A DNA stretch of 64,000 nt from assembly GCA_025766275.1 (NCBI GenBank), contig JAFKAC010000042.1, positions 372,001-436,000 on the forward strand, given 5' to 3'. The stretch's first letter is position 1. The number at the start of each line of letters is the position of its first letter. A model generated the notes under the pieces. The model did no database searches and was not told the DNA's origin. It saw only the letters and a list, made by a program, of their open reading frames with translations. Shown in pieces: positions 1 through 64,000 of the stretch. A program made the position numbers and the translations under genes. Origin of the DNA: Lactarius indigo. Taxonomy: Eukaryota > Basidiomycota > Agaricomycetes > Russulales > Russulaceae.

Positions 1-2648
1 ATCTCGCGCAACAGCTGACTATGCTGTGCACGATCCTCAAATCCCCCAGGCATTTCTGGTGAGGGAGGAGGGACATGGCGCATAATGCGCGTTGCACTAG
101 GACGCGGCGGAGGTGAAGTGGGAGTGGCTTGCTCACGCTTAGGTGTGGTGGGCAGAGCTGGTAGAACAGGTGGTGGTGTGTTAGGGCGTGGTTGGACTTG
201 TGGGGGGTCTAAGAGCTTTTCAACATCCTCCTCCTCACTACTACTGGAGTGTGCAGGGGAGGGGGCTCGCATTGGTGGTAACGCCGGCGGGTGAGGCACG
301 GCAGTCACTGTTGTGCTAGGCACGACTGGTGGTGAAGGTGTGGGGTGTGTCTCAACACCCTGGAGGGACGGGAAGCTACTCTCGTCGAATGTCACATCCC
401 TGGACACTCGAACAGAGCGGGTTGAGCGGTCCCAGAGCTTATAGCCCTTAGATTCGGGCTCAAACCCGATAAGCGTGACCTCAATGGCCTTCGCATCCAA
501 TTTGCGACGCTTATCAGCGGGTACGTGCATGTACCCCTTGCATCCAAAGACGCGAAGATGTGAGACATCGGGCACCTTGCCAGAGTGCCAGAGCTCATAG
601 GGAGTGCGCCACTTAAGCCCACGGACTGGAGAGCGGTTATAGATGTGTACAGCTGCGCACACTGCATGCTCCCAGAAGCCTTTAGACATGCCAGCTGTGT
701 GAAGCATGGACATTGCCTTATCCATAATGGTGCGGTTAAACCGCTCGGCTTTTCTGTTGGACTGTGGTGAACCCGGCATCGTGAGGTGATGCTCTATCCC
801 TTTCTGCTTAAGAATGTCCTGCGTGACACTCGACATGTACTCGCCACCGCGGTCAGAGTGCAGAGCGCGCAGTTTATGGCCAGACTGGGTTTCACCCCAG
901 GCCAAATACATCTGCAGCGACTTAGCAAACTGATCCTTCGACTTAAGGAAGTGGACCACAGTGAACTTAGTGTGGTCGTCTATGAAGGTGGCCGTGTAGG
1001 TCGAGCCTTGCAAGGACTGAGTTTGCATAGGACCAGCGAGGTCACTGTGCACAATCTCAAATTGGCGAGTTGTCCTCTTGTTTGAGGACGCAGAAAAGGG
1101 TTGGCGAGTGGACTTACCCATCTCGCACCCACGGCAGACTGTGTGAGCCGTGGTAGAGTTGTCTATGTCCATGCCAGTAGTGGCAGAGGGACCATGCGCC
1201 TTCAGCGCCGCAGAGGATATGTGTCCCATGCGTTGATGCCAGATATCAAGTGTGGCAGCACTTGATTTTGTGTGGGCGTTGAGGCCGACGCTGGCTGCGT
1301 CCAACCAGTAAAGGTTGTCCTCAAGGTAGCCTTTGGCCACACACTTTTGGTTGACAGATATTTTAAAAGAGCCACTGTCAAAGGCAATCTCAGCACCCTT
1401 TTGTGCTAGGGCGCGCGTCGACAAGAAGCGCGTCTTCACTTGTGGTAGGTGTAGCACATTACTGAGGGTGATAGAGATACCCTGGCTTGTTGTAAAGACG
1501 ACAGACCCGACACCCACTTGGTCTATTGTGGACTTATCACCCAGGCGTACAGTGCCTTTAGTTGGGGTGTAGTCCTTGAAGTCAGACCGATGTGGTGTAA
1601 TGTGGTGTGTAGCACCACTGTCCATCATCCAACGCACACGTGAGGCAGCATACAAGGCAACAGAAATAGATTGAGAAGCCCAGTCTATGGCGGGCTCTTC
1701 GACCTCCTTAATGGAGGCAGTGGTAGGTACAAGAATGTGACTATTTGCGGCCTTGTTGCCTGCCTTCTCCTTCTCCTTTGCGTCAGCCTCATCCTTCTTT
1801 TTCTTCCTGCAGTCAGGCTTGATGTGGCCCTTTTTGTTGCAGTAGTGGCAGGTTAGACCAGAGTGGTCCTTCTTGCCCTTCTTGCCCGTCGACTTGACGG
1901 GGGCCACCTTGTTGAGGGAAGAGCCAGAGGGCCCAGCGCGGCGAGCTTCTTCCGACACTATGCGCGCTATGATCTCAGCGTGCTTGAGTGTGGAAGGGGC
2001 CCCACTGGCAAGGATGGTAGAGGCCAACACCTCATAAGAGGGCGGCAGCGCGTGGAGGAGAATGAGGCAGTATTGGACGTCAGAGACACCCATCTGCGCG
2101 TTGGAAAGGGCAACCCTTAGCTCATTGAGCTTGGCCAGCTGAGCGGCCATGGGTGCGGAGTCGTCGAGGCGGGCTTGTGTTATTTGAATCCACAAATTAA
2201 AGATGGTGGTGCTGCCCGAAGCACCTCCATATACGTCCTTGAGCTTGGCCCACTTGTCCTTAAAGGTAGGGTAGGCAGTGTTATCTGCCACAAGCGAGTA
2301 GACATCTGGTTTGAGGTAAAGGCGAAGGTATGCCTTGGAACGACGCTGGACAGAATCCCACTCATCAGTAGTGATACCAGATGGGGGTGTATCCAGAGTA
2401 AACACATCCTCAGCTTCATGCAGCGTGAGGATGGCCTCAATGGTGCCAGACCATTCGTTCCATCCAGTGCCATCAAACTGTTCAAGGCGGATGCCAGAGG
2501 GCATACCAAACGTTGCACCATACGCGGCAGATACACGTGTGGAAGGTGTGGATCCAGAGGGAGGAGGGAGTGAGCCTCCTGCAGAGCCACCGGTGGGGCT
2601 GGGAGGAGCACCAGCACCAGCAGCAGGGGTAGAGGATGAACCAGACAT
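1..2648 (-). CDS. Ty1/Copia Gag-Pol polyprotein (partial, runs off left edge)
   Basis: One uninterrupted minus-strand reading frame starts at an ATG at 2648 and is still open at base 1. It would encode a Copia polyprotein that forms particles and copies and integrates the element. Seen in order: a Gag region with the segment RLEQFDGTGWNEWSGTIEA; a zinc knuckle CHYCNKKGHIKPDC (plus 1809-1850, about residues 267-280); a protease site WMMDSGATHHIT near 1605-1640; the integrase zinc-binding region HQRMGHIS...CRGCEMGK (about 1110-1230); and integrase core motifs HSDLAGPM, HSDRGGEYMS and SPQSN. The PIDY-type linker and reverse transcriptase must lie beyond the window. I checked the frame at the start, knuckle and integrase and found it constant; no stop was seen. 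The element is probably fairly young. The family assignment rests on gene order: integrase follows protease directly, as in Copia. Confidence 0.9.
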   Translation of the reverse strand, partial: MSGSSSTPAAGAGAPPSPTGGSAGGSLPPPSGSTPSTRVSAAYGATFGMPSGIRLEQFDGTGWNEWSGTIEAILTLHEAEDVFTLDTPPSGITTDEWDSVQRRSKAYLRLYLKPDVYSLVADNTAYPTFKDKWAKLKDVYGGASGSTTIFNLWIQITQARLDDSAPMAAQLAKLNELRVALSNAQMGVSDVQYCLILLHALPPSYEVLASTILASGAPSTLKHAEIIARIVSEEARRAGPSGSSLNKVAPVKSTGKKGKKDHSGLTCHYCNKKGHIKPDCRKKKKDEADAKEKEKAGNKAANSHILVPTTASIKEVEEPAIDWASQSISVALYAASRVRWMMDSGATHHITPHRSDFKDYTPTKGTVRLGDKSTIDQVGVGSVVFTTSQGISITLSNVLHLPQVKTRFLSTRALAQKGAEIAFDSGSFKISVNQKCVAKGYLEDNLYWLDAASVGLNAHTKSSAATLDIWHQRMGHISSAALKAHGPSATTGMDIDNSTTAHTVCRGCEMGKSTRQPFSASSNKRTTRQFEIVHSDLAGPMQTQSLQGSTYTATFIDDHTKFTVVHFLKSKDQFAKSLQMYLAWGETQSGHKLRALHSDRGGEYMSSVTQDILKQKGIEHHLTMPGSPQSNRKAERFNRTIMDKAMSMLHTAGMSKGFWEHAVCAAVHIYNRSPVRGLKWRTPYELWHSGKVPDVSHLRVFGCKGYMHVPADKRRKLDAKAIEVTLIGFEPESKGYKLWDRSTRSVRVSRDVTFDESSFPSLQGVETHPTPSPPVVPSTTVTAVPHPPALPPMRAPSPAHSSSSEEEDVEKLLDPPQVQPRPNTPPPVLPALPTTPKREQATPTSPPPRPSATRIMRHVPPPSPEMPGGFEDRAQHSQLLRE

Positions 2649-3420
2649 TGGGATGATTTATCTGTCGCCGAGGAGCAGTCAGCGACAGTGCTTCATAGTT
2701 TGCAAGATATAAAGATAGAGGGGGTACCACTCCTGTCTGTGATTCTGTAAGGCCAGAACGCTAACGCGTCCTGCCTCCTGATAGTATGCCAGTGATACAA
2801 GGGCTATGCCCAGGTTGGGAGAGTCCCTTTGCCATACCATGAGCTAGCTGCCAGCCAGGATGTGTCCAAGACACAGCTCAAATGGTTTGCGTCAGGGGGA
2901 AGGTGAAGGGATTGCTTTCAGAGCCCAAGGCTGTCTACCTCAGCCTTCTCGGCCTGTTGGTTGCCTCATCGCCACAAGTGGCTTTACTGAATCCTTTCCC
3001 ATTGCCGCTACAAGGCAGGTATCTGGTTGCAGAACACCATAGTGGTGAACACCCCCCAGAGCCTGAACCAGGTTTTACACTCCCATGGTGAGGAGATCCT
3101 GCGCCCAGTGTGGAGCACCAGAGACAGCTGGCACTAAGCTCCACAATACACAGCCCAGTGGGCCATGCACGCCTGGATATTTTGAAGTTAAGGGGCTACC
3201 AGACCCAGTCTCCTTGCGCATAGCGCAGGGGCTAGGAAAACAGTAGGGGTGAAAGTAGGACTACTGGGCAGTACATGATACAGGAGGTTCCTTAGCAGAG
3301 ACAAGTGGCGCCCCACTGCTCTCTGCCTTGGGCAAGGCTGGTAAGGCCCCAGACAGACCTTAGCCTGGTGTGTCCTCCTAGGAAGACAGTGACCAGCCAA
3401 GTGGAGTGGCTAGGGCACCA
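2649..3420 (-). other. Copia 5' leader, no gene seen
   Basis: About 770 bases lie between the primer-binding site and the Gag ATG of the minus-strand Copia element. Short open frames occur here but none has recognisable motifs or element-like composition. I read it as untranslated leader. It is long for a Copia element, so packaging signals or an intron are possible, but nothing in the sequence shows this. Confidence 0.5.
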
Positions 3421-3432
3421 GGGCCCATAACC
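3421..3432 (-). promoter_or_regulatory. Copia primer-binding site, half-tRNA-iMet type
   Basis: Directly after the LTR end the minus strand reads GGTTATGGGCCC. This resembles the primer-binding site of Drosophila copia, which pairs with the anticodon-arm part of a cleaved initiator methionine tRNA rather than with a tRNA 3' end. The position immediately after the terminal CA of the LTR supports the call. The tRNA itself is not in the window. Confidence 0.65.
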
Positions 3433-3985
3433 TGATGAACAGCACACAAGAAGGACATACTCACAGTGACAAGAGGACTGTGGTGAGATATGTCCGGGTG
3501 GCTGGAAGCAGCAACAGGGAATCTAGCAGAGTGAAGCAGAGGTGAAGTCTGGCACACAAACAGTGAGAACTGATGTGGACCAGGAGCGTACATGGTACTC
3601 TACTTATACACTTTCTGGGAGTGACACTATACAAGGGATGTAACACTAGTCACGTACTACAAGGCAGTTATTGTTCTACAAACGGACAAAGGAGTGGACG
3701 TTCTGAGAACAAGGACAGAAAGTACAAAGAGAGTCTAGAAGTGAATGATATCATAGTGACATCACAATAAAGATAACGCCTCAAAGAGAACAAAGGGAAG
3801 AGTACAATGAAATGTCCAGAGTGTTCTATATGATGTCATTGTACATGATGTCATAGATAAGCTACGAAGTCCGAGATTGTACAGATCATATAATCTAATC
3901 TACAGGTCCAATATATCTTATCTAAAGCAGTCCATATCTGTAAGTCCTTTAGAGCCGCTAAGTGCGCGCGGGCCACTTATCAACG
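3433..3985 (-). repeat. Copia 5' LTR (minus strand)
   Basis: This 553-base segment is the inverted counterpart of the solo LTR at 4087-4697 and ends with the same TGTGTGCTGTTCATCA block before the primer-binding site. On the minus strand it begins CGTTGATAAG where the other copy has TGTTGATAAG, so the terminal T seems mutated. It borders Gypsy RNase H sequence at 3986, which marks the insertion edge. Its partner LTR lies left of the window. Confidence 0.8.
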
Positions 3986-4086
3986 CATACCTTGTGGGAT
4001 CTCCCCACTTGATAACAATCCACACAGACCATGCCAATCTGCAATATTGGAAAGAACCCAGAAAGATCAACCGACGGGTAGCACGG
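3986..4086 (+). pseudogene. Gypsy element A, RNase H fragment
   Basis: The sequence reads YLVGSPHLITIHTDHANLQYW followed by KEPRKINRRVAR, the end of a Ty3/Gypsy RNase H domain, and matches the minus-strand copy near 24830-24950. The left part of element A was displaced by the Copia insertion. The right end is interrupted by the solo Copia LTR and resumes in the same frame at 4703 after removing LTR plus one copy of the duplication. The fragment cannot act alone. Confidence 0.85.
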
Positions 4087-4697
4087 TGTTGATAAGTGAC
4101 CCTTGCGCACTTAGCGGCTCGTACAGATCGGACTTGCAGCATGGACTGCTTTAGATTAGATTAATTGGACTTGTAGATTAGTTACATTTTGATCTGTACA
4201 ATCTATTACTTATCATTGCGTCACCTATGACATCATGTACTATGACATCATGTAGACTTCTCTAGACTTGTCATTGTACTACGTCTTTGTTCTCCCTTTT
4301 AGATATATCTTTATTGTGATGTCATTATGATATCATCTTAGTCTGGACTCTTCTTGTTCTATACGCCTTGTTCCCCATATGCACACTCCCTTGTCTTATT
4401 GTAGAACAATGCGCTCCTTGTACTCTGTGACCTATAGTTACTTCTCTTGTACTGGTGTCATGCCTCTGTACAGTATAAGTAGACTGCTTGTACGCCCTGG
4501 TCCACATCAGTTCTCTCACTGCTGTGTGCCAGGTATGTCCTCTCCTGTAATACCAACATCAGTTCTCTCACTGCTGTGTGCCAGACACCTCTGCTTCACC
4601 TTGCTTGACTCCTGTTGCTGCTTTCCAGCCACCCTTCTTATCTCACCAGAGTCTACCTTGTCTCTGTGAGTAAGACCTCTATGTGTGCTGTTCATCA
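4087..4697 (+). mobile_element. Solo Copia LTR in element A, TSD CACGG
   Basis: The segment begins TGTTGATAAG, ends GTTCATCA and is flanked by the 5-base direct repeat CACGG at 4082-4086 and 4698-4702. Removing the LTR and one repeat restores RRVAREFQELSEYNF in the host element. It is 611 bases long against 553 for the inverted copy. A 52-base tandem duplication starting at 4504 and 4556 accounts for most of the difference. It contains a TATA-like run near 4470. It most likely arose by recombination between the LTRs of a full element. Confidence 0.92.
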
Positions 4698-4702
4698 CAC
4701 GG

Positions 4703-6316
4703 GAGTTCCAAGAGCTGTCAGAATACAACTTCATACTCAAGCATATCCCCGGTACAAAAAACACACAAGCAGATTCCCTGTCACGAAGACCCGACTACGA
4801 CGACGGCACCAGTGATAATGACCACGTTACAGTACTTCCAGACGAAGTATTCCTCAAAGTAACTCAAACGTCCATGCATGATATGGATATATGGACTCAA
4901 ATCGCACAAAACATGGACGAAGCAACACTCCTCCAATGGATAGAACCACACAACCTCAAGAAACACGGTGGGTTGTGGTGGAAGAGCGACACCCTCGTTG
5001 TTGTGGGAAACAACGAACTTAAGCGGGGGGTAATTACCTTTTTCCACGATACCCCAAGCGCAGGACACCTGGGAATTGCAAACACCCTTGAACTGTTATG
5101 ACGCGACTTCTGGTGGCCCAATATGCGCAAAGACGTGGAAGCCTACATCAAGGGATGTGCAACATGCCAAAGTAACAAAATCAACCACCACCGACAGAAA
5201 CCCCATCTATTTCCCATCACCACTGAACCATCGGCCGAACCATTTGAGGTGGTAGCCATGGACTTCATAGTCAAGCTCCCAATATCAAAGGGGTTTGATT
5301 CGATTCTCACCATCACGGACCATGATTGCTCAAAAGTGGCAATATTCGTACCATGTAATGAGACCATAACATCGGAAGGGGTAGCAAAACTCTACCTTCG
5401 ATACGTCTATCCCCATTATGGCCTACCCCGGAGGATCATATCAGATCGGGACCCAAGATTCGCGTCCACGTTCATGTGACAACTATGTAAAACACTGGGA
5501 ATACAACAAAATGTATCGTCGGCATATCACCCCCAAATGGACGGCCAATCGGAGCACACCAACCAATGGTTGGAACAGTACCTGCGACATTGGTGTAACG
5601 TGCAACAGGATAACTGGGCGGAACTACTACCCATGGCACAATTCGCTCATAACTCTTGGAAGAACGCCACTACTAGACACTCCCCATTCTCACTCATAAT
5701 GGGATGGGAACTGCGAACCACATGGACACCCAAACCATCGAACAACCCCATGGTAGATCAAAGATTAGAGGAGTTACTAATACTCCGACAACACGCGCAG
5801 GACAGTATCAAGCACGCACAACACCTCATGGCCCAACGAGGGAAAACAGGGTTCACACCCTATCAACAAGGGGACCAAGTATGGTTAGAAGGGACCAATC
5901 TCCGTACCTTCTACCCCACAAGCAAGCTAGCCCCGAAACGATATGGACCTTTCAAAATCATCAAGGTCCTATCAGACGTCTCATACGAACTGGAACTTCC
6001 GGCATCATGGAAGATACATCCAGTATTCCATGCGAACCTTCTAACGCCCTATAAGGAGATGGAGATGCACGGCGCAAACTATACCCGACCACCACCAGAC
6101 CTTATCGAGGGAGAAGAGGAGTACGAAGTGGAGCGCATCGAAGATGCCCAGGAACGAGGAAGAGGGCACAAACTCCACTACCTAGTAAAGTGGAAGGGAT
6201 TCCCACCGAGCGATAACACGTGGGAACCTGCAACGAACATGACCCACGCCGCAGACGTCATCAAAGACTTCTACTGGCGATATCCGACCGCCAAAGGGGC
6301 TGGACAAACGATATAA
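4703..6316 (+). pseudogene. Gypsy element A pol: RNase H end, integrase, chromodomain
   Basis: This is the 3' half of a Ty3/Gypsy pol gene. It reads from the RNase H end (SRRPDYDDGT) through the integrase zinc finger (HLGIANTLELL...FWWPNMRKDV...GCATCQSNK), the core (MDFIVKLPISKGFDSILTITDHD; SDRDPRF; AYHPQMDGQSEHTNQW) and a chromodomain (YEVERIEDAQERGRGHKLHY...KWKGFPPSDNTWEP), stopping at 6314-6316. Two in-frame TGA codons break it, at 5099-5101 (where CGA is expected) and 5477-5479. The chromodomain would direct integration to modified histones. The copy is dead but well preserved. Confidence 0.9.
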
Positions 6317-6355
6317 ACACACTCAATCGCACCCCCACAGCCCCAGTATCCAACA

Positions 6356-7429
6356 ATGACCAACACCCCAGTATCCGACACCACCCTCGTCCACGTCCTC
6401 AACAACCCTCAATTCGAAGCTGCCCTCAAACGAGGGATCGTCACCATCGACCTCTCCGATATCCCTCGTCTGTCACCTCCACCATCTCCTCAACATGTCA
6501 CCATCCCCATCGAACGAGAACCCAGAGAACTCACCCCATCAACACCCGAAGAGGGACAATATTCTCCTACACCCCCTCCTCAGCAGCAATCCACACCCCC
6601 GCCTGAACCACAACCATCGTCACCACCATCCTCTCCATCATCCACACCACCCCCACCACTAGAACCGTTTACCCCCATCCGTGTCCACACCCCCATCGAC
6701 TATGACCGACCCGATTCCCCTCCTAACGAAACAGATGACCCTGGTGCTCCATTCTTTCCGAACACCCCGGGTACCCCCAAATACTATCCATTGCAAATCC
6801 CGCTACCAGACGGTGGATCTAACCCAGCAAAGTATATCTACTATCGCAAGGGATTCACCGAGGTAGTGGGGACAATGGGCGCTGGACAACCCCACTACGG
6901 AGAGGGAGTCTACCTCTCATCGCTCAGGCCAAATGTCTCTGCACCACCCTTCACAGCCGAACAGCTACAATTCTTCGATCCCCACGACATCTGCGCCTGC
7001 ACTCTAGACGAAACGCTCATCGAGCTTAACTCGCCATGCATCACCGCCGAGATCACAAGACTACGGACTGGACTCCTGGCACTCAAAGAGCTCGATGAAA
7101 AATGCGAGAAGCTAGAGGACGATGCACGCAAGTTGCGATCAGAACGACTCACGGTCGATCTGATGTTGGCAAGCACCAAAAGGCGACTTCAGTATGTGGG
7201 CGCGCTGACCACCATCGGCAACGAATACGCGCGTATGACGGCCTTACCTGCCCCACCTCGCCATTCTTGCTACGCCATTCCATTTTCCCCACGATGCGGA
7301 GGACCCCTGGAGTTCCCCCGCTGTCATGGACGCTCTATTGTCACCTTATTTTTCTGTATTTTTACGGATTTATTTGGTGAAGATACGAGTCTCCAACGTT
7401 GTGTCAAACATCCAAGTTCTTATCATTAG
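6356..7429 (+). CDS. ORF3 of element A, unknown function
   Basis: This separate frame of 357 codons begins 40 bases after the pol stop, with an ATG in the context ACAATGACC. The first ~120 residues are rich in proline and serine. A middle part reads KYYPLQIPLPDGGSNPAKYI and YRKGFTEVVGTMGAGQPHYG. Around residues 215-290 there is a charged, probably coiled-coil part (ITRLRTGLLALKELDEKCEK...KLRSERLTVDLML). That part resembles the C-terminal part of the ORF3 proteins in elements B, C, I and E (ITDRALNRINDESLTAEVTRF). I do not recognise a known domain or membrane segment, so an Env-like role is not supported. The last ~55 residues look random and may be read-through into noncoding DNA. Confidence 0.6.
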   Translation: MTNTPVSDTTLVHVLNNPQFEAALKRGIVTIDLSDIPRLSPPPSPQHVTIPIEREPRELTPSTPEEGQYSPTPPPQQQSTPPPEPQPSSPPSSPSSTPPPPLEPFTPIRVHTPIDYDRPDSPPNETDDPGAPFFPNTPGTPKYYPLQIPLPDGGSNPAKYIYYRKGFTEVVGTMGAGQPHYGEGVYLSSLRPNVSAPPFTAEQLQFFDPHDICACTLDETLIELNSPCITAEITRLRTGLLALKELDEKCEKLEDDARKLRSERLTVDLMLASTKRRLQYVGALTTIGNEYARMTALPAPPRHSCYAIPFSPRCGGPLEFPRCHGRSIVTLFFCIFTDLFGEDTSLQRCVKHPSSYH

Positions 7430-7573
7430 ATATGATAAGATAGTTAGTCACGTGATGCCAACATGTGCACCTACAAGCATGTGACCCTGGGATAGTAACT
7501 TCCTTAATGGATGTTACCTCTTTTGATCACTTTCCTCATTAGTAAAGTAGTTTCTCATTGGACGATAAGCAGG
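7430..7573 (+). other. Possible LTR sequence of element A, left part
   Basis: No coding signal is seen. It joins 8065 onward if the solo LTR at 7574-8064 is removed. It lies where the 3' LTR of element A should start, but I could not fix a TG terminus or polypurine tract. Confidence 0.3.
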
Positions 7574-8064
7574 TGTAATGTCGTCACGACGTTAGCTCGA
7601 CTTGAGCTCTATAGAGGCGGTAACAACTTAGTGGATGCTCTGAAAACACAGAGGTTCAGGTGTGACGAATATCTTGAAGACGCGAAGGTCCAAGCGTGAG
7701 TGGTGGTGAACGCTCGAAGGCGCACTACTTGAAAGGGGCGATAGAGAGAGAGATAGAAAGAAAGGAAGAAACAAGTGACGATTCAAGAAGACCAAGATGG
7801 CGTATCTTGGTCTTCACAAGACAGATTAAATACAAGTCGAGCAGGCTTTCAAGCGCTGCTATGAGTCACGGTAATGTAGCGTCCAACGTATCGCGTAAGT
7901 AGCTCCAACCCTAATACTACTACTACTAGTATTAGTGGCATAGTCCTCAGTCAGCAATCAGCGCGCAATCTCCTATCGTACTCGTAATCGCCTATCGTAA
8001 GTCCGCAACTAATCTACCTTACCGCCGTAGTTGCAACCGGTACAGTAAGGGTCGAAACGTAACA
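7574..8064 (-). mobile_element. Solo LTR of the B family, minus strand, TSD CAGG
   Basis: This is a 491-base inverted relative of the element B LTR. It starts TGTAATGTCGTCACGACG and ends GGTCGAAACGTAACA on the plus strand. CAGG occurs on both sides (7570-7573 and 8065-8068), shorter than the usual five bases. The AAGACCAAGAT hairpin (around 7790-7820) and the TATTTAAT-like promoter block are present in reverse. No internal sequence remains. Confidence 0.88.
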
Positions 8065-8549
8065 CAGGGAACATTCTAGATAGTTCTAGACTACGTTGTC
8101 ATAGGGTTGTGACTCATAGATAAGGACACGTCATTGTTCTGTCAGCGTTAATGACTGTGCATCAGTCAGCACAATAGATAACGCTATTATTAGATACGAC
8201 GCGTCAGCGTCTGACTCATTACTATTACACATACCTTTAGTAATAAGGTTCTATAGTAATTCGAACTCAGCCGCAGCAGTGTATATAAACCCTCATGTAG
8301 CGTCCTGAGTGGAACCAACTTGTCCTCTTGGTTCTCCACTCAGGTGCGTATCTCCCTTGTACTTCCCTTACTTCCCCAATGTTAACTTGTCCTCTTGGTT
8401 CTCCACTCAGCGTGCCACTGCATGATCACCTTGCCTTTGACCTTGTATAAAGGTCTCACGTGTGCATACACTCCACAGTGACCGTACATTCGGCGCGTGA
8501 CTTGTCTCCGCGTTAGGCTTGGGTGTGCTACTAGTTCAGTTCACTTACC
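8065..8549 (+). other. Probable LTR/promoter sequence, no ORF
   Basis: Noncoding. It has a TATATAA box near 8282, a strong hairpin (listed separately) and a 27-base direct repeat (8317-8343 and 8384-8410). A second TATA-like run lies near 8440. I infer LTR sequence, perhaps of element A, split by the solo LTR on its left. The ends could not be defined. Confidence 0.4.
8281..8344 (+). promoter_or_regulatory. TATA box followed by long hairpin
   Basis: GTATATAAAC at 8281 is followed 22 bases later by arms CCTGAGTGGAACCAA (8304-8318) and TTGGTTCTCCACTCAGG (8328-8344), pairing with a two-base bulge and a nine-base loop. The geometry matches the TATA-hairpin modules of elements B and F, where the 3' arm is the inferred transcript start and self-primer. 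No primer-binding site for this unit was found. Confidence 0.45.
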
Positions 8550-9065
8550 TTCTCTTGGTCTAGTTGTCGCGATAAGTCATACCGCTACACCCGCCTCACC
8601 GACAAACCTCATCACCGACGTTGCTATCACTGCAACAGTCCCCACCACCTCGTGCGCAACTGCCCCACCAGACCACAGCCAGCTTGCCGACATTGCCAAA
8701 GTCAAGAGCATCAATCCTATCAATGCATATTCCGTCGAGCGGGCATGGTGGAGGAAGTAATCACAACCCACCAAGCCGATGAATGTATATGGCAGGCAGT
8801 GACCACGGAGGCCACCACCTCCTTTACAGTCCCTGAACCACCAACAATTGCAGCCCAAACCCAAGGAAGGTGGTGTGGACGGTGCTTTTGTACTGATGCC
8901 AACCACGACGAAATTCAGTGCCCACAGTACGAAATGTGTCGCAAGTGTGGCAAACGCGGGCCCTTCCTCTTTCTCAAAACGCATTACTGCCGACTCGACA
9001 TTTCTCCCTGGCCGGAGAACGACCTAGACGCTGACATCTACGATCTTGTCGATCCGGAGTGTTGA
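8550..9065 (+). pseudogene. Gag-like fragment with several zinc knuckles
   Basis: The frame ending with TGA at 9063-9065 contains CYHCNSPHHLVRNC and CRHCQSQEHQSYQC, both of the C-x2-C-x4-H-x4-C type, then CGRCFCTDANHDEIQC and CRKCGKRG...HYC, which look like further zinc-binding clusters. The knuckles resemble retroelement nucleocapsids, but four clusters are unusual. The stop lies 22 bases before a polypurine tract and an LTR, so this would be the last gene of its element. No start is evident, and the 5' part may be missing or spliced (an acceptor-like CTAG lies near 8560). No reverse transcriptase belongs to it here. Confidence 0.5.
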
Positions 9066-9087
9066 AGTCGAGGCGTCTTCAAGCCTG

Positions 9088-9099
9088 GACGGGGGGTAA
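9088..9099 (+). promoter_or_regulatory. Polypurine tract
   Basis: GACGGGGGGTAA directly precedes the TG of the LTR at 9100. This is the expected place for the plus-strand primer of an LTR retrotransposon. It makes 9100-9701 a 3' LTR of the element holding the zinc-knuckle fragment. Confidence 0.6.
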
Positions 9100-9701
9100 T
9101 GTTATGATCTTCTATCTCTCCGTTTCATTCTTCCTTTGGACTCATTCTTTCCCTTACCACTTTTCCCATTCCCATCGCTTCACGAGCCCTGTACGATTAC
9201 ATGGACTTTACGATTACCCAGTTTCTATCATGCACCCTGCTTATCGTCGTTATCTTTCGATAAGGCTCGACATGTGCCAGTTTCCGTTCACTTCCTACTC
9301 ACGCATGGACCCATGTGATTCTCCTTTATTCTCGATCCAGACACCCCTTTGTTCTCCTTATGTCTTACCTTTTGTTCTCTGATTGGGAACGGCGTTATTA
9401 CCTTTATTGTCTTGTACGACGTGACGAGTATTTAAGCCTAGCACTATCTAGCTTGTACAGTAGACTAGACTTCTTGTGTAATACTACACTCGTCTACGTG
9501 AATTCTCTCGAAGTCCCTTGTCTCCCGATCCCTGCTTGTGCTAGACCTTCGAGTCTTAGCTCTCCTCTACAGTCCAAGTGACGCGTGTCCTTGTGACTCT
9601 TGTGCATCATCACTTCTGAAGTCAAGCCTTTGAGCTTGGACTCCTGATCATTTGACTGACTTAGTACAGGTCGTACTTAACGCCCCTGTAGTGGCGTTAC
9701 A
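9100..9701 (+). repeat. LTR of the TGTTATGATC family
   Basis: This 602-base unit starts TGTTATGATC and ends GGCGTTACA. A TATTTAAG box lies at 9429. The last 21 bases form a small hairpin, AACGCC/GGCGTT. Related copies lie at 21729-21967 (truncated) and 23007-23585 (minus). It is joined at 9702 to a piece of F-family LTR. Confidence 0.8.
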
Positions 9702-10044
9702 GGACTCTATTGTTAGATGTCTCTAGAATGTTCCTTTGCGCAGTACTACGCAGCACCTGTGGACGGGCCCTAAGCCTGCCCTAAACCTACGCACAGACCA
9801 CCCCCTGTAGTATATAAGCTGGTGCAATTCTACAGACAGTCCCTCAGACTGTCCACTTGTGACATCCTCCCTCTTGCCTCACAGCTCCTTCGAGTGCCCC
9901 GCTCTTCACGTGCCACTACCTCTCTACTGAGCCAAGAGCGTATCTTGTGTTCTTCTGTCGTCGAGTATCTCTTCTCCACACCCTCTCAGCCCCCAGTCTC
10001 TGCCTACGTTGTGACCCCCTGTCAAGTGACAGTGAGTCATCACA
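9702..10044 (+). repeat. Truncated F-family LTR
   Basis: The sequence matches the last ~340 bases of the element F LTR (about 50800-51137), including TATATAA, the hairpin GACAGTC-CCTCA-GACTGTC and the terminal CTGTCAAGTGACAG hairpin. The 5' part is missing where it meets the LTR ending at 9701. It is diverged from F by scattered substitutions, so it is an older copy. Confidence 0.85.
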
Positions 10045-10344
10045 GAATGTGCGCGGTTGTTTCCATCTGGGCAGAGCATTCCCAAGCACCTCGCATATGT
10101 CGAGTGGTTTACGTCATTTTCTCGGGAACCTGAGCATAACTCTGGGCTACATAAGATCTCGCGCTGTTTTCTTCCAGATGGTACTAAACCCGCCAGTATC
10201 ATACCAGTAATCAACATTTTTCAGAGCATCCATTTATACCCGAAGTTTGGTAGAGTTGCTCCTGCATCATGGACGAGTAGCAATGTTTTGGAGATGTGCA
10301 AGACCTTCTATCTAAACCCATTTACAGATAGACACCTTTATTGA
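10045..10344 (+). pseudogene. C-terminal fragment of a large basidiomycete transposon protein
   Basis: An open frame without its own start reads RLFPSGQSIPKHLAYVEWF, then FLPDGTKPASIIPVINIFQS, HLYPKFGRVAPASWTSSNVL and KTFYLNPFTDRHLY before a TGA at 10342-10344. I recognise this as resembling the conserved tail of large proteins carried by basidiomycete Plavaka or KDZ-like DNA transposons. This is from memory of the family pattern, not a search. The left side is cut by the LTR fragment. It is a relic. Confidence 0.5.
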
Positions 10345-11366
10345 GACTTATCTTAGCTACTTTTACGTGCGAACCGTTGTCTTTCCTCTTACGAATTCAG
10401 TTGTCAGCTTGGCACATGATTTCAGAATGTCATCTGTCTTGTAGATCACCCTTCTCGCCTCATTTTTTCCACTCTTTTCTCTTCCCATTTCTCTTCCCAT
10501 CATCTTGTCTCACCTTTCGTCGTTCCTTTCCATGTCAAAAATGCTCAATAATTCCGACAGTGGTGGCCACCACCAATCAACCACCCAATTCCAGTCGACT
10601 CCTTGTCCATGTTGTCATCAAAAGTCCCACCGAGGAACAGTACCCTTACCATTCCCTGCCTTGCGAGCTTTCTTTCGATTGGTTCTTTCAAAACCCTGGA
10701 ATATTATTCATGCCTACACCCCCAGCTGGTGATTGGTCTAGAGTTGTGCTCTGCCTTGAACAAAGGTGTGCCCAATTTTTTTTTGTTGCCCTTTAAATTC
10801 TTATCCATTGTTCTTTCTCACAGTATGCCTTGTCAATGCCAATTGTGTCTCTTCAATCATACTTCACCATCAGCCACCCATGTTCCTTTCAACTCGTCTG
10901 CATTCCTTTCGCTCCCTTTTGATACTTGCCTCCCGCTTTTGCCTTGACACTCGCTTCAGTACAGCACGTGTCGACAGCACCGCCCGTCCCAGGGACAACA
11001 GATACTACAATAGTCTTCCCCCCAAGCTTCCATCTTCATTCTCCGTCGATATCCACAGGACTTGGACCATTTGTTTTACTCTCCCTACCTTCATCACCTT
11101 GCCTCATGGTTCTTGACTTAGCATTTTCGACACCAACCACCCTTACGTACAAATACACGACGTATGTAAGGCTCAGTCTGGCATCCAATAAACTACCACT
11201 TTCCTCAAGTTTCAATCGTTCTTATACTTCTATCTCACATGATCGTTGTGACGCTTCGTCAGGGCAGATCTAAATTGAGGGCACCCAAGCGAACATCAAC
11301 GATTGCACTTGTACTCACTCCCGAACAATCTTTACAGTTGTCTTTTGGTCACCTTATGTGCTACGA
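10345..11366 (+). other. Gene-free stretch, pyrimidine-rich
   Basis: Plus-strand C/T-rich sequence without a convincing gene. Several short frames exist but have no motifs and overlap each other. Element B is inserted at its end, so it was once continuous with 19185 onward. Confidence 0.5.
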
Positions 11367-11869
11367 TGTTACGTCTCGACCCGTATCCTTACTGTACCGG
11401 TTGCAACTACGGCGGTAAGGTAAATTAGTTGCGGACTTACGATAGGCGATTACGAGTACGATAGGAGATTGCGCGCGGATTGCTGACTGAGGACTACGCC
11501 ACTAATACTAGTAGTAGTAGTATTAGGGTTCGAGCTACTTACGCGACACGTTGGACGCTACATTACCGTGATTCATAGCAGCGCTTGAAAGCCTGCTCGA
11601 CTTGTATTTAATCTGTCTTGTGAAGACCAAGATACGCCATCTTGGTCTTCTTGAATCGTCACTTGTTTCTTCTCCCTCTCTCTCTCTCTCTCTGTGTCGC
11701 CGTCTCTCTTAAAGTAGTGCGCCTTCGAGTGTTCACTATCACCTGCGCTTGGACCTTCGCGTCTTCAAGATATTTGTCACATCTGGACCTTCGCGTCTTC
11801 AGAAGCCTTCGCTAAGTTGTTACCGCCTCTATAGAGCTCAAGTCGAGCTAACATCGTGACGACGTTACA
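11367..11869 (+). repeat. Element B 5' LTR
   Basis: Begins TGTTACGTCTCGACC and ends GACGACGTTACA. U3 carries a palindrome around CTAATACTA...TAGTATTAG. A TATTTAAT box lies at 11605, then the primer hairpin, then a CT-repeat leader. A 19-base block (GGACCTTCGCGTCTTCA) occurs twice in U5, which makes this LTR longer than that of element C. Confidence 0.95.
11605..11649 (+). promoter_or_regulatory. Core promoter and self-primer hairpin of element B
   Basis: TATTTAAT at 11605-11612 is followed by AAGACCAAGAT (11623-11633), a five-base loop ACGCC and ATCTTGGTCTT (11639-11649), a perfect 11-bp stem. The 3' arm lies 34 bases from the TATA box, a plausible transcript start. It is the exact complement of the primer-binding site at 11872. 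I infer that the RNA begins at or near 11639 and that its first 11 bases prime reverse transcription, as known for Tf1 of fission yeast. Confidence 0.7.
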
Positions 11870-11871
11870 TT

Positions 11872-11882
11872 AAGACCAAGAT
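11872..11882 (+). promoter_or_regulatory. Self-primer-binding site of element B
   Basis: AAGACCAAGAT starts two bases after the LTR end. It is identical to the 5' arm of the LTR hairpin and complementary to its 3' arm. It does not resemble a tRNA 3' end. The same site is present after the LTRs of elements C, I and H. Confidence 0.75.
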
Positions 11883-11890
11883 ATCCCACC

Positions 11891-13942
11891 GTGGCCGTAA
11901 CAACACGAGACCAGTGGACGAACTTCCGTCCATATTCGCTCCCAAGGAGAGGAGAACGTAACGTCCCCACGCGCTTTCTACAAGCCGCTTGTTGGAGGGA
12001 AAGACAAGAAGAAACTGGATATTTTGTAGAGTTTAACGGACCTAGTAGGTTCCGACCAGTTGAGTTCAACTTCGACCACTTGTGTTGGACAGAGGTTACG
12101 TGGAATCCCATAGAGTCCCAGTGGGACGTCATACGACCAGCAGGACCTAGATACCAGTGCGATATCGACGCCCGAGAACTCAACAGCAGATCAGACTGGG
12201 GCCCCATCGACGGGCAAGTACGAGAACACTCTACTGGAGAAGTGATATCAGAAGAAGAGGAACAAAGCCAAGACGAAAGTGAAGGACGAGAACCAAATCA
12301 AACAGAAACTAGCGGAGGTGCAATACAGGACCTCCTCATCGAACGAGCTGAGTCCGCACACATTACCCAACCCGAACCAATTCACATTCGATCACCAGCC
12401 ATTATGGCAACAATAACAAGAGCCATGGAAGAAGTCGCGATTGAAGAAGCGCGTGCAATACGAGAAGAGGCACGAGAAATCCTCATGCCCATCAACCCTG
12501 AAACCGGTGTACGAATGACTGCAGACGACGCAGCCATCTTCCGAGCAATAGGGTCAGACCGAGGGGACCCCCCATCCGGACGACAACCTGCACTAGACCT
12601 CCCGCCGGGAGTGGGAGGCCCAGGCGGAGACCCGCCACCGCCACCAGGGGGGGGTATTCCGTTTGATTTACGAAGAACCGAACCACCAAGAATGCCGCCC
12701 ATGGGACCGCCAGGAGGAGGCGACGGCGGAGGAGGAGGTGGTGGAGATGCCGGAGGAGGAGGACATCATAACAAAAAACTAACCGGCGAGCCACCTTCCA
12801 TTTTTGACGGAGACAGACTCAAAGTAGATCAATTCCTAACGCAGTGGCATGTCTATTGGGGCATGAATTTGGACGCCCCTATCATGCGCAACAACTACAG
12901 AAGATGCCTTCTGTTTCTCTCCTACATCAAGGGCGGAGCGGTCAGCGAATGGGTTCTATCCTTCCTGAACTGGCTCAACAGGCAAATACAACGAGGAATA
13001 AGTCCCTACACTTGCGACCTATGGGACGCCGTAGCTGATGGATTCAGCCAGAGGTTCGAAAATACGCTGGAGAGGGAGCAAGCCCAGGCCATACTACGAA
13101 AAGGGTACAAAATGGCGGGAGAGGACATTGACAAGTACGTCAATGACTTTGAACAGCTCACACGGAAAGCTCACTACCGCCTCAATGAACCCCAAACCAT
13201 CGACCTCTTTACGTCGGGTCTGCCTAAGGAACTGTTCAAGAATGCGTTCCAGTTCGACGACCCCGTCACGTTCGACGACTGGAAAAGAGCTGTCCTCAAG
13301 CGGCAGAAGAATTACATCCACCTCAAAGCGCGACTCAATGAATACAAAAATACGACGACGCAACCAAAGAAGCAGGGCGGCAATGCGGGATGGACACTCC
13401 CGCAGAATCTGCCACAAACCAACCCATGGGCGATGGACACCTCGGCTGACCGAGCAAAGGTGAGGCTCGCGGGGTCCGAAGACATCGATTTCAATAAACT
13501 GCCACACCGCGACTGGCCTACACCACCGTTCCCGCCGAGAGGGGGACCGGGAGCTAGAGGACGAGGGAGAGGAGGATCTCGAAGGGACCTAAGGAATGTC
13601 CTTTGCTATAACTGTCACGCTCCCGGCCACCTCTCACGAAATTGTCCACATCCGCGGCAGCAATGGCAAGCTGCCCCAACCAGCAGCCGCATGACCGAAA
13701 CCACGGGGTATCATCAAGGACCCATCTCACAATACGCGCCATCACAGTACGCACCTTCGTTGCCCGGGTATATGTTGCCGGCGCCAAGCGCGACGCCCGC
13801 ACCTCAAATCAACGCGGCAAGCACGAAAACAGCGGGAGAACAGGCGAAGGAATGGCTCACACAGGTAGCCAACAGTACGGATGAAGTAAAAGATCTTATA
13901 CTCCAAGATCTATGGGGAAAAGAGGGTTTTCGGGACGCCTAA
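11891..13942 (+). CDS. Gag of element B, apparent GTG start
   Basis: A 683-codon frame encoding the particle protein. Its order is a conserved N-terminal domain (YSLPRRGERNVPTRF, ETGYFVEFNGPSRFRPVEFN, CDIDARELNSR), an acidic stretch, a helical region with MATITRAMEEV, a Gly/Pro-rich hinge, a capsid-like region (LKVDQFLTQWHVYWGMN; REQAQAILRKGYKM...DKYVNDFEQLTRKAHY) and a zinc knuckle CYNCHAPGHLSRNC at residue 572. The first ATG of the frame is at 12404, about codon 172, although the residues before it are conserved. I chose the GTG at 11891 because it follows CCACC, is kept in four copies, and the bases just upstream vary in length between copies. The end overlaps pol by 31 bases. Confidence 0.85.
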   Translation: MAVTTRDQWTNFRPYSLPRRGERNVPTRFLQAACWRERQEETGYFVEFNGPSRFRPVEFNFDHLCWTEVTWNPIESQWDVIRPAGPRYQCDIDARELNSRSDWGPIDGQVREHSTGEVISEEEEQSQDESEGREPNQTETSGGAIQDLLIERAESAHITQPEPIHIRSPAIMATITRAMEEVAIEEARAIREEAREILMPINPETGVRMTADDAAIFRAIGSDRGDPPSGRQPALDLPPGVGGPGGDPPPPPGGGIPFDLRRTEPPRMPPMGPPGGGDGGGGGGGDAGGGGHHNKKLTGEPPSIFDGDRLKVDQFLTQWHVYWGMNLDAPIMRNNYRRCLLFLSYIKGGAVSEWVLSFLNWLNRQIQRGISPYTCDLWDAVADGFSQRFENTLEREQAQAILRKGYKMAGEDIDKYVNDFEQLTRKAHYRLNEPQTIDLFTSGLPKELFKNAFQFDDPVTFDDWKRAVLKRQKNYIHLKARLNEYKNTTTQPKKQGGNAGWTLPQNLPQTNPWAMDTSADRAKVRLAGSEDIDFNKLPHRDWPTPPFPPRGGPGARGRGRGGSRRDLRNVLCYNCHAPGHLSRNCPHPRQQWQAAPTSSRMTETTGYHQGPISQYAPSQYAPSLPGYMLPAPSATPAPQINAASTKTAGEQAKEWLTQVANSTDEVKDLILQDLWGKEGFRDA

Positions 13943-16900
13943 ACCCGTCAGTCTGGGTGAGGGCTCTTCAATGTAATTCTGCAATTGTGACAACGCGCTA
14001 CCGATCCATGAGAATTCCAGTGACTGTCCATACGAATTACCAAACGACTGAAACAAATGCGCTCGTCGACTCTGGCGCAACCGATAACTTAATCCGACCC
14101 AGCTTGGCCAGACGGGCTGGTATCCAGACACAGCTGCTGAGCACGCCTCGCAAAATATGGAATATAGACAACACGGAAAATAAAGCTGGGTTAATCACTC
14201 ATTATGTTAACCTAGAAGTAAAAACACGGGGACAGATAAAGCAAATGACCTTCCTAGTCACCGACCTTGGAAGCGAAGACATGGTGCTCGGATATCCATG
14301 GCTAAGCGCGTTCGAACCCACGATCAGCTGGGCCACCGCCACCATACACCCCGACATGCAGCCAATAATGTTAGCAACTACTGAAGCATTGCTATCGACA
14401 ACGACCATTCGAGCCCTCATTGTGGCCGAAAAGGAAGACATTGTGCGAGAACTAGAGGAGGAAACATTTGCTAAAGCCACCACCTCGACGGAGTTGGCCA
14501 TACAAGCAAAACAACAACAAACGGCAGCAGTGCTCCCTCAGGAATATGCAATGTTTACCAGACTTTTCGACGAGCAAGCCTCGCACCGCTTTCCCCCGGC
14601 AAGGCCGTGGGATCATGCAATAGACTTCAAACCGTCCGCGCCGGCCGCCATCGACTGCAAGATCTACCCTATGACCCAAAAAGAAGAAGGCGAACTCAAA
14701 GAGTTTCTGGAGGAGAAATTGAAGCAGGGGTATTTGCGCCCCTCTATCTCTCCGTACGCATCCTCCTTCTTCTTCATTAAAAAGAAGGACGGAAAACTAC
14801 GTCCGGTACAGGACTACCGGGTCATCAACTCACACACCGTCCGGAATCAATACCCACTGCCGTTAATACAAGACCTCATCCTCGACCTCAGCAATGCCCA
14901 CATCTATACAAAACTCGACATCCGATGGGGCTACAACAACATACGTATCCGTGACGGCGACCAAGAAAAGGCAGCGTTCAAAACCAAATTCGGCCTCTTT
15001 GAACCCACGGTCATGTTCTTCGGGCTCACTAACTCCCCCGCCACCTTCCAGGCGATGATGAATCACATCTATCGCGACACAATAGCGAAGCACGAACGAC
15101 TGGGCACCACCATACGCGTCTACATGGACGATATTGGTATTGCTACTCACTTTGATCACGATCTAGCGGCCCACACCGACGCTGTCCGCGATGTTTTGCG
15201 CGTGGCGGAGGAACACAACCTCTACTTCAAACTCGAGAAGTGCCTGTTCCATCAACCGCGGATGGATTACCTGGGGGTAATCCTTGAAAGGGGGGTGACC
15301 CGAATGGACCCTGTAAAAGTTCAAGGCATCAAGGACTGGCCAACACCAACAAAAGTCAAAGACGTCCGTTCTTTCCTCGGCTTCTGTAACTTTTACAGAC
15401 TCTTTATCCGCGGTTTCGCAACTCACGCTAAACCACTCACTAAATTAACACGGAAGGACGAAGAATGGCGGTGGACCGAAGAAGAAGAAAAGGCGTTCAA
15501 CACTCTAAAACGACTCGTAACGGAAGAACCGGTGCTAGCACACCCCGTCCTTCAAGATCCATTCGAATTGGAAGTAGATGCTTCGGGCTATGCGGTGGGA
15601 GCCGTATTACTGCAAAAGAAATCTGATGGCAAGCGACATCCCATAGGTTACTACTCGGCGACGCTTTCCGAAGCCGAAAGAAACTACGACATCTACGACC
15701 TAGAGCTGCTCGCGATAGTTAAGGCCCTACGGAACTGGCGACCACTTCTCGCAGGAGCCCCCCACAAGATCAAAATCTACTCGGATCATCTAAACCTACA
15801 GTACTGGAAGTCTCCACAAAAGATCAGTAGGCGAGTCGCCAGGGAAGTACTCGAACTTTCTGAGTACGACTTCGAGATTCATCACATTAAGGGAAAGAAC
15901 AACGGACGGGCAGATGCACTGTCAAGACGACCGGACTACGACCAAGGCGTCGAGGACAACAGCGAAGTAGTGGTCCTACCCCCCGAAATCTTTGTACGAA
16001 CCCTTAACACCGCGCGCACCTTCATCGCCAACCCAAACCTACTACAACCACGCCACCAACAAGACGAAGAGGTGATCAAGATATGGGTCGACCCTTATCA
16101 CCTTAAGAAAATACAAGGAGAGTGGTACAAAGACGGCAGGTTCGTAATCACCGGGCCAGCATCGACTCAACGAGTACTAATACACGACCATCACGACTTA
16201 CCAATACATGGCCATCCGGGAATTGCGAAAACTCAACGCATCCTGGAGAGACACTACTGGTGGCCGCGACTCCGAAAAGACGTATATGAATACGTGCAAG
16301 GTTGCGCAGAATGCCAAAGGAATAAAGTCAACATGAGACCCATACGAGCCGCGCTGCATCCCATCACGCCAATACTGGAAGCCATGCCGTTCCATACGGT
16401 AGCGGTGGACTTCATCACCAAACTCCCCGTTTCCAAGGGGTATGACAGCATACTAACTGTCACAGATCACGACTGTAGCAAGGCCTCAATCTTTATCCCA
16501 TGCCGAGAAGAAATCACCGCAGAAGAGACGGCGACTCTGTATGTCGCCCAGGTGTTCAAGCGCTTCGGATTGCCGCGCAAAATAATAAGCGACCGCGACC
16601 CACGCTTCACATCCAAGTTCACCAGAGAAGTATGCCACATTCTGGGAATTCAACAGAATATATCGACCGCATACCATCCACGTACTGATGGACAGTCCGA
16701 ACGAACTAACCAGTGGCTGGAACAGTACCTACGCTTCTGGGTAAATGAGCGGCAGGACAACTGGGAGGCTTATCTACCAATCGCCGAATTTGCGCACAAC
16801 AACTGGCCACATGAACACACTAAAGAGTCGCCGTTCCAACTTCTGATGGGGTATAACCCACAAGCGGACTGGACGGATAAGCCATCTCCCATTCCCCTCG

Positions 16901-18027
16901 CGACCACGCGACTGACACAGCTAAAAGAGGCTAGAGACAACGCCCAATGCCTTATAAAGAAGGCGCAAGAGTCATGGGTGCGCAACAAAGATACGCCCAA
17001 ATTCCGCATCAACGACCTCGTATGGCTCGAAGGCAAACATCTCCGGACCAATCAGCCTACAGCGAAATTAGCTGCGCGACGCCACGGACCCTTTCGGGTG
17101 GTACAGGTGATGTCCCCTTACAACTATCGATTGGAACTTCCCACGCAGTGGAGCATCCATCCAGTGTTTCATATCGATCTTCTCACACCGTACAAACAAA
17201 CTTCCTTGCACGGAGAAAACTTCACGCGACCACCGCCCGAACTGATAGATGGGGAGGAAGAATATGAAGTCGAGGCCATTCTAGACACTCGGCATTTCGG
17301 CAGAGGAAGGCGCCTTCAGTACTTGATCAAATGGAAGGGATATCCGGATTCGGAGAACCAGTGGGTCAACAAAGACGACGTATTTGCGCCGGAAGCGCTT
17401 CGCCTGTATCAGGAAGCACAGTTCACGGTAGAAGGGATAAAGTGGGGGTCGCTCGGACAGAGGACAGTCATCCCCTCTTCCTTCGCTCAGTCACTACTCT
17501 CATGCCCACTTCCCCACTACGACATGTCACACAGGCGCAGCTCCTCGACTCCCTCGCAGAAGACGCCCGCGCCCTTTTGTCGGAGGGCGACGACACCGAA
17601 GTACCCAACACTCAGCTCACGCCATGGACACCTCTTGCACCAGCAGAGGGGCCTATCACCGCACAAGAATGGATCAACGTCATCACCAGATTCCCAGACC
17701 CGACGACCACTCCCGACGACGACCGAGCCGTCGTCCACGTCTTCCGAAACGATCGCGGCGAGTGTGAACCCATCGCCGCTATCCCCCCAAGCGACGACCT
17801 CATCGGCGTTCGCGGAGTTTTCCCGAGCAACGACCAGCGTTCAAGCGCTGATGGAGTACGAGTTGGAGGGCTGGAGGAGGGTAGCGGCAGCGTGGCAGAA
17901 GGAGCAGCTGGACTCAGCAGCGGCCCGACTGAGGGAGATGCGCGAGCGGCGGCAGCGATGGCGGCAGCTGAGGCTGGCCATGACGACGAAGATTATTACC
18001 CGGCGAGACACTCCTTCCTTCGAATGA
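13912..18027 (+). CDS. Pol of element B: protease, RT, RNase H, integrase, chromodomain
   Basis: The pol frame carries a protease site LVDSGATDN (D near residue 53); reverse transcriptase with LDIRWGYNNIRI and YMDD (residue ~404); RNase H (VDASGYAVGAVLLQ, YSDHLNLQYW); the integrase zinc finger (GHPGIAKTQRIL...CAECQRNK) and core (VDFITKLPVSKGYDS, SDRDPRF, DGQSERTNQW); and a chromodomain (EEYEVEAILDTRH...LIKWKGYPDSENQW) at about 17248-17390. It should be made as a Gag-Pol fusion by -1 slippage. Near 17420 one base is missing compared with copy C. The last ~200 codons therefore read out of frame across ORF3 and are probably not native. Confidence 0.92.
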   Translation: MGKRGFSGRLNPSVWVRALQCNSAIVTTRYRSMRIPVTVHTNYQTTETNALVDSGATDNLIRPSLARRAGIQTQLLSTPRKIWNIDNTENKAGLITHYVNLEVKTRGQIKQMTFLVTDLGSEDMVLGYPWLSAFEPTISWATATIHPDMQPIMLATTEALLSTTTIRALIVAEKEDIVRELEEETFAKATTSTELAIQAKQQQTAAVLPQEYAMFTRLFDEQASHRFPPARPWDHAIDFKPSAPAAIDCKIYPMTQKEEGELKEFLEEKLKQGYLRPSISPYASSFFFIKKKDGKLRPVQDYRVINSHTVRNQYPLPLIQDLILDLSNAHIYTKLDIRWGYNNIRIRDGDQEKAAFKTKFGLFEPTVMFFGLTNSPATFQAMMNHIYRDTIAKHERLGTTIRVYMDDIGIATHFDHDLAAHTDAVRDVLRVAEEHNLYFKLEKCLFHQPRMDYLGVILERGVTRMDPVKVQGIKDWPTPTKVKDVRSFLGFCNFYRLFIRGFATHAKPLTKLTRKDEEWRWTEEEEKAFNTLKRLVTEEPVLAHPVLQDPFELEVDASGYAVGAVLLQKKSDGKRHPIGYYSATLSEAERNYDIYDLELLAIVKALRNWRPLLAGAPHKIKIYSDHLNLQYWKSPQKISRRVAREVLELSEYDFEIHHIKGKNNGRADALSRRPDYDQGVEDNSEVVVLPPEIFVRTLNTARTFIANPNLLQPRHQQDEEVIKIWVDPYHLKKIQGEWYKDGRFVITGPASTQRVLIHDHHDLPIHGHPGIAKTQRILERHYWWPRLRKDVYEYVQGCAECQRNKVNMRPIRAALHPITPILEAMPFHTVAVDFITKLPVSKGYDSILTVTDHDCSKASIFIPCREEITAEETATLYVAQVFKRFGLPRKIISDRDPRFTSKFTREVCHILGIQQNISTAYHPRTDGQSERTNQWLEQYLRFWVNERQDNWEAYLPIAEFAHNNWPHEHTKESPFQLLMGYNPQADWTDKPSPIPLATTRLTQLKEARDNAQCLIKKAQESWVRNKDTPKFRINDLVWLEGKHLRTNQPTAKLAARRHGPFRVVQVMSPYNYRLELPTQWSIHPVFHIDLLTPYKQTSLHGENFTRPPPELIDGEEEYEVEAILDTRHFGRGRRLQYLIKWKGYPDSENQWVNKDDVFAPEALRLYQEAQFTVEGIKWGSLGQRTVIPSSFAQSLLSCPLPHYDMSHRRSSSTPSQKTPAPFCRRATTPKYPTLSSRHGHLLHQQRGLSPHKNGSTSSPDSQTRRPLPTTTEPSSTSSETIAASVNPSPLSPQATTSSAFAEFSRATTSVQALMEYELEGWRRVAAAWQKEQLDSAAARLREMRERRQRWRQLRLAMTTKIITRRDTPSFE
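13915..13930 (+). promoter_or_regulatory. Tandem -1 frameshift heptamers at the gag-pol junction
   Basis: In the gag frame, G GGA AAA (13915-13921) and G GGT TTT (13924-13930) both fit the X XXY YYZ slippery pattern. They lie 12 bases or more before the gag stop TAA at 13940-13942. Pol is in the -1 frame. Both heptamers are conserved at 33499-33514 and 39898-39913. The ATG that could start pol separately (13912) is GTG in element I, which favours frameshifting over a separate start. Confidence 0.7.
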
Positions 18028-18650
18028 AACGCGACCCTGATAATCCCCTCATCACGCCCTGGCTTGTCTACACCGACGGGTCCCCCATGTATCGAGGACG
18101 TGTGCGCGTGCCTGGTGCCGCCGATCACTGTCCGTTCACCGCCGCCGAGGACCCCGCGCATGTCATTGCGCCTGAAGGGTTCCGGGCGAACCGACGACCC
18201 CATCACATTCGATACCCCATCACCGGGCCAGACGGAGTAGAAAGGGACGCGTCGCACGTCCAGATCATCGGAGGGGCAGACCCCCTCATATTAGGGGTCA
18301 TACCGGGCTCGCCACACGTTTATGGTAAGCCCCTGTACGCAGAACCTCACGTATCCGCGGCGCTCCGCCCCACGTATCCGCACGAAGACCTCGTCGTCTT
18401 TGAGGCGGACAAGATCACCGACCGCGCGCTCAATCGCATCAACGACGAGTCGCTCACCGCGGAGGTCACGCGCTTCTGCGCGGCCAGCTACGAGCTGGAT
18501 CGGCTCCGAGCGAGGGTGAGTCAACTCCGCGCAATGATAGAGTGTGCACAAGACGATCGGCGCGACGCGATCTACCGTCTGGAGCGTGCCACCGCATTGG
18601 AGCGCATTGCCGATGAACAGCGCGATTGGCCGGCCCGCGACTTTCGGTGA
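17502..18650 (+). CDS. ORF3 of element B, C-terminal extension protein
   Basis: A 382-codon frame from an ATG in ACTCTCATGCCC to TGA at 18648. Conserved parts are RHVTQAQLLDSLAEDARALL, EGPITAQEWINVITRFPDP, YTDGSPMYRGRVRVPGAADH, HHIRYPITGPDGVERDASHV and a helical end LRARVSQLRAMIECAQDDRR. In copies C, I and E the front part is fused in frame to pol; here the one-base deletion separates them. No known domain is recognised. The end resembles ORF3 of element A, so the protein is kept across diverged Gypsy lineages. Between about 17805 and 17985 the conserved frame seems to be the +1 frame (MEYELEGWRRVAAAWQKEQ) instead of this one. The real product there is uncertain. Confidence 0.65.
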   Translation: MPTSPLRHVTQAQLLDSLAEDARALLSEGDDTEVPNTQLTPWTPLAPAEGPITAQEWINVITRFPDPTTTPDDDRAVVHVFRNDRGECEPIAAIPPSDDLIGVRGVFPSNDQRSSADGVRVGGLEEGSGSVAEGAAGLSSGPTEGDARAAAAMAAAEAGHDDEDYYPARHSFLRMKRDPDNPLITPWLVYTDGSPMYRGRVRVPGAADHCPFTAAEDPAHVIAPEGFRANRRPHHIRYPITGPDGVERDASHVQIIGGADPLILGVIPGSPHVYGKPLYAEPHVSAALRPTYPHEDLVVFEADKITDRALNRINDESLTAEVTRFCAASYELDRLRARVSQLRAMIECAQDDRRDAIYRLERATALERIADEQRDWPARDFR

Positions 18651-18667
18651 GCCAGGGGTCTCACGCT

Positions 18668-18681
18668 AGAAGAGGAGGTGA
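18668..18681 (+). promoter_or_regulatory. Polypurine tract of element B
   Basis: AGAAGAGGAGGTGA directly precedes the 3' LTR. The same tract precedes the 3' LTR of element C at 38253-38266. Confidence 0.75.
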
Positions 18682-19184
18682 TGTTACGTCTCGACCCGTA
18701 TCCTTACTGTACCGGTTGCAACTACGGCGGTAAGGTAAATTAGTTGCGGACTTACGATAGGCGATTACGAGTACGATAGGAGATTGCGCGCGGATTGCTG
18801 ACTGAGGACTACGCCACTAATACTAGTAGTAGTAGTATTAGGGTTCGAGCTACTTACGCGACACGTTGGACGCTACATTACCGTGATTCATAGCAGCGCT
18901 TGAAAGCCTGCTCGACTTGTATTTAATCTGTCTTGTGAAGACCAAGATACGCCATCTTGGTCTTCTTGAATCGTCACTTGTTTCTTCTCCCTCTCTCTCT
19001 CTCTCTCTGTGTCGCCGTCTCTCTTAAAGTAGTGCGCCTTCGAGTGTTCACTATCACCTGCGCTTGGACCTTCGCGTCTTCAAGATATTTGTCACATCTG
19101 GACCTTCGCGTCTTCAGAAGCCTTCGCTAAGTTGTTACCGCCTCTATAGAGCTCAAGTCGAGCTAACATCGTGACGACGTTACA
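18682..19184 (+). repeat. Element B 3' LTR
   Basis: 503 bases, identical by eye to the 5' LTR, including the hairpin and CT repeat. It is followed by the TACGA duplication. Confidence 0.95.
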
Positions 19185-20500
19185 TACGAGCCTTGCTCAT
19201 ATGGGCCTTCTTGCTTGCTGAACCCCTTCTCAATCCATCACTGCCCCTCAATCTTGCACTTGGCCCTGGTTCAAAAGGCCTGCCGTGCGTCTGCCATCCA
19301 CCATTCCCTTACCTTCCACCTCGTATCCATCACATCGCTTGTGTTGTTGCCCTCGGCAGATCAACATCGTGTTGTTGCCTCTCAAACTCGTTTTTCCAAT
19401 CTTTCTAGTTCACGCTCTTTGTCTTGGGCATAGGTGCGCTCACTATTTCTTGGATCTTACCCCACTTTCACTGACACCTTGTCTGTACTTGTAGTGCGCA
19501 TTGTTGTCACCTCTGGGCCTCTGGCACTGTTGTTCGGCCATGCGACTTTGCTTACCCACTCCCCGATTTCATTTACAACTCATATTCTCTACCTCACATC
19601 AGCCATATGTTTGAGTCTGTCGACTTCCCTCCTACCTACAGCCTTCTGCTCACTTTACCCCTTCGTCACAATTTTCAACTTGTTATTTTTGATCATATTC
19701 AGGTTTAGGCACTGTTCAGTTGATAAGCTCTCAGATTTGCACTTATATCATTTGGTTTCCCTCTTGTCTTCGCATCTGCCTTGTGTATCGAGCTGCCTTT
19801 CAGGTCAGGCCTCAAGTGAAAGGCACTCGGCTTGATGTCTCCATTGTGCGCATATCGACCTCTTCGTCCCTCAACATCAGCTCTCATCACCACTTCCCAT
19901 TTTTGTTCTACTGACTTATTCCCACCCTAGGTCTCACTTCGTTGCAATTGTTGCCTGGCACTTTGTAGAAGCATTCTTGAGCTCTGAACTCATGCTTGAC
20001 TTTCCTCACCTCCCCAACTTTTTCAATATCACGCTTGCACCCCCTTCCTTGCTTTCCCCAACTCGTGCGAATTTCTCTCTGCCCCAACTACTTACATGTG
20101 CTATCGAGCAGGTTTACCGCACTTTCATCTTTTTCTAAATTTTCTAAATTTTTCATATTTTACAAAGTCACACATTTTTCTCAGTTTCTCAACGATTTTA
20201 TAAAACATTTTCAGAAATATTAGAGTCCCCATATAAAATCTTGCATAATTTGCGTGATCTGTCAAAATATGTCCAATATGGTAACTTTTCTATGCTCTTT
20301 GAAAATTTTCAGGATCCCATTTTTCCTGATGCTGTGCTGATGACTATTGCAAAATCTGGGAAGGAAGGAGTCAAAAGACTGGCTCCAGGTTGGTCAGATC
20401 CACCAACCTAGGGCCAGAAACCCAACTTGATGCCCATCTCAAATTTTGTGATGTACTTAGACTTCCAAACTGATGCTTGGGCTCTTGCTTGGGCTTCTGC
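19185..20500 (+). other. Gene-free stretch, pyrimidine-rich then AT-rich
   Basis: Continuation of the sequence interrupted by element B. Short frames occur but have no motifs, and the base composition is like 10345-11366. From about 20130 it becomes AT-rich. I see no gene. Confidence 0.5.
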
Positions 20501-20836
20501 ACTGATGCCTGGACTTCCACACTGATGCCTGGACTTCCACGCTGACACCTGGACTTCCACGCTGATGCCTGGACTTCCACGCTGACGCCTGGACTTCCAC
20601 GCTGACGCCTGGACTTCCACGCTGATGCCTGGACTTCCACACTGACGCCTGGACTTCCACGCTGACGCCTGGACTTCCACGCTGATGCCTGGACTTCCAC
20701 GCTGACGCCTGGACTTCCACGCTGATGCCTGGACTTCCACGCTGACGCCTGGACTTCCACGCTGATGCCTGGACTTCCACGCTGACGCCTGGACTTCCAT
20801 GCTGATGCCTGGACTTCCACGCTGACGCCTGGACTT
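20501..20836 (-). repeat. 20-bp minisatellite, ~17 units
   Basis: Head-to-tail units of GCTGATGCCTGGACTTCCAC with variants at a few positions (A/G at base 1, T/C/A around base 6-7). Degenerate units continue to the left to about 20461. Because 20 is not a multiple of three and the unit has no stop on the minus strand, all three minus frames stay open and read a 20-residue period such as VSVEVQASAWKSRRQRGSPG. I regard these frames as a by-product of the repeat. Confidence 0.9.
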
Positions 20837-21728
20837 TGCTTAGACCCATATGGGATTGATTTAAGGTGGAAAAGCAGGGGTTTGGGGGCGCAGCCCCCAA
20901 CAAGCTGAAGCAACCTGTGCTGTAGGCACAGTGCTGAAGCTTGTGTAATGTAATTTGCCGGAACATTGTAACCATTATAAGAAAGACTCACTTCTGATAA
21001 TCAGCTTTGTAATTATACTTGTAAGTTGCCTTATTAAGCAATTATAAGGCCCAACAGATCATGACATTGATTATGAGAAACACATAGTATTACCAGATCA
21101 ACCATGATTATACAGATTCCATTATAATTCTCCTTACAAGATCAACTCCCTTTCTCATAATTCAATTATTTTCTTTCTTATTTTCATTGTTATTCTTCGC
21201 TCTTTCCATTCTTATTTCCCTTATTATCTCCTTATATTCAGATTTTTTCATCTTATGTTCTAATCAACTTTCTTTATTGACCTCTCCATATTGGAATGTG
21301 TAGCAATACTAACATGGCCCACTTTCCAGGAGGTGTGAGACTGGCATTGGGCTAAGGACATTGACACATGGCAGGTGGGCAGGTCGTTGTTGCACCGTTT
21401 CCATGCAACAGCCAGCCATTGACAGAAATAAGGTGGTGAATAAGGTATGATGAGCACCCCTGTGGACAGAGTGAGTAGATGTATTGTGAGGTATCCTCAT
21501 CCCTGGACCCAGAATATATGTGAGCACAATTGCATAACAAGGGATGTGGCAATTACCTGTGAGGGAAATGAGGCCTTGTTGGCACTAATGAGTGACTACT
21601 GTGGCACATCAAGGACGTAGGACATGAGGCTGGCAGAAAGGGAGAGTTGGTGGGCTGGATAAGTGGGGGGATGAGAGGGGGGGCATCATATACAATGGTG
21701 GTATGTACCCAATCCAATGGACCAGAAC
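20837..21728 (+). other. Gene-free stretch with GC-rich palindrome
   Basis: Mostly AT-rich. At 20882-20900 a perfect stem TTGGGGGC-GCA-GCCCCCAA stands out. Beyond it I see no gene, and the short minus-strand frames at 21260-21552 have no recognisable content. Confidence 0.45.
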
Positions 21729-21967
21729 TGTTATGATTTCTATGCTTCTGGACTTGTTCTTTCTTTTCCTATACTTCCCTTCCTGGTACTATATGAGCCC
21801 TTTACGATTACCTGGTTCCTATCATGTGCCTTGCTTATTGATGATCTCCTTTGATAAAGCTTGACATGTGCTAGTTTCTGTTTCATTCTCACTCACATGC
21901 GAACCCGTGTGATTTGCCTTTGTTCTACTTATATTGATGCCTTGTTCCCCTTATGCCTTTCCTTTTG
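21729..21967 (+). repeat. Truncated LTR, TGTTATGATC family
   Basis: Starts TGTTATGATT and follows the 9100-9701 LTR for about 240 bases (for example CCTTTACGATTACC and TTGACATGTG). It ends where the element H LTR begins at 21968. Confidence 0.75.
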
Positions 21968-22431
21968 TGTTACGGTTCGACCTTTTGGACCCTTACTGTA
22001 CCGGTTGTGGCTATGGCAGTAAGGTATATTAGTCACGGACTCAGGGTTTATGGTAGGCGATAGGAAATACAGAATGACTCAATCCTAGTACAAGTAGTAG
22101 TAGTATTAGGATTGCGGTACTTACATGATACATTGGACGCTACATTACAGTGACTCATAGCAGTGCTTGAAAGCCTGCTCTTCTTGTATTTAAACTGGCT
22201 TGTGAAGACCAAGACACGCCATCTTGGTCTTCTTCAATCGTCACTTCTTGTCTCCTCTAAAGATTCATTATTCGCCTCTACTCTACAAGGGAGAGTGCCC
22301 TCTGCTTGTTGCCTAGTGTCTTCGAACATCTAGGGATTGCCTTCATGCCATACGTCTTTGGATGTGTTTAGCTAAGTCAAGTCACCTCTATTACGAAGCT
22401 CAAGTCGAGCTAATGTCGTGACGGCGTTACA
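21968..22431 (+). repeat. Element H 5' LTR, diverged B family
   Basis: 464 bases, TGTTACGGTTCGACC to GGCGTTACA. It has TATTTAAA and the primer hairpin with one mismatch (AAGACCAAGAC). The primer-binding site AAGACCAAGAT follows at 22434-22444. Confidence 0.85.
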
Positions 22432-22451
22432 TTAAGACCAAGATACTTATT

Positions 22452-23006
22452 GTGGCAACCATCAACACCCACAACCAGTGGATGAGCTTCCGTCCATACC
22501 ATCTCAAATGAAGAGGAGATCGTAACGTACCAACCCGATTCTTGGGAGCAGCTTGGTGGAGAGACCGCAGAGACGAGACAGGATACTTTGTGGAATTTAA
22601 CGGACCCACAAGGTTTAGACCTGTTGAGTTCAATTTTGATCATCTGTGTTGGGTGGAGATTACATGGAACCCCATAGATCACTGCTGGGATGTCATTAGA
22701 CCAGCAGGAAGGAACTACCAGTGTGACATTGATGCACGAGAGTTAAATACGAGAGCCAACTGGGGACCAATAGATGGTCAAATATGAGAACACTCCACAG
22801 GAGAAGCCGTGAGTGAAGAAACTGAGGACAAAGAAGAAAGAAGCAAGGAGGCTCAACCACCAAGTGTCAGTCCCATTGAACAATATACCATCCAACAAGC
22901 TGAGTCTCTGCACATCTCAGAGCAGCCAGAAGTCATCCACGTACGCTCACCAGCCGCAGAAATGGTGACAACAACGATGACAGAACAGGAAATCTTCGCC
23001 ATAAGA
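22452..23006 (+). pseudogene. Element H gag fragment
   Basis: A diverged B-family Gag N-terminus: GTG start, RGDRNVPTRFLGAAWWRDR, ETGYFVEFNGPTRFRPVEFN, CDIDARELNTRANWGPIDGQ, then an acidic tail. TGA at 22509 and TGA at 22785-22787 break it, and it stops at a minus-strand LTR at 23007. The GTG at 22452 is in the same place as in B, C and I, with a different-length spacer before it. This supports that codon as the start. Confidence 0.8.
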
Positions 23007-23585
23007 TGTTACGCCCTAGCAGGGGCGTGGGTTCTAGGGGTTTCAAGTCACACAAGTATCAAGCAAAGACCTCTGTTGTCTTATTGCTATGAAATACAAG
23101 TGGCGGAAGTGTGGCACAGGGTGCAGCACTATTCTGTAATGTAGGACTCCTCATCCGAAGTGTCTGACACTTCTCTACACTTGATCTTGCTAGTGCACAG
23201 AGTATAACAGGTGTGACGCGTTGATATAGTTCAACTGCAAAGACTTTGAAGTGTCCTGGTTAAGGACTGAGGTAGGGGATGCACAAGAAGAAGGGAATAG
23301 AGCGAGGTCACACCAAAGTACGAAGGCAAGGTTGCTAGATTGCAAATGAAGCCAAGTCTGGCTTCCTACAGTCTATGGTACAGGTTTATATAGGACAGGG
23401 TTCCAAACAACATGAACACAAGTCCACACAATATCAAAGAGACTAAACAGAGCAAGCAGAAGTTCGGATCAAAGAAACAGCGCCACTAGTAACAGTAGCT
23501 CCTTTGGTAACAAGGTATAGTACAGAAGGGGAAAGGCAGGGTGGAGACATACTGTGACTGAGGTCCGAAGCATCGGATCATAACA
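23007..23585 (-). repeat. LTR of the TGTTATGATC family, minus strand
   Basis: On the minus strand it runs from TGTTATGATCCGATGC to GGGCGTAACA, 579 bases, with a CCTATATAAACC box. Its flanks (TAAGA and CGAGT) do not match and belong to two different elements, H on the left and J on the right. It therefore marks a recombination junction rather than a clean insertion. Confidence 0.8.
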
Positions 23586-26500
23586 CGAGTTTACTTGTGG
23601 GGTAGAAGGTGCGGAGATTCATCCCTTCTAGCCATACTTGGTCCCCTTGTTGATAAGGTGTGAACCCTGTCTTCCCTCGCTGTGTCATGAGACGTTGCAC
23701 GTGGTTGATACTATCTTGCACGTGTTGTCTGAGTATTAATAGATCCTCTAGTCGTTGATCCACAGCTGGACAGTTCGATGGTTTGGGCATCCATGTTGTC
23801 CGTGGTTCCCATCCCATGATTAGTGAGAATGGGGAGTGCTTGGTCGTGGCGTTTGTCCAAGAGTTATGCGTGAATTGTGCCATAGGTAAGAGCTCTGCCC
23901 AGTTGTCCTGCCGGAGGTTGCACCAGTGCCGTAAATATTGTTCCAGCCATTGATTGGTGCGTTCTGATTGTCCGTCTGTTTGGGGATGATATGCTGACGA
24001 GACGTTCTGCTGTATCCCCAAGGTTCTACACAACTGCTTCATAAAGGTAGATGCAAATCTAGGGTCTCGATCAGATATGATTTTTTGGGGTAGGCCATAG
24101 TGAGGGTAGATGTGTTGCAGGTAGAGTTTGGCTACTCCTTCTGATGTTATTGTTTCATTGCAAGGGATGAATATTACTGCTTTCAAGCAATCGTGATCCG
24201 TGATGGTGAGGATTGAGTCGAACCCATTTGATATGGGAAGTTTGACTATGAAGTCCATGGCCACTACTTCAAATGGTTCGGCCGATGGGTCCGTGGTGAT
24301 GGGAAACAAGTGTGGCTTTTGTTGGTGGGAGTTGACTTTGTTGCTTTGGCATGTTGCGCATCCTTTGACATAGGCTTCTATGTCTTTGCGCATGTTGGGC
24401 CACCAGAAATCTCGTCGTACCAGTTCTAAGGTGTTCGCGATTCCTGGGTGTCCTGCACTTGGGGTATCGTGGAAAATGGTGATTACCCCCTGTTTAAGAT
24501 CATTGTTTCCCACAACAACGAGAGCATCGCCTTTCCACCATAAACCATCGTGTTTCTTTAGGCTGTGCAGTTCGATCCACAGGAGAAGTGTTGCCTCATC
24601 CATGTTCTGCGCGATTTGAGTCCATATGTCCATATCGTGCATGGACGTCTGCGTTACTTTGAGGAATACTTCTTTGGGTAATACCATGACATGATCGTTA
24701 TCGGTTGTGCCATCGTCGTAGTCCGGTCGTCTTGATAGGGAGTCTGCCTGGGTGTTCTTGGTTCCGGGAATATGTTTGAGTATGAAGTTGCATTCTGAGA
24801 GCTCCTGGAACTCCTGTGCTACTCGTCAATTGATCTTTCTTTCTTGGTTCCTTCCAATACTGAAGGTTGGCGTGATCTGTATGGATGGTTATCAGATGGG
24901 GAGAACCAATAAGGTATGTGCGCCAAGTCCGCAGTGCTTTGACGATTGCCAATAGTTCCCTATCATAGATGTCATAATTGCGTTCTACCTCTGATAGGGA
25001 TTCGGAGTAGAACACGACGGGATGCATCTTTTGGTCTTCGCCTTTTTGGTTCAGCACCACCCCTAGGGCATAGCTAGAGGCATCCACTTCTATTTCGAAG
25101 GGTTGGTCCAGCTTTGGGAATAGAAGCACTGGTTCCGAGCTGATTCATTCTTTGATGGTATCAAATGCCTTTTGTCTGTTGTTCGTCCATTCCCAGGGGG
25201 TGTCCTTCTTTGTGAGGTCATGGAGCGGTCTTGCTATTGTGGAGAATCCTCTTATGAAGTGTCGATAAAAGTTACAGAAGCCTAAGAAGGCTCGTACTTC
25301 TTTGAGTGATTTCAGTGCTTTCCAGTTGCGTATGCCTTGCACTTTAATTGGATCCATCCATAGTTTGCCATGTCCAATAATTAGTCCTAGGTATTCCACT
25401 TCATAGACCTTGAACACGCATTTTTCAGGTTTGATGTACAGATCGTGTTCATCGTAGAGGTCCAAAACTTGATGTAACACCTTTTGGTGGTGGGTATGAT
25501 CATCTGCCGTCGCGATTAGGATGTCGTCCATGTAGACGATAACTTTGCCCGTCAGCACCAACTCCCGGAAGATCGTGTCCATCATTGTTTGGAAGGTACT
25601 GGGGGAATTGGTGAGGCTGAAGAACATAACTCAGGGTTCAAACAGCCCCTGGTTTGTTTTGAACGCTGCCTTCCATTCATCCCCTTGTTTGATTTGGACA
25701 TTGTTGTATCCCCATCGGATATCGAGTTTGGAGTAGAGTCGTGCATCTCGGATCTTATCGATAAGTTCGGGGATAAGGGGGAGCAGATAGTGATTTTTTA
25801 TGGTTAATTTGTTGAGACGGCGATAATCTTGTACTGGGCATAATTTCCCATCTTTCTTCTTGATGAAGAAGAAAGGGGATGCGTAAGGGGACTTTGACAG
25901 CTGGATGTATCTCTTGTTCAGGTGTTCGGTTACGAACTCCATTAGTTTTTCCGTTTCGGGGATTGTGAGTGGGTACACCTTACAGTCCATTGTTTTGGGG
26001 GCATTTGGAACAAGATCAATGGCATGGTCCCAAGGCCGTGACGGGGGAAAACGCTGAGATGCTTCCTCGCTGAAGACTTTCTGGTGTCTTCGATACTCTT
26101 CTGGGACCATCTCCTCAAAGGTCTTCTGAGGTTTCTTGGCCGCTTCCTGTTAAGCTAGTTCCGATGCCGTCGTTGTTTTTCGTAGTTGGATATGTGGGTC
26201 TTCTTCGTTTTCCAGTTGTTCCCAAGCTGATTTGTCCAGTTGATACGTCTCCAATGCCTTAATGGTAGCTTCCATGGGCATGGCTTTGTCAGACAAATTC
26301 AGACTGGTAATTACTACTGGTTGGAATTCTTCATCTAGAGTGGCATCTCACCAGTGGAACTTGGGTTCAAAAGCCGTGAACCAGGGGTATCCGAGTATAA
26401 CTTCGTTGTTGCCTAAGTCGGTGATGAGGAACCTGAGGTTTTGAGTTCTTCCTCCTGTCTTGACAGTAAGGTCAGTGAAGGAGGTAATTTCTCCTCCTTG

Positions 26501-27812
26501 ATTGTGAGTTCCGTCTACATTCCATATCTTGATGGGTCGTTCTGTGGCCAACCAGGCAATCTTTAACCTCTTCAAGAGATTCGTGCTTATGAAGTTGTCG
26601 ATTGTGCCAGAGTCAATAAGGACGTTTCATTCAGCCGTCGCGTGAGCAGATTTGAAAAGAACTGGAATTCACATGGATCGGAATCTGCTATTGTACATAC
26701 TAAGTTTTAATGCTCTAGCCCAGGCCGCCAGGTTCAAGCGTTCAGAAAATCCTTCTTTTGTCCAAAGAGCTTATCTACCATGAGCTCGTGGACTTTGGGG
26801 GTTTGAGCGAAAAGAGCCACAACTTGTGCTTCCGCTTGTTCTTCGTTCGAAAGGGGGCGTGACGCCGTCATAGAGATTGTAGCTGTGGGTGGGGTTGTGT
26901 CACTGGTGTTTACAACTTTGGCGGTTGTAGTCGTCTTTTGGGGGCAGAATCATGAGATATGCCCCTGTCCGCAGCATTGGAAACATCTTCCTTCTTTTTG
27001 CAGCTGTTTTTTCTCGTTGTCTGTCATAGCAGTGTGGGCACAAGTGCAGCTAATGTCCATCACATTCGGGTCCCTGGCTTTAGTGAGGGCAGATAGCCAC
27101 TGATCACAGGATACTCCCCCTTTTTTGTCATTTCTTCCTTTGGTGAGCCTATCCTTGAGGAGAAGGTACTCGGCTTGTTGAAGGGTGACCGCCGTTTTCC
27201 AATCGTCCCAATCTACGGGGTGGTGGAACTTGATGGTGTTTATGACTAATGTGTTTGGGAGTCCCGTCTGGAAGATTTCCAGGGTTGTGGCTTCATCCTT
27301 GTTGTACCCCACCTTGTTGGCCAGGTTGGAAAATTTGGCAATGTATGTGTCAATGTCTTCTTTGTCCATTTGTAAGCTTTGAATGGCATGTCGTGCCTTT
27401 TGTTGTTGGGTGGTATCCGTGTATGCTTGAACAAAGCGAGTTTCTATGGTATTCCATAGATTTTCCGCGGTCATGGCTACTCCTCCCACTAGTTGGTCAG
27501 CTAGCCATTGTATTTGTTCTTCCACCCAGTCGTCCACCAGTGGTCCTCTGATATAGGAGAGGAAGGTCATTGCCCGGGAGTAGGGGAGGGTTAATTGTTG
27601 GACATTCGGGTTCATTCCTCGGTAGAGTGCGAATGTGTTGAGGAAAGGTCGGCTGGCTTCTCGATCCCTGGTGAATTCTGGCGGGGGGTTCCCCCCGAGT
27701 TGTCCATTTGGTGGGGGGGGTCCGCCAATGGCACCACCAGCTCCCGCTCCACCTCCAGGCGTGCTGCCTCCGCCTCCACCTCCAGGCACACTGCCTCCAC
27801 CTCCAGGCGCAC
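23586..27812 (-). pseudogene. Element J: decayed Gypsy gag-pol, A-like
   Basis: Read on the minus strand, from high to low coordinates: Gag with a Gly/Pro-rich start, DREASRPFLNTFALYRGMNP and CFQCCGQGHIS (27789-26950); protease (LIDSGTIDNFI, near 26600); RT (LDIRWGYNNVQI, YMDDILIAT) around 25500-25750; RNase H; integrase (GHPGIANTLELVRRDFWWPN, DGQSERTNQW) ending at TSKL near 23590. It is broken by many stops, including TGA at 26950, 25628 and 25142, and by a four-base insertion near 24838. The integrase is like that of element A. The Gag start and 5' LTR are lost at 27812, and the chromodomain and ORF3 are lost at 23586. Confidence 0.88.
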
Positions 27813-28279
27813 TGTTACGTCGTCACGACGTTAGCTTGACTTGAGCTCGAGATGGCGATAACAACTTAGCCGATAGTCCTAGTCTTGACACAATGACGCG
27901 AAGGTCCGTGCTCTTGCCTTGTGAATACGCGGAGGTACACGGCAAGACTCTTCTTGCTTGAAGGTCAATACTGAACTCGATACGAACGGGAGAGAGATAG
28001 AGAGAGAAAGAGAGAACACAAGTGACGATTCAAGAAGACCAAGATGGCGTATCTTGGTCTTCACAAGACAGGTTAAATACATATATGAGCAGGCTTAGAA
28101 GCGCTGCTATGAGTCACAGTAAGTAGCGTCCAACGTATCGCGTAAGTATCTCAACACCACAACTACTAGTACCTGTACTAGTATCGAGTCATACAGGAAC
28201 CGCTCAGTCAGCTATCAACCGTATTGCCTATCGCACTACCGTATCACCGTAGGTAAGTCCGCAACTAATCTACCTTACC
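27813..28279 (-). repeat. Truncated B-family LTR, minus strand
   Basis: Inverted B-family LTR lacking about 45 bases of its U3 end, cut at ACCTTACC where the element I LTR starts. No primer-binding site separates it from the J gag sequence, so it is probably not J's own LTR in its original place. The two LTRs meet head to head without a spacer. Confidence 0.8.
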
Positions 28280-28625
28280 TGTAACGTTTCGGGACTATTA
28301 CTGCACGACGCGAGTCTGACCCTTACTGTACCGGTTGCAACTACGGCGGTAAGGTAGATTAGTTGCGGACTTACTTACGGTGATACGGTAGTGCGATAGG
28401 CGATAGGGTGCGATAGCTGACTGATGACCAACGCCACTAGTACAGGTACTAGTAGTATTAGGGTTCGAGTTGTTTCTGCGATACGTTGGACGCTACTATA
28501 CTGTGACTCATAGCAGCGCTTCAAAGCCTGCTTGACTTGTATTTAAACTGTCTTGTGAAGACCAAGATACGCCATCTTGGTCTTCTTGAATCGTCACTTG
28601 ACTTCTCCTCTTCAGACTGCCTTTC

Positions 28626-28659
<34 letters not shown>

Positions 28660-28832
28660 TTTCTCTCTATCGACTTCGTCAATCGAGTATAAAGCCTTAG
28701 GTGTGCCTTTGCGCATTCACCAGAACTTGCGTCTTGGACCTTCGAGTCTTCAAGCTAGAATCCCAGAGACTATTGCTAAGTTGTTATCGCCGCATCGAGC
28801 TCAAGTCGAGCTAACATCGTGACGGCGTTACA
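28280..28832 (+). repeat. Element I 5' LTR
   Basis: TGTAACGTTTCGGG to GGCGTTACA, with TATTTAAA, hairpin 3' arm ATCTTGGTCTT at 28574-28584, then a long CT repeat. The partner is at 44664-45218. Confidence 0.9.
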
Positions 28833-28834
28833 TT

Positions 28835-28845
28835 AAGACCAAGAT
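28835..28845 (+). promoter_or_regulatory. Self-primer-binding site of element I
   Basis: AAGACCAAGAT two bases after the LTR, complementary to the LTR hairpin arm at 28574. Confidence 0.7.
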
Positions 28846-30008
28846 CATTCATCGTGGCCATAACAACAAGAGACCAGTGGACGAATTTCCGTCCTTATTC
28901 GCTCCCAAGAAGAGGAGAACATAACGTCCCCACGCACTTTTTGCAAGCTGCCAGTTGGAGGGACAGAGCAGAAGAAACCGGATATTTCGTAGAATTCAAC
29001 GGACCTGCTAGGTTCCGCCCAGTTGAGTTTAACTTCGACCACCTGTGTTGGGTAGAAGTTATGTGGAACCCCATAGATTCTCAGTGGGACGCCGTACGAC
29101 CAGCAGGACCTCAATACCGTTGTGATATCGACGCACGAGAGCTCAACAGTCGAGCTGATTGGGGCCCTACTGATGGGCAAGTAAGAGAACATTCCACCGG
29201 AGAAGTAGTATCGGAAGAAAGCGAACAAAGCCAAGAAGAAAGCGAAGACGGGCGAGAACCAAATCAAACGGAAACTAGCGGAGGAGCGATACAAGACCTC
29301 CTCCTTGAACGAGCTGAGTCCGCCCACATCACCGAACCAGAACCAATTCACATCCGATCACCAGCTATCATGGCAACACTTACACAGGCCATGGAAGAAG
29401 TAGCAATTGAAGAAGCACGCGCGATTCGAGCAGAGGCAAGAGACGTCCTCATGCCCATCAACCCAGAAACCGGCATACGAATGACCGCAGACGACGCTGT
29501 GATATATTGAGCGATCGGCTCGGATCGAGGAGATCCCCCCTCAGAACGACAACCTATACTAGAACTCCCCCCAGGAATAGGAGGACCTGACGGAGACCCA
29601 CCACCACCACCAGGAGGAGGAGTCCCGTTCGACTTATGAAGAACCGAACCTCCAAGAGGACCGCCCGCCGGACCACCCACCGGACCACCCGGCGGAGGAG
29701 GGGGAGGTACAGGGGGTGGAGGCGGCACAGGAGGGGGACATCACAATGAAAAGCTAACCGGCGAGCCCCCTTCTATTTTTGACGGCGACAGACTCAAAGT
29801 CGACCAGTTCTTAACACAGTGGCACGTCTACTGGGGCATGAACTTAGACGCCCCTATCATGCGCAACGATTACAGAAGATGTCTTCTGTTCCTATCCTAC
29901 ATCAAAGGCGGAGCAGTCAGCGAATGGGTCCTATCCTTCCTGAACTGGCTCAACAGGCAAATACAACGAGGGATTAGCCCCTACACCCATGACCTATGGG
30001 ACGCGGTA

Positions 30009-30742
30009 TGTCATGAACTTCCCTGCTATCTTTCCCCTTTTCTGTCCTTATCTGATCCATCCCCTTTCTTAGTAGTTACCTTTCGATGCTTTCCCTTATC
30101 TGATTGTTCTAGCACCTTCTGTGCTATTCTTGTTCATCCTTCTCCTGCCTTGCTGGCATGACACCATCTTGCACGATGTTGACACCATTTTTGCCAGCAC
30201 ATTATTCTATCTATAGCAACCAGTAGCACTATGCGCTCAGGCGCAATCCTGTACTATATAAGGAACCCTGTAGTGCGCCTTAGCTCCTTAGCTTTGGCTT
30301 AATCAATTATCTGCGTTGTATCTCCATTGACTCCTTGAGTGCCTCAGTCCCTTCAGCACTCAAGCCCTTGACCCAGGACCTCTGACCCTTGACCCTTATC
30401 CTCTTTGGGTCATTCCCCTCTCAGCCTCTGAGCAGGCTTCCCCTTGACTTCGCTCTTACCTTTCCCCTGTCTTACTGGTCAGCCCAGTGACACGCGACCT
30501 TTGGACTTAGGCCACCGAGCTCGTCCATTGCTACAGACTCAGTCACCTTAGCGCAAGGGGCTGTTACAGAAGGACCTTCCCACCTTAGCACAGGGGGATT
30601 GCCACCGACTCAGTTACCTCAGTGTAGGAGCTGTTACAGACGACCTTAGGAGTCCTTCCACTCAGTGGGGATCCGACTCAGAGTCCTTTGCCTTAGGCAG
30701 GATCTGTTACAGAACGACGAACGCCCCCGCAGAGGCGTGACA
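30009..30742 (+). mobile_element. Solo LTR of a separate family in element I gag, TSD CGGTA
   Basis: 734 bases from TGTCATGAACTTCCC to CAGAGGCGTGACA, flanked by CGGTA at 30004-30008 and 30743-30747. It contains a TATATAAGG box near 30256. No other copy is in the window. Removal restores the gag frame. Confidence 0.9.
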
Positions 30743-30972
30743 CGGTAGCAGATGGCTTTAGCCAATGATTCGAAAACACGTTAGAACGTGAACAGGCCCA
30801 AGCAATACTACGGAAGGGGTTCAAAATGGCGGGAGAAGACATTGATAAGTACGTCAATGACTTCGAACAGCTTGCGCGGAAGGCTCATTACCACCTTAAT
30901 GAACCACAAACCATCGACCTCTTCACGTCGGGGTTACCCAAGGAACTTTTCAAGAACGCGTTTCAGTTCGAC

Positions 30973-31431
30973 TGTTACGTTTCGACCCTTACTGTACTGG
31001 TTGCAGCTACGGCGGTAAGGTAGATTAGTTGCGGACTTACGATAGGCGATTACGGGTACGATAGGGGATTGCGCGCTGATTGCTGACTGAGGACTATGCC
31101 ACTAATACTAGTAGTAGTAGTATTAGGGTTCGAGCTACTTACGCGATACGTTGGACGCTACACTACTCTGACTCATAGCAGCGCTTGAAAGCCTGCTCGA
31201 CTTGTATTTAATCTGTCTTGTGAAGACCAAGATACGCCATCTTGGTCTTCTTGAATCGTCACTTGCTTCTCTCCCTCTCTCCGTCTCTCTCTTCTACCGT
31301 CTCTTTCGAGGAAGTGCACCTTCGAGTGTTCACCATTATCTACGCTTGGACCTTCGAGTCTTCAGAGCATCCGCTAAGTTGTTACCGCCTCCACCGAGCT
31401 CAAGTCGAGCTAACGTCGTGACGACGTTACA
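30973..31431 (+). repeat. Element C 5' LTR with TATA and primer hairpin
   Basis: TGTTACGTTTCGACC to GACGACGTTACA. TATTTAAT lies near 31205, hairpin 3' arm ATCTTGGTCTT at 31239-31249. It lacks the U5 duplication of element B. Confidence 0.93.
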
Positions 31432-31433
31432 TT

Positions 31434-31444
31434 AAGACCAAGAT
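31434..31444 (+). promoter_or_regulatory. Self-primer-binding site of element C
   Basis: AAGACCAAGAT two bases after the LTR, exact complement of 31239-31249. Confidence 0.75.
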
Positions 31445-31450
31445 ATCACC

Positions 31451-33526
31451 GTGGCCGTAACAACAAGAGATCAGTGGACGAGCTTCCGTCCGTATTCGCT
31501 CCCAAGAAGAGGAGAACGCAACGTCCCTACGCGCTTTCTACGAGCCGCTAGTTGGAGGGAAAGACAAGAAGAAACCGGATACTTTGTGGAGTTCAACGGA
31601 CCTAGTAGGTTCCGACCAGTTGAGTTCAACTTCGACCACTTGTGTTGGACGGAGGTTACGTGGAATCCCATAGATTCCCAGTGGGACGTCATACGACCAG
31701 CAGGACCTAGATACCGGTGCGACATCGACGCCCGAGAACTCAACAGCCGAGCAGATTGGGGCCCCATCGACGGGCAAGAACGAGAACACTCTTCTGGAGA
31801 AGTAATATCAGAAGAAGGAGAGGAACAAAGTCAGGACGAGAGTGAAGGACGAGAGCCAGATCAAACAGAAACCAGCGGAGGAGCGATACAAGATCTCCTC
31901 ATCGAACGAGCTGAGTCCGCACACATTACCGAACCAGAGCCAATTCACATCCGATCACCAGCCATTATGGCGACAATAACAAGAGCAATGGAAGAAGTCG
32001 CGATTGAAGAAGCGCACGCAATACGAGAAGAGGCACGAGAAGTCCTCATGCCTATCAACCCAGAAACCGGTGTACGAATGACTGCAGACGACGCAGCCAT
32101 CTTCCGAGCCATAGGGTCAGATCGAGGAGACCCCCCATCTGGACGACAACCCGCACTAGACCTCCCACCGGGAATAGGAGGACCGGACGGAGACCCTCCA
32201 CCGCCACCAGGGGGGGGTATCCCGTTCGATCTACGAAGGACCGAACCACCAAACATGCCACCCAGGGGACCGCCAGGAGGTGGAGGAGGTGATGGCGGCG
32301 GAGGAGGAGGTGGTGGAGATGCCGGAGGAGGAGGACATCATAACGAAAAACTAACCGGCGAGCCACCTTCCATTTTTGACGGAGACAGACTCAAAGTAGA
32401 CCAATTCCTAACGCAGTGGCATGTCTATTGGGGCATGAATTTGGACGCCCCTATCATGCGCAACGACTACAGAAGATGCCTTCTGTTTCTTTCTTATATC
32501 AAAGGCGGAGCAGTCAGCGAATGGGTCCTGTCCTTCCTGAACTGGCTCAACAGGCAGATACAACGGGGAATAAGTCCCTACACTCGCGACCTATGGAACG
32601 CCGTAGCCGATGGATTCAGCCAGAGGTTCGAAAACACGCTAGAAAGGGAACAAGCCCAAGCAATATTACGGAAGGGTTACAAAATGACGGGAGAGGACAT
32701 TGACAAGTACGTCAATGACTTCGAACAACTCGCACGGAAAGCTCACTACCGCCTCAATGAACCCCAAACCATCGACCTCTTTACGTCGGGTCTACCCAAG
32801 GAGCTGTTCAAGAACGCGTTTCAGTTCGACGACCCCGTCACGTTCGACGACTGGAAAAGAGCCGTCCTCAAGCGGCAGAAGAATTATATCCATCTCAAGG
32901 CGCGACTCAATGAATACAAAAATACGACGACGCAACCAAAGAAGCAGGGCGGCAATGCGGGATGGACACTCCCGCAGAACCTGCCACAAACCAACCCGTG
33001 GGCGATGGACACCTCGGCTGACCGTGCAAAGGTGCGGCTCGCAGGGTCCGAAGACATTGACTTCAACAAACTGCCACACCGCGACTGGCCCACGCCACCG
33101 TTCCCGCCAAGAGGAGGACCGGGAGCTAGAGGACGAGGGAGAGGAGGACCTCGAAGGGACTTAAGGAATGTCCTTTGCTATAACTGTCACGCCCCCGGCC
33201 ACCTCTCACGAAATTGCCCATACCCGCGTACGCAGCAACAGTGGCAGGCTGCCCCATCCAGCAGCCGCATGACCGAAACCACGAGGTATCCTCAAGGACC
33301 TGTCTCGCAGTACACGCCGCCCGTTTCGCAATACGCGCCGTCGCTGCCTGGGTATATGTCACCAGCGCCAAGCGTAACGCCCGCACCCCAAATCAACGCG
33401 GCAAGCACAAAAACGGCGGGAGAACAAGCCAAAGAATGGCTCACACAGGTGGCCAACAGTACAGATGAAGTGAAAGATCTTATACTTCAAGATCTATGGG
33501 GAAAAGAGGGTTTTCGGGACGCCTGA
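31451..33526 (+). CDS. Gag of element C, apparent GTG start
   Basis: 691 codons, closely similar to B Gag, with the same order: N-terminal domain, acidic region, Gly-rich hinge, capsid-like region and knuckle CYNCHAPGHLSRNC. It begins at GTG in ATCACCGTGG; the spacer from the primer-binding site is 6 bases against 8 in B, so the upstream bases are not coding in frame. No ATG occurs from the inferred transcript start (31239) to 31967, the first methionine codon of the frame. Most base differences from B in that stretch are silent, so it is translated and selected. Confidence 0.87.
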   Translation: MAVTTRDQWTSFRPYSLPRRGERNVPTRFLRAASWRERQEETGYFVEFNGPSRFRPVEFNFDHLCWTEVTWNPIDSQWDVIRPAGPRYRCDIDARELNSRADWGPIDGQEREHSSGEVISEEGEEQSQDESEGREPDQTETSGGAIQDLLIERAESAHITEPEPIHIRSPAIMATITRAMEEVAIEEAHAIREEAREVLMPINPETGVRMTADDAAIFRAIGSDRGDPPSGRQPALDLPPGIGGPDGDPPPPPGGGIPFDLRRTEPPNMPPRGPPGGGGGDGGGGGGGGDAGGGGHHNEKLTGEPPSIFDGDRLKVDQFLTQWHVYWGMNLDAPIMRNDYRRCLLFLSYIKGGAVSEWVLSFLNWLNRQIQRGISPYTRDLWNAVADGFSQRFENTLEREQAQAILRKGYKMTGEDIDKYVNDFEQLARKAHYRLNEPQTIDLFTSGLPKELFKNAFQFDDPVTFDDWKRAVLKRQKNYIHLKARLNEYKNTTTQPKKQGGNAGWTLPQNLPQTNPWAMDTSADRAKVRLAGSEDIDFNKLPHRDWPTPPFPPRGGPGARGRGRGGPRRDLRNVLCYNCHAPGHLSRNCPYPRTQQQWQAAPSSSRMTETTRYPQGPVSQYTPPVSQYAPSLPGYMSPAPSVTPAPQINAASTKTAGEQAKEWLTQVANSTDEVKDLILQDLWGKEGFRDA

Positions 33527-36500
33527 ACCCGTCAGTCTGGGTGAGGGCTCTTCAATGTAATTCTGTAATTGTGACAACGCGCTACCGATCTATGAGAATC
33601 CCAGTGACTGTCCGAACGAATTACCAAACGACTGAAACGAAAGCATTAGTCGACTCTGGCGCAACTGACAACTTCATCCGACCCAGCCTGGCCAAACGGG
33701 CTGGCATTCAGACGCAACCACTGAGTACGCCTCGCAAAATATGGAATATAGACAACACGGAAAATAAAGCTGGGTTAATCACTCATTATGTTAACCTAGA
33801 GGTGAAAACACGGGGACAGATAAAGCAAATGACCTTCCTGGTCACCGACCTTGGGAGCGAAGATATGGTGCTAGGCTATCCATGGCTAAGCGCATTCGAA
33901 CCAACAATCAGCTGGGCCACTGCCACCATACACCCCGATATGCAGCCAATAATGTTAGCAACCAGCGAAGCACTGCTATCAACGACGACCGTTCGAGCCC
34001 TCATTGTGGCCGAAAAAGAAGACATTGTAAGGGAGCTAGAGGAAGAAACATTCACTAGAGCCACCACCTCGACGGAGTTGGCCATACAGGCGAAACAACA
34101 ACAAACGGTAGCAGTGCTCCCGCAGGAATACGCAATGTTTGCTAGACTTTTCAACGAGCAAGCCTCGCACCGCTTCCCCCCGGCAAGGCCGTGGGATCAT
34201 GCGATAGACTTCAAACCATCCGCGCCGGCCGCCATTGACTGCAAGATCTACCCTATGACCCAAAAAGAAGAGGGCGAACTTAAAGAGTTTCTAGAAGAGA
34301 AACTGAAGCAAGGGTATCTGCGCCCCTCTATCTCTCCGTACGCATCCTCCTTCTTCTTCATTAAAAAGAAGGACGGAAAACTACGCCCGGTACAGGACTA
34401 CCGGGTCATCAACTCCCACACCATTCGAAATCAATACCCGCTACCGTTGATACAGGACCTCATCCTTGACCTCAGTAATGCCCACATCTATACCAAACTC
34501 GACATCCGATGGGGCTACAACAACGTACGTATTCGCGACGGCGACCAAGAAAAGGCAGCGTTCAAAACTAAATTCGGCCTCTTCGAACCCACGGTCATGT
34601 TCTTCGGGCTAACTAACTCCCCTGCCACCTTCCAAGCCATGATGAACCACATCTACCGCGACACCATAGCAAAGCACGAACGACTGGGCACTACCATACG
34701 CGTCTACATGGACGACATCGGCATCGCCACTCACTTTGATCACGATCTTGCGGCCCACATAGACGCCGTCCGCGATGTTTTGCGCGTTGCGAAAGAACAC
34801 GACCTCTACTTCAAACTCGAGAAGTGCCTGTTCCATCAACCGCGGATGGATTACCTGGGGGTAATCCTTGAAAGGGGGGTGACCCGAATGGACCCTGTAA
34901 AAGTTCAAGGAATCAAGGACTGGCCAACACCAACAAAAGTCAAAGACGTCCGTTCGTTCCTCGGTTTCTGTAACTTTTACAGACTCTTTATCCGCGGTTT
35001 CGCAACTCACGCCAAACCACTCACTAAACTAACACGAAAGAACGAAGAATGGCGGTGGACCGAAGAAGAGAAGAGGGCGTTTAATACCCTAAAACGACTC
35101 GTGACGGAAGAGCCGGTGCTAGCACACCCCATCCTTCAAGACCCATTCGAATTGGAAGTAGACGCGTCGGGCTATGCGGTGGGAGCCGTATTACTGCAAA
35201 AGAAATCTGACGGCAAGCGACATCCCATAGGTTACTATTCGGTGACGCTTTCCGAAGCCGAAAGAAACTACGACATCTACGACCTAGAGCTACTCGCGAT
35301 AGTTAAGGCCCTATGGAACTGGCGACCACTTCTCGCAGGTGCCCCCCACAAGATCAAAATCTATTCGGACCATCTAAACCTACAGTACTGGAAATCACCA
35401 CAGAAGATCAGCAGACGAGTCGCCAGGGAAGTACTCGAACTCTCCGAATACGACTTCGAAATTCATCACATTAAGGGAAAGAACAACGGGCGGGCAGATG
35501 CACTGTCAAGACGACCGGATTACGACCAAGGCGTCAAGGACAACAGCGAAGTAGTGGTCCTACCCCCTGAAATCTTCATACGAACCCTCAACACCGCGCG
35601 CACCTTCATCGCCAACCCAAACCTACTACAACCACGCCACCAACAAGATGAAGAGGTAATCAAGATATGGATCGACCCTTATCACCTTAAGAAAATACAA
35701 GGAGAATGGTACAAGGATGGCAGGTTTGTAATCACAGGGCCAGCATCGACTCAGCGGGTACTAATACACGACCATCACGACTTGCCAATACATGGCCATC
35801 CGGGAATTGCAAAAACTCAACGCATCCTGGAGAGACACTACTGGTGGCCGCGACTCCGAAAAGACGTGTATGAATACGTGCAAGGCTGCGCAGAATGCCA
35901 AAGGAATAAAGTCAACACGAGGCCCATACGAGCCGCGCTGCATCCCATCACGCCAATACTGGAAGCCATGCCATTCCACACGGTAGCGGTAGATTTCATC
36001 ACCAAACTCCCCATTTCCAAGGGGTATGACAGTATACTAACTGTCACAGACCACGACTGCAGCAAAGCCTCAATCTTTATCCCATGCCGAGAGGAAATCA
36101 CCGCAGAAGAAACGGCGACTCTGTATGTCGCCCAGGTGTTCAAACGCTTCGGATTGCCGCGCAAGATAATAAGTGACCGCGACCCACGCTTCACGTCCAA
36201 GTTCACCAGAGAAGTATGCCGCATTCTGGGGATTCAACAGAACATATCAACCGCATATCACCCGCGTACTGATGGACAGTCTGAGCGAACTAACCAGTGG
36301 CTGGAACAGTACCTACGCTTCTGGGTAAATGAGCGGCAGGACAACTGGGAAGCTTATCTGCCAATCGCCGAATTTGCGCACAACAACTGGCCACACGAAC
36401 ACACTAAAGAGTCACCGTTCCAACTTCTGATGGGGTACAACCCACAAGCGGACTGGACGGATAAGCCATCTCCCATCCCCCTCGCGACCGCGCGACTGAC

Positions 36501-37311
36501 ACAACTAAAAGAAGCTAGAGACAACGCCCAACGCCTTATAAAGAAGGCGCAGGAGTCATGGGTGCGCAACAAAGATACGCCCAAGTTCAGCATCAACGAT
36601 CTCGTATGGCTCGAGGGCAAACATCTCCGAACCAATCAGCCTACAGCGAAATTAGCGGCGCGACGCCACGGACCCTTTCGGGTGGTACAGGTGATGTCCC
36701 CATACAACTATCGATTGGAACTTCCCACGCAGTGGAGCATTCATCCAGTGTTTCACATCGATCTTCTCACACCATACAAGCAAACTTCCTTGCACGGAGA
36801 GAACTTCACACGACCACCGCCCGAACTGATAGATGGAGAAGAGGAATACGAAGTCGAGGCCATCCTAGACACTCGGCACTTCGGCAGAGGAAGACGCCTT
36901 CAATATCTGATCAAATGGAAGGGATACCCGGACTCGGAGAACCAGTGGGTCAACAAAGACGACGTCTTTGCGCCGGAAGCACTTCGCCTGTATCAGGAAG
37001 CGCACGCCCACGGTAGGAGAGATAAAGTGGGAGTCGCTCGGACAGAGGACAGTCATCCCCTCTTCCTTCGCTCAGCCATTACTCTCATGCCCACTTCCCC
37101 ACTGCGACATGTCACACAGGCGCAACTCCTCGACTCCCTCGCAGAAGACGCCCGCGCCCTCTTGGCTGAGGACAGCGACACCGAAGTTCCCAACACTCAG
37201 CTCACGCCATGGACACCTCTTACGCCAGCAGAGGGGCCCATCACCGCACAAGAATGGATCAACGTCGTCACCAGATTCCCAGACCCGACGACCACCCCTG
37301 ACGACGACTGA
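33496..37311 (+). CDS. Pol of element C, fused in frame to the front of ORF3
   Basis: 1,271 codons. Protease ALVDSGATDNFIRP, RT with LDIRWGYNNVRI and YMDDIGIAT, RNase H, integrase (GHPGIAKTQRIL; VDFITKLPISKGYDS; SDRDPRF; TDGQSERTNQW) and chromodomain (LIKWKGYPDSENQW) are intact. After the chromodomain the frame passes without a stop through AHAHGRRDKVG into MPTSPLRHVTQAQLLDSLAED, the ORF3 start in other copies. It ends at TGA 37309, where B has CGA. This shows that ORF3 can be a C-terminal extension of Pol. Confidence 0.92.
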   Translation: MGKRGFSGRLNPSVWVRALQCNSVIVTTRYRSMRIPVTVRTNYQTTETKALVDSGATDNFIRPSLAKRAGIQTQPLSTPRKIWNIDNTENKAGLITHYVNLEVKTRGQIKQMTFLVTDLGSEDMVLGYPWLSAFEPTISWATATIHPDMQPIMLATSEALLSTTTVRALIVAEKEDIVRELEEETFTRATTSTELAIQAKQQQTVAVLPQEYAMFARLFNEQASHRFPPARPWDHAIDFKPSAPAAIDCKIYPMTQKEEGELKEFLEEKLKQGYLRPSISPYASSFFFIKKKDGKLRPVQDYRVINSHTIRNQYPLPLIQDLILDLSNAHIYTKLDIRWGYNNVRIRDGDQEKAAFKTKFGLFEPTVMFFGLTNSPATFQAMMNHIYRDTIAKHERLGTTIRVYMDDIGIATHFDHDLAAHIDAVRDVLRVAKEHDLYFKLEKCLFHQPRMDYLGVILERGVTRMDPVKVQGIKDWPTPTKVKDVRSFLGFCNFYRLFIRGFATHAKPLTKLTRKNEEWRWTEEEKRAFNTLKRLVTEEPVLAHPILQDPFELEVDASGYAVGAVLLQKKSDGKRHPIGYYSVTLSEAERNYDIYDLELLAIVKALWNWRPLLAGAPHKIKIYSDHLNLQYWKSPQKISRRVAREVLELSEYDFEIHHIKGKNNGRADALSRRPDYDQGVKDNSEVVVLPPEIFIRTLNTARTFIANPNLLQPRHQQDEEVIKIWIDPYHLKKIQGEWYKDGRFVITGPASTQRVLIHDHHDLPIHGHPGIAKTQRILERHYWWPRLRKDVYEYVQGCAECQRNKVNTRPIRAALHPITPILEAMPFHTVAVDFITKLPISKGYDSILTVTDHDCSKASIFIPCREEITAEETATLYVAQVFKRFGLPRKIISDRDPRFTSKFTREVCRILGIQQNISTAYHPRTDGQSERTNQWLEQYLRFWVNERQDNWEAYLPIAEFAHNNWPHEHTKESPFQLLMGYNPQADWTDKPSPIPLATARLTQLKEARDNAQRLIKKAQESWVRNKDTPKFSINDLVWLEGKHLRTNQPTAKLAARRHGPFRVVQVMSPYNYRLELPTQWSIHPVFHIDLLTPYKQTSLHGENFTRPPPELIDGEEEYEVEAILDTRHFGRGRRLQYLIKWKGYPDSENQWVNKDDVFAPEALRLYQEAHAHGRRDKVGVARTEDSHPLFLRSAITLMPTSPLRHVTQAQLLDSLAEDARALLAEDSDTEVPNTQLTPWTPLTPAEGPITAQEWINVVTRFPDPTTTPDDD
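33499..33514 (+). promoter_or_regulatory. Tandem -1 frameshift heptamers, element C
   Basis: GGGAAAA (33499-33505) and GGGTTTT (33508-33514) in the gag frame, as in element B. Confidence 0.68.
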
Positions 37312-38235
37312 GCCGTCGTCCACATCTTCCGAAACGATCGCGGCGAACGTGAACCCATCGCCGCCATCCCCCCAAGTGACGACCTCATCGGCGTTCGCGG
37401 AGTTTTCCCGAGCAACGACCAGCGTTCAAGCGCTGATGGAGTACGAGTTGGAGGGCTGGAAGAGGGTAGCGGCAGCATGGCAGAAGGAGCAGCTGGACTC
37501 AGCAGCGGCCCGGCTGAGGGAGATGCGCGAGCGGCGGCAGCAATGGCGGCAGCTGAGGCTGGCCATGACGACGAAGATTATTACCCGGCGAGACACACCT
37601 TCCTTCGAACGAAACGCGACCCTGATAATCCCCTCATCACGCCCTGGCTCGTCTACTCCGACGGGTCCCCCATGTATCGAGGACGTGTGCGCGTGCCTGG
37701 CGCCGCCGATCACCGTCCGTTCACCGCCGCCGAGGACCCCGCGCATGTCATTGCGCCTGAAGGGTTCCGGGCGAACCGACGACCCCATCACATTCGATAC
37801 CCCATCACCGGACCAGACGGAGTAGAGAGGGACGCATCGCACGTCCAGATCATCGGAGGAGCAGACCCCCTCATATTAGGGGTTATACCGGGCTCGCCAC
37901 ACGTCTACAGTAAGCCCCTTTACGCAGAACCCCACGTATCCGCGGCGCTCCGCCCCACGTATCCACACGAGGACCTCGTTGTCTTCGAGGCGGACAAGAT
38001 CACCGACCGTGCGCTCAATCGCATCAATGACGAGTCGCTCACCGCAGAGGTTACGCGCTTTCGCGCGGCCAGCTACGAGCTGGATCGACTTCGGGCGAGG
38101 GTGAGTCAGCTCCGCGCAATGATCAAGTGTGCGCAGGACGATCGGCGCGACGCGATCTACCGCTTGGAGCGCGCCACCGCATTAGAGCGCATTGCCGATG
38201 AACAGCGCGATTGGCCGGCCCGCGACTTTCGGTGA
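37087..38235 (+). pseudogene. ORF3 of element C, interrupted by one stop
   Basis: Same protein as ORF3 of B, starting at ATG 37087 in frame with pol. TGA at 37309-37311 falls after RFPDPTTTPDDD. The rest (to TGA 38233) includes DPDNPLITPWLVYSDGSPMY, HHIRYPITGPDGVERDASHV and the helical end LRARVSQLRAMIKCAQDDRR, and is otherwise open. Confidence 0.7.
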
Positions 38236-38266
38236 GCCAGGGGTCTCACACTAGAAGAGGAGGTGA

Positions 38267-38725
38267 TGTTACGTTTCGACCCTTACTGTACCGGTTGCAG
38301 CTACGGCGGTAAGGTAGATTAGTTGCGGACTTACGATAGGCGATTACGGGTACGATAGGGGATTGCGCGCTGATTGCTGACTGAGGACTATGCCACTAAT
38401 ACTAGTAGTAGTAGTATTAGGGTTCGAGCTACTTACGCGATACGTTGGACGCTACACTACTCTGACTCATAGCAGCGCTTGAAAGCCTGCTCGACTTGTA
38501 TTTAATCTGTCTTGTGAAGACCAAGATACGCCATCTTGGTCTTCTTGAATCGTCACTTGCTTCTCTCCCTCTCTCCGTCTCTCTCTTCTACCGTCTCTTT
38601 CAAGGAAGTGCACCTTCGAGTGTTCACCATTATCTACGCTTGGACCTTCGAGTCTTCAGAGCATCCGCTAAGTTGTTACCGCCTCCACCGAGCTCAAGTC
38701 GAGCTAACGTCGTGACGACGTTACA
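38267..38725 (+). repeat. Element C 3' LTR
   Basis: 459 bases, two differences from the 5' LTR (TACCGG vs TACTGG; TTCAAGG vs TTCGAGG). Preceded by the purine tract AGAAGAGGAGGTGA. Confidence 0.93.
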
Positions 38726-38860
38726 TCGACGACCCGACCACATTCGATGACTGGAAGAGAGCCGTTCTCAAACGGCAGAAAAACTACATACACCTCAAAG
38801 CCAGATTAAACGAGTACAAGAACACGATGACACAGCCGAAGAAACAGAGTGGGAATGCGG

Positions 38861-39366
38861 TGTTACGGTATGGACTTAATGACTCATCACACGCGACTCA
38901 TGACCGGTTATGACTATGGTCCGGTATCAGTATTAGTCATGGACTCTTACATCGCATCAGTCAGCATAGTAGTTCGCATGTGATTGTGACTCATGTATGA
39001 CTCATTCCTAGGATAGCTGTACTAGGGTTCGAGCTAGTTACGCTATTGGGTATTTACTATTCTAGCGGCGCTTCAAAGCCCGCGTGTATTTGTATAAATA
39101 GTCGACTAAGAAGACCAAGAGTCCCCATCTTGGTCTTCTTCAATCCACCACTTGACTCGTCTTTCGTCCGCCTTAGTTCCAGCTAAGTGCACTTCCACTT
39201 CGGTTTGCCAAGAAACCGTCTTCTTTACCCTTCGGTGCAGCGTGTGCCAGCGTGCCCCTGTTCACCTTGCATTGGGTTGACACGTGGTCCCCATTCGCCT
39301 AACTCTTGCTAAGTCGATTACGCCTTTCACGAGTCCACGTCGGACTAACGCCGGTGGAGCGTAACA
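38861..39366 (+). mobile_element. Solo LTR, diverged B family, TSD TGCGG
   Basis: 506 bases, TGTTACGGTATGG to GGAGCGTAACA, flanked by TGCGG at 38856-38860 and 39367-39371. TATAAATA lies at 39093, then arms AAGACCAAGA (39111-39120) and TCTTGGTCTT (39128-39137) with a seven-base loop. The hairpin is thus kept while the rest of the LTR has diverged. Confidence 0.92.
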
Positions 39367-39894
39367 TGCGGGATGGGCACTTCCCCAGAACCTACCCCAA
39401 ACCAACCCATGGGCGATGGACACTTCCGCGGATCGCGCTAAAGTGCGATTGGCTGGATCGGAAGATATCGACTTCAACAAGCTGCCGCACACCAGGGCGG
39501 CCCTACCCCCATTCCCGCCCAGAGGCGGACCAGGAACTCGAGGACGAGGAAGAGGAGGAGCTAGAAGGGACCTAAGGAACGTCCTTTGTTATAACTGTAA
39601 CGCTCCAGGACATCTCTCACGAAACTGCCCCTATCTGCGAATGCCAAGACAGTGGCAGAACCCCCCTTCTAGTAGCCAAATGACCGAAACAGCATGGCCA
39701 TCCCAGTGGCCCGGGTCGCCAGGACCCGTATCACAATACGAACCATCGTTGCCAGGGTACACGACGCCAGCGCCCAGCGCAACACCCGTGCCCCAAATCA
39801 ACGCAGCAAAGACGGCGGGAGAACAGGCGAAGGAATGGCTTACGCAAGTCGCCAACAGCACGGATGAGGTAAAAGACCTCATACTTCAAGATCT

Positions 39895-42800
39895 GTGGGG
39901 AAAAGAGGGTTTTCGGGACGCCTAAACCCGTCAGTCTGGGTGAGGGCATTACAATGTAAATCCGTAATTGTGACAACGCGCTATCGTTCTCTACAAATCC
40001 CAGTGACTGTCAGAATGGATTACCAAACGACTGAGACAAAAGCATTGGTCGACTCAGGAGCGACCGACAATTTCATCAAACCAAATATGGCCGCCAGGAG
40101 CGGCATCCCTGTGCAAAGGTTAGAAACGCCTAGGAAAATATGGAACATAGACAACACCGAAAACAAAGCTGGGTTAATCACTCATTACATTAACCTGGAA
40201 GTAACGACACGAGGACAGATAAAAAAGATGACCTTCCTAGTAACCGATCTAGGAAGCGAAGATATGGTGCTAGGATACCCTTGGCTCAGCGCCTTCGAGC
40301 CCGTCATCAGTTGGACAACAGCCACCATACGCCCCGACATGCAGCCGGTTGTACTGGCTACAACAGAATGTCTCGCCAAAACCGCGGTCCGCGCCCTTAC
40401 GGTAGCAGAAAAGGCCGATATCGTGATAGAACTGGAACGCAAAGAGTGAACATTCGCCCGTGCCACCACCTCGACGGAGTTGGCAATACAAGCAAAGCAG
40501 CAGCAAAACGCAACCGAGCTACCTTCGGTTTACGCTGCATTTGCCAAGCTTTTCAGCGAGCAAGCCTCGCATCGATTCCCCCCGCCACGGCCCTGGGACC
40601 ACGCCATCGATTTCAAACCAACGGTGCCAGCAGCGATCGACTGCAAGATATATCCAATGACGCAAAAGGAAGAAGGCGAGTTAAAGGAATTCCTTGAAGA
40701 GAAGCTAAAGCAGGGGTATCTGCGCCCCTCAATTTCTCCGTACGCCTCTTCATTCTTTTTTATTAAAAAGAAGGACGGAAAGCTACGCCCGGTACAGGAC
40801 TACCGAGTTATCAACTCCCACACCATTCGCAACCAATACCCACTACCGCTGATCCAAGATCTCATACTCGACCTCAGCAACGCCCATCTCTACACGAAGC
40901 TAGACATTCGCTGGGGGTATAACAACATACGCATCCGCGACGGCGACCAAGAGAAGGCCACATTCAAAATGAAGTTTGGCCTCTTTGAACCCACGGTCAT
41001 GTTCTTCGGCCTCACCAACTCTCCGGCAACCTTCCAGGCCATGATGAATCACATATTCCGTGATACTATAGCCAAGCATGAATGCTTGGGAACCACGATA
41101 CGTGTTTACATGGACGACATTGGCATCGCCACTCACTTTGACCATGATCTAGCTGCCCACATTAATGCTGTGCGTGACGTGTTATGTGTCGCCGAGGAAC
41201 ACGATCTCTACTTCAAGCTGGAAAAGTGCCTCTTCCATCAACCGCGTATGGATTACCTGGGGGTAATCCTTGAGAGGGGGGTGACAAGAATGGACCCCGT
41301 AAAAGTTCAAGGCATCAAAGACTGGCCAACACCGACGAAGGTCAAGGATGACCAATCTTTCCTCGGTTTTTGCAACTTTTACCATCTTTTTATCCGTGGT
41401 TTCGCAACTCACGCTAAACCACTCACCAAACTAACACGCAAAGACGAAGAATGGCGCTGGACAGAAGAGGAAGACAAGGCGTTCAACACTCTCAAACGCC
41501 TAGTAACTGAGGAACCAGTACTAGCACACCCCGTTCTTCAAGACCCATTTGAGTTGGAAGTAGACGCTTCGGGCTACGTGGTGGGAGCCGTACTATTGCA
41601 AAAGAAATCTGATGGAAAAAGACATCCCATAGGCTACTATTCCACAACACTATCAGAGGCGGAAAGAAATTACGACATTTACAACCTAGAATTGCTCGCG
41701 ATAGTCAAAGCACTGAGAAACTGGAGGCCTCTGCTGGCGGGAGCTCCGCATAAAATCAAGATCTACTCCGACCACTTAAACCTACAATACTGGAAGTCGC
41801 CGCAGAAAATCAGTAGACGAGTCGCAAGGGAAGTACTCGAACTCTCTGAGTACGACTTCAAGATCCACCATATCAAAGGAAAGAACAACGGAAGAGCTGA
41901 TGCACTGTCACGTCGACCAGACTACGACTAAGGGGTAGGGGACAACAACGAGGTGGTAGTGCTACCCCCGGAAGTCTTCGTCCGGGCCCTTAACACCGCA
42001 AGAACACTCATCCTCAACCCAAACCTGACACAACCACGACACCAGCAGGATGAGGAAGTGATCAAAATGTGGGTGGAACCCCATCGACTCAAAAAGATAC
42101 AGGGGGAGTGGTACAAAGACGGAAGGTTCGTAATAATGGGACCAGCGTCGACACATCGAGTACTGATCCATGATCACCACGACCTACCCGTACACAGACA
42201 CCCCGGAATTGCGAGGACTCAACGCATTCTGGAAAGGCATTATTGGTGGCCACGACTTAGGAAAGACGTCTACGAGTACGTGCAGGGCTGCGCAGAATGC
42301 CAAAGGAACAAGGTCAACACGCGCCCCATTCGCGCAGCGTTACACCCCATCACACCAATACTCGACGCTCTCCCGTTCCAAACGGTGGCAGTAGACTTCA
42401 TCACCAAACTCCCGATATCCGAAGGATACGACAGTATCCTTACCATCACCGACCACGACTGTAGCAAAGCCTCCGTGTTTATACCATGCAAAGAGGAGAT
42501 AACCGCAGAAGAGACCGCAGCGCTGTACGTCCGTCACGTCTTCAAACGATTCGGACTACCGCGTAAAATCATCAGCGATCGGGACCCCCGATTTACGTCA
42601 AAGTTCACAAGAGAAGCATGCCGAATCCTGGGGATTCAACAGAACATATCCACGGCATATCACCCACGCACCGACGGACAATCAGAGAGGACCAATCAGT
42701 GGCTAGAACAATACCTGCGCTTCTGGGTGAATGACCGTCACGATAACTGGACCACACATCTACCAATCGCCGAATTTGCGCACAACAACTGGCCACATGA

Positions 42801-43845
42801 GCACACAAAACAGTCACCGTTTCAGCTTCTCATGGGATACGATCCGCAAGCTGATTGGACCGATAAGCCATCCCCTATCCCACAAGTGACCATGCGACTG
42901 ATGCAGATGAAAGAAGCCAGGGACAACGCCCAACGCCTCATGAAGAAGGCACAAGAAGCCTGGGTGCGCAACAAAGATACGCCCAAGTTCCACATCAACG
43001 ACCTCGTATGGTTAGAAGGAAGACACCTCCGGACCAATCAGCCTACAGCAAAATTAGCAGCACGACGCCACAGACCGTTTCGGGTGACACAGGTGATGTC
43101 CCCCTACAATTATCGCCTCGAACTTCCCATGCAGTGGACCATCCATCCAGTGTTCCACATTGATCTTCTCACGCCGTACAAACAAACCCTCCTACACGGG
43201 GAAAACTTCACACGACCGCCACCTGAACTGATCGATGGAGAGGAGGAGTATGAAGTCGAGGCCGTTCTGGACTCCCGGCATTTCGGCCGGAAGAAGCGCC
43301 TCCAATATCTCATCAAATGGAAGGGCTACTCGGACTTGGAGAATCAGTGGGTCGATAAGGATGACGTGTTTGTGCCGGAAGCGATACGCCTCTACAAGGA
43401 AACACAAGCACATGGGCAACAGGTTAAAACGAACGAGATGGACGTCGAGGAAAGTCATCCCTCATCCCTCTTCTGCATTACTTCCATGCCCACTTCCCCT
43501 CTACAACATGTCACCCAAGCGCAGCTCCTCGACTCCCTTGCTGAAGACGCACGCGCCCTCCTCGCTGACGATGAGGACACTGAAATTCCCAACACCCAAA
43601 TCACCCCGTACACACCTGTCGGCCAACCAGAGGGCCGCATCACCGCGCAAGAATGGGCCAACGTCCTCGCCCACTTCCCAGACCCCACGCAACAGCCCGA
43701 CGACGAATCCGCCGTCGTCCACGTCTTTCGAGACGAGCGAGGTGAGCGCGAACCCATCGCCGCCATCCCTCCAAGCGATGACCTCATCAGCGTTCGCGGA
43801 ATTTTCCCGCGCAACGACGAGCGTTCAAGCTCTCCTGGAGTATGA
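39895..43845 (+). pseudogene. Element I pol, fused to front of ORF3
   Basis: Protease (LVDSGATDNFIKP), RT (YMDDIGIAT), RNase H, integrase and chromodomain (LIKWKGYSDLENQW) align with B throughout. TGA at 40447-40449 and TAA at 41929-41931 (CAA in B and C) interrupt it. The frame passes into MPTSPLQHVTQAQLLDSLAED and ends at TGA 43843-43845 after RSSSPGV, a stop also present in element E. The slippery heptamers are at 39898-39913; the overlap codon ATG of B is GTG here. Confidence 0.9.
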
Positions 43846-44634
43846 GTTGGAGGGTTGGAGGAGGGTAGCGGCGGAGTGGCAGAAGGAACAGTTAGACTCA
43901 GCCACGGCCCGACTGAGAGAGATGCGAGAGCGGCGGCAGCGATGGAGGCTGCTGAGGCTGGCCATGACGATGATGATTACTACCCAGCACGCCACGCCTT
44001 CCTTCGAACGAAAGGTGACCCTACTAATCCCCGCATCACACCCTGGCTCGTCAACTCCGACGGGTCCGCCATGTACCGAGGACGTGTGCGTGTACCAGGC
44101 GCCGCTGACCACTGCCCGTTCACCGCCGCTGATGACCCCGCGCACGTTATTGCGCCTGAGGGGTTCAGGGCAAACCGACGACCCCATCATATTCGATACC
44201 CCATCACCGGACCCGACGGCGTAGAGAGGGACGCGTCTCACGTCCAGATCATCGGAGGGGCAGACCCCCTTATATTGGGAGTGATACCAGGTTCGCCCCA
44301 CTTGTACGGTAAGCCCTTCTACGCCGAACCCCACGTCAACGCCACGCTGCGCCCCACGTACCCCCACGAAGACCTCGTCATCTTCGCGGCCGACAAGATC
44401 ACCGATCGCACCCTCAACCGCATCAACGATGAGTCGCTCACAGCCGAAGTCATGCGCTACCGCGCGGCCAGTTTCGAACTGGAGCAACTTTGCGCTAGGG
44501 TAGCCCAGCTTCGCGACATGATCGTGTGCGCCCAGAGCGACCGACAAGACAGCATCTATCGCTTAGAGCACGCCACCACGCTCGAACGCATCGCCGACGA
44601 ACAGCACGATTGGCCGGCAAGGGACTTTCGGTGA
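43486..44634 (+). pseudogene. ORF3 of element I
   Basis: From ATG 43486 the frame is open to TGA 43843 and continues in the same phase to 44634 with HDDDDYYPARHAFL, NSDGSAMYRGRVRVPGAADH and a helical end. Between them the +1 frame (LLEYELEGWRRVAAEWQKEQ) is the one that matches B with mostly silent changes. As I is otherwise dead, the stop might be decay, but E shares it. Confidence 0.6.
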
Positions 44635-44663
44635 GTCGGGGTCTCACGCTGAAAAGGGGGTGA

Positions 44664-45009
44664 TGTAACGTTTCGGGACTATTACTGCACGACGCGAGTC
44701 TGACCCTTACTGTACCGGTTGCAACTACGGCGGTAAGGTAGATTAGTTGCGGACTTACTTACGGTGATACGGTAGTGCGATAGGCGATAGGGTACGATAG
44801 CTGACTGATGACCAACGCCACTAGTACAGGTACTAGTAGTATTAGGGTTCAAGTTGTTTCTGCGATACGTTGGACGCTACCATACTGTGACTCATAGCAG
44901 CGCTTCAAAGCCTGCTTGACTTGTATTTAAACTGTCTTGTGAAGACCAAGATACGCCATCTTGGTCTTCTTGAATCGTCACTTGTCTTCTCCTCTTCAGA
45001 CTGCCTTTC

Positions 45010-45045
<36 letters not shown>

Positions 45046-45218
45046 TTTCTCTCTATCGACTTCGTCAATCGAGTATAAAGCCTTAGGTGTGCCTTTGCGC
45101 ATTCACCAGAACTTGCGTCTTGGACCTTCGAGTCTTCAAGCTAGAATCCCAGAGACTATTGCTAAGTTGTTATCGCCGCATCGAGCTCAAGTCGAGCTAA
45201 CGTCGTGACGGCGTTACA
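44664..45218 (+). repeat. Element I 3' LTR
   Basis: TGTAACGTTTCGGG to GGCGTTACA, nearly identical to 28280-28832. The CT repeat is slightly longer. Confidence 0.9.
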
Positions 45219-45576
45219 CTTCAACACACTTCCGTTCACAGACATCATCTCTGTCTATGGATATATCGCTTCCATCCCAGGACATGTTACCCCCTTGCTA
45301 CATCTGTAGATACATCTGTCTGCTGTCATCTACCTGCATTGAAACTAAACATGAAGCACATATCAAATAAGTGGTTTCACATATGTCTCACACAACAGAC
45401 ATAATGTTTCAATGTCATACCCCCAGACATGTTTCCTAAATCATCTGCAAATCCACCATTCACGGAACAGGAACTCAAAGACACTAGTCAGTGTATTTAA
45501 GGCTCACCATATGTGGTACAATTCCACAAACACCATATACATCTCCCACACTTTATTACGTCCTATTATCATAGCT
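45219..45576 (+). other. Upstream region of the host-like gene
   Basis: No ORF with recognisable content. It should contain the promoter of the gene starting at 45577, unless the insertion of element I removed it. Pyrimidine-rich runs occur near 45535-45565. Confidence 0.35.
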
Positions 45577-46134
45577 ATGCAATCCAACCATCTATCTGGG
45601 AGCTCAGCTGGGGAGTCTGAGATCTCTTCTCCATCTATCCATGCCTCAGACAAAGGTTTTTCCCTAACCCGTCAGGATGCCACCATCTTGAAGGGGTATG
45701 TGGAAGAGTTCCAAAAGGCTGATACAGAGACATGGAAGACTATCCTTGAGAGGGCTATGGGAGACCTGTATGCCCTTAGGCCTCCAAATACTGGCTTTGA
45801 TAAAAAGGAGGCTAAAAGGGTATGTGCATTGAGAGTTAATCCATGTAAAGGCTCACTGATACATATGGCTCCAGAAAATCAGAACCTGGTTTTACAATCA
45901 CTATTCCCGTCCTCATCGTCAACTTATCAAGTTTACTCGGAAGTGGTCAGCCCGGAATGCATTCTACCATGAGAACAAGGAAGAGATTATGGAACTTGCA
46001 CAGAGGATTTCCGGTGGTGTTCCTGGATCTCAGACATTCTTAGGAGCTCTCCAGGATGCAACAACAATGCTTTGGAAACAGCTGACTACAGAGGAACAAG
46101 AACCATATGTCAAACTTGCAAAGGAGTGGTCAGA
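45577..46134 (+). pseudogene. Host-like gene, 5' part, truncated by element E
   Basis: Exon 1 runs 45577-45819 from ATG and includes FSLTRQDATILKGYVEEFQ, KTILERAMGDLYALRPPN and FDKKEAKR. A 55-base intron 45820-45874 begins GTATGT, contains CACTGATAC and ends CCAG. Exon 2 continues in phase 0 with KIRTWFYNHYSRPHRQLIKF, TRKWSARNAFYHENKEEIME and LWKQLTTEEQEPYVKLAKEW, and stops being gene at the LTR of E at 46135. It resembles a family of uncharacterised proteins that I recall as common in agaricomycetes. No catalytic motif is visible. It is not part of any element here, so it is likely a host gene or an old duplicate, now without its 3' end. Confidence 0.7.
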
Positions 46135-46638
46135 TGTAACGTCGCCACGACGTTAGCTCGACTTGAGCGCGGGTAGCGGTAACAACTTAGCGATATGTCA
46201 ATCTCGTCGGCTTGAAGACGCGGAGGTCCAAGTCCTTGCTCCTAGTGAATACGCGAAGGCACACTGGCAAGTCCAATACTTTAGTCACGGACAAGGCAGA
46301 CTACTTCCTTTAGACGAAGGAGCGAGTGAAAGAGGAAACAAGTGGCGATTTAAGAAGACCAAGATGGCGTATCTTGGTCTTCACAAGACAGCTTAAATAC
46401 ATATTGAGCAGGCTTTCAAGCGCTGCTATGAGTCACGGTAAAGTAGCGTCCAACGTATCGCAGAAACAACTCGAACCCTAATACTACTAGTACCAGTACT
46501 AGTGGCGTCGGTCATCAGTCAGCTATCACACCCTATCGCCTATCATACTACCGTATCACCGTGGTAAAGTCCGCAACTAATCTACCTTACCGCCGTAGTT
46601 GCAACCAGTACAGTAAGGGTACAAGTCGAATCGTAACA
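46135..46638 (-). repeat. Element E 3' LTR
   Basis: Inverted B-family LTR, TGTAACGTCGCCACG to GTCGAATCGTAACA on the plus strand, 504 bases, with the primer hairpin near 46350-46380. Confidence 0.88.
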
Positions 46639-46669
46639 TCACCTCCCTTTCTAGCGTGAGACCCCAGAC

Positions 46670-47818
46670 TCACCGAAAGTCGCGAGCCGGCCAGTCGCGC
46701 TGCTCGTTGGCAATACGCTCCAATGCGGTGGCGCGCTCCAAACGGTAGATGGCGTCGTGTCGGTCGTCCTGCGCACACTCGATCATGGTGCGGAGTTGAC
46801 TCACCCTCGCCCGGAGTCGATCCAGCTCATAGCTGGCCGCGCGGAAGCACGTAACCTCCGCAGTGAGTGACTCATCGTTGATACGATTGAGCGCGCGGTC
46901 GGTGATCTTGTCCGCTTCGAAGACGACAAGGTCCTCGTGCGGGTACGTGGGGCGGAGCGCGGCGGATACGTGGGGCTCGGCGTAAAAGGGCTTACCATAG
47001 ACGTGCGGCGAGCCCGGTATAACTCCTAGTATGAGGGGGTCCGCCCCCCCGATAATCTGGACGTGCGACGCGTCCCTCTCTACTCCGTCTGGCCCGGTGA
47101 TGGGGTATCGAATGTAATGGGGTCGTCGGTTCGCCCGGAACCCTTCAGGCGCAATGACATGCGCGGGGTCCTCGGCGGCGGTGAACGGATGGTGATCGGC
47201 GGCACCAGGCACCCGCACACGTCCTCGATACATGGGGGACCCGTCGGAGTGGACGAGCCAGGGCGTGATGAGGGGATTATCAGGGTCGTGTTTCGTTCGA
47301 AGGAAGGGGTGTCTCGCCGGGTAATAATCTTCGTCGTCATGGCCAGCCTCAGCTGCCGCCATTGCTGCCGTCGCTTGCGCATCTCCCTCAGTCGGGCCGC
47401 TGCCGAGTCCAACTGCTCCTTCTGCCATGCTGCTGCTACCCTCTTCCAGCCCTCCAACTCATACTCCATCAGCGCTTGAACGCTGGTTGTTGCTCGGGAA
47501 AACTCCGCGAACGCCAATGAGGTCGTCGCTTGGGGGGATAGCGGCGATGGGTTCACGCTCGCCGCGATCGTTTTGGAAGACGTGGACGATGGCTCGGTCG
47601 TCGTCGGGGGTAGTCGTTGGGTCTGGGAATCTAGTGACGACGTTGATCCATTCTTGTGCGGTAATGGGCCCCTCTGCTGGTGTAAGAGGCGTCCATGGTG
47701 TGAGCTGAGTGTTGGGAACTTTGGTGTCGTCGTCCTCAGCCAAGAGGGCGCAGGCGTCTTCTGCGAGGGAGTCGAGGAGCTGCGCTTGTGTGACATGTCG
47801 TAGTGGAGAAGTGGGCAT
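46670..47818 (-). pseudogene. ORF3 of element E
   Basis: ATG at 47818 in frame with pol. The front part ends at TGA 47459-47461 after QRSSADGV. The rest, in the same phase, ends at 46670 with the helical tail RLRARVSQLRTMIECAQDDR. The +1 frame between reads MEYELEGWKRVAAAWQKEQ. The layout is as in element I. Confidence 0.62.
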
Positions 47819-50450
47819 GAGAGTGATGGTTGAACGAAGGAAGAGGGGATGACTGTCCTCTGTCTGGGCGACTCCCACTTTATCTCTTCTATCGTGGGTC
47901 TGTGTTTCCTGATACAGGCGGAGCACTTCCGGCGCAAAGACGTCATCCTTGTTGACCCACTGGTTCTCCGAGTCTGGGTACCCCTTCCACTTGACAAGAT
48001 ATTGGAGGCGTCTTCCTCTGCCGAAATGCCGAGTGTCTAGAATGGCCTCGACCTCGTACTCCTCTTCTCCATCTATCAATTCAGGCGGTGGTTGTGTGAA
48101 GTTCTCCCCGTGTAAGGAAGTTTGTTTGTACGGGGTGAGAAGATCGATGTGAAACACTGGGTGGATGCTCCACTGCGTGGGAAGTTCCAATCGATAATTG
48201 TAAGGGGACATCACCTGTGTCACCCGAAAGGGTCCATGGCGTCGCGCCGCTAATTTCGCTGTAGGCTGGTTGGTTCGAAGATGTTTGCCCTCGAGCCACA
48301 CGAGGTCGTTGATGCTGAACTTGGGCGTATCTTTGTTGCGTACCCATGACTCTTGGGCCTTCTTTATAAGGCGTTGGGCGTTGTCTCTAGCTTCTTTTAG
48401 TTGTGTCAGTCGCGCGGTTGCGAGGGGAATGGGGGATGGCTTATCCGTCCAATCCGCTTGCGGGTTGTACCCCATCAGAAGTTGGAACGGCGACTCCTTG
48501 GTGTGTTCATGTGGCCAGTTGTTGTGTGCAAATTCGGCGATTGGCAGATAAGCTGCCCAGTTGTCTTGCCGCTCATTTACCCAGAAGCGTAGGTACTGTT
48601 CCAGCCACTGGTTAGTTCATTCGGACTGCCCATCAGTACGCGGATGATATGCGGTTGATATGTTCTGTTGAATTCCCAGAATGCGGCATACTTCTCTGGT
48701 AAACTTGGACGTGAAGCGGGGATCGCGGTCGCTTATTATCTTGCGCGGCAGCCCAAAGCGTTTGAACACCTGGGCGACATACAGAGTCACCACTTCTTCT
48801 GCGGTGATCTCTTCTCGGCATGGGATAAACACGGAGGCCTTGCTGCAGTCGTGATCCGTGACAGTTAGTATGCTGTCGTGCCCCCTAGAAACGGGGAGTT
48901 TGGTGATGAAGTCTACCGCCACGGTGTGGAACGGCATGGCTTCCAGTATTGGCGTGATGGGATGCAGCGCGGCCTGTATGGGCCTCGTGTTGACTTTATT
49001 TCTTTGGCATTCTGCGCAGCCTTGCACGTATTCATATACGTCTCTTCGGAGCCGCGGCCACCAGTAGTGTCTTTCCAGGATGCGTTGAGTTTTCGCAATC
49101 CCCGGGTGGCCATGTATGGGCAAGTCGTGATGGTCATGTATCAGTACACGTTGAGTCGACGTGGGCCCTGTGATTATGAACCTGCCGTCTTTATACCATT
49201 CTCCTTGTATTTTCTTGAGGTGATGAGGGTCAGCCCATATTTCGATCACCTTCTCGTCCTGCTGGTGACGCGGTTGCAGTAGATTTGGGTTCGCGATGAA
49301 GGTGCGCGCGACGTTAAGGGCCCGTACAAAAACTTCAGGAGGTAGGACCACTACTTCGCTATTGTCTTTGACTCCCTGGTCGTAGTCCGGTCGTCGCGAC
49401 AGGGCATCTGCTCTTCCATTGTTCTTTCCCTTAATGTGATGAATCTCAAAGTCATATTCGGAAAGTTCGAGTACTTCCCTAGCAACTCGTCTGCTGATCT
49501 TCTGCGGTGACTTCCAATATTGTAGGTTTAGGTGGTCCGAATAGATTTTGATCTTGTGGGGGGCACCTGCGAGAAGTGGCCGCCAGTTCCGTAGGGCCTT
49601 AACTATTGCGAGTAGTTCTAGGTCATAGATGTCGTAGTTTCTTTCTGCTTCAGAAAGTGTCGCCGAGTAGTAACCTATGGGGTGTCGCTTGCCGTCAGAT
49701 TTCTTTTGTAGTAAGACGGCTCCCACCACGTAGCCCGAAGCGTCAACTTCCAACTCAAACGGATCCTGAAGGACGGGGTGTGCTAGCACCGGTTCCTCCG
49801 TTACGAGACGTTTTAGAGTGTTGAACGCCTTATCTTCTTCTTCAGTCCACTGCCATTCTTCGTCCTTTCGTGTCAGTTTAGTGAGTGGCTTGGCGTGAGT
49901 TGCAAAACCGCAGATAAAAAGTCTGTAAAAGTTACAGAATCTGAGGAAAGAGCGGACATCTTTGACTTTTGTTGGCGTCAGCCAGTCCTTGATTCCTTGG
50001 ACTTTTACAGGGTCCATTCGGGTCACCCCCCTCTCAAGGATTACCCCCAGGTAATCCATCCGCGGTTGATGGAACAGGCATTTCTCGAGCTTGAAGTAGA
50101 GGTCGTGCTCCTCCGCGACGTGTAGCACATCGCGAACGGCGTTTACGTGGGCCGCTAAATCGTGATCAAAGTGAGTGGCGATACCAATGTCGTCCATGTA
50201 GACGCGTATGGTAGTGCCCAGCCGTTCGTGTTTCGCGATTGTGTCGCGATAGATGTGGTTCATCATGGCCTGGAAGGTGGCGGGGGAGTTTGTGAGTCCG
50301 AAGAACATAACCGTGGGCTCGAAGAGGCCAAATTTAGTTTTGAACGCCGCTTTCTCCTGATCGCCATTGCGAATACGTATGTTGTTGTATCCCCATCGAA
50401 TGTCGAGTTTCGTGTAGATATGGGCGTTGCTGAGGTCAAGGATAAGGTCC
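47459..50450 (-). pseudogene. Element E pol: RT to chromodomain, fused to ORF3
   Basis: Starts inside RT at LILDLSNAH and has YMDDIGIAT, RNase H, integrase (GHPGIAKTQRIL; VDFITKLPVSRGHDS; SDRDPRF; YHPRTDGQSE) and chromodomain (LVKWKGYPDSENQW). One TGA (48617-48619) replaces the arginine codon of SERTNQW. The frame runs on into ORF3. Confidence 0.9.
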
Positions 50451-50909
50451 TGTCACGAACCTATAAACTGGGTCGTGACTCAAGGCGCTTAGGACCGGAC
50501 CGGACCGGACCGGGCTTAGGTCATCAACTTCCTAAAGGGGAAATCCGAAATCGGAGTTTGAATTTCGCTCTCCGACGGTCACGTGATGTGTCACGTGATT
50601 ACTCTGTCTTTCCAAGTCACATGCATACCTACCTGCACGTGTATCAATCAACGGTTGATCGTTTATCAATCAACGAAGATAATCACCCAAGTCACCACCC
50701 CTCGGGGATTCCCGCATTGACTGCGGAATCACGCCATTCTGATGCAAGATTGCACCATCAACTGCGGCGCAGTTGTTCTATGTTTAAACCCCTTCCGATT
50801 GGACTCTATTGTTAGATGTCTCTAGAATGTTCCTTTGCGCAGTACTGCGCAGCACCCGTGGGCAGGCCCTAAGCCTGCCCTAAACCGACGCACAGACCAC
50901 CCCCTGTAG

Positions 50910-50954
50910 TATATAAGCTGGTGCAATTCTACGGACAGTCCCTCAGACTGTCCA
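50910..50954 (+). promoter_or_regulatory. Core promoter and self-primer hairpin of element F
   Basis: TATATAA (50910-50916) is followed by GGACAGTC (50933-50940), loop CCTCA and GACTGTCC (50946-50953). The segment AGACTGTCCA (50945-50954) is complementary to TGGACAGTCT at 51140-51149 and lies 35 bases from the TATA box. I infer transcript start and self-priming as in Tf1. Stem, five-base loop and spacing parallel element B although the sequences are unrelated. Confidence 0.65.
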
Positions 50955-51110
50955 CTTGTGACATCTTCCCCTCTTGCCTCTCAGCTCCTTCGAGTGCCCC
51001 ACCTTGTGTGCGCCACTACCTTCTTTGAGCCAAGAACGCCTCCTCTTCGTCATCTTCGACGCTCTCTCCGTCTCTACTTCGCCCGCCGTCGTCTTCAACC
51101 GTATCCCTCG

Positions 51111-51124
51111 CTGTCGAGTGACAG
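51111..51124 (+). promoter_or_regulatory. C-GAGT-G hairpin before ORF1
   Basis: CTGTC-GAGT-GACAG, a 5-bp stem with GAGT loop. A GTG overlapping the last stem base (51124-51126) is in frame with ORF1. The old LTR copy at 9702-10044 has the same stem with loop AAGT. Confidence 0.5.
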
Positions 51125-52440
51125 TGAGTTCGCCACACTTGGACAGTCTCTTTAAAAGACTGACCTCGGGCTTCCCAGTGACTGACTACACCTACGAGTA
51201 CGACTTCTCGCAGTACGGTCAGTGGGACGGAGACTCTGCCAGCTACCAGTCGGAGTTCGACAACCAAGGTAGCCCCCTTGACTTCTCCCGCGCCTCCCCT
51301 GTCCCCTCCACCTCTGCTGTCCGCCTCGACAGCCTTCGCTTTACCGCCCCCTACACCCCCGCCACCTTCGGAGGTAACGAGCCTCCCGCCCCTGTTGCCC
51401 TTGTTCGGGACACAACCCCCGAACTAGTTTACCCCTACGCTCCGGCTGAAGAAGCCACCCCTCGCCCATCCCCTCGTCCTTTGTCCCCCAGCACCGCCCA
51501 GTTCTACGAAGAGGTCCTCGAGATCATCGACCTCAACGGGAACGTCGTCCCCTTGACCCCCGAACCCCGCGCCGAGTCTGCGCCTCCCCTCCGAGTCCCG
51601 ACCCCCCGTCCCCCTATTTCCCTTCGTGGCTCTCCTTCGCCACCTCCTGTTCTTCCTCCGACTCCTCGCCACTCTCCGTCTCCTTTTCCGGTCCCCTCCC
51701 GCCTTGCAACCCCCGACTCGCCGATTGACTACGAGCGAGTAGCAGAACAAGGCCCCGTCTTCCCTCCGGCCCCTCACCCCGAACAGGAGAACCTCCCTCC
51801 CCTCGGCCCCACCGCCTACCAAGCCCCCCCTTGCCTCCTTTCCCAAGGAGAACACCCCCACCAGTACATCTCCGTCGTCACCCCCCAAGGAGAATCTTGG
51901 CGGCCCGCTTCCACGACCCTCCGGGAACTAATCAGTAAAGTTCCCCTCGCCACCTCACTCGCTAATTTCCCCCCGGTCTTCCCTTCTGTTACCCCCTTCC
52001 GTCTTCTTCCCCCTCACGTCTACACCCTTTTCCCGCGCATTGTTGACCCCGCCCAACACCCCGACTTCCCGCCCTTGTACATCTGTTCCAAGGCCATCTA
52101 CGACCTTCCCTCCCCTGACACCCCCCTCGGGACTATCCGCTACGACTTCAGGGAAGGCCTGAGACGTGCTTTCACCCCCCTTGCTAATATCCACAGGGCA
52201 GGGTACATTGACTCTCTAGTAACCCTAGAGATCCAGGACTTCTTGGACGGGAGGATTGTGACCACTTACGGACACTTACGTTTTTCTTTTGACGGACTAA
52301 TTTACGCTCACCAGCAGGCTTACTTCTTTGAGGACTTGGTTCGTTCCGCCCCCCACCTTCTTGCTTATTGTTTTTCGCCTCGTATTCCTGCCGACCCCTT
52401 TAGTTTCATTTCCACCTTTCCCGACAACCAGCCACTTTAG
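51124..52440 (+). CDS. Element F ORF1, 438 codons without ATG, unknown function
   Basis: Open frame ending TAG at 52438-52440, with no ATG in any position. I place the start at the GTG at 51124; the frame is open further into the LTR, so the true start is uncertain. The N-terminal half is rich in Pro and Ser (for example PTPRPPISLRGSPSPPPVL). The rest looks globular: FPPVFPSVTPFRLLPPHVYT, LFPRIVDPAQHPDFPPLY, GYIDSLVTLEIQDFLDGRIV, LRFSFDGLIYAHQQAYFFED. No known domain is recognised. A DSPIDYERV motif within the Pro-rich part recalls TPIDYDRPD in ORF3 of element A, so the two may be related accessory proteins in different positions. Confidence 0.65.
   Translation: MSSPHLDSLFKRLTSGFPVTDYTYEYDFSQYGQWDGDSASYQSEFDNQGSPLDFSRASPVPSTSAVRLDSLRFTAPYTPATFGGNEPPAPVALVRDTTPELVYPYAPAEEATPRPSPRPLSPSTAQFYEEVLEIIDLNGNVVPLTPEPRAESAPPLRVPTPRPPISLRGSPSPPPVLPPTPRHSPSPFPVPSRLATPDSPIDYERVAEQGPVFPPAPHPEQENLPPLGPTAYQAPPCLLSQGEHPHQYISVVTPQGESWRPASTTLRELISKVPLATSLANFPPVFPSVTPFRLLPPHVYTLFPRIVDPAQHPDFPPLYICSKAIYDLPSPDTPLGTIRYDFREGLRRAFTPLANIHRAGYIDSLVTLEIQDFLDGRIVTTYGHLRFSFDGLIYAHQQAYFFEDLVRSAPHLLAYCFSPRIPADPFSFISTFPDNQPL
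51140..51149 (+). promoter_or_regulatory. Self-primer-binding site of element F
   Basis: TGGACAGTCT begins three bases after the LTR end. It is complementary over ten bases to the inferred 5' end of the RNA. Confidence 0.65.
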
Positions 52441-52549
52441 ATAAGTGGTTATATATTTGCCTTGTCTTGAAACGAGTGTTTTAAGTGCAACGCAAAGTAA
52501 GTAAGTGTTTACTTATTTGGGTTTTGGACTTAAATCGAGTGATTTAAGT
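52432..52549 (+). promoter_or_regulatory. Intercistronic hairpin array between ORF1 and ORF2
   Basis: Three clear hairpins: CCACTT-TAGAT-AAGTGG (52432-52448), whose loop starts with the ORF1 stop; CTTGAAAC-GAGT-GTTTTAAG (52466-52485, one G-T pair); and ACTTAAATC-GAGT-GATTTAAGT (52528-52549, perfect 9-bp stem). Each ends in AAGTG, giving a GTG at 52445, 52485 and 52548. The GTG at 52485 opens 20 codons ending TAA at 52545-52547, directly before the GTG of ORF2. Confidence 0.6.
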
Positions 52550-53531
52550 GCCTCCTTCTACTCCGTTTACCTTCAACTTATCTGAAGAACAGAGGCTCGC
52601 ACGAGCCCGAGTTAACTTCGAGTCCCACAGGCAGCGGCAACTTGACCGCTATTACCCCGTCACTTCCACTTACGACCTCATCGACAACCCCCGCCTTGAC
52701 TGTTGGACAGAACCCCCTACCGCCTTACGTACCCTTATCGACCTCTTTGACTTTGGAGAAGTCATCCCTGAAAGGGCTTATCACGAGTTTATTGACGATC
52801 TTTCTGAAGTCGTCAAGGCTGCCGACGAACAACTCCTTTACTGGCACCTTTCGAACTCCGTCTCCGCCACCAACCACCCAACAGATCAACTCCTAGTGTG
52901 GACCAAGAGCGACTATCTTTGGTTTGTCCACGTTCCCCCTCGTCGTGACCACTATATCTGGCAATTGGAAGACGGTTTCTCTCTTCATTTTGTTGACCGA
53001 CTCCGCCTCACATATCAGGAAATACAAATTTCCTTCCAAGAAATCCAAGCGATCATTCACCCCGACTCTGCCCCCCGTCTAGTCATCTCTGATAGTTCAG
53101 AGTTTACTTACTCCTTCGCCACCTCTACGTGGGAAACTACCCTGTCCAATCCCGACCGAAACCTTGTAAACCCAAGTATCTGGCACTACCCCCCTTCTAC
53201 CTCTGATGACCCAGAGTTAGTCTCGATTCTCAACGCTAGAGAAACTTTCCGAACTCCGCCCTTGCTCCGCCGAATTACAGATCGGCTACCCCCTAGTTCC
53301 CCTGAAACTGAAGACGAATCTTCAGACTCCGACATCTCCCTACATAACGGAGACACTAACCAACCGCCTAGCCCTAACGACGGTTGGGGACCAACTCTGA
53401 CCTCAGGCCCCTGTTGGTGCTCTCAAGAAGTCTGCACCTGCGGTTATCGTCCCGACACCCCCCCGACACCCCCCAACGTAGTGTTGTGGTCCCCTGGAGT
53501 TAACTATCTACCTTATAGAGAAAAGGACTAG
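52548..53531 (+). CDS. Element F ORF2, 327 codons without ATG, unknown function
   Basis: The frame opens immediately after TAA 52545-52547 with GTG CCT CCT, so GTG is the first possible codon. It has no methionine codon. Features: LSEEQRLARARVNFESHRQR, QLLVWTKSDYLWFVHVPPRR, LRLTYQEIQISFQEIQAII, a Pro/Ser/acidic stretch and a late Cys cluster CWCSQEVCTCGY. I recognise no family. The only ATG in the surrounding 3.3 kb, at 53206, is out of frame and reads four codons before TAG. Expression would need non-AUG initiation or reinitiation after ORF1. Confidence 0.65.
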   Translation: MPPSTPFTFNLSEEQRLARARVNFESHRQRQLDRYYPVTSTYDLIDNPRLDCWTEPPTALRTLIDLFDFGEVIPERAYHEFIDDLSEVVKAADEQLLYWHLSNSVSATNHPTDQLLVWTKSDYLWFVHVPPRRDHYIWQLEDGFSLHFVDRLRLTYQEIQISFQEIQAIIHPDSAPRLVISDSSEFTYSFATSTWETTLSNPDRNLVNPSIWHYPPSTSDDPELVSILNARETFRTPPLLRRITDRLPPSSPETEDESSDSDISLHNGDTNQPPSPNDGWGPTLTSGPCWCSQEVCTCGYRPDTPPTPPNVVLWSPGVNYLPYREKD

Positions 53532-53540
53532 ATAGTATAG

Positions 53541-53579
53541 ATTGTCAAAATAAATTTTACGAGTGTAAAATTTGACAAT
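53541..53579 (+). promoter_or_regulatory. C-GAGT-G hairpin before ORF3 of element F
   Basis: A left arm TAAATTTTAC closes on loop GAGT (53561-53564) with GTAAAATTTG. ATTGT and ACAAT extend the stem past a five-base bulge, about 15 pairs in all. The ORF3 frame opens within the right arm. Confidence 0.55.
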
Positions 53580-54264
53580 TTTCAAAGCCAAAACCCTGGA
53601 TCCAATTCATTGGGCAATTAACCTGGCATCTTCACACGTCGCCCAAAGAAGAACTCATCGTCACTTCCAAGTGGACGATCGGCCAATAGCCTCTACCCCT
53701 AGTACCCCTGTTACCCCAAGAAGGGCCCCCAGAGCTCGTCGAGCTACCAACACCCAGATTCCCCTCCCGAGTATTAACCAAGCCGATCCCAGTGAACCAG
53801 TGTACCCTAGTATCCAAGCAACTCCGACTGCAAGACAGCATTCCACAAGCAGCGACGAAGCTCAGTATCTCGAAACCCAGCCCCGAGAAATCCATTGTCA
53901 CCTCCCCGAAGCTATCTTAGTAACCAAGAGCCTACCAACCCGAACCCCCCGAGAACTCGACGTGTTCAGAAGACACTGTTCTCTGTTGTACCAAAACCGG
54001 CACAATCTTGAAACCCTGTATTTTTCCCAGCCACTTACGCGTATAAGCGAGATTTCGACAAACCCCTTGTATTTTCAAGACTTCTTGTGGAGAAGTAAGA
54101 CAACCCTGACCCACTTTGGTATTTGGGAAGAATACCATTGGATCCGTCGTTCACAAAGACCCCACCGTCCGGATAGAGCTATCCTCCTCCCTGCGTACAA
54201 AGTCTACTACCCCTGGAACCTGGACAGTTGGACTGTCACCCGTCTCACCAGAAGAGGTGAATGA
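53572..54264 (+). CDS. Element F ORF3, up to 230 codons without ATG, unknown function
   Basis: The frame opens after TAA 53566-53568 and ends TGA 54262-54264. Start candidates are TTG 53572, ATT or CTG; none is ATG. The first third is basic and Ser/Pro/Thr-rich (RRAPRARRATNTQIPLPSIN), the second compact (FRRHCSLLYQNRHNLETLYF, PLYFQDFLWRSKTTLTHFGI, LLPAYKVYYPWNLDSWTVTR). No known family is recognised. The stop overlaps the gag ATG as ATGA (54261-54264), an arrangement used for termination-reinitiation in compact RNA genomes. Confidence 0.6.
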   Translation: MTIFKAKTLDPIHWAINLASSHVAQRRTHRHFQVDDRPIASTPSTPVTPRRAPRARRATNTQIPLPSINQADPSEPVYPSIQATPTARQHSTSSDEAQYLETQPREIHCHLPEAILVTKSLPTRTPRELDVFRRHCSLLYQNRHNLETLYFSQPLTRISEISTNPLYFQDFLWRSKTTLTHFGIWEEYHWIRRSQRPHRPDRAILLPAYKVYYPWNLDSWTVTRLTRRGE

Positions 54265-55811
54265 ACACGCAACGACCGCTCACAGACGAAGAAAAAGCCA
54301 ACATTCCAGTATACTTCTTCGACCCCTACTTTTCCCTTACCGACAATCTTTACTACGCCAAGTGGAAGGAAGAGGAGATATCCAGTCCTACAGGAAAACA
54401 CCCGTGGACAATAGTCGCTACCCAACACCAAATCGTTTTTCAAGACCTAAAAGAAGCCTTTCCTGGTATCGACAAAGTCCAGGACCTAAGTTACAATTCC
54501 CTACACGCCACTTTCAAAGGAAAGAACGTTCGTTGGAACTTTGTGAACGAGCAGTGGATCTACCTAAACAATAAACCGGTCCACTTCAATACACCTAGTG
54601 AATCTGACGATTCGAAAAGTGATACGGAAGAAGTATCACAAATCCTAGACACTACCACCAAAAAACTCTCTGGTCTGCTATCCCAAGTAACCTCCCGACC
54701 CTCGACACCCCAGATTTCCCCTAGTACCTCCGGCCCTAGTCGTTTCCCTGCAACAGTTCCCCCACATCGACTCCCATCACCACCCCTAACTGTTCAAGCC
54801 TCTTCCTCAGTACCCCCTTTATCCATCCTCCCTGTACCCACCGCAATGGCAGCACCTGCACCGGCGAAAATCTTAGGCGCAGCGCCTGAGCCCTTCGACG
54901 GCAAACCCAACCATGCTGAGGCCTTTTGGAACAACCTGGCCAATTACTTCCATCTAAATCAGGATATCTTTAACTCTGACGACAAAAAGGTATCCACTGC
55001 CCTTACCTATTTCAAGGTTGGGACCCCAGCAGGAGAATGGGCTCAAGACAGGCAAAAGAAAGCCTTAAACCCAACCGGTGGTGCAGCAATTAGCTTCGGC
55101 ACCTGGGCACAGTTCAAAACCGACTTCGATGCACACTTTGTTCCTGGTCACACTGCCATGGAATCCACGAACAAAATGTACTCTCTAAAGATGGGGACCC
55201 GACCTTTCAACGAATGGTTCCAAGAATGGTCGACCCATGCTACGCGAAGTGGTGCAAACGAGCAGACCAAGATGTACGCTTTCCGACAAGCTATCCCAAC
55301 GGCTCTAAACATGAAGCTGCTCGGCATATCCCCTATCCCTACCACCTTCGACACCCTTGTTGAGAAAGCAAGAGAATTCGATCGCGCCTATCGAATTTAC
55401 GCTGGTCACGCCATTAACCAGTTTAACAAAACCCATAAGCCCACCACAGGACGAGCCGTCCTAGCAGAGGACGATAGCGTTAATGTCAACGCTTCCTCAT
55501 CTCGTACTACCAAACCAAGGAACAAACTTACCAAGGAAGAGCGAGAGTATCGCTTCAAGAATAAACTCTGCCTATACTGTGGCAGGCCAGGCCACGTACT
55601 TAAAGAATGTCACGCCAAGACGGCAGCCATGAAGGCCAAAGGAGGCCAATCCAACAACAACGCTAGGGCGCGCGGCGCCTTTGTTGATGAACCAAGTCAG
55701 GAAGAAGAACCTGCTGACCACCCAGCAAACATAGGAGCGATATATCGAGAGATACTCCCTTTTGACCCGGATGCACGTCCGCGTTCGGTGCCTATTAATG
55801 AGGATTTTTAG
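54261..55811 (+). CDS. Gag of element F
   Basis: 516 codons from ATG 54261. The N-terminal part (NIPVYFFDPYFSLTDNLYYA) is followed by a Ser/Pro linker, a capsid-like region (PEPFDGKPNHAEAFWNNLAN; FKTDFDAHFVPGHTAMESTN; FNEWFQEWSTHATRSGANEQ) and the zinc knuckle CLYCGRPGHVLKEC. It stops at TAG 55809. This is the first gene of the element with an ATG start and the first usable ATG after the inferred transcript start. Pol is in the -1 frame. Confidence 0.88.
   Translation: MNTQRPLTDEEKANIPVYFFDPYFSLTDNLYYAKWKEEEISSPTGKHPWTIVATQHQIVFQDLKEAFPGIDKVQDLSYNSLHATFKGKNVRWNFVNEQWIYLNNKPVHFNTPSESDDSKSDTEEVSQILDTTTKKLSGLLSQVTSRPSTPQISPSTSGPSRFPATVPPHRLPSPPLTVQASSSVPPLSILPVPTAMAAPAPAKILGAAPEPFDGKPNHAEAFWNNLANYFHLNQDIFNSDDKKVSTALTYFKVGTPAGEWAQDRQKKALNPTGGAAISFGTWAQFKTDFDAHFVPGHTAMESTNKMYSLKMGTRPFNEWFQEWSTHATRSGANEQTKMYAFRQAIPTALNMKLLGISPIPTTFDTLVEKAREFDRAYRIYAGHAINQFNKTHKPTTGRAVLAEDDSVNVNASSSRTTKPRNKLTKEEREYRFKNKLCLYCGRPGHVLKECHAKTAAMKAKGGQSNNNARARGAFVDEPSQEEEPADHPANIGAIYREILPFDPDARPRSVPINEDF
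55802..55811 (+). promoter_or_regulatory. Gag-pol frame change in element F
   Basis: The pol frame is blocked by TGA at 55799-55801 and the gag frame by TAG at 55809-55811, so any shift must occur within GGATTTTTAG. No canonical heptamer fits. One more T in the run of five (55805-55809) would place gag and pol in one frame, as in Tf1. Either slippage or a one-base loss is possible. Confidence 0.5.
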
Positions 55812-58800
55812 GCTCTTCCATCGTAGCACTGTCGATTGGAAGTATTCGTGCCAGTAGCGTTGTACACGGCCTTTCCCTACTAGAGACGTTCGGAGCCGAG
55901 CATGTACCTGCAGAAACAATTCGGAATAGGAGAGCTCCTTCAATTGTTCTCAGAGTTACACTAGTAGGAAAGAAGTCTGGCAAAGAAATCAGTGCCCGTG
56001 CCCTGTTGGACAGTGGCGCGGAGGGCATCATCGTGGATGATGGGTTTGCGCGTGCAAACAACCTAACAATGAGGACACTAATTAAACCCTTACCAGTTAG
56101 AAACGTGGACGGGTCTCCCAACAAGACGGGATCTGTTAGGTATACTACGATCCAGAGGCTACGGATCAGAACTTCTGATAACGACTACCACGACGAAACC
56201 GTGGAGCTCTATGCAACTACTCTAGGGGAGCACGATATAATCTTAGGAACAGATTGGCTCCAAGCACATAACCCTGAAATCGACTGGCACCAACCAAAAA
56301 TAGCCTTCACACGATGCCCAAGAACCTGTACCCTGTCCTCCTCAGCGGTCGTCATTTCTTCAAAGACACCACAAACACGACACACAACTATTAACATCCT
56401 GGAACTTGACCCTGACCAAGAAACCTGTCTCCCCGTGGAAAACGAAATTGAACCCCTGGAACCCACCTTTATCCAAGATGCCTGCGAACCCTGGCTGTGG
56501 ATCCACAGCTTTAGCAAGTATGACCACCTTGCCATCCGAGCAAAGATAACTACAAGCACCAAGATAGCAGCACGCACTGCACCTAAGCCTTCCACCGACC
56601 ACATTCCGAGCCACTTCCAACGATATACTAAAGTATTCAGCGAAATCGCGTCTCACCGACTACCCCAACATCAGCCCTGGGATCACGCAATTGACCTCAA
56701 ACCAGGAGCCACTATGAAGAATTGTGGCATCTATCGACTTACGCCAAAGGAATCCGATGCCCTCAAGGAATACATCTCGGAACACCTAAAGAAAGGTTAC
56801 ATTCGACCATCTAAGTCACCCATGGCCTCCCCCTTTTTCTTTGTCGATAAAAAGGATGGCAAACTCCGACCTGTACAAGACTACCGTGCCCTCAATGATA
56901 TAACCATTAAGAACGCAGCCCCCCTTCCCCTTATCCCTGAACTTATCGACAAACTCCACGGTGCGCGCTACTTTACCAAGCTAGATATTCGTTGGGGATA
57001 CAACAATATCCGTATCCGAGAAGGCGATGAGTACAAGGCAGCCTTCAAAACATCCTTAGGACTCTTTGAACCCACAGTAATGACTTTCGGCCTTTGCAAC
57101 GCCCCTGCCACCTTCCAGACATTTATGAACCAGATCTTTGAGTCCTTGATCGATGGTGGACATGTTGTAGTCTACCTCGACGACATCTTGATCTTCACAG
57201 AAGATGCCTCCTCACTCACAGCATTGACGCACGACGTGCTTCAACGACTGGAGCGCCACGATCTCTACCTAAAACCTGAAAAATGTACATTTGCACAAAC
57301 TTCCGTCGAATACCTCGGAATCGTCATTTCCGATGGCCAAGTTTCTATGGACCCTGCAAAAGTTGCAGGTATTACTCAATGGCCCACTCCACGCACTGTT
57401 AAACAAGTGCAGGCTTTCCTAGGCTTTTGCAATTTCTATCGACGCTTCATTAAAGACTACTCCACCATTGCCCGCCCATTGTTCGACCTAACCAAGAAAA
57501 ACGTCCCCTTTTCTTGGGATACCGCAGCGGAAACCGCTTTCCGCACCCTGATTAAATGTTTCACCGAAGCTCCTGTCCTCGCCCTGCCTGACCATTCCAA
57601 GCCTTTCCGTCTCATCACCGACGCAAGCGATTTTGCTACCGGTGCCATTCTTGAACAACCGGATGCCTTGCAACGATGGCACCCCGTCGCTTTCCTTTCC
57701 AAATCCCTCCTTCCTGCCGAACGTCACTACGAAATCTGTGACAAGGAACTTCTTGCCATCATCCATGCCTTGCATGCCTTCCGCCACTACCTGGAAGGAC
57801 GGGATGACGTTACTGAAATCTGGTCTGACCATGGCAACCTTGTCTATTTTACCACAAAGCAGAAACTTTCCCGCCGACAAGCCCGTTGGGCCCTGTTCCT
57901 CTCTCGCTTCCAGTTCATCATCATCCACAAACCTGGTGTTCAGAACAAGTCTGATGCACTGTCCCGGCGTCCAGACCATAAAAAGGGGATAGCGGATGAA
58001 GATGAAAAACGAGTGCTCCTGGACACAAAATTTTTCTCGGTTAATGCAGTACAAAGAACTGCAGTTACCATTCACGGTGATAATACTCTTCGACAACGCA
58101 TCCGAAACACACACACCTATGACAAAGAAGTCAGCACAGCCTTAGAAACCCTCTTGAAGAATGGCCCCCGTTCCTTAACCAAGGGGCTAGAAGAGTGGAA
58201 TCTAGAAGATGGCGTCATCTTATTCCGAGGACAAATCTACATACCCAAAGACGACAACTTACGAAGAGACATCGTAACTCAGTATCACGACCACATCGCT
58301 ACAGGACATCCAGGGCGATGGAAGACTTATGAACTCCTTTCCCGAGACTTTTGGTGGCCAGGGATGTCAACGTTTGTCAAAGAATACGTCGATGGATGTG
58401 CCACCTGCCAGTCTACGAAAATTAAACCACGAACCCAAGTACCCCTGCAACCCAATGCTATTCCTGAAGAAATCTGGGGAACCATCACAATGGACTTCAT
58501 CACCGACCTCCCCTCCTCCCACAACTACGACTCGTTGTTCGTAGTCGTTGACCGACTCAGTAAAGCAGTAGTCATTTCCCCGTGTAACAAGACCATCACA
58601 GCAGACGAAACTGCTCAACTTTACCTGGAAAATGTCTGGAGACGTACTGGTCTACCCCGACAAGTCATTTCTGACAGAGGCCCTCAATTTGCATCAAAAG
58701 TAATGCAAGAAATCTGGAATAAATTAGGAGTCAAATCTACCCTGTCCACGGCTTTCCATCCGCAAACAGATGGAGAAACCGAACGCGTAAATCAAGAACT

Positions 58801-59572
58801 CGAGCAGTACCTCCGCGTCTTCTGTAACTTCCAACAAGACAACTGGGTAGACCTAGTCCCGTTCATGGAATTCGCACACAACGCACGACAGCACAGTGCA
58901 ACTCACAAGTCACCCTTTGAAGTGTGGTATGGGTACAACCCGGAGTTCATTCCCCCCATCCACTTCAATAGCAAGATACCCGCAGCCGAGGAAAGACTAG
59001 ACGCATTGAACCGAATTCGCTCTGAAGTCACTGCAGCCCTCAAAGTCGCTGCAGAAGTAATGAGAAATTCCAAGTCAATCACGACCCCCCCGCGTGTTCA
59101 ACGAAGGCGATCTAGTCTGGCTGGAAGGGACTAATATCCACACTACCCACCCCAAAGCTAAACTCGCCCCCCGCCGCCATGGTCCTTTTAAAGTCCTATC
59201 CTCCTGGGGAGTTAACTGCAAACTCCAACTCCCAAGGCATGGCGAATCCACCCAGTCTTCCATAATTCCTTGATCTCCCCATACAAAGAAAACACCACGC
59301 ACGGCCCTAACTTCACCCGACCACCCCCCGAAATTGTCCAAGGGGAAGACGAACACTATGAAGTCGAAAGGGTCCTGCAGTCAAAGGTATCGCCCAACAA
59401 GAAAGGCATACTTTACTTGATCAAATGGAAGGGGTACCCCGACTCTGAAAACTCCTGGCTCCCCTCCTCCCAAATGACCCATGCGCAAGACCTTGTTAGT
59501 CAATTTCACAAGGCCAACCCCGGTGCCCCTAAACCAAAGTCAACTAGTGCTAGTGGAATAGCACGACGTTAA
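55802..59572 (+). CDS. Pol of element F with two further frame breaks
   Basis: Protease LLDSGAEGIIVDD (D codon 56009), then GTDWLQAHNPEIDW; RT with LDIRWGYNNIRI and YLDD (57173-57184); RNase H (ITDASDFATGAILEQ, WSDHGNLVYF); integrase zinc finger (GHPGRWKTYELL...CATCQSTK) and core (MDFITDLPSSHNYDS, SDRGPQF, DGETERVNQELEQ); chromodomain (YEVERVLQSKV...LIKWKGYPDSENSW). The main frame stops at 59132-59134. FNEGDLVWLEGTNIHTTHPK continues in another frame after the C run at 59085-59091, and AWRIHPVFHNSLISPY in a third after CCAAGG at 59232-59237. Both breaks are single-base changes at homopolymers, so a sequencing or assembly origin is possible. Confidence 0.88.
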
Positions 59573-59583
59573 AAAGGGGATAC

Positions 59584-60271
59584 TGTCACGAACCTATAAA
59601 CTGGGTCGTGACTCAAGGCGCTTAGGACCGGACCGGACCGGACCGGGCTTATGTCATCAACTTCCTAAAGGGGAAATCCGAAATCGGAGTTTGAATTTCG
59701 CTCTCCGACGGTCACGTGATGTGTCACGTGATTACTCTGTCTTCCAAGTCACATGCATACCTACCTGCACGAGTATCAATCAACGGTTGATCGTTTATCA
59801 ATCAACGAAGATAATCACCCAAGTCACCACCCCTCGGGGATTCCCGCATTGACTGCGGAATCACGCCATTCTGATGCAAGATTGCACCATCAACTGCGGC
59901 GCAGTTGTTCTATGTTTAAACCCCTTCCGATTGGACTCTATTGTTAGATGTCTCTAGAATGTTCCTTTGCGCAGTACTGCGCAGCACCCGTGGGCAGGCC
60001 CTAAGTCTGCCCTAAACCGACGCACAGACCACCCCCTGTAGTATATAAGCTGGTGCAATTCTACGGACAGTCCCTCAGACTGTCCACTTGTGACATCTTC
60101 CCCTCTTGCCTCTCAGCTCCTTCGAGTGCCCCACCTTGTGTGTGCGCCACTACCTTCTTTGAGCCAAGAACGCCTCCTCTTCGTCCTCTTCGACGCTCTC
60201 TCCGTCTCTACTCCGCCCGCCGTCGTCTTCAACCGTATCCCTCGCTGTCGAGTGACAGTGAGTTCGCCACA
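59584..60271 (+). repeat. Element F 3' LTR
   Basis: 688 bases, starting after AAAAAGGGGATAC, a purine-rich tract. About seven differences from the 5' LTR, including GTGTGTG vs GTGTG and one T less in CTTCC. Confidence 0.92.
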
Positions 60272-60480
60272 GTCGTGGTCGTGGTTGCGATCGTGGTCGT
60301 GGTCGTGGTCGCCGTCGCCGTGGTGGTCGCTGTGGTGGTCGTGGTCGCCGTGGTGGTCGCGGTTGCGCGGTGGTGGTCGTGGTGGTCGTGGTGGTGGTTG
60401 CGGTTGCGGTCGTGGTCGTGGTCGTAGTCGTGGTCGTGGTCGTAGTCGTGGTCGTGGTCGTAGTCGTGGTCGTGGTCGTA

Positions 60481-60515
<35 letters not shown>

Positions 60516-60516
60516 A

Positions 60517-60557
<41 letters not shown>

Positions 60558-60571
60558 GGTCGCGGTCGTCG
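60272..60571 (+). repeat. GTCGTG microsatellite
   Basis: About 300 bases of GTCGTG with variants (GTAGTC, GCGGTC), starting at the first base after the F LTR. It keeps frames open on both strands, reading Val runs, RGRS repeats, RPRPR or HDHD. I do not regard any as genes. Confidence 0.9.
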
Positions 60572-60974
60572 CACCCCAGGGCTGGCGCCATCGCCGTGGC
60601 TGCCTTGGGGGCTTGGGGGTTCGGGGCGTGGCTATCGCAGGGCAGGTCCTGCCGCTGCCTTGTTACCTGCGAGGGCGCGTGTGGGCGAGTCAGTGAGCCA
60701 GGCAAAAAAAAAGAAGTACTTACTTTGTGGCCAAGAGACGAGGGTGGGTCGTAAACCCGTGCCAGTGGTGCTCGCGAGCACGAACGCGAGTTGCGCAATG
60801 CAAGGGCAAGGAATTTTCGCAGCCACCGCATGTACGACGCGCATTCCCACGCTCTCGTCTCGGCTCCTGCTGCTTGCTACAGTCTCATCTCTCCTCATCT
60901 CTGCCTGATCTCAGCTGATCTACTTCAGCTTGCTTCTTTTATTTTTTTTTGTACTACTCTTGGCTACGTCTACT
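60572..60974 (+). other. Upstream region of the hAT gene
   Basis: No ORF of its own. An A8 run lies near 60703 and T-rich sequence near 60940-60952. Terminal inverted repeats and promoter of the hAT element should lie here, but I could not identify them without the right end. Confidence 0.35.
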
Positions 60975-63900
60975 ATGGCTGGATCTAGGAAGAGGGCCCC
61001 TTCAACACCCAAGAGGACTCCAAAAGGCCAAAGACCCAAGAAGAGCCAGGTCAAACAGCGGGAGCTTCCTGGTGGTGCTTTGGAGATGTCTTTTCAGCTT
61101 GATGGTATGTGCTCATTGTTTTGATGGTATCCATACACTCATATTGTGTTAGTCTCATCCACAGCTGCTCAGACATCAGTTGCCAGTGCCAGACATGTGC
61201 ACTTTAATCTAGGCTCTTCTGCAGCTTCAGGTGGCCCTCCTGGACCCTCACAGCAGGGAGAGGACCCCTTTGCAGGTTCTTCACCTGCTCAGGCTGCCAA
61301 TCAAGTGAGTATCTATTTTATTAATTTTATAATCATTTTTTAACAAATTTAATACAGGGAGGCCTTAGCTCACCCCAACCTGAGAACTTTGACCTTGGAA
61401 ATGGGTCAGATGGCTCTCAGGAGGGTGGTGCTAATTTCAATAGCCCTCAGGAAGGCAACTCTGACCCTCCAACTCCAACTCGCCGCCCAAGGAGGGCTCA
61501 AAAAGCTGGTTCAAGGCTGGGCTCAGGTGATGACACCTTGAGGTTTTTTCAGGCTCTTGATGGGAAGAAACAGTGCAAGTTTTGCTTGTGAGTTTTTTAT
61601 TCTTATTTTTATTTTTATTTCTAAAAATTATTTTTATAGGATACTTCATCAAGAGGATGCGTCCATCAAAGTACACTCATATCGCTCCACTACTGCAACA
61701 GGTCCTCTGCGGTCCCATTTGCTCAATCACCATGCAGATGAGTGGGTTACAGAGTGCCAAAGACTCAAAATTGAGCTGAGAGGTAAGAGGGAGAAGAAGC
61801 TGTTGCAAGAGTTACTGGAGTTCCTGTAGAGCATCAAGCTAGGCGCCGCACTCCCTCACTCAAGACAACTTTTTTAGATGGCCTTGTGCAATTTATTGTT
61901 GCCACAGATCAGGTTTTTTTTATTTAATTTTAATTTTTTTTTCCCTATTTAATGTTTTTTTTTTTTTTTTTAGCCTATGATGATTGTGGAGAGACCAGAG
62001 TTCCGCCACCTGTGTCTCCTACTCCGCCCTGAGCTGAGTGATGCAGACATCCCCTCACAGGACCACTATGCAGAAGCGCATTGTGGAGAACTGTACAGAG
62101 GCACTCCACAATTTGTCTCAGCATATTCAGGTAATATTTTATTATTATATCTTAGTGCTGAGGGCTAACTTCTATTTAGACAAGCTGCCTTGGGAGGGTC
62201 TCTTTACCACAGACATGTGGACAGACCCTGACCTCAAGCCATACATGGCTGTTACTGCTCACTGGCTGGAGCAGATCCAGACTCAAGATGGCCAGCAAAA
62301 GCTAACCCTTAGAGCTGACCTTATTGGATTTGTCTATTTTCCTGGGTCCCACACTGGAGAGAGGTTAGCTGAGGTCTTTCATTTTATCATTACTAGGATG
62401 GGGCTTGAAAGAAAGGTAATGTCTACTTCATTTTATATATAAATTTCGACTAATTAATTTTTTTTTAAATAAAGATTGGTTGGATAACAACAGATAATGC
62501 ATCCAACAACAGCTCTATGATGGAGGCACTAGAAACTCAGTTAAAGAAGCAATATCCTAATACTGGGTTTTCTGCAGAGCAGCGCCACATCAGGTAAGTG
62601 TCAAACTATTTAATATTTTTTTGCTAACACTTTTTAGATGCTTTGCCCATATTGTAAATCTTGCATGCAAGGCAATGCTTGAGGAAGCAGTTGAACTTGG
62701 TTTTGACCAAGTTAAAAGGCTTCAGCAAATTATTGTTTATGTGAGCCTTTCCTTTTTTTTTTTTCTTTTTTTTCTTCTTTTTCCCTTCTTTTTTTCGAGT
62801 TTTTTTGTCTTTTTTCTTTTTCTTTTTTTCTTTTTCTTTTTCTTTTTCTTTTTTCTTTTTCTTTTTTCTTTTTCTTTTCTTTTTCTTTTTCTTTTTTCTT
62901 GTTTCTTTTTCCGAGTTTTTTCTTTTTTTTTTTTTTTTTTCTAATTTATTATAATAGATCCGCAACTCATCACGAAGGCGTGATATATTTTCTACAATTG
63001 CAAAGGAGTCAAATGTGCCTCCTTTGCAATTAATTCTTGATGTGGAGGACAGGTGGTCCTCTGCCTATTTAATGATCAAGAGGGCATTTATTTTGAGAGA
63101 GGTATTTTTTAAGCCATTTAATAAATTCTAATGCTAACTTTTAGTTAGGCAATTGATAGGTTTACTCAGGAGGGAGGGCCAGGACCCATTAAATGAGGAA
63201 GATGGAGGGTCCTTGGGGGACTTCAGAGAATTCTTCAGGTGTGCAGACATTTTCTCTCTCTGATTGTCTATTAATTTATTTATAGATCCCCTTCTGGTAT
63301 CAGCAATCACTTTCTTATGAGAAGACGCCAACACTTTGTGGCACAGTTGCTGCATTTGAGGGCTTTTTAAAAACCCTGAATGACTTGGCAAATACCTTGG
63401 AGACTGAGAGACAGGACATTGGTCTTATTATTGGAAAAGCTTCAGAGAAGATAGTTCCATATTCTATGCAGGCCCTTGACCTTCCAGTATATCAGCTTTC
63501 AATGGGTGAGTGGCTGTCTTAATATTCTGCATAATTTCTCCATCTCATGTAAACAGTTCTTAACCCTTTGACAAAGCTTGAATGGTTCAAGCAACACTAC
63601 CAATCAAATGTTTCTGAAGCAGTAAAGCGCCACCTCCTTGATGCAGTGAGTGCTTTTAATTTTATCATGCTACTCTAAAACTAAAATTCTAAGTAGCTCA
63701 GACCATTGTACACACCATCTAGAGCCCCTACTAGATCAACTGTACCCCCTCCACCCCCTGAACCATTTGGTGGCATGCAGGCCACTTTGGCAAACCTTGG
63801 TATTGGCCAATGCCTGTCTACAGACCACAGGCAAATACCTTAGAAGGTGAAGTTGATGACTATCTAGCAGCCCCAGTCAAATATGCCAATATTCTTGAGT

Positions 63901-64000
63901 TCTGGCAGGTATGTAGAATGGTTCATTTTGTTAGGGAGTACTGACAGTAGTTGGAATGGCAGGAACACCAGAAAAAGTGGCCAACACTCTTCAAGCTTTG
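60975..64000 (+). pseudogene. hAT-family transposase gene, ~15 exons, 3' end outside window
   Basis: Cut-and-paste transposase. Inferred exons: 60975-61104, 61153-61304, 61358-61587, 61640-61782, 61830-61912, 61974-62130, 62180-62415, 62475-62593, 62638-62740, 62958-63101, 63149-63238, 63286-63505, 63557-63645, 63697-63908, 63963-64000. Seen: a basic N-terminus, a BED-type zinc finger (CKFC ... LRSHLLNHHADEW), catalytic-core segments (LFTTDMWTDPDLKPYMAVTA; IGWITTDNASNNSSMMEAL), CFAHIVNLACKAM, DVEDRWSSAYLMI and the dimerisation region EVDDYLAAPVKYANILEFWQ. Most introns are 43-60 nt with GTAAG- or GTGAG-like donors. Single-base frame breaks occur near 62050 (C run), 63172 (G run) and 63833. It may be inactive, or these may be sequence errors. 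Confidence 0.78.
62741..62957 (+). repeat. Expanded CTTTTT-type repeat inside a hAT intron
   Basis: The intron GTGAGCC...ATAATAG is 217 bases, four to five times the others, because of a run of CTTTTT and longer T tracts. The antisense lysine/glutamate-rich frame here is a repeat artefact. Confidence 0.75.

Follow-up and report, generated by a model that had tools for sequence, protein, structure and literature searches.

Element F, a Ty3/gypsy (Metaviridae) chromovirus of Lactarius indigo, probably gives rise to an RNA that is nearly free of AUG as far as gag and that carries three conserved ORFs in this stretch, and splicing is predicted to put together the start codons of ORF1 and ORF2. 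The absence of AUG, the selection on that absence, the coding constraint and the conservation of splice signals and frames were observed or computed in the window, which is the whole stretch of 64,000 nucleotides that was analysed, and in other copies.

Element F and its ATG desert

Between the LTRs of element F, which are 98-99% identical in pieces, the order of the domains from Pfam and the direct repeat is gag, protease, reverse transcriptase, RNase H, and integrase. The zinc-knuckle Pfam scores of gag fall under the curated cut-offs, and the pol frame closes early in the window copy; of the 42 matches that were scored, most fall in frames about 1254-1257 codons long. No Pfam family was found for ORF1, ORF2, or ORF3 at E ≤ 1. 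The parts are as follows (a slash marks a predicted splice junction).

50450..51138, + strand: 5' LTR, TGTCACG...CGCCACA, direct repeat with 59583-60271
50910-50916, + strand: TATA box TATATAA in the 5' LTR, from reading the sequence
50945..50954, + strand: inferred 5' end of the transcript, AGACTGTCCA, reverse complement of the PBS
51124..51178, + strand: predicted intron 1, 55 nt, A/GTGAGT...CTGAC...CCCAG/TG
51140..51149, + strand: putative self-priming PBS, TGGACAGTCT, from the sequence, within predicted intron 1
51179..52440, + strand: ORF1, 420 codons, predicted AUG made of A51123 and TG51179-51180
52497..52548, + strand: predicted intron 2, 52 nt, A/GTAAGT...TTTAAG/TG; an alternative, second donor at 52501 would give 48 nt
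52549..53531, + strand: ORF2, 327 codons, predicted AUG made of A52496 (or A52500) and TG52549-52550
53596..54264, + strand: ORF3, 222 codons from a conserved CUG, its stop overlapping the gag AUG (ATGA)
54261..55811, + strand: gag, Pfam Retrotrans_gag
55802..59134, + strand: pol, with protease, reverse transcriptase, RNase H, and integrase (Pfam)
59330..59533, + strand: chromodomain at the pol C-terminus, Pfam Chromo PF00385, E 5.4e-15
59583..60271, + strand: 3' LTR, direct repeat with the 5' LTR

The transcript appears to start at the upstream end of the desert, as had been supposed, because the TATA box is followed by a 5' end that is complementary to the PBS. Such a pair, GACTGTCCA and TGGACAGTC, is also present in the type-B copies L058, L059, L061, and L051 and was not found in type-B L060. 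That the PBS can pair with the predicted start of the element's own RNA points to self-priming of the Tf1/sushi type.

From 50945 to 54263 the only ATGs are that of gag at 54261 and one at 53206, which opens four codons out of frame. In this our recount agrees with the original prediction, as it does for its about two dozen CAT triplets, of which there are 24, but the roughly 50 ATG that it expected by chance come down to 32 from base composition or 18 from a first-order Markov model. The ATG at 53206 is absent from all 20 further type-A copies and from 8 other copies matching a pattern there. ATG is missing from the window for at most 2,379 nt at a time (50827-53206), CAT for at most 495 nt. 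The desert region is C-rich. Three open frames had been predicted, of 438, 327, and 230 codons, and three there are; in the window copy they span 50962-52440 (492 codons from stop to stop, the conserved part being 420), 52548-53531 (327 codons), and 53569-54264 (231 codons).

Synonymous codons of the ORFs were shuffled 500 times for each of 18 copies with the protein and the codon usage kept. Off-frame ATGs numbered 0-1 per copy against shuffle means of 7.5-10.4, and in 18 of 18 copies none of the 500 shuffles reached the observed count. Off-frame CAT was also under the shuffle mean in all 18, but the shortfall had P ≤ 0.05 in just two copies, that of the window and L031. Furthermore, no Met occurs in 969 codons where 11.3 would be expected from gag and pol. 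These results support the claim that the lack of ATG is selected, is largely strand-specific, and does not come from composition.

Intact relatives likewise have little or no ATG in this region. The 20 further type-A copies have 0-2 each before gag, 12 of them having none, and L058 and L059, intact copies of the diverged type-B lineage whose ORF2 is about 55% identical to that of type A, have none. Six decayed copies have 11-65, and L062, which keeps ORF2 and ORF3 open, has 10 before gag, a point against the model. Within type A the dN/dS values are far below 1, at 0.10, 0.05, and 0.04 for ORF1, ORF2, and ORF3, respectively, and between type A and type B they are 0.16, 0.21, and 0.07. This supports that all three ORFs are protein-coding and under strong purifying selection. 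Neither the ATG content of intact relatives nor dN/dS refutes the original prediction, and the apparent transcript start does not refute it either.

Protein relatives of ORF1-3 were found in Lactarius and in metagenomes at 29-65% identity. Among the non-Lactarius relatives above the length cut-offs, internal Met is lacking in 13 of 14 for ORF2, in all 6 for ORF3, and in 45 of 60 for ORF1, the other 15 having it, which again counts against the model. That the metagenome proteins start with M and not V is a convention of the source database and no proof of a start codon. The relatives suggest that three accessory proteins of no known family are widespread in fungal retrotransposons.

Start codons of ORF1, ORF2, ORF3, and gag

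ORF1 and ORF2 each begin at a 3' splice site, AG/TG, 47-56 nt past a strong donor, A/GTGAGT or A/GTAAGT, and removal of the predicted intron yields an in-frame A/UG at both. Only 2 of the 525 AG/TG sites in the window have an A/GTRAGT donor 45-60 nt upstream, and these are the two ORF starts; without the requirement for the exon-terminal A the search gains one site, at 22864. The strict pattern of intron 1 is present in 27 of 32 copies and the intron is also seen in L057 (by relaxed alignment), L062, and L063; L052 has the acceptor half only, and no match was found by relaxed alignment in L053, L054, and L060. Of 32 copies, 26 fit the strict pattern of intron 2, and on a relaxed reading GTAAGT can be made out at the donor in 33 of 34 copies and AAG/TGCC is present in 34 of 34. 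The acceptor is CAG for intron 1 in 27 copies and AAG, not YAG, for intron 2 in the copies read, which counts against intron 2. Both predicted introns have a conserved GT donor, a conserved AG acceptor, and a host-like length, three actin introns of the same genome being 50, 56, and 51 nt long with donors GTAGGT, GTGGGT, and GTGAGC.

Gene models of Lactarius, which are predictions possibly made without RNA support, also bear on these junctions. Among 32 Lactarius proteins, 15 have ...SDMSDY, the translation expected at the intron 1 junction (...AGT GAC A/TG...), and 5 have NATMPP at the ORF2 junction; in four models (P0006, P0009, P0034, and P0042) the ORF2 splice is placed elsewhere. The PBS stretch is read through by 4 of 97 ORF1 relatives, and if the donor is taken to be the GTN codon shortly ahead of this stretch, the implied length of intron 1 is 55 nt in P0029, P0049, and P0077 and 52 nt in P0078. 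A search by pattern found no genomic copy without intron 1 or intron 2. Since RNA spliced at intron 2 could have yielded intron-less copies, their absence counts against the splicing model.

According to the original prediction the upstream proteins are all made from non-AUG starts. A GUG start seems unlikely for ORF1 and ORF2: the GTG of each lies on a 3' splice site, its Kozak context is poor with either C or T at -3 in every row that was read, and the predicted start is the splice-made A/UG. Frame-breaking indels are found immediately 5' of ORF1, and in 25 of 26 rows the ORF2 GTG comes immediately after a stop in the same frame. It is for ORF3 only that a non-AUG start survives, and it is still needed there because ORF3 has no splice-made AUG. 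Its CTG is present in 23 of 23 rows, each time flanked by A-3 and G+4, and there are indels immediately upstream, so that a CUG start would be the best reading.

The first AUG of gag is in a weak context and the next in-frame AUG, at 54846, is in GCAATGG (contexts from 21 copies); the desert runs beyond the weak AUG up to this position. Of 27 loci, 26 have ATGA where gag was mapped to start, L054 being the exception, and the pattern was not found in L061.

Proposed working and other explanations

We infer splicing itself, the behaviour of ribosomes, and the CUG start from these signals, and propose the following. On unspliced RNA, scanning ribosomes would find no AUG over 3.3 kb; a share of them would initiate ORF3 at the CUG in its optimal context, and the remainder would arrive at the gag AUG. 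With intron 1 removed, ...GACA would be followed directly by TG..., and the ORF1 AUG would become the first AUG. The removal would also take out the PBS, and therefore the ORF1 mRNA could not act as a genome. If intron 2 alone were removed, the first AUG would be that of ORF2, because the upstream ORF1 has none. Partial intron retention would thus let four reading frames share one transcript, and for this sharing every upstream ORF would have to stay AUG-free.

The alternative that we rank next, although unlikely, is that splicing is real but that the U5 donor at 51123 is joined straight to the ORF2 acceptor at 52548, skipping ORF1, as in retroviruses, where a single donor serves several acceptors. 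An exon-terminal A at whichever donor is used would yield A/UG at 52549, and the donor in U5 is good, but in nearly all copies ORF2 has a GTAAGT donor of its own, preceded by an exon-terminal A, 47-53 nt ahead of its acceptor, the intron would be 1.4 kb long against 50-56 nt for the actin introns, and an AUG-free ORF1 would then serve gag only.

Somewhat less probable is that ORF1, ORF2, and ORF3 start at near-cognate GUG, GUG, and CUG on unspliced RNA, with gag reached by leaky scanning. The GTG at ORF1 and ORF2 and the CTG at ORF3 are indeed kept, and another family in the window has a conserved GTG in the context ACCGTGG where its N-extended gag begins. Leaky scanning of RTBV across AUG-free ORFs, as given in the cited part of PMC5902531, is a precedent. 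However, the C or T at -3 of both GUGs is unfavourable, and this reading would leave unexplained the junctions in the Lactarius models as well as three features found at both starts, namely the GTRAGT donor, the A that ends the exon before it, and the AG that precedes TG.

Stems of 8-10 bp with C-GAGT-G loops are found at ORF boundaries:

52466..52485, + strand: hairpin b, CTTGAAAC-GAGT-GTTTTAAG, between ORF1 and ORF2
52528..52549, + strand: hairpin d, C-GAGT-G loop, its 3' arm containing the intron 2 acceptor
53551..53574, + strand: hairpin 3, TAAATTTTAC-GAGT-GTAAAATTTG, ahead of ORF3 in type A

Two of them change between lineages with the pairing kept: hairpin b has a G-U to A-U change, and hairpin d has two pairs in which both bases vary between copies (by eye, with one bulge allowed in type B). 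The splicing model leaves these hairpins unaccounted for. Together with the ATGA overlap of ORF3 and gag they could guide termination-reinitiation or internal entry at the downstream ORFs, which we consider a little more doubtful again, as it gives no reason for an AUG-less ORF1 or for the avoidance of AUG in all frames, and hairpin 3 is absent from the type-B copies read. Finally, that base composition or the encoded proteins would produce the desert as a side effect is scarcely credible, for although the region is rich in C and CAT is slightly low too, the shuffles never reach the observed ATG, the CAT deficit is significant in just 2 of 18 copies, and decayed copies regain ATG.

We consider the splicing model likely in its wider form as well, namely that start-codon assembly would be a retroelement gene switch among four coding regions, in which the genome is AUG-free over 3.3 kb and the ORF1 splice disqualifies the RNA as a genome, in a large fungal family seen so far just as unnamed proteins. 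If true, it would be a simple answer to how one transcript can be genome, gag-pol message, and accessory-protein message. The proteins would be held methionine-free by a constraint at the RNA level, which could account for gene finders missing or mis-starting such genes.

Comparison with known systems

In the open-licence literature searched we found neither AUG-free pre-gag ORFs nor splice-made start codons in a retrotransposon, though they may exist in print. Element F is like the Tf1/sushi-type chromoviruses in its chromodomain and in a predicted 5' transcript end that complements the PBS just past the LTR; in Tf1 there is just one ORF and no gene ahead of gag. In murine leukaemia virus glycoGag is started at a CUG before gag, as is predicted for ORF3, and spliced retroviral env and accessory mRNAs open frames that are closed on the genomic RNA, as splicing is predicted to do in element F. 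We know of no retroviral leaders kept AUG-free over kilobases for such a purpose. Plant Ogre elements have an ORF before gag, and element F resembles them in having extra ORFs beside gag and pol. It shares this with fungal gypsy elements that have an additional ORF of no known function, for which the cited part of PMC2864245 describes no AUG-free design or split start codons.

Membership of element F in the Caulimoviridae, which have no LTRs and no integrase, was ruled out because it has both. In RTBV and badnaviruses of that family, ribosomes pass by leaky scanning through the AUG-free ORFs I and II (PMC5902531, in part). The same part describes further likenesses to element F, namely long upstream ORFs without internal AUG through which scanning reaches the main polyprotein, a near-cognate start of an upstream ORF in RTBV, and consecutive ORFs with stop and start codons sometimes fused. 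The AUG-free span there is about 900 nt against 3.3 kb in element F, and splice-made start codons, predicted in element F, are not mentioned in that part (PMC5902531). With upstream ORFs kept AUG-free by selection, element F would work like the polycistron of RTBV and badnaviruses in this respect. In the copia element BARE1 removal of a 104-nt intron truncates Gag-Pol to Gag (PMC3735527, in part). As in BARE1, alternative splicing would split the RNA of one element between protein and genome roles, but, going by the same part of PMC3735527, intron removal in element F would differ in making the start codons of separate upstream proteins.

Architecture of the element and its ATG-poor leader

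The element is a Ty3/gypsy chromovirus with three frames (ORF1, ORF2 and ORF3) ahead of gag, and its features are listed here.

Features of the element (window coordinates)
50450-51138 and 59583-60271: LTRs, direct repeat
50945-50954: AGACTGTCCA, preceded by a TATA box; reverse complement of TGGACAGTCT (sequence)
51140-51149: TGGACAGTCT, just inside the element (sequence)
51179-52440, 52549-53531 and 53596-54264, + strand: ORF1, ORF2 and ORF3
Within the element: Ty3/gypsy-type gag and pol (Pfam)
Within the element: chromodomain (Pfam)
51107-51128, + strand: hairpin near the LTR end, in the 5' LTR and present in both LTR copies; C-GAGT-G loop
52466-52485, + strand: hairpin b, ORF1-ORF2 spacer; C-GAGT-G loop
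52528-52549, + strand: hairpin d, ORF1-ORF2 spacer; C-GAGT-G loop
53551-53574, + strand: hairpin 3, before ORF3; C-GAGT-G loop; seen in type A only

A TATA box together with a 5' end complementary to an internal site is the arrangement of self-priming elements. Because of the TATA box and the complementarity of AGACTGTCCA and TGGACAGTCT, the RNA 5' end is likely at AGACTGTCCA. This pair was found in four of the five copies of the diverged type B that were checked and not in copy L060. No clear target-site duplication was seen at the element. A GTCGTG-type microsatellite (60272-60570) adjoins the 3' LTR, and the upstream neighbour (47080-50452, - strand) resembles a pol fragment that breaks off at the 5' LTR.

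Between 50945 and 54263, ATG occurs only at 53206 and at the gag start (54261) whereas CAT occurs 24 times, so the desert claimed upstream of gag is real and the deficit is extreme. The chance expectation of about 50 ATG in the original prediction was too high; base composition predicts 32 and a first-order model 18. No stretch of the 64-kb window goes longer without ATG than the 2,379 nt in this leader; for CAT the maximum is 495 nt. In 20/20 other copies of type A, the window copy's kind, the ATG at 53206 is missing, as it is in 8 copies matching a pattern at that site.

All perfect stems of at least 8 bp with a GAGT loop on the + strand of the window lie within the element. The four hairpins share the C-GAGT-G loop, differ in their stems and are located at ORF boundaries. 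Hairpins b and d stay paired in type B, with two-sided changes or G-U to A-U changes between the lineages; in hairpin d two pairs changed on both sides (judged by eye, one bulged base allowed). Packaging and splicing control are possible roles suggested for them.

Selection against ATG and for the three frames

The same genome has at least 83 matches for gag and at least 123 for ORF2, fragments counted. We examined 20 type-A copies, 11 type-B copies, mostly decayed or rearranged, and two further diverged type-A-like copies; ORF2 identity between types A and B is about 49-56%. From the transcript start to gag, 12 of the 20 type-A copies have no ATG, seven have one and one has two. Among type-B copies, the intact L058 and L059 have none, L061 has two and L051 four, and the decayed L052-L057 have 11-65 (counts for the poorly aligned L053 and L054 are rough). 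L060 carries ATGs in a foreign 5' part and is free of them between its position 1059 and gag; L063 has 16 in the portion examined. Thus ATG is kept out of most copies with intact frames and reappears in dead ones, the exception being L062, which has ORF2 and ORF3 open and 10 ATG before gag. The gag of type-B copies can be about 95% identical though their ORF2 is only about 55% identical to that of type A, and some type-A leaders precede a gag of 72-82% identity; because gag and leader identities disagree within copies, recombination seems to have reshuffled parts of the element.

When synonymous codons were shuffled within the ORFs of 18 copies, off-frame ATG averaged 7.5-10.4 against 0-1 observed, and in every copy none of 500 shuffles came down to the observed count. 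CAT was under the shuffle mean in 18/18 copies, with P<=0.05 in the window copy and L031 only. Met is absent from 969 codons where 11.3 were expected. The leader AUG desert is therefore under selection, as had been claimed.

The dN/dS values (Nei-Gojobori) for ORF1, ORF2 and ORF3 were 0.10, 0.05 and 0.04 within type A and 0.16, 0.21 and 0.07 between types A and B, where dS is near saturation for ORF2 (1.9) and ORF3 (2.2). These used 21, 26 and 23 of 26 rows; L031, L032, L039, L060 and L051 were dropped for ORF1 and L042, L061 and L051 for ORF3 because no single open frame spanned 93% of the reference. All three frames are well under 1, the test that had been set for them, indicating purifying selection, and ORF1, ORF2 and ORF3 are genes.

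Relatives listed in Lactarius species and metagenomes number 98 for ORF1 (best 7,995 candidates scored), 24 for ORF2 and 7 for ORF3, one protein being in two lists. Leaving out short proteins and the 32 marked Lactarius, internal Met is missing in 45/60, 13/14 and 6/6, respectively. In 15/15 aligned sequences, ORF2 residues ~289-322 (53412-53513) contain four cysteines that do not vary, spaced C-x-C-x4-C-x-C in the window copy, and then RP-x-TPPTP. Residues 11-200 gave a structure prediction of high confidence, and no clear match to it was found among solved folds.

Start sites and predicted introns

The original prediction was half right: a non-AUG start of the upstream proteins is the likeliest reading for ORF3 alone, where CTG at 53596 is present in 23/23 rows, flanked in every row by A at -3 and by G at +4, and with indels upstream. 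At the ORF1 start GTG (51178) is conserved and frame-breaking indels lie immediately upstream; ORF2 has a GTG at 52548 in 25/26 rows with an in-frame stop immediately before it. Both GTGs lack a good context, having C or T at -3, and both are the G of AG|TG, one fungal-intron length after A|GTRAGT. Excision of either predicted intron would create A|UG in frame.

Intron 1 (ACA|GTGAGT ... CTGAC ... YCAG|TG, 55-56 nt) matches the strict pattern in 27/32 copies; L057 has it with one loop change, L062 and L063 have it as well, L053, L054 and L060 gave no match, and L052 has the acceptor half only. Intron 2 (A|GTAAGT ... AAG|TG, 47-53 nt) matches the strict pattern in 26/32; the acceptor AAG|TGCC is present in 34/34 and the donor GTAAGT in all of these but L052 (33/34). 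The window has 525 AG|TG sites, counting both strands; of these, only the ORF1 and ORF2 starts have A|GTRAGT 45-60 nt upstream, and one site (22864) is added if the exon-terminal A is not demanded. Three actin introns of this genome are 50, 56 and 51 nt.

SDMSDY, expected at the predicted intron-1 junction (...AGT GAC of U5, the LTR part holding the donor, then Met and the ORF1 start), is present in 15/32 Lactarius proteins, and NATMPP, the predicted ORF2 junction, in 5/32; these are gene models, not RNA. Four Lactarius models (P0006, P0009, P0034 and P0042) place the ORF2 splice differently. The primer-binding site (PBS) is read straight through (residues TWTV) in 4 of 97 proteins first listed for ORF1. 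In P0029, P0049 and P0077, 18 codons precede the ORF1 start, or 55 nt if the intron starts at their first base; in P0078, 17 codons from the nearest V-S make 52 nt.

A second Ty3/gypsy family in the window (gag frames 11852, 28815 and 31436) also has ATG-poor leaders (11366-12404, 28424-29061 and 31096-31967), with a GTG conserved in ACCGTGG/ATCGTGG context, frame-breaking indels immediately upstream and the next gag AUG at 12404. Its Gag is likely N-extended with a GUG start.

A proposed mechanism and known systems

Sequence, selection and conservation are demonstrated; splicing, scanning and a CUG start in the element are what we infer. On unspliced RNA the gag AUG would be the first met by scanning ribosomes, and the ORF3 CUG would sit on their route to gag; the ORF3 stop overlaps the gag AUG. 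Removal of intron 1 would put the ORF1 AUG first and lose the PBS, and removal of intron 2 alone would put the ORF2 AUG first because ORF1 is without AUG. Under such a scheme ORF1, ORF2 and ORF3 must therefore all be AUG-free, which matches the sequence. Long and short forms of Gag are possible, since the gag AUG has T at -3 and A at +4, a weak context, in 21/21 type-A sequences and a second in-frame AUG 585 nt downstream (54846) is in the optimal context GCAATGG in 19/21.

We know of no element in which start codons made by splicing accompany an AUG-free leader, and no description of one was found in the open-licence literature searched. Related systems are known: in RTBV and badnaviruses ORFs I and II are kept AUG-free for leaky scanning, over ~900 nt in RTBV (PMC5902531), and in BARE1 splicing separates RNA roles (PMC3735527).
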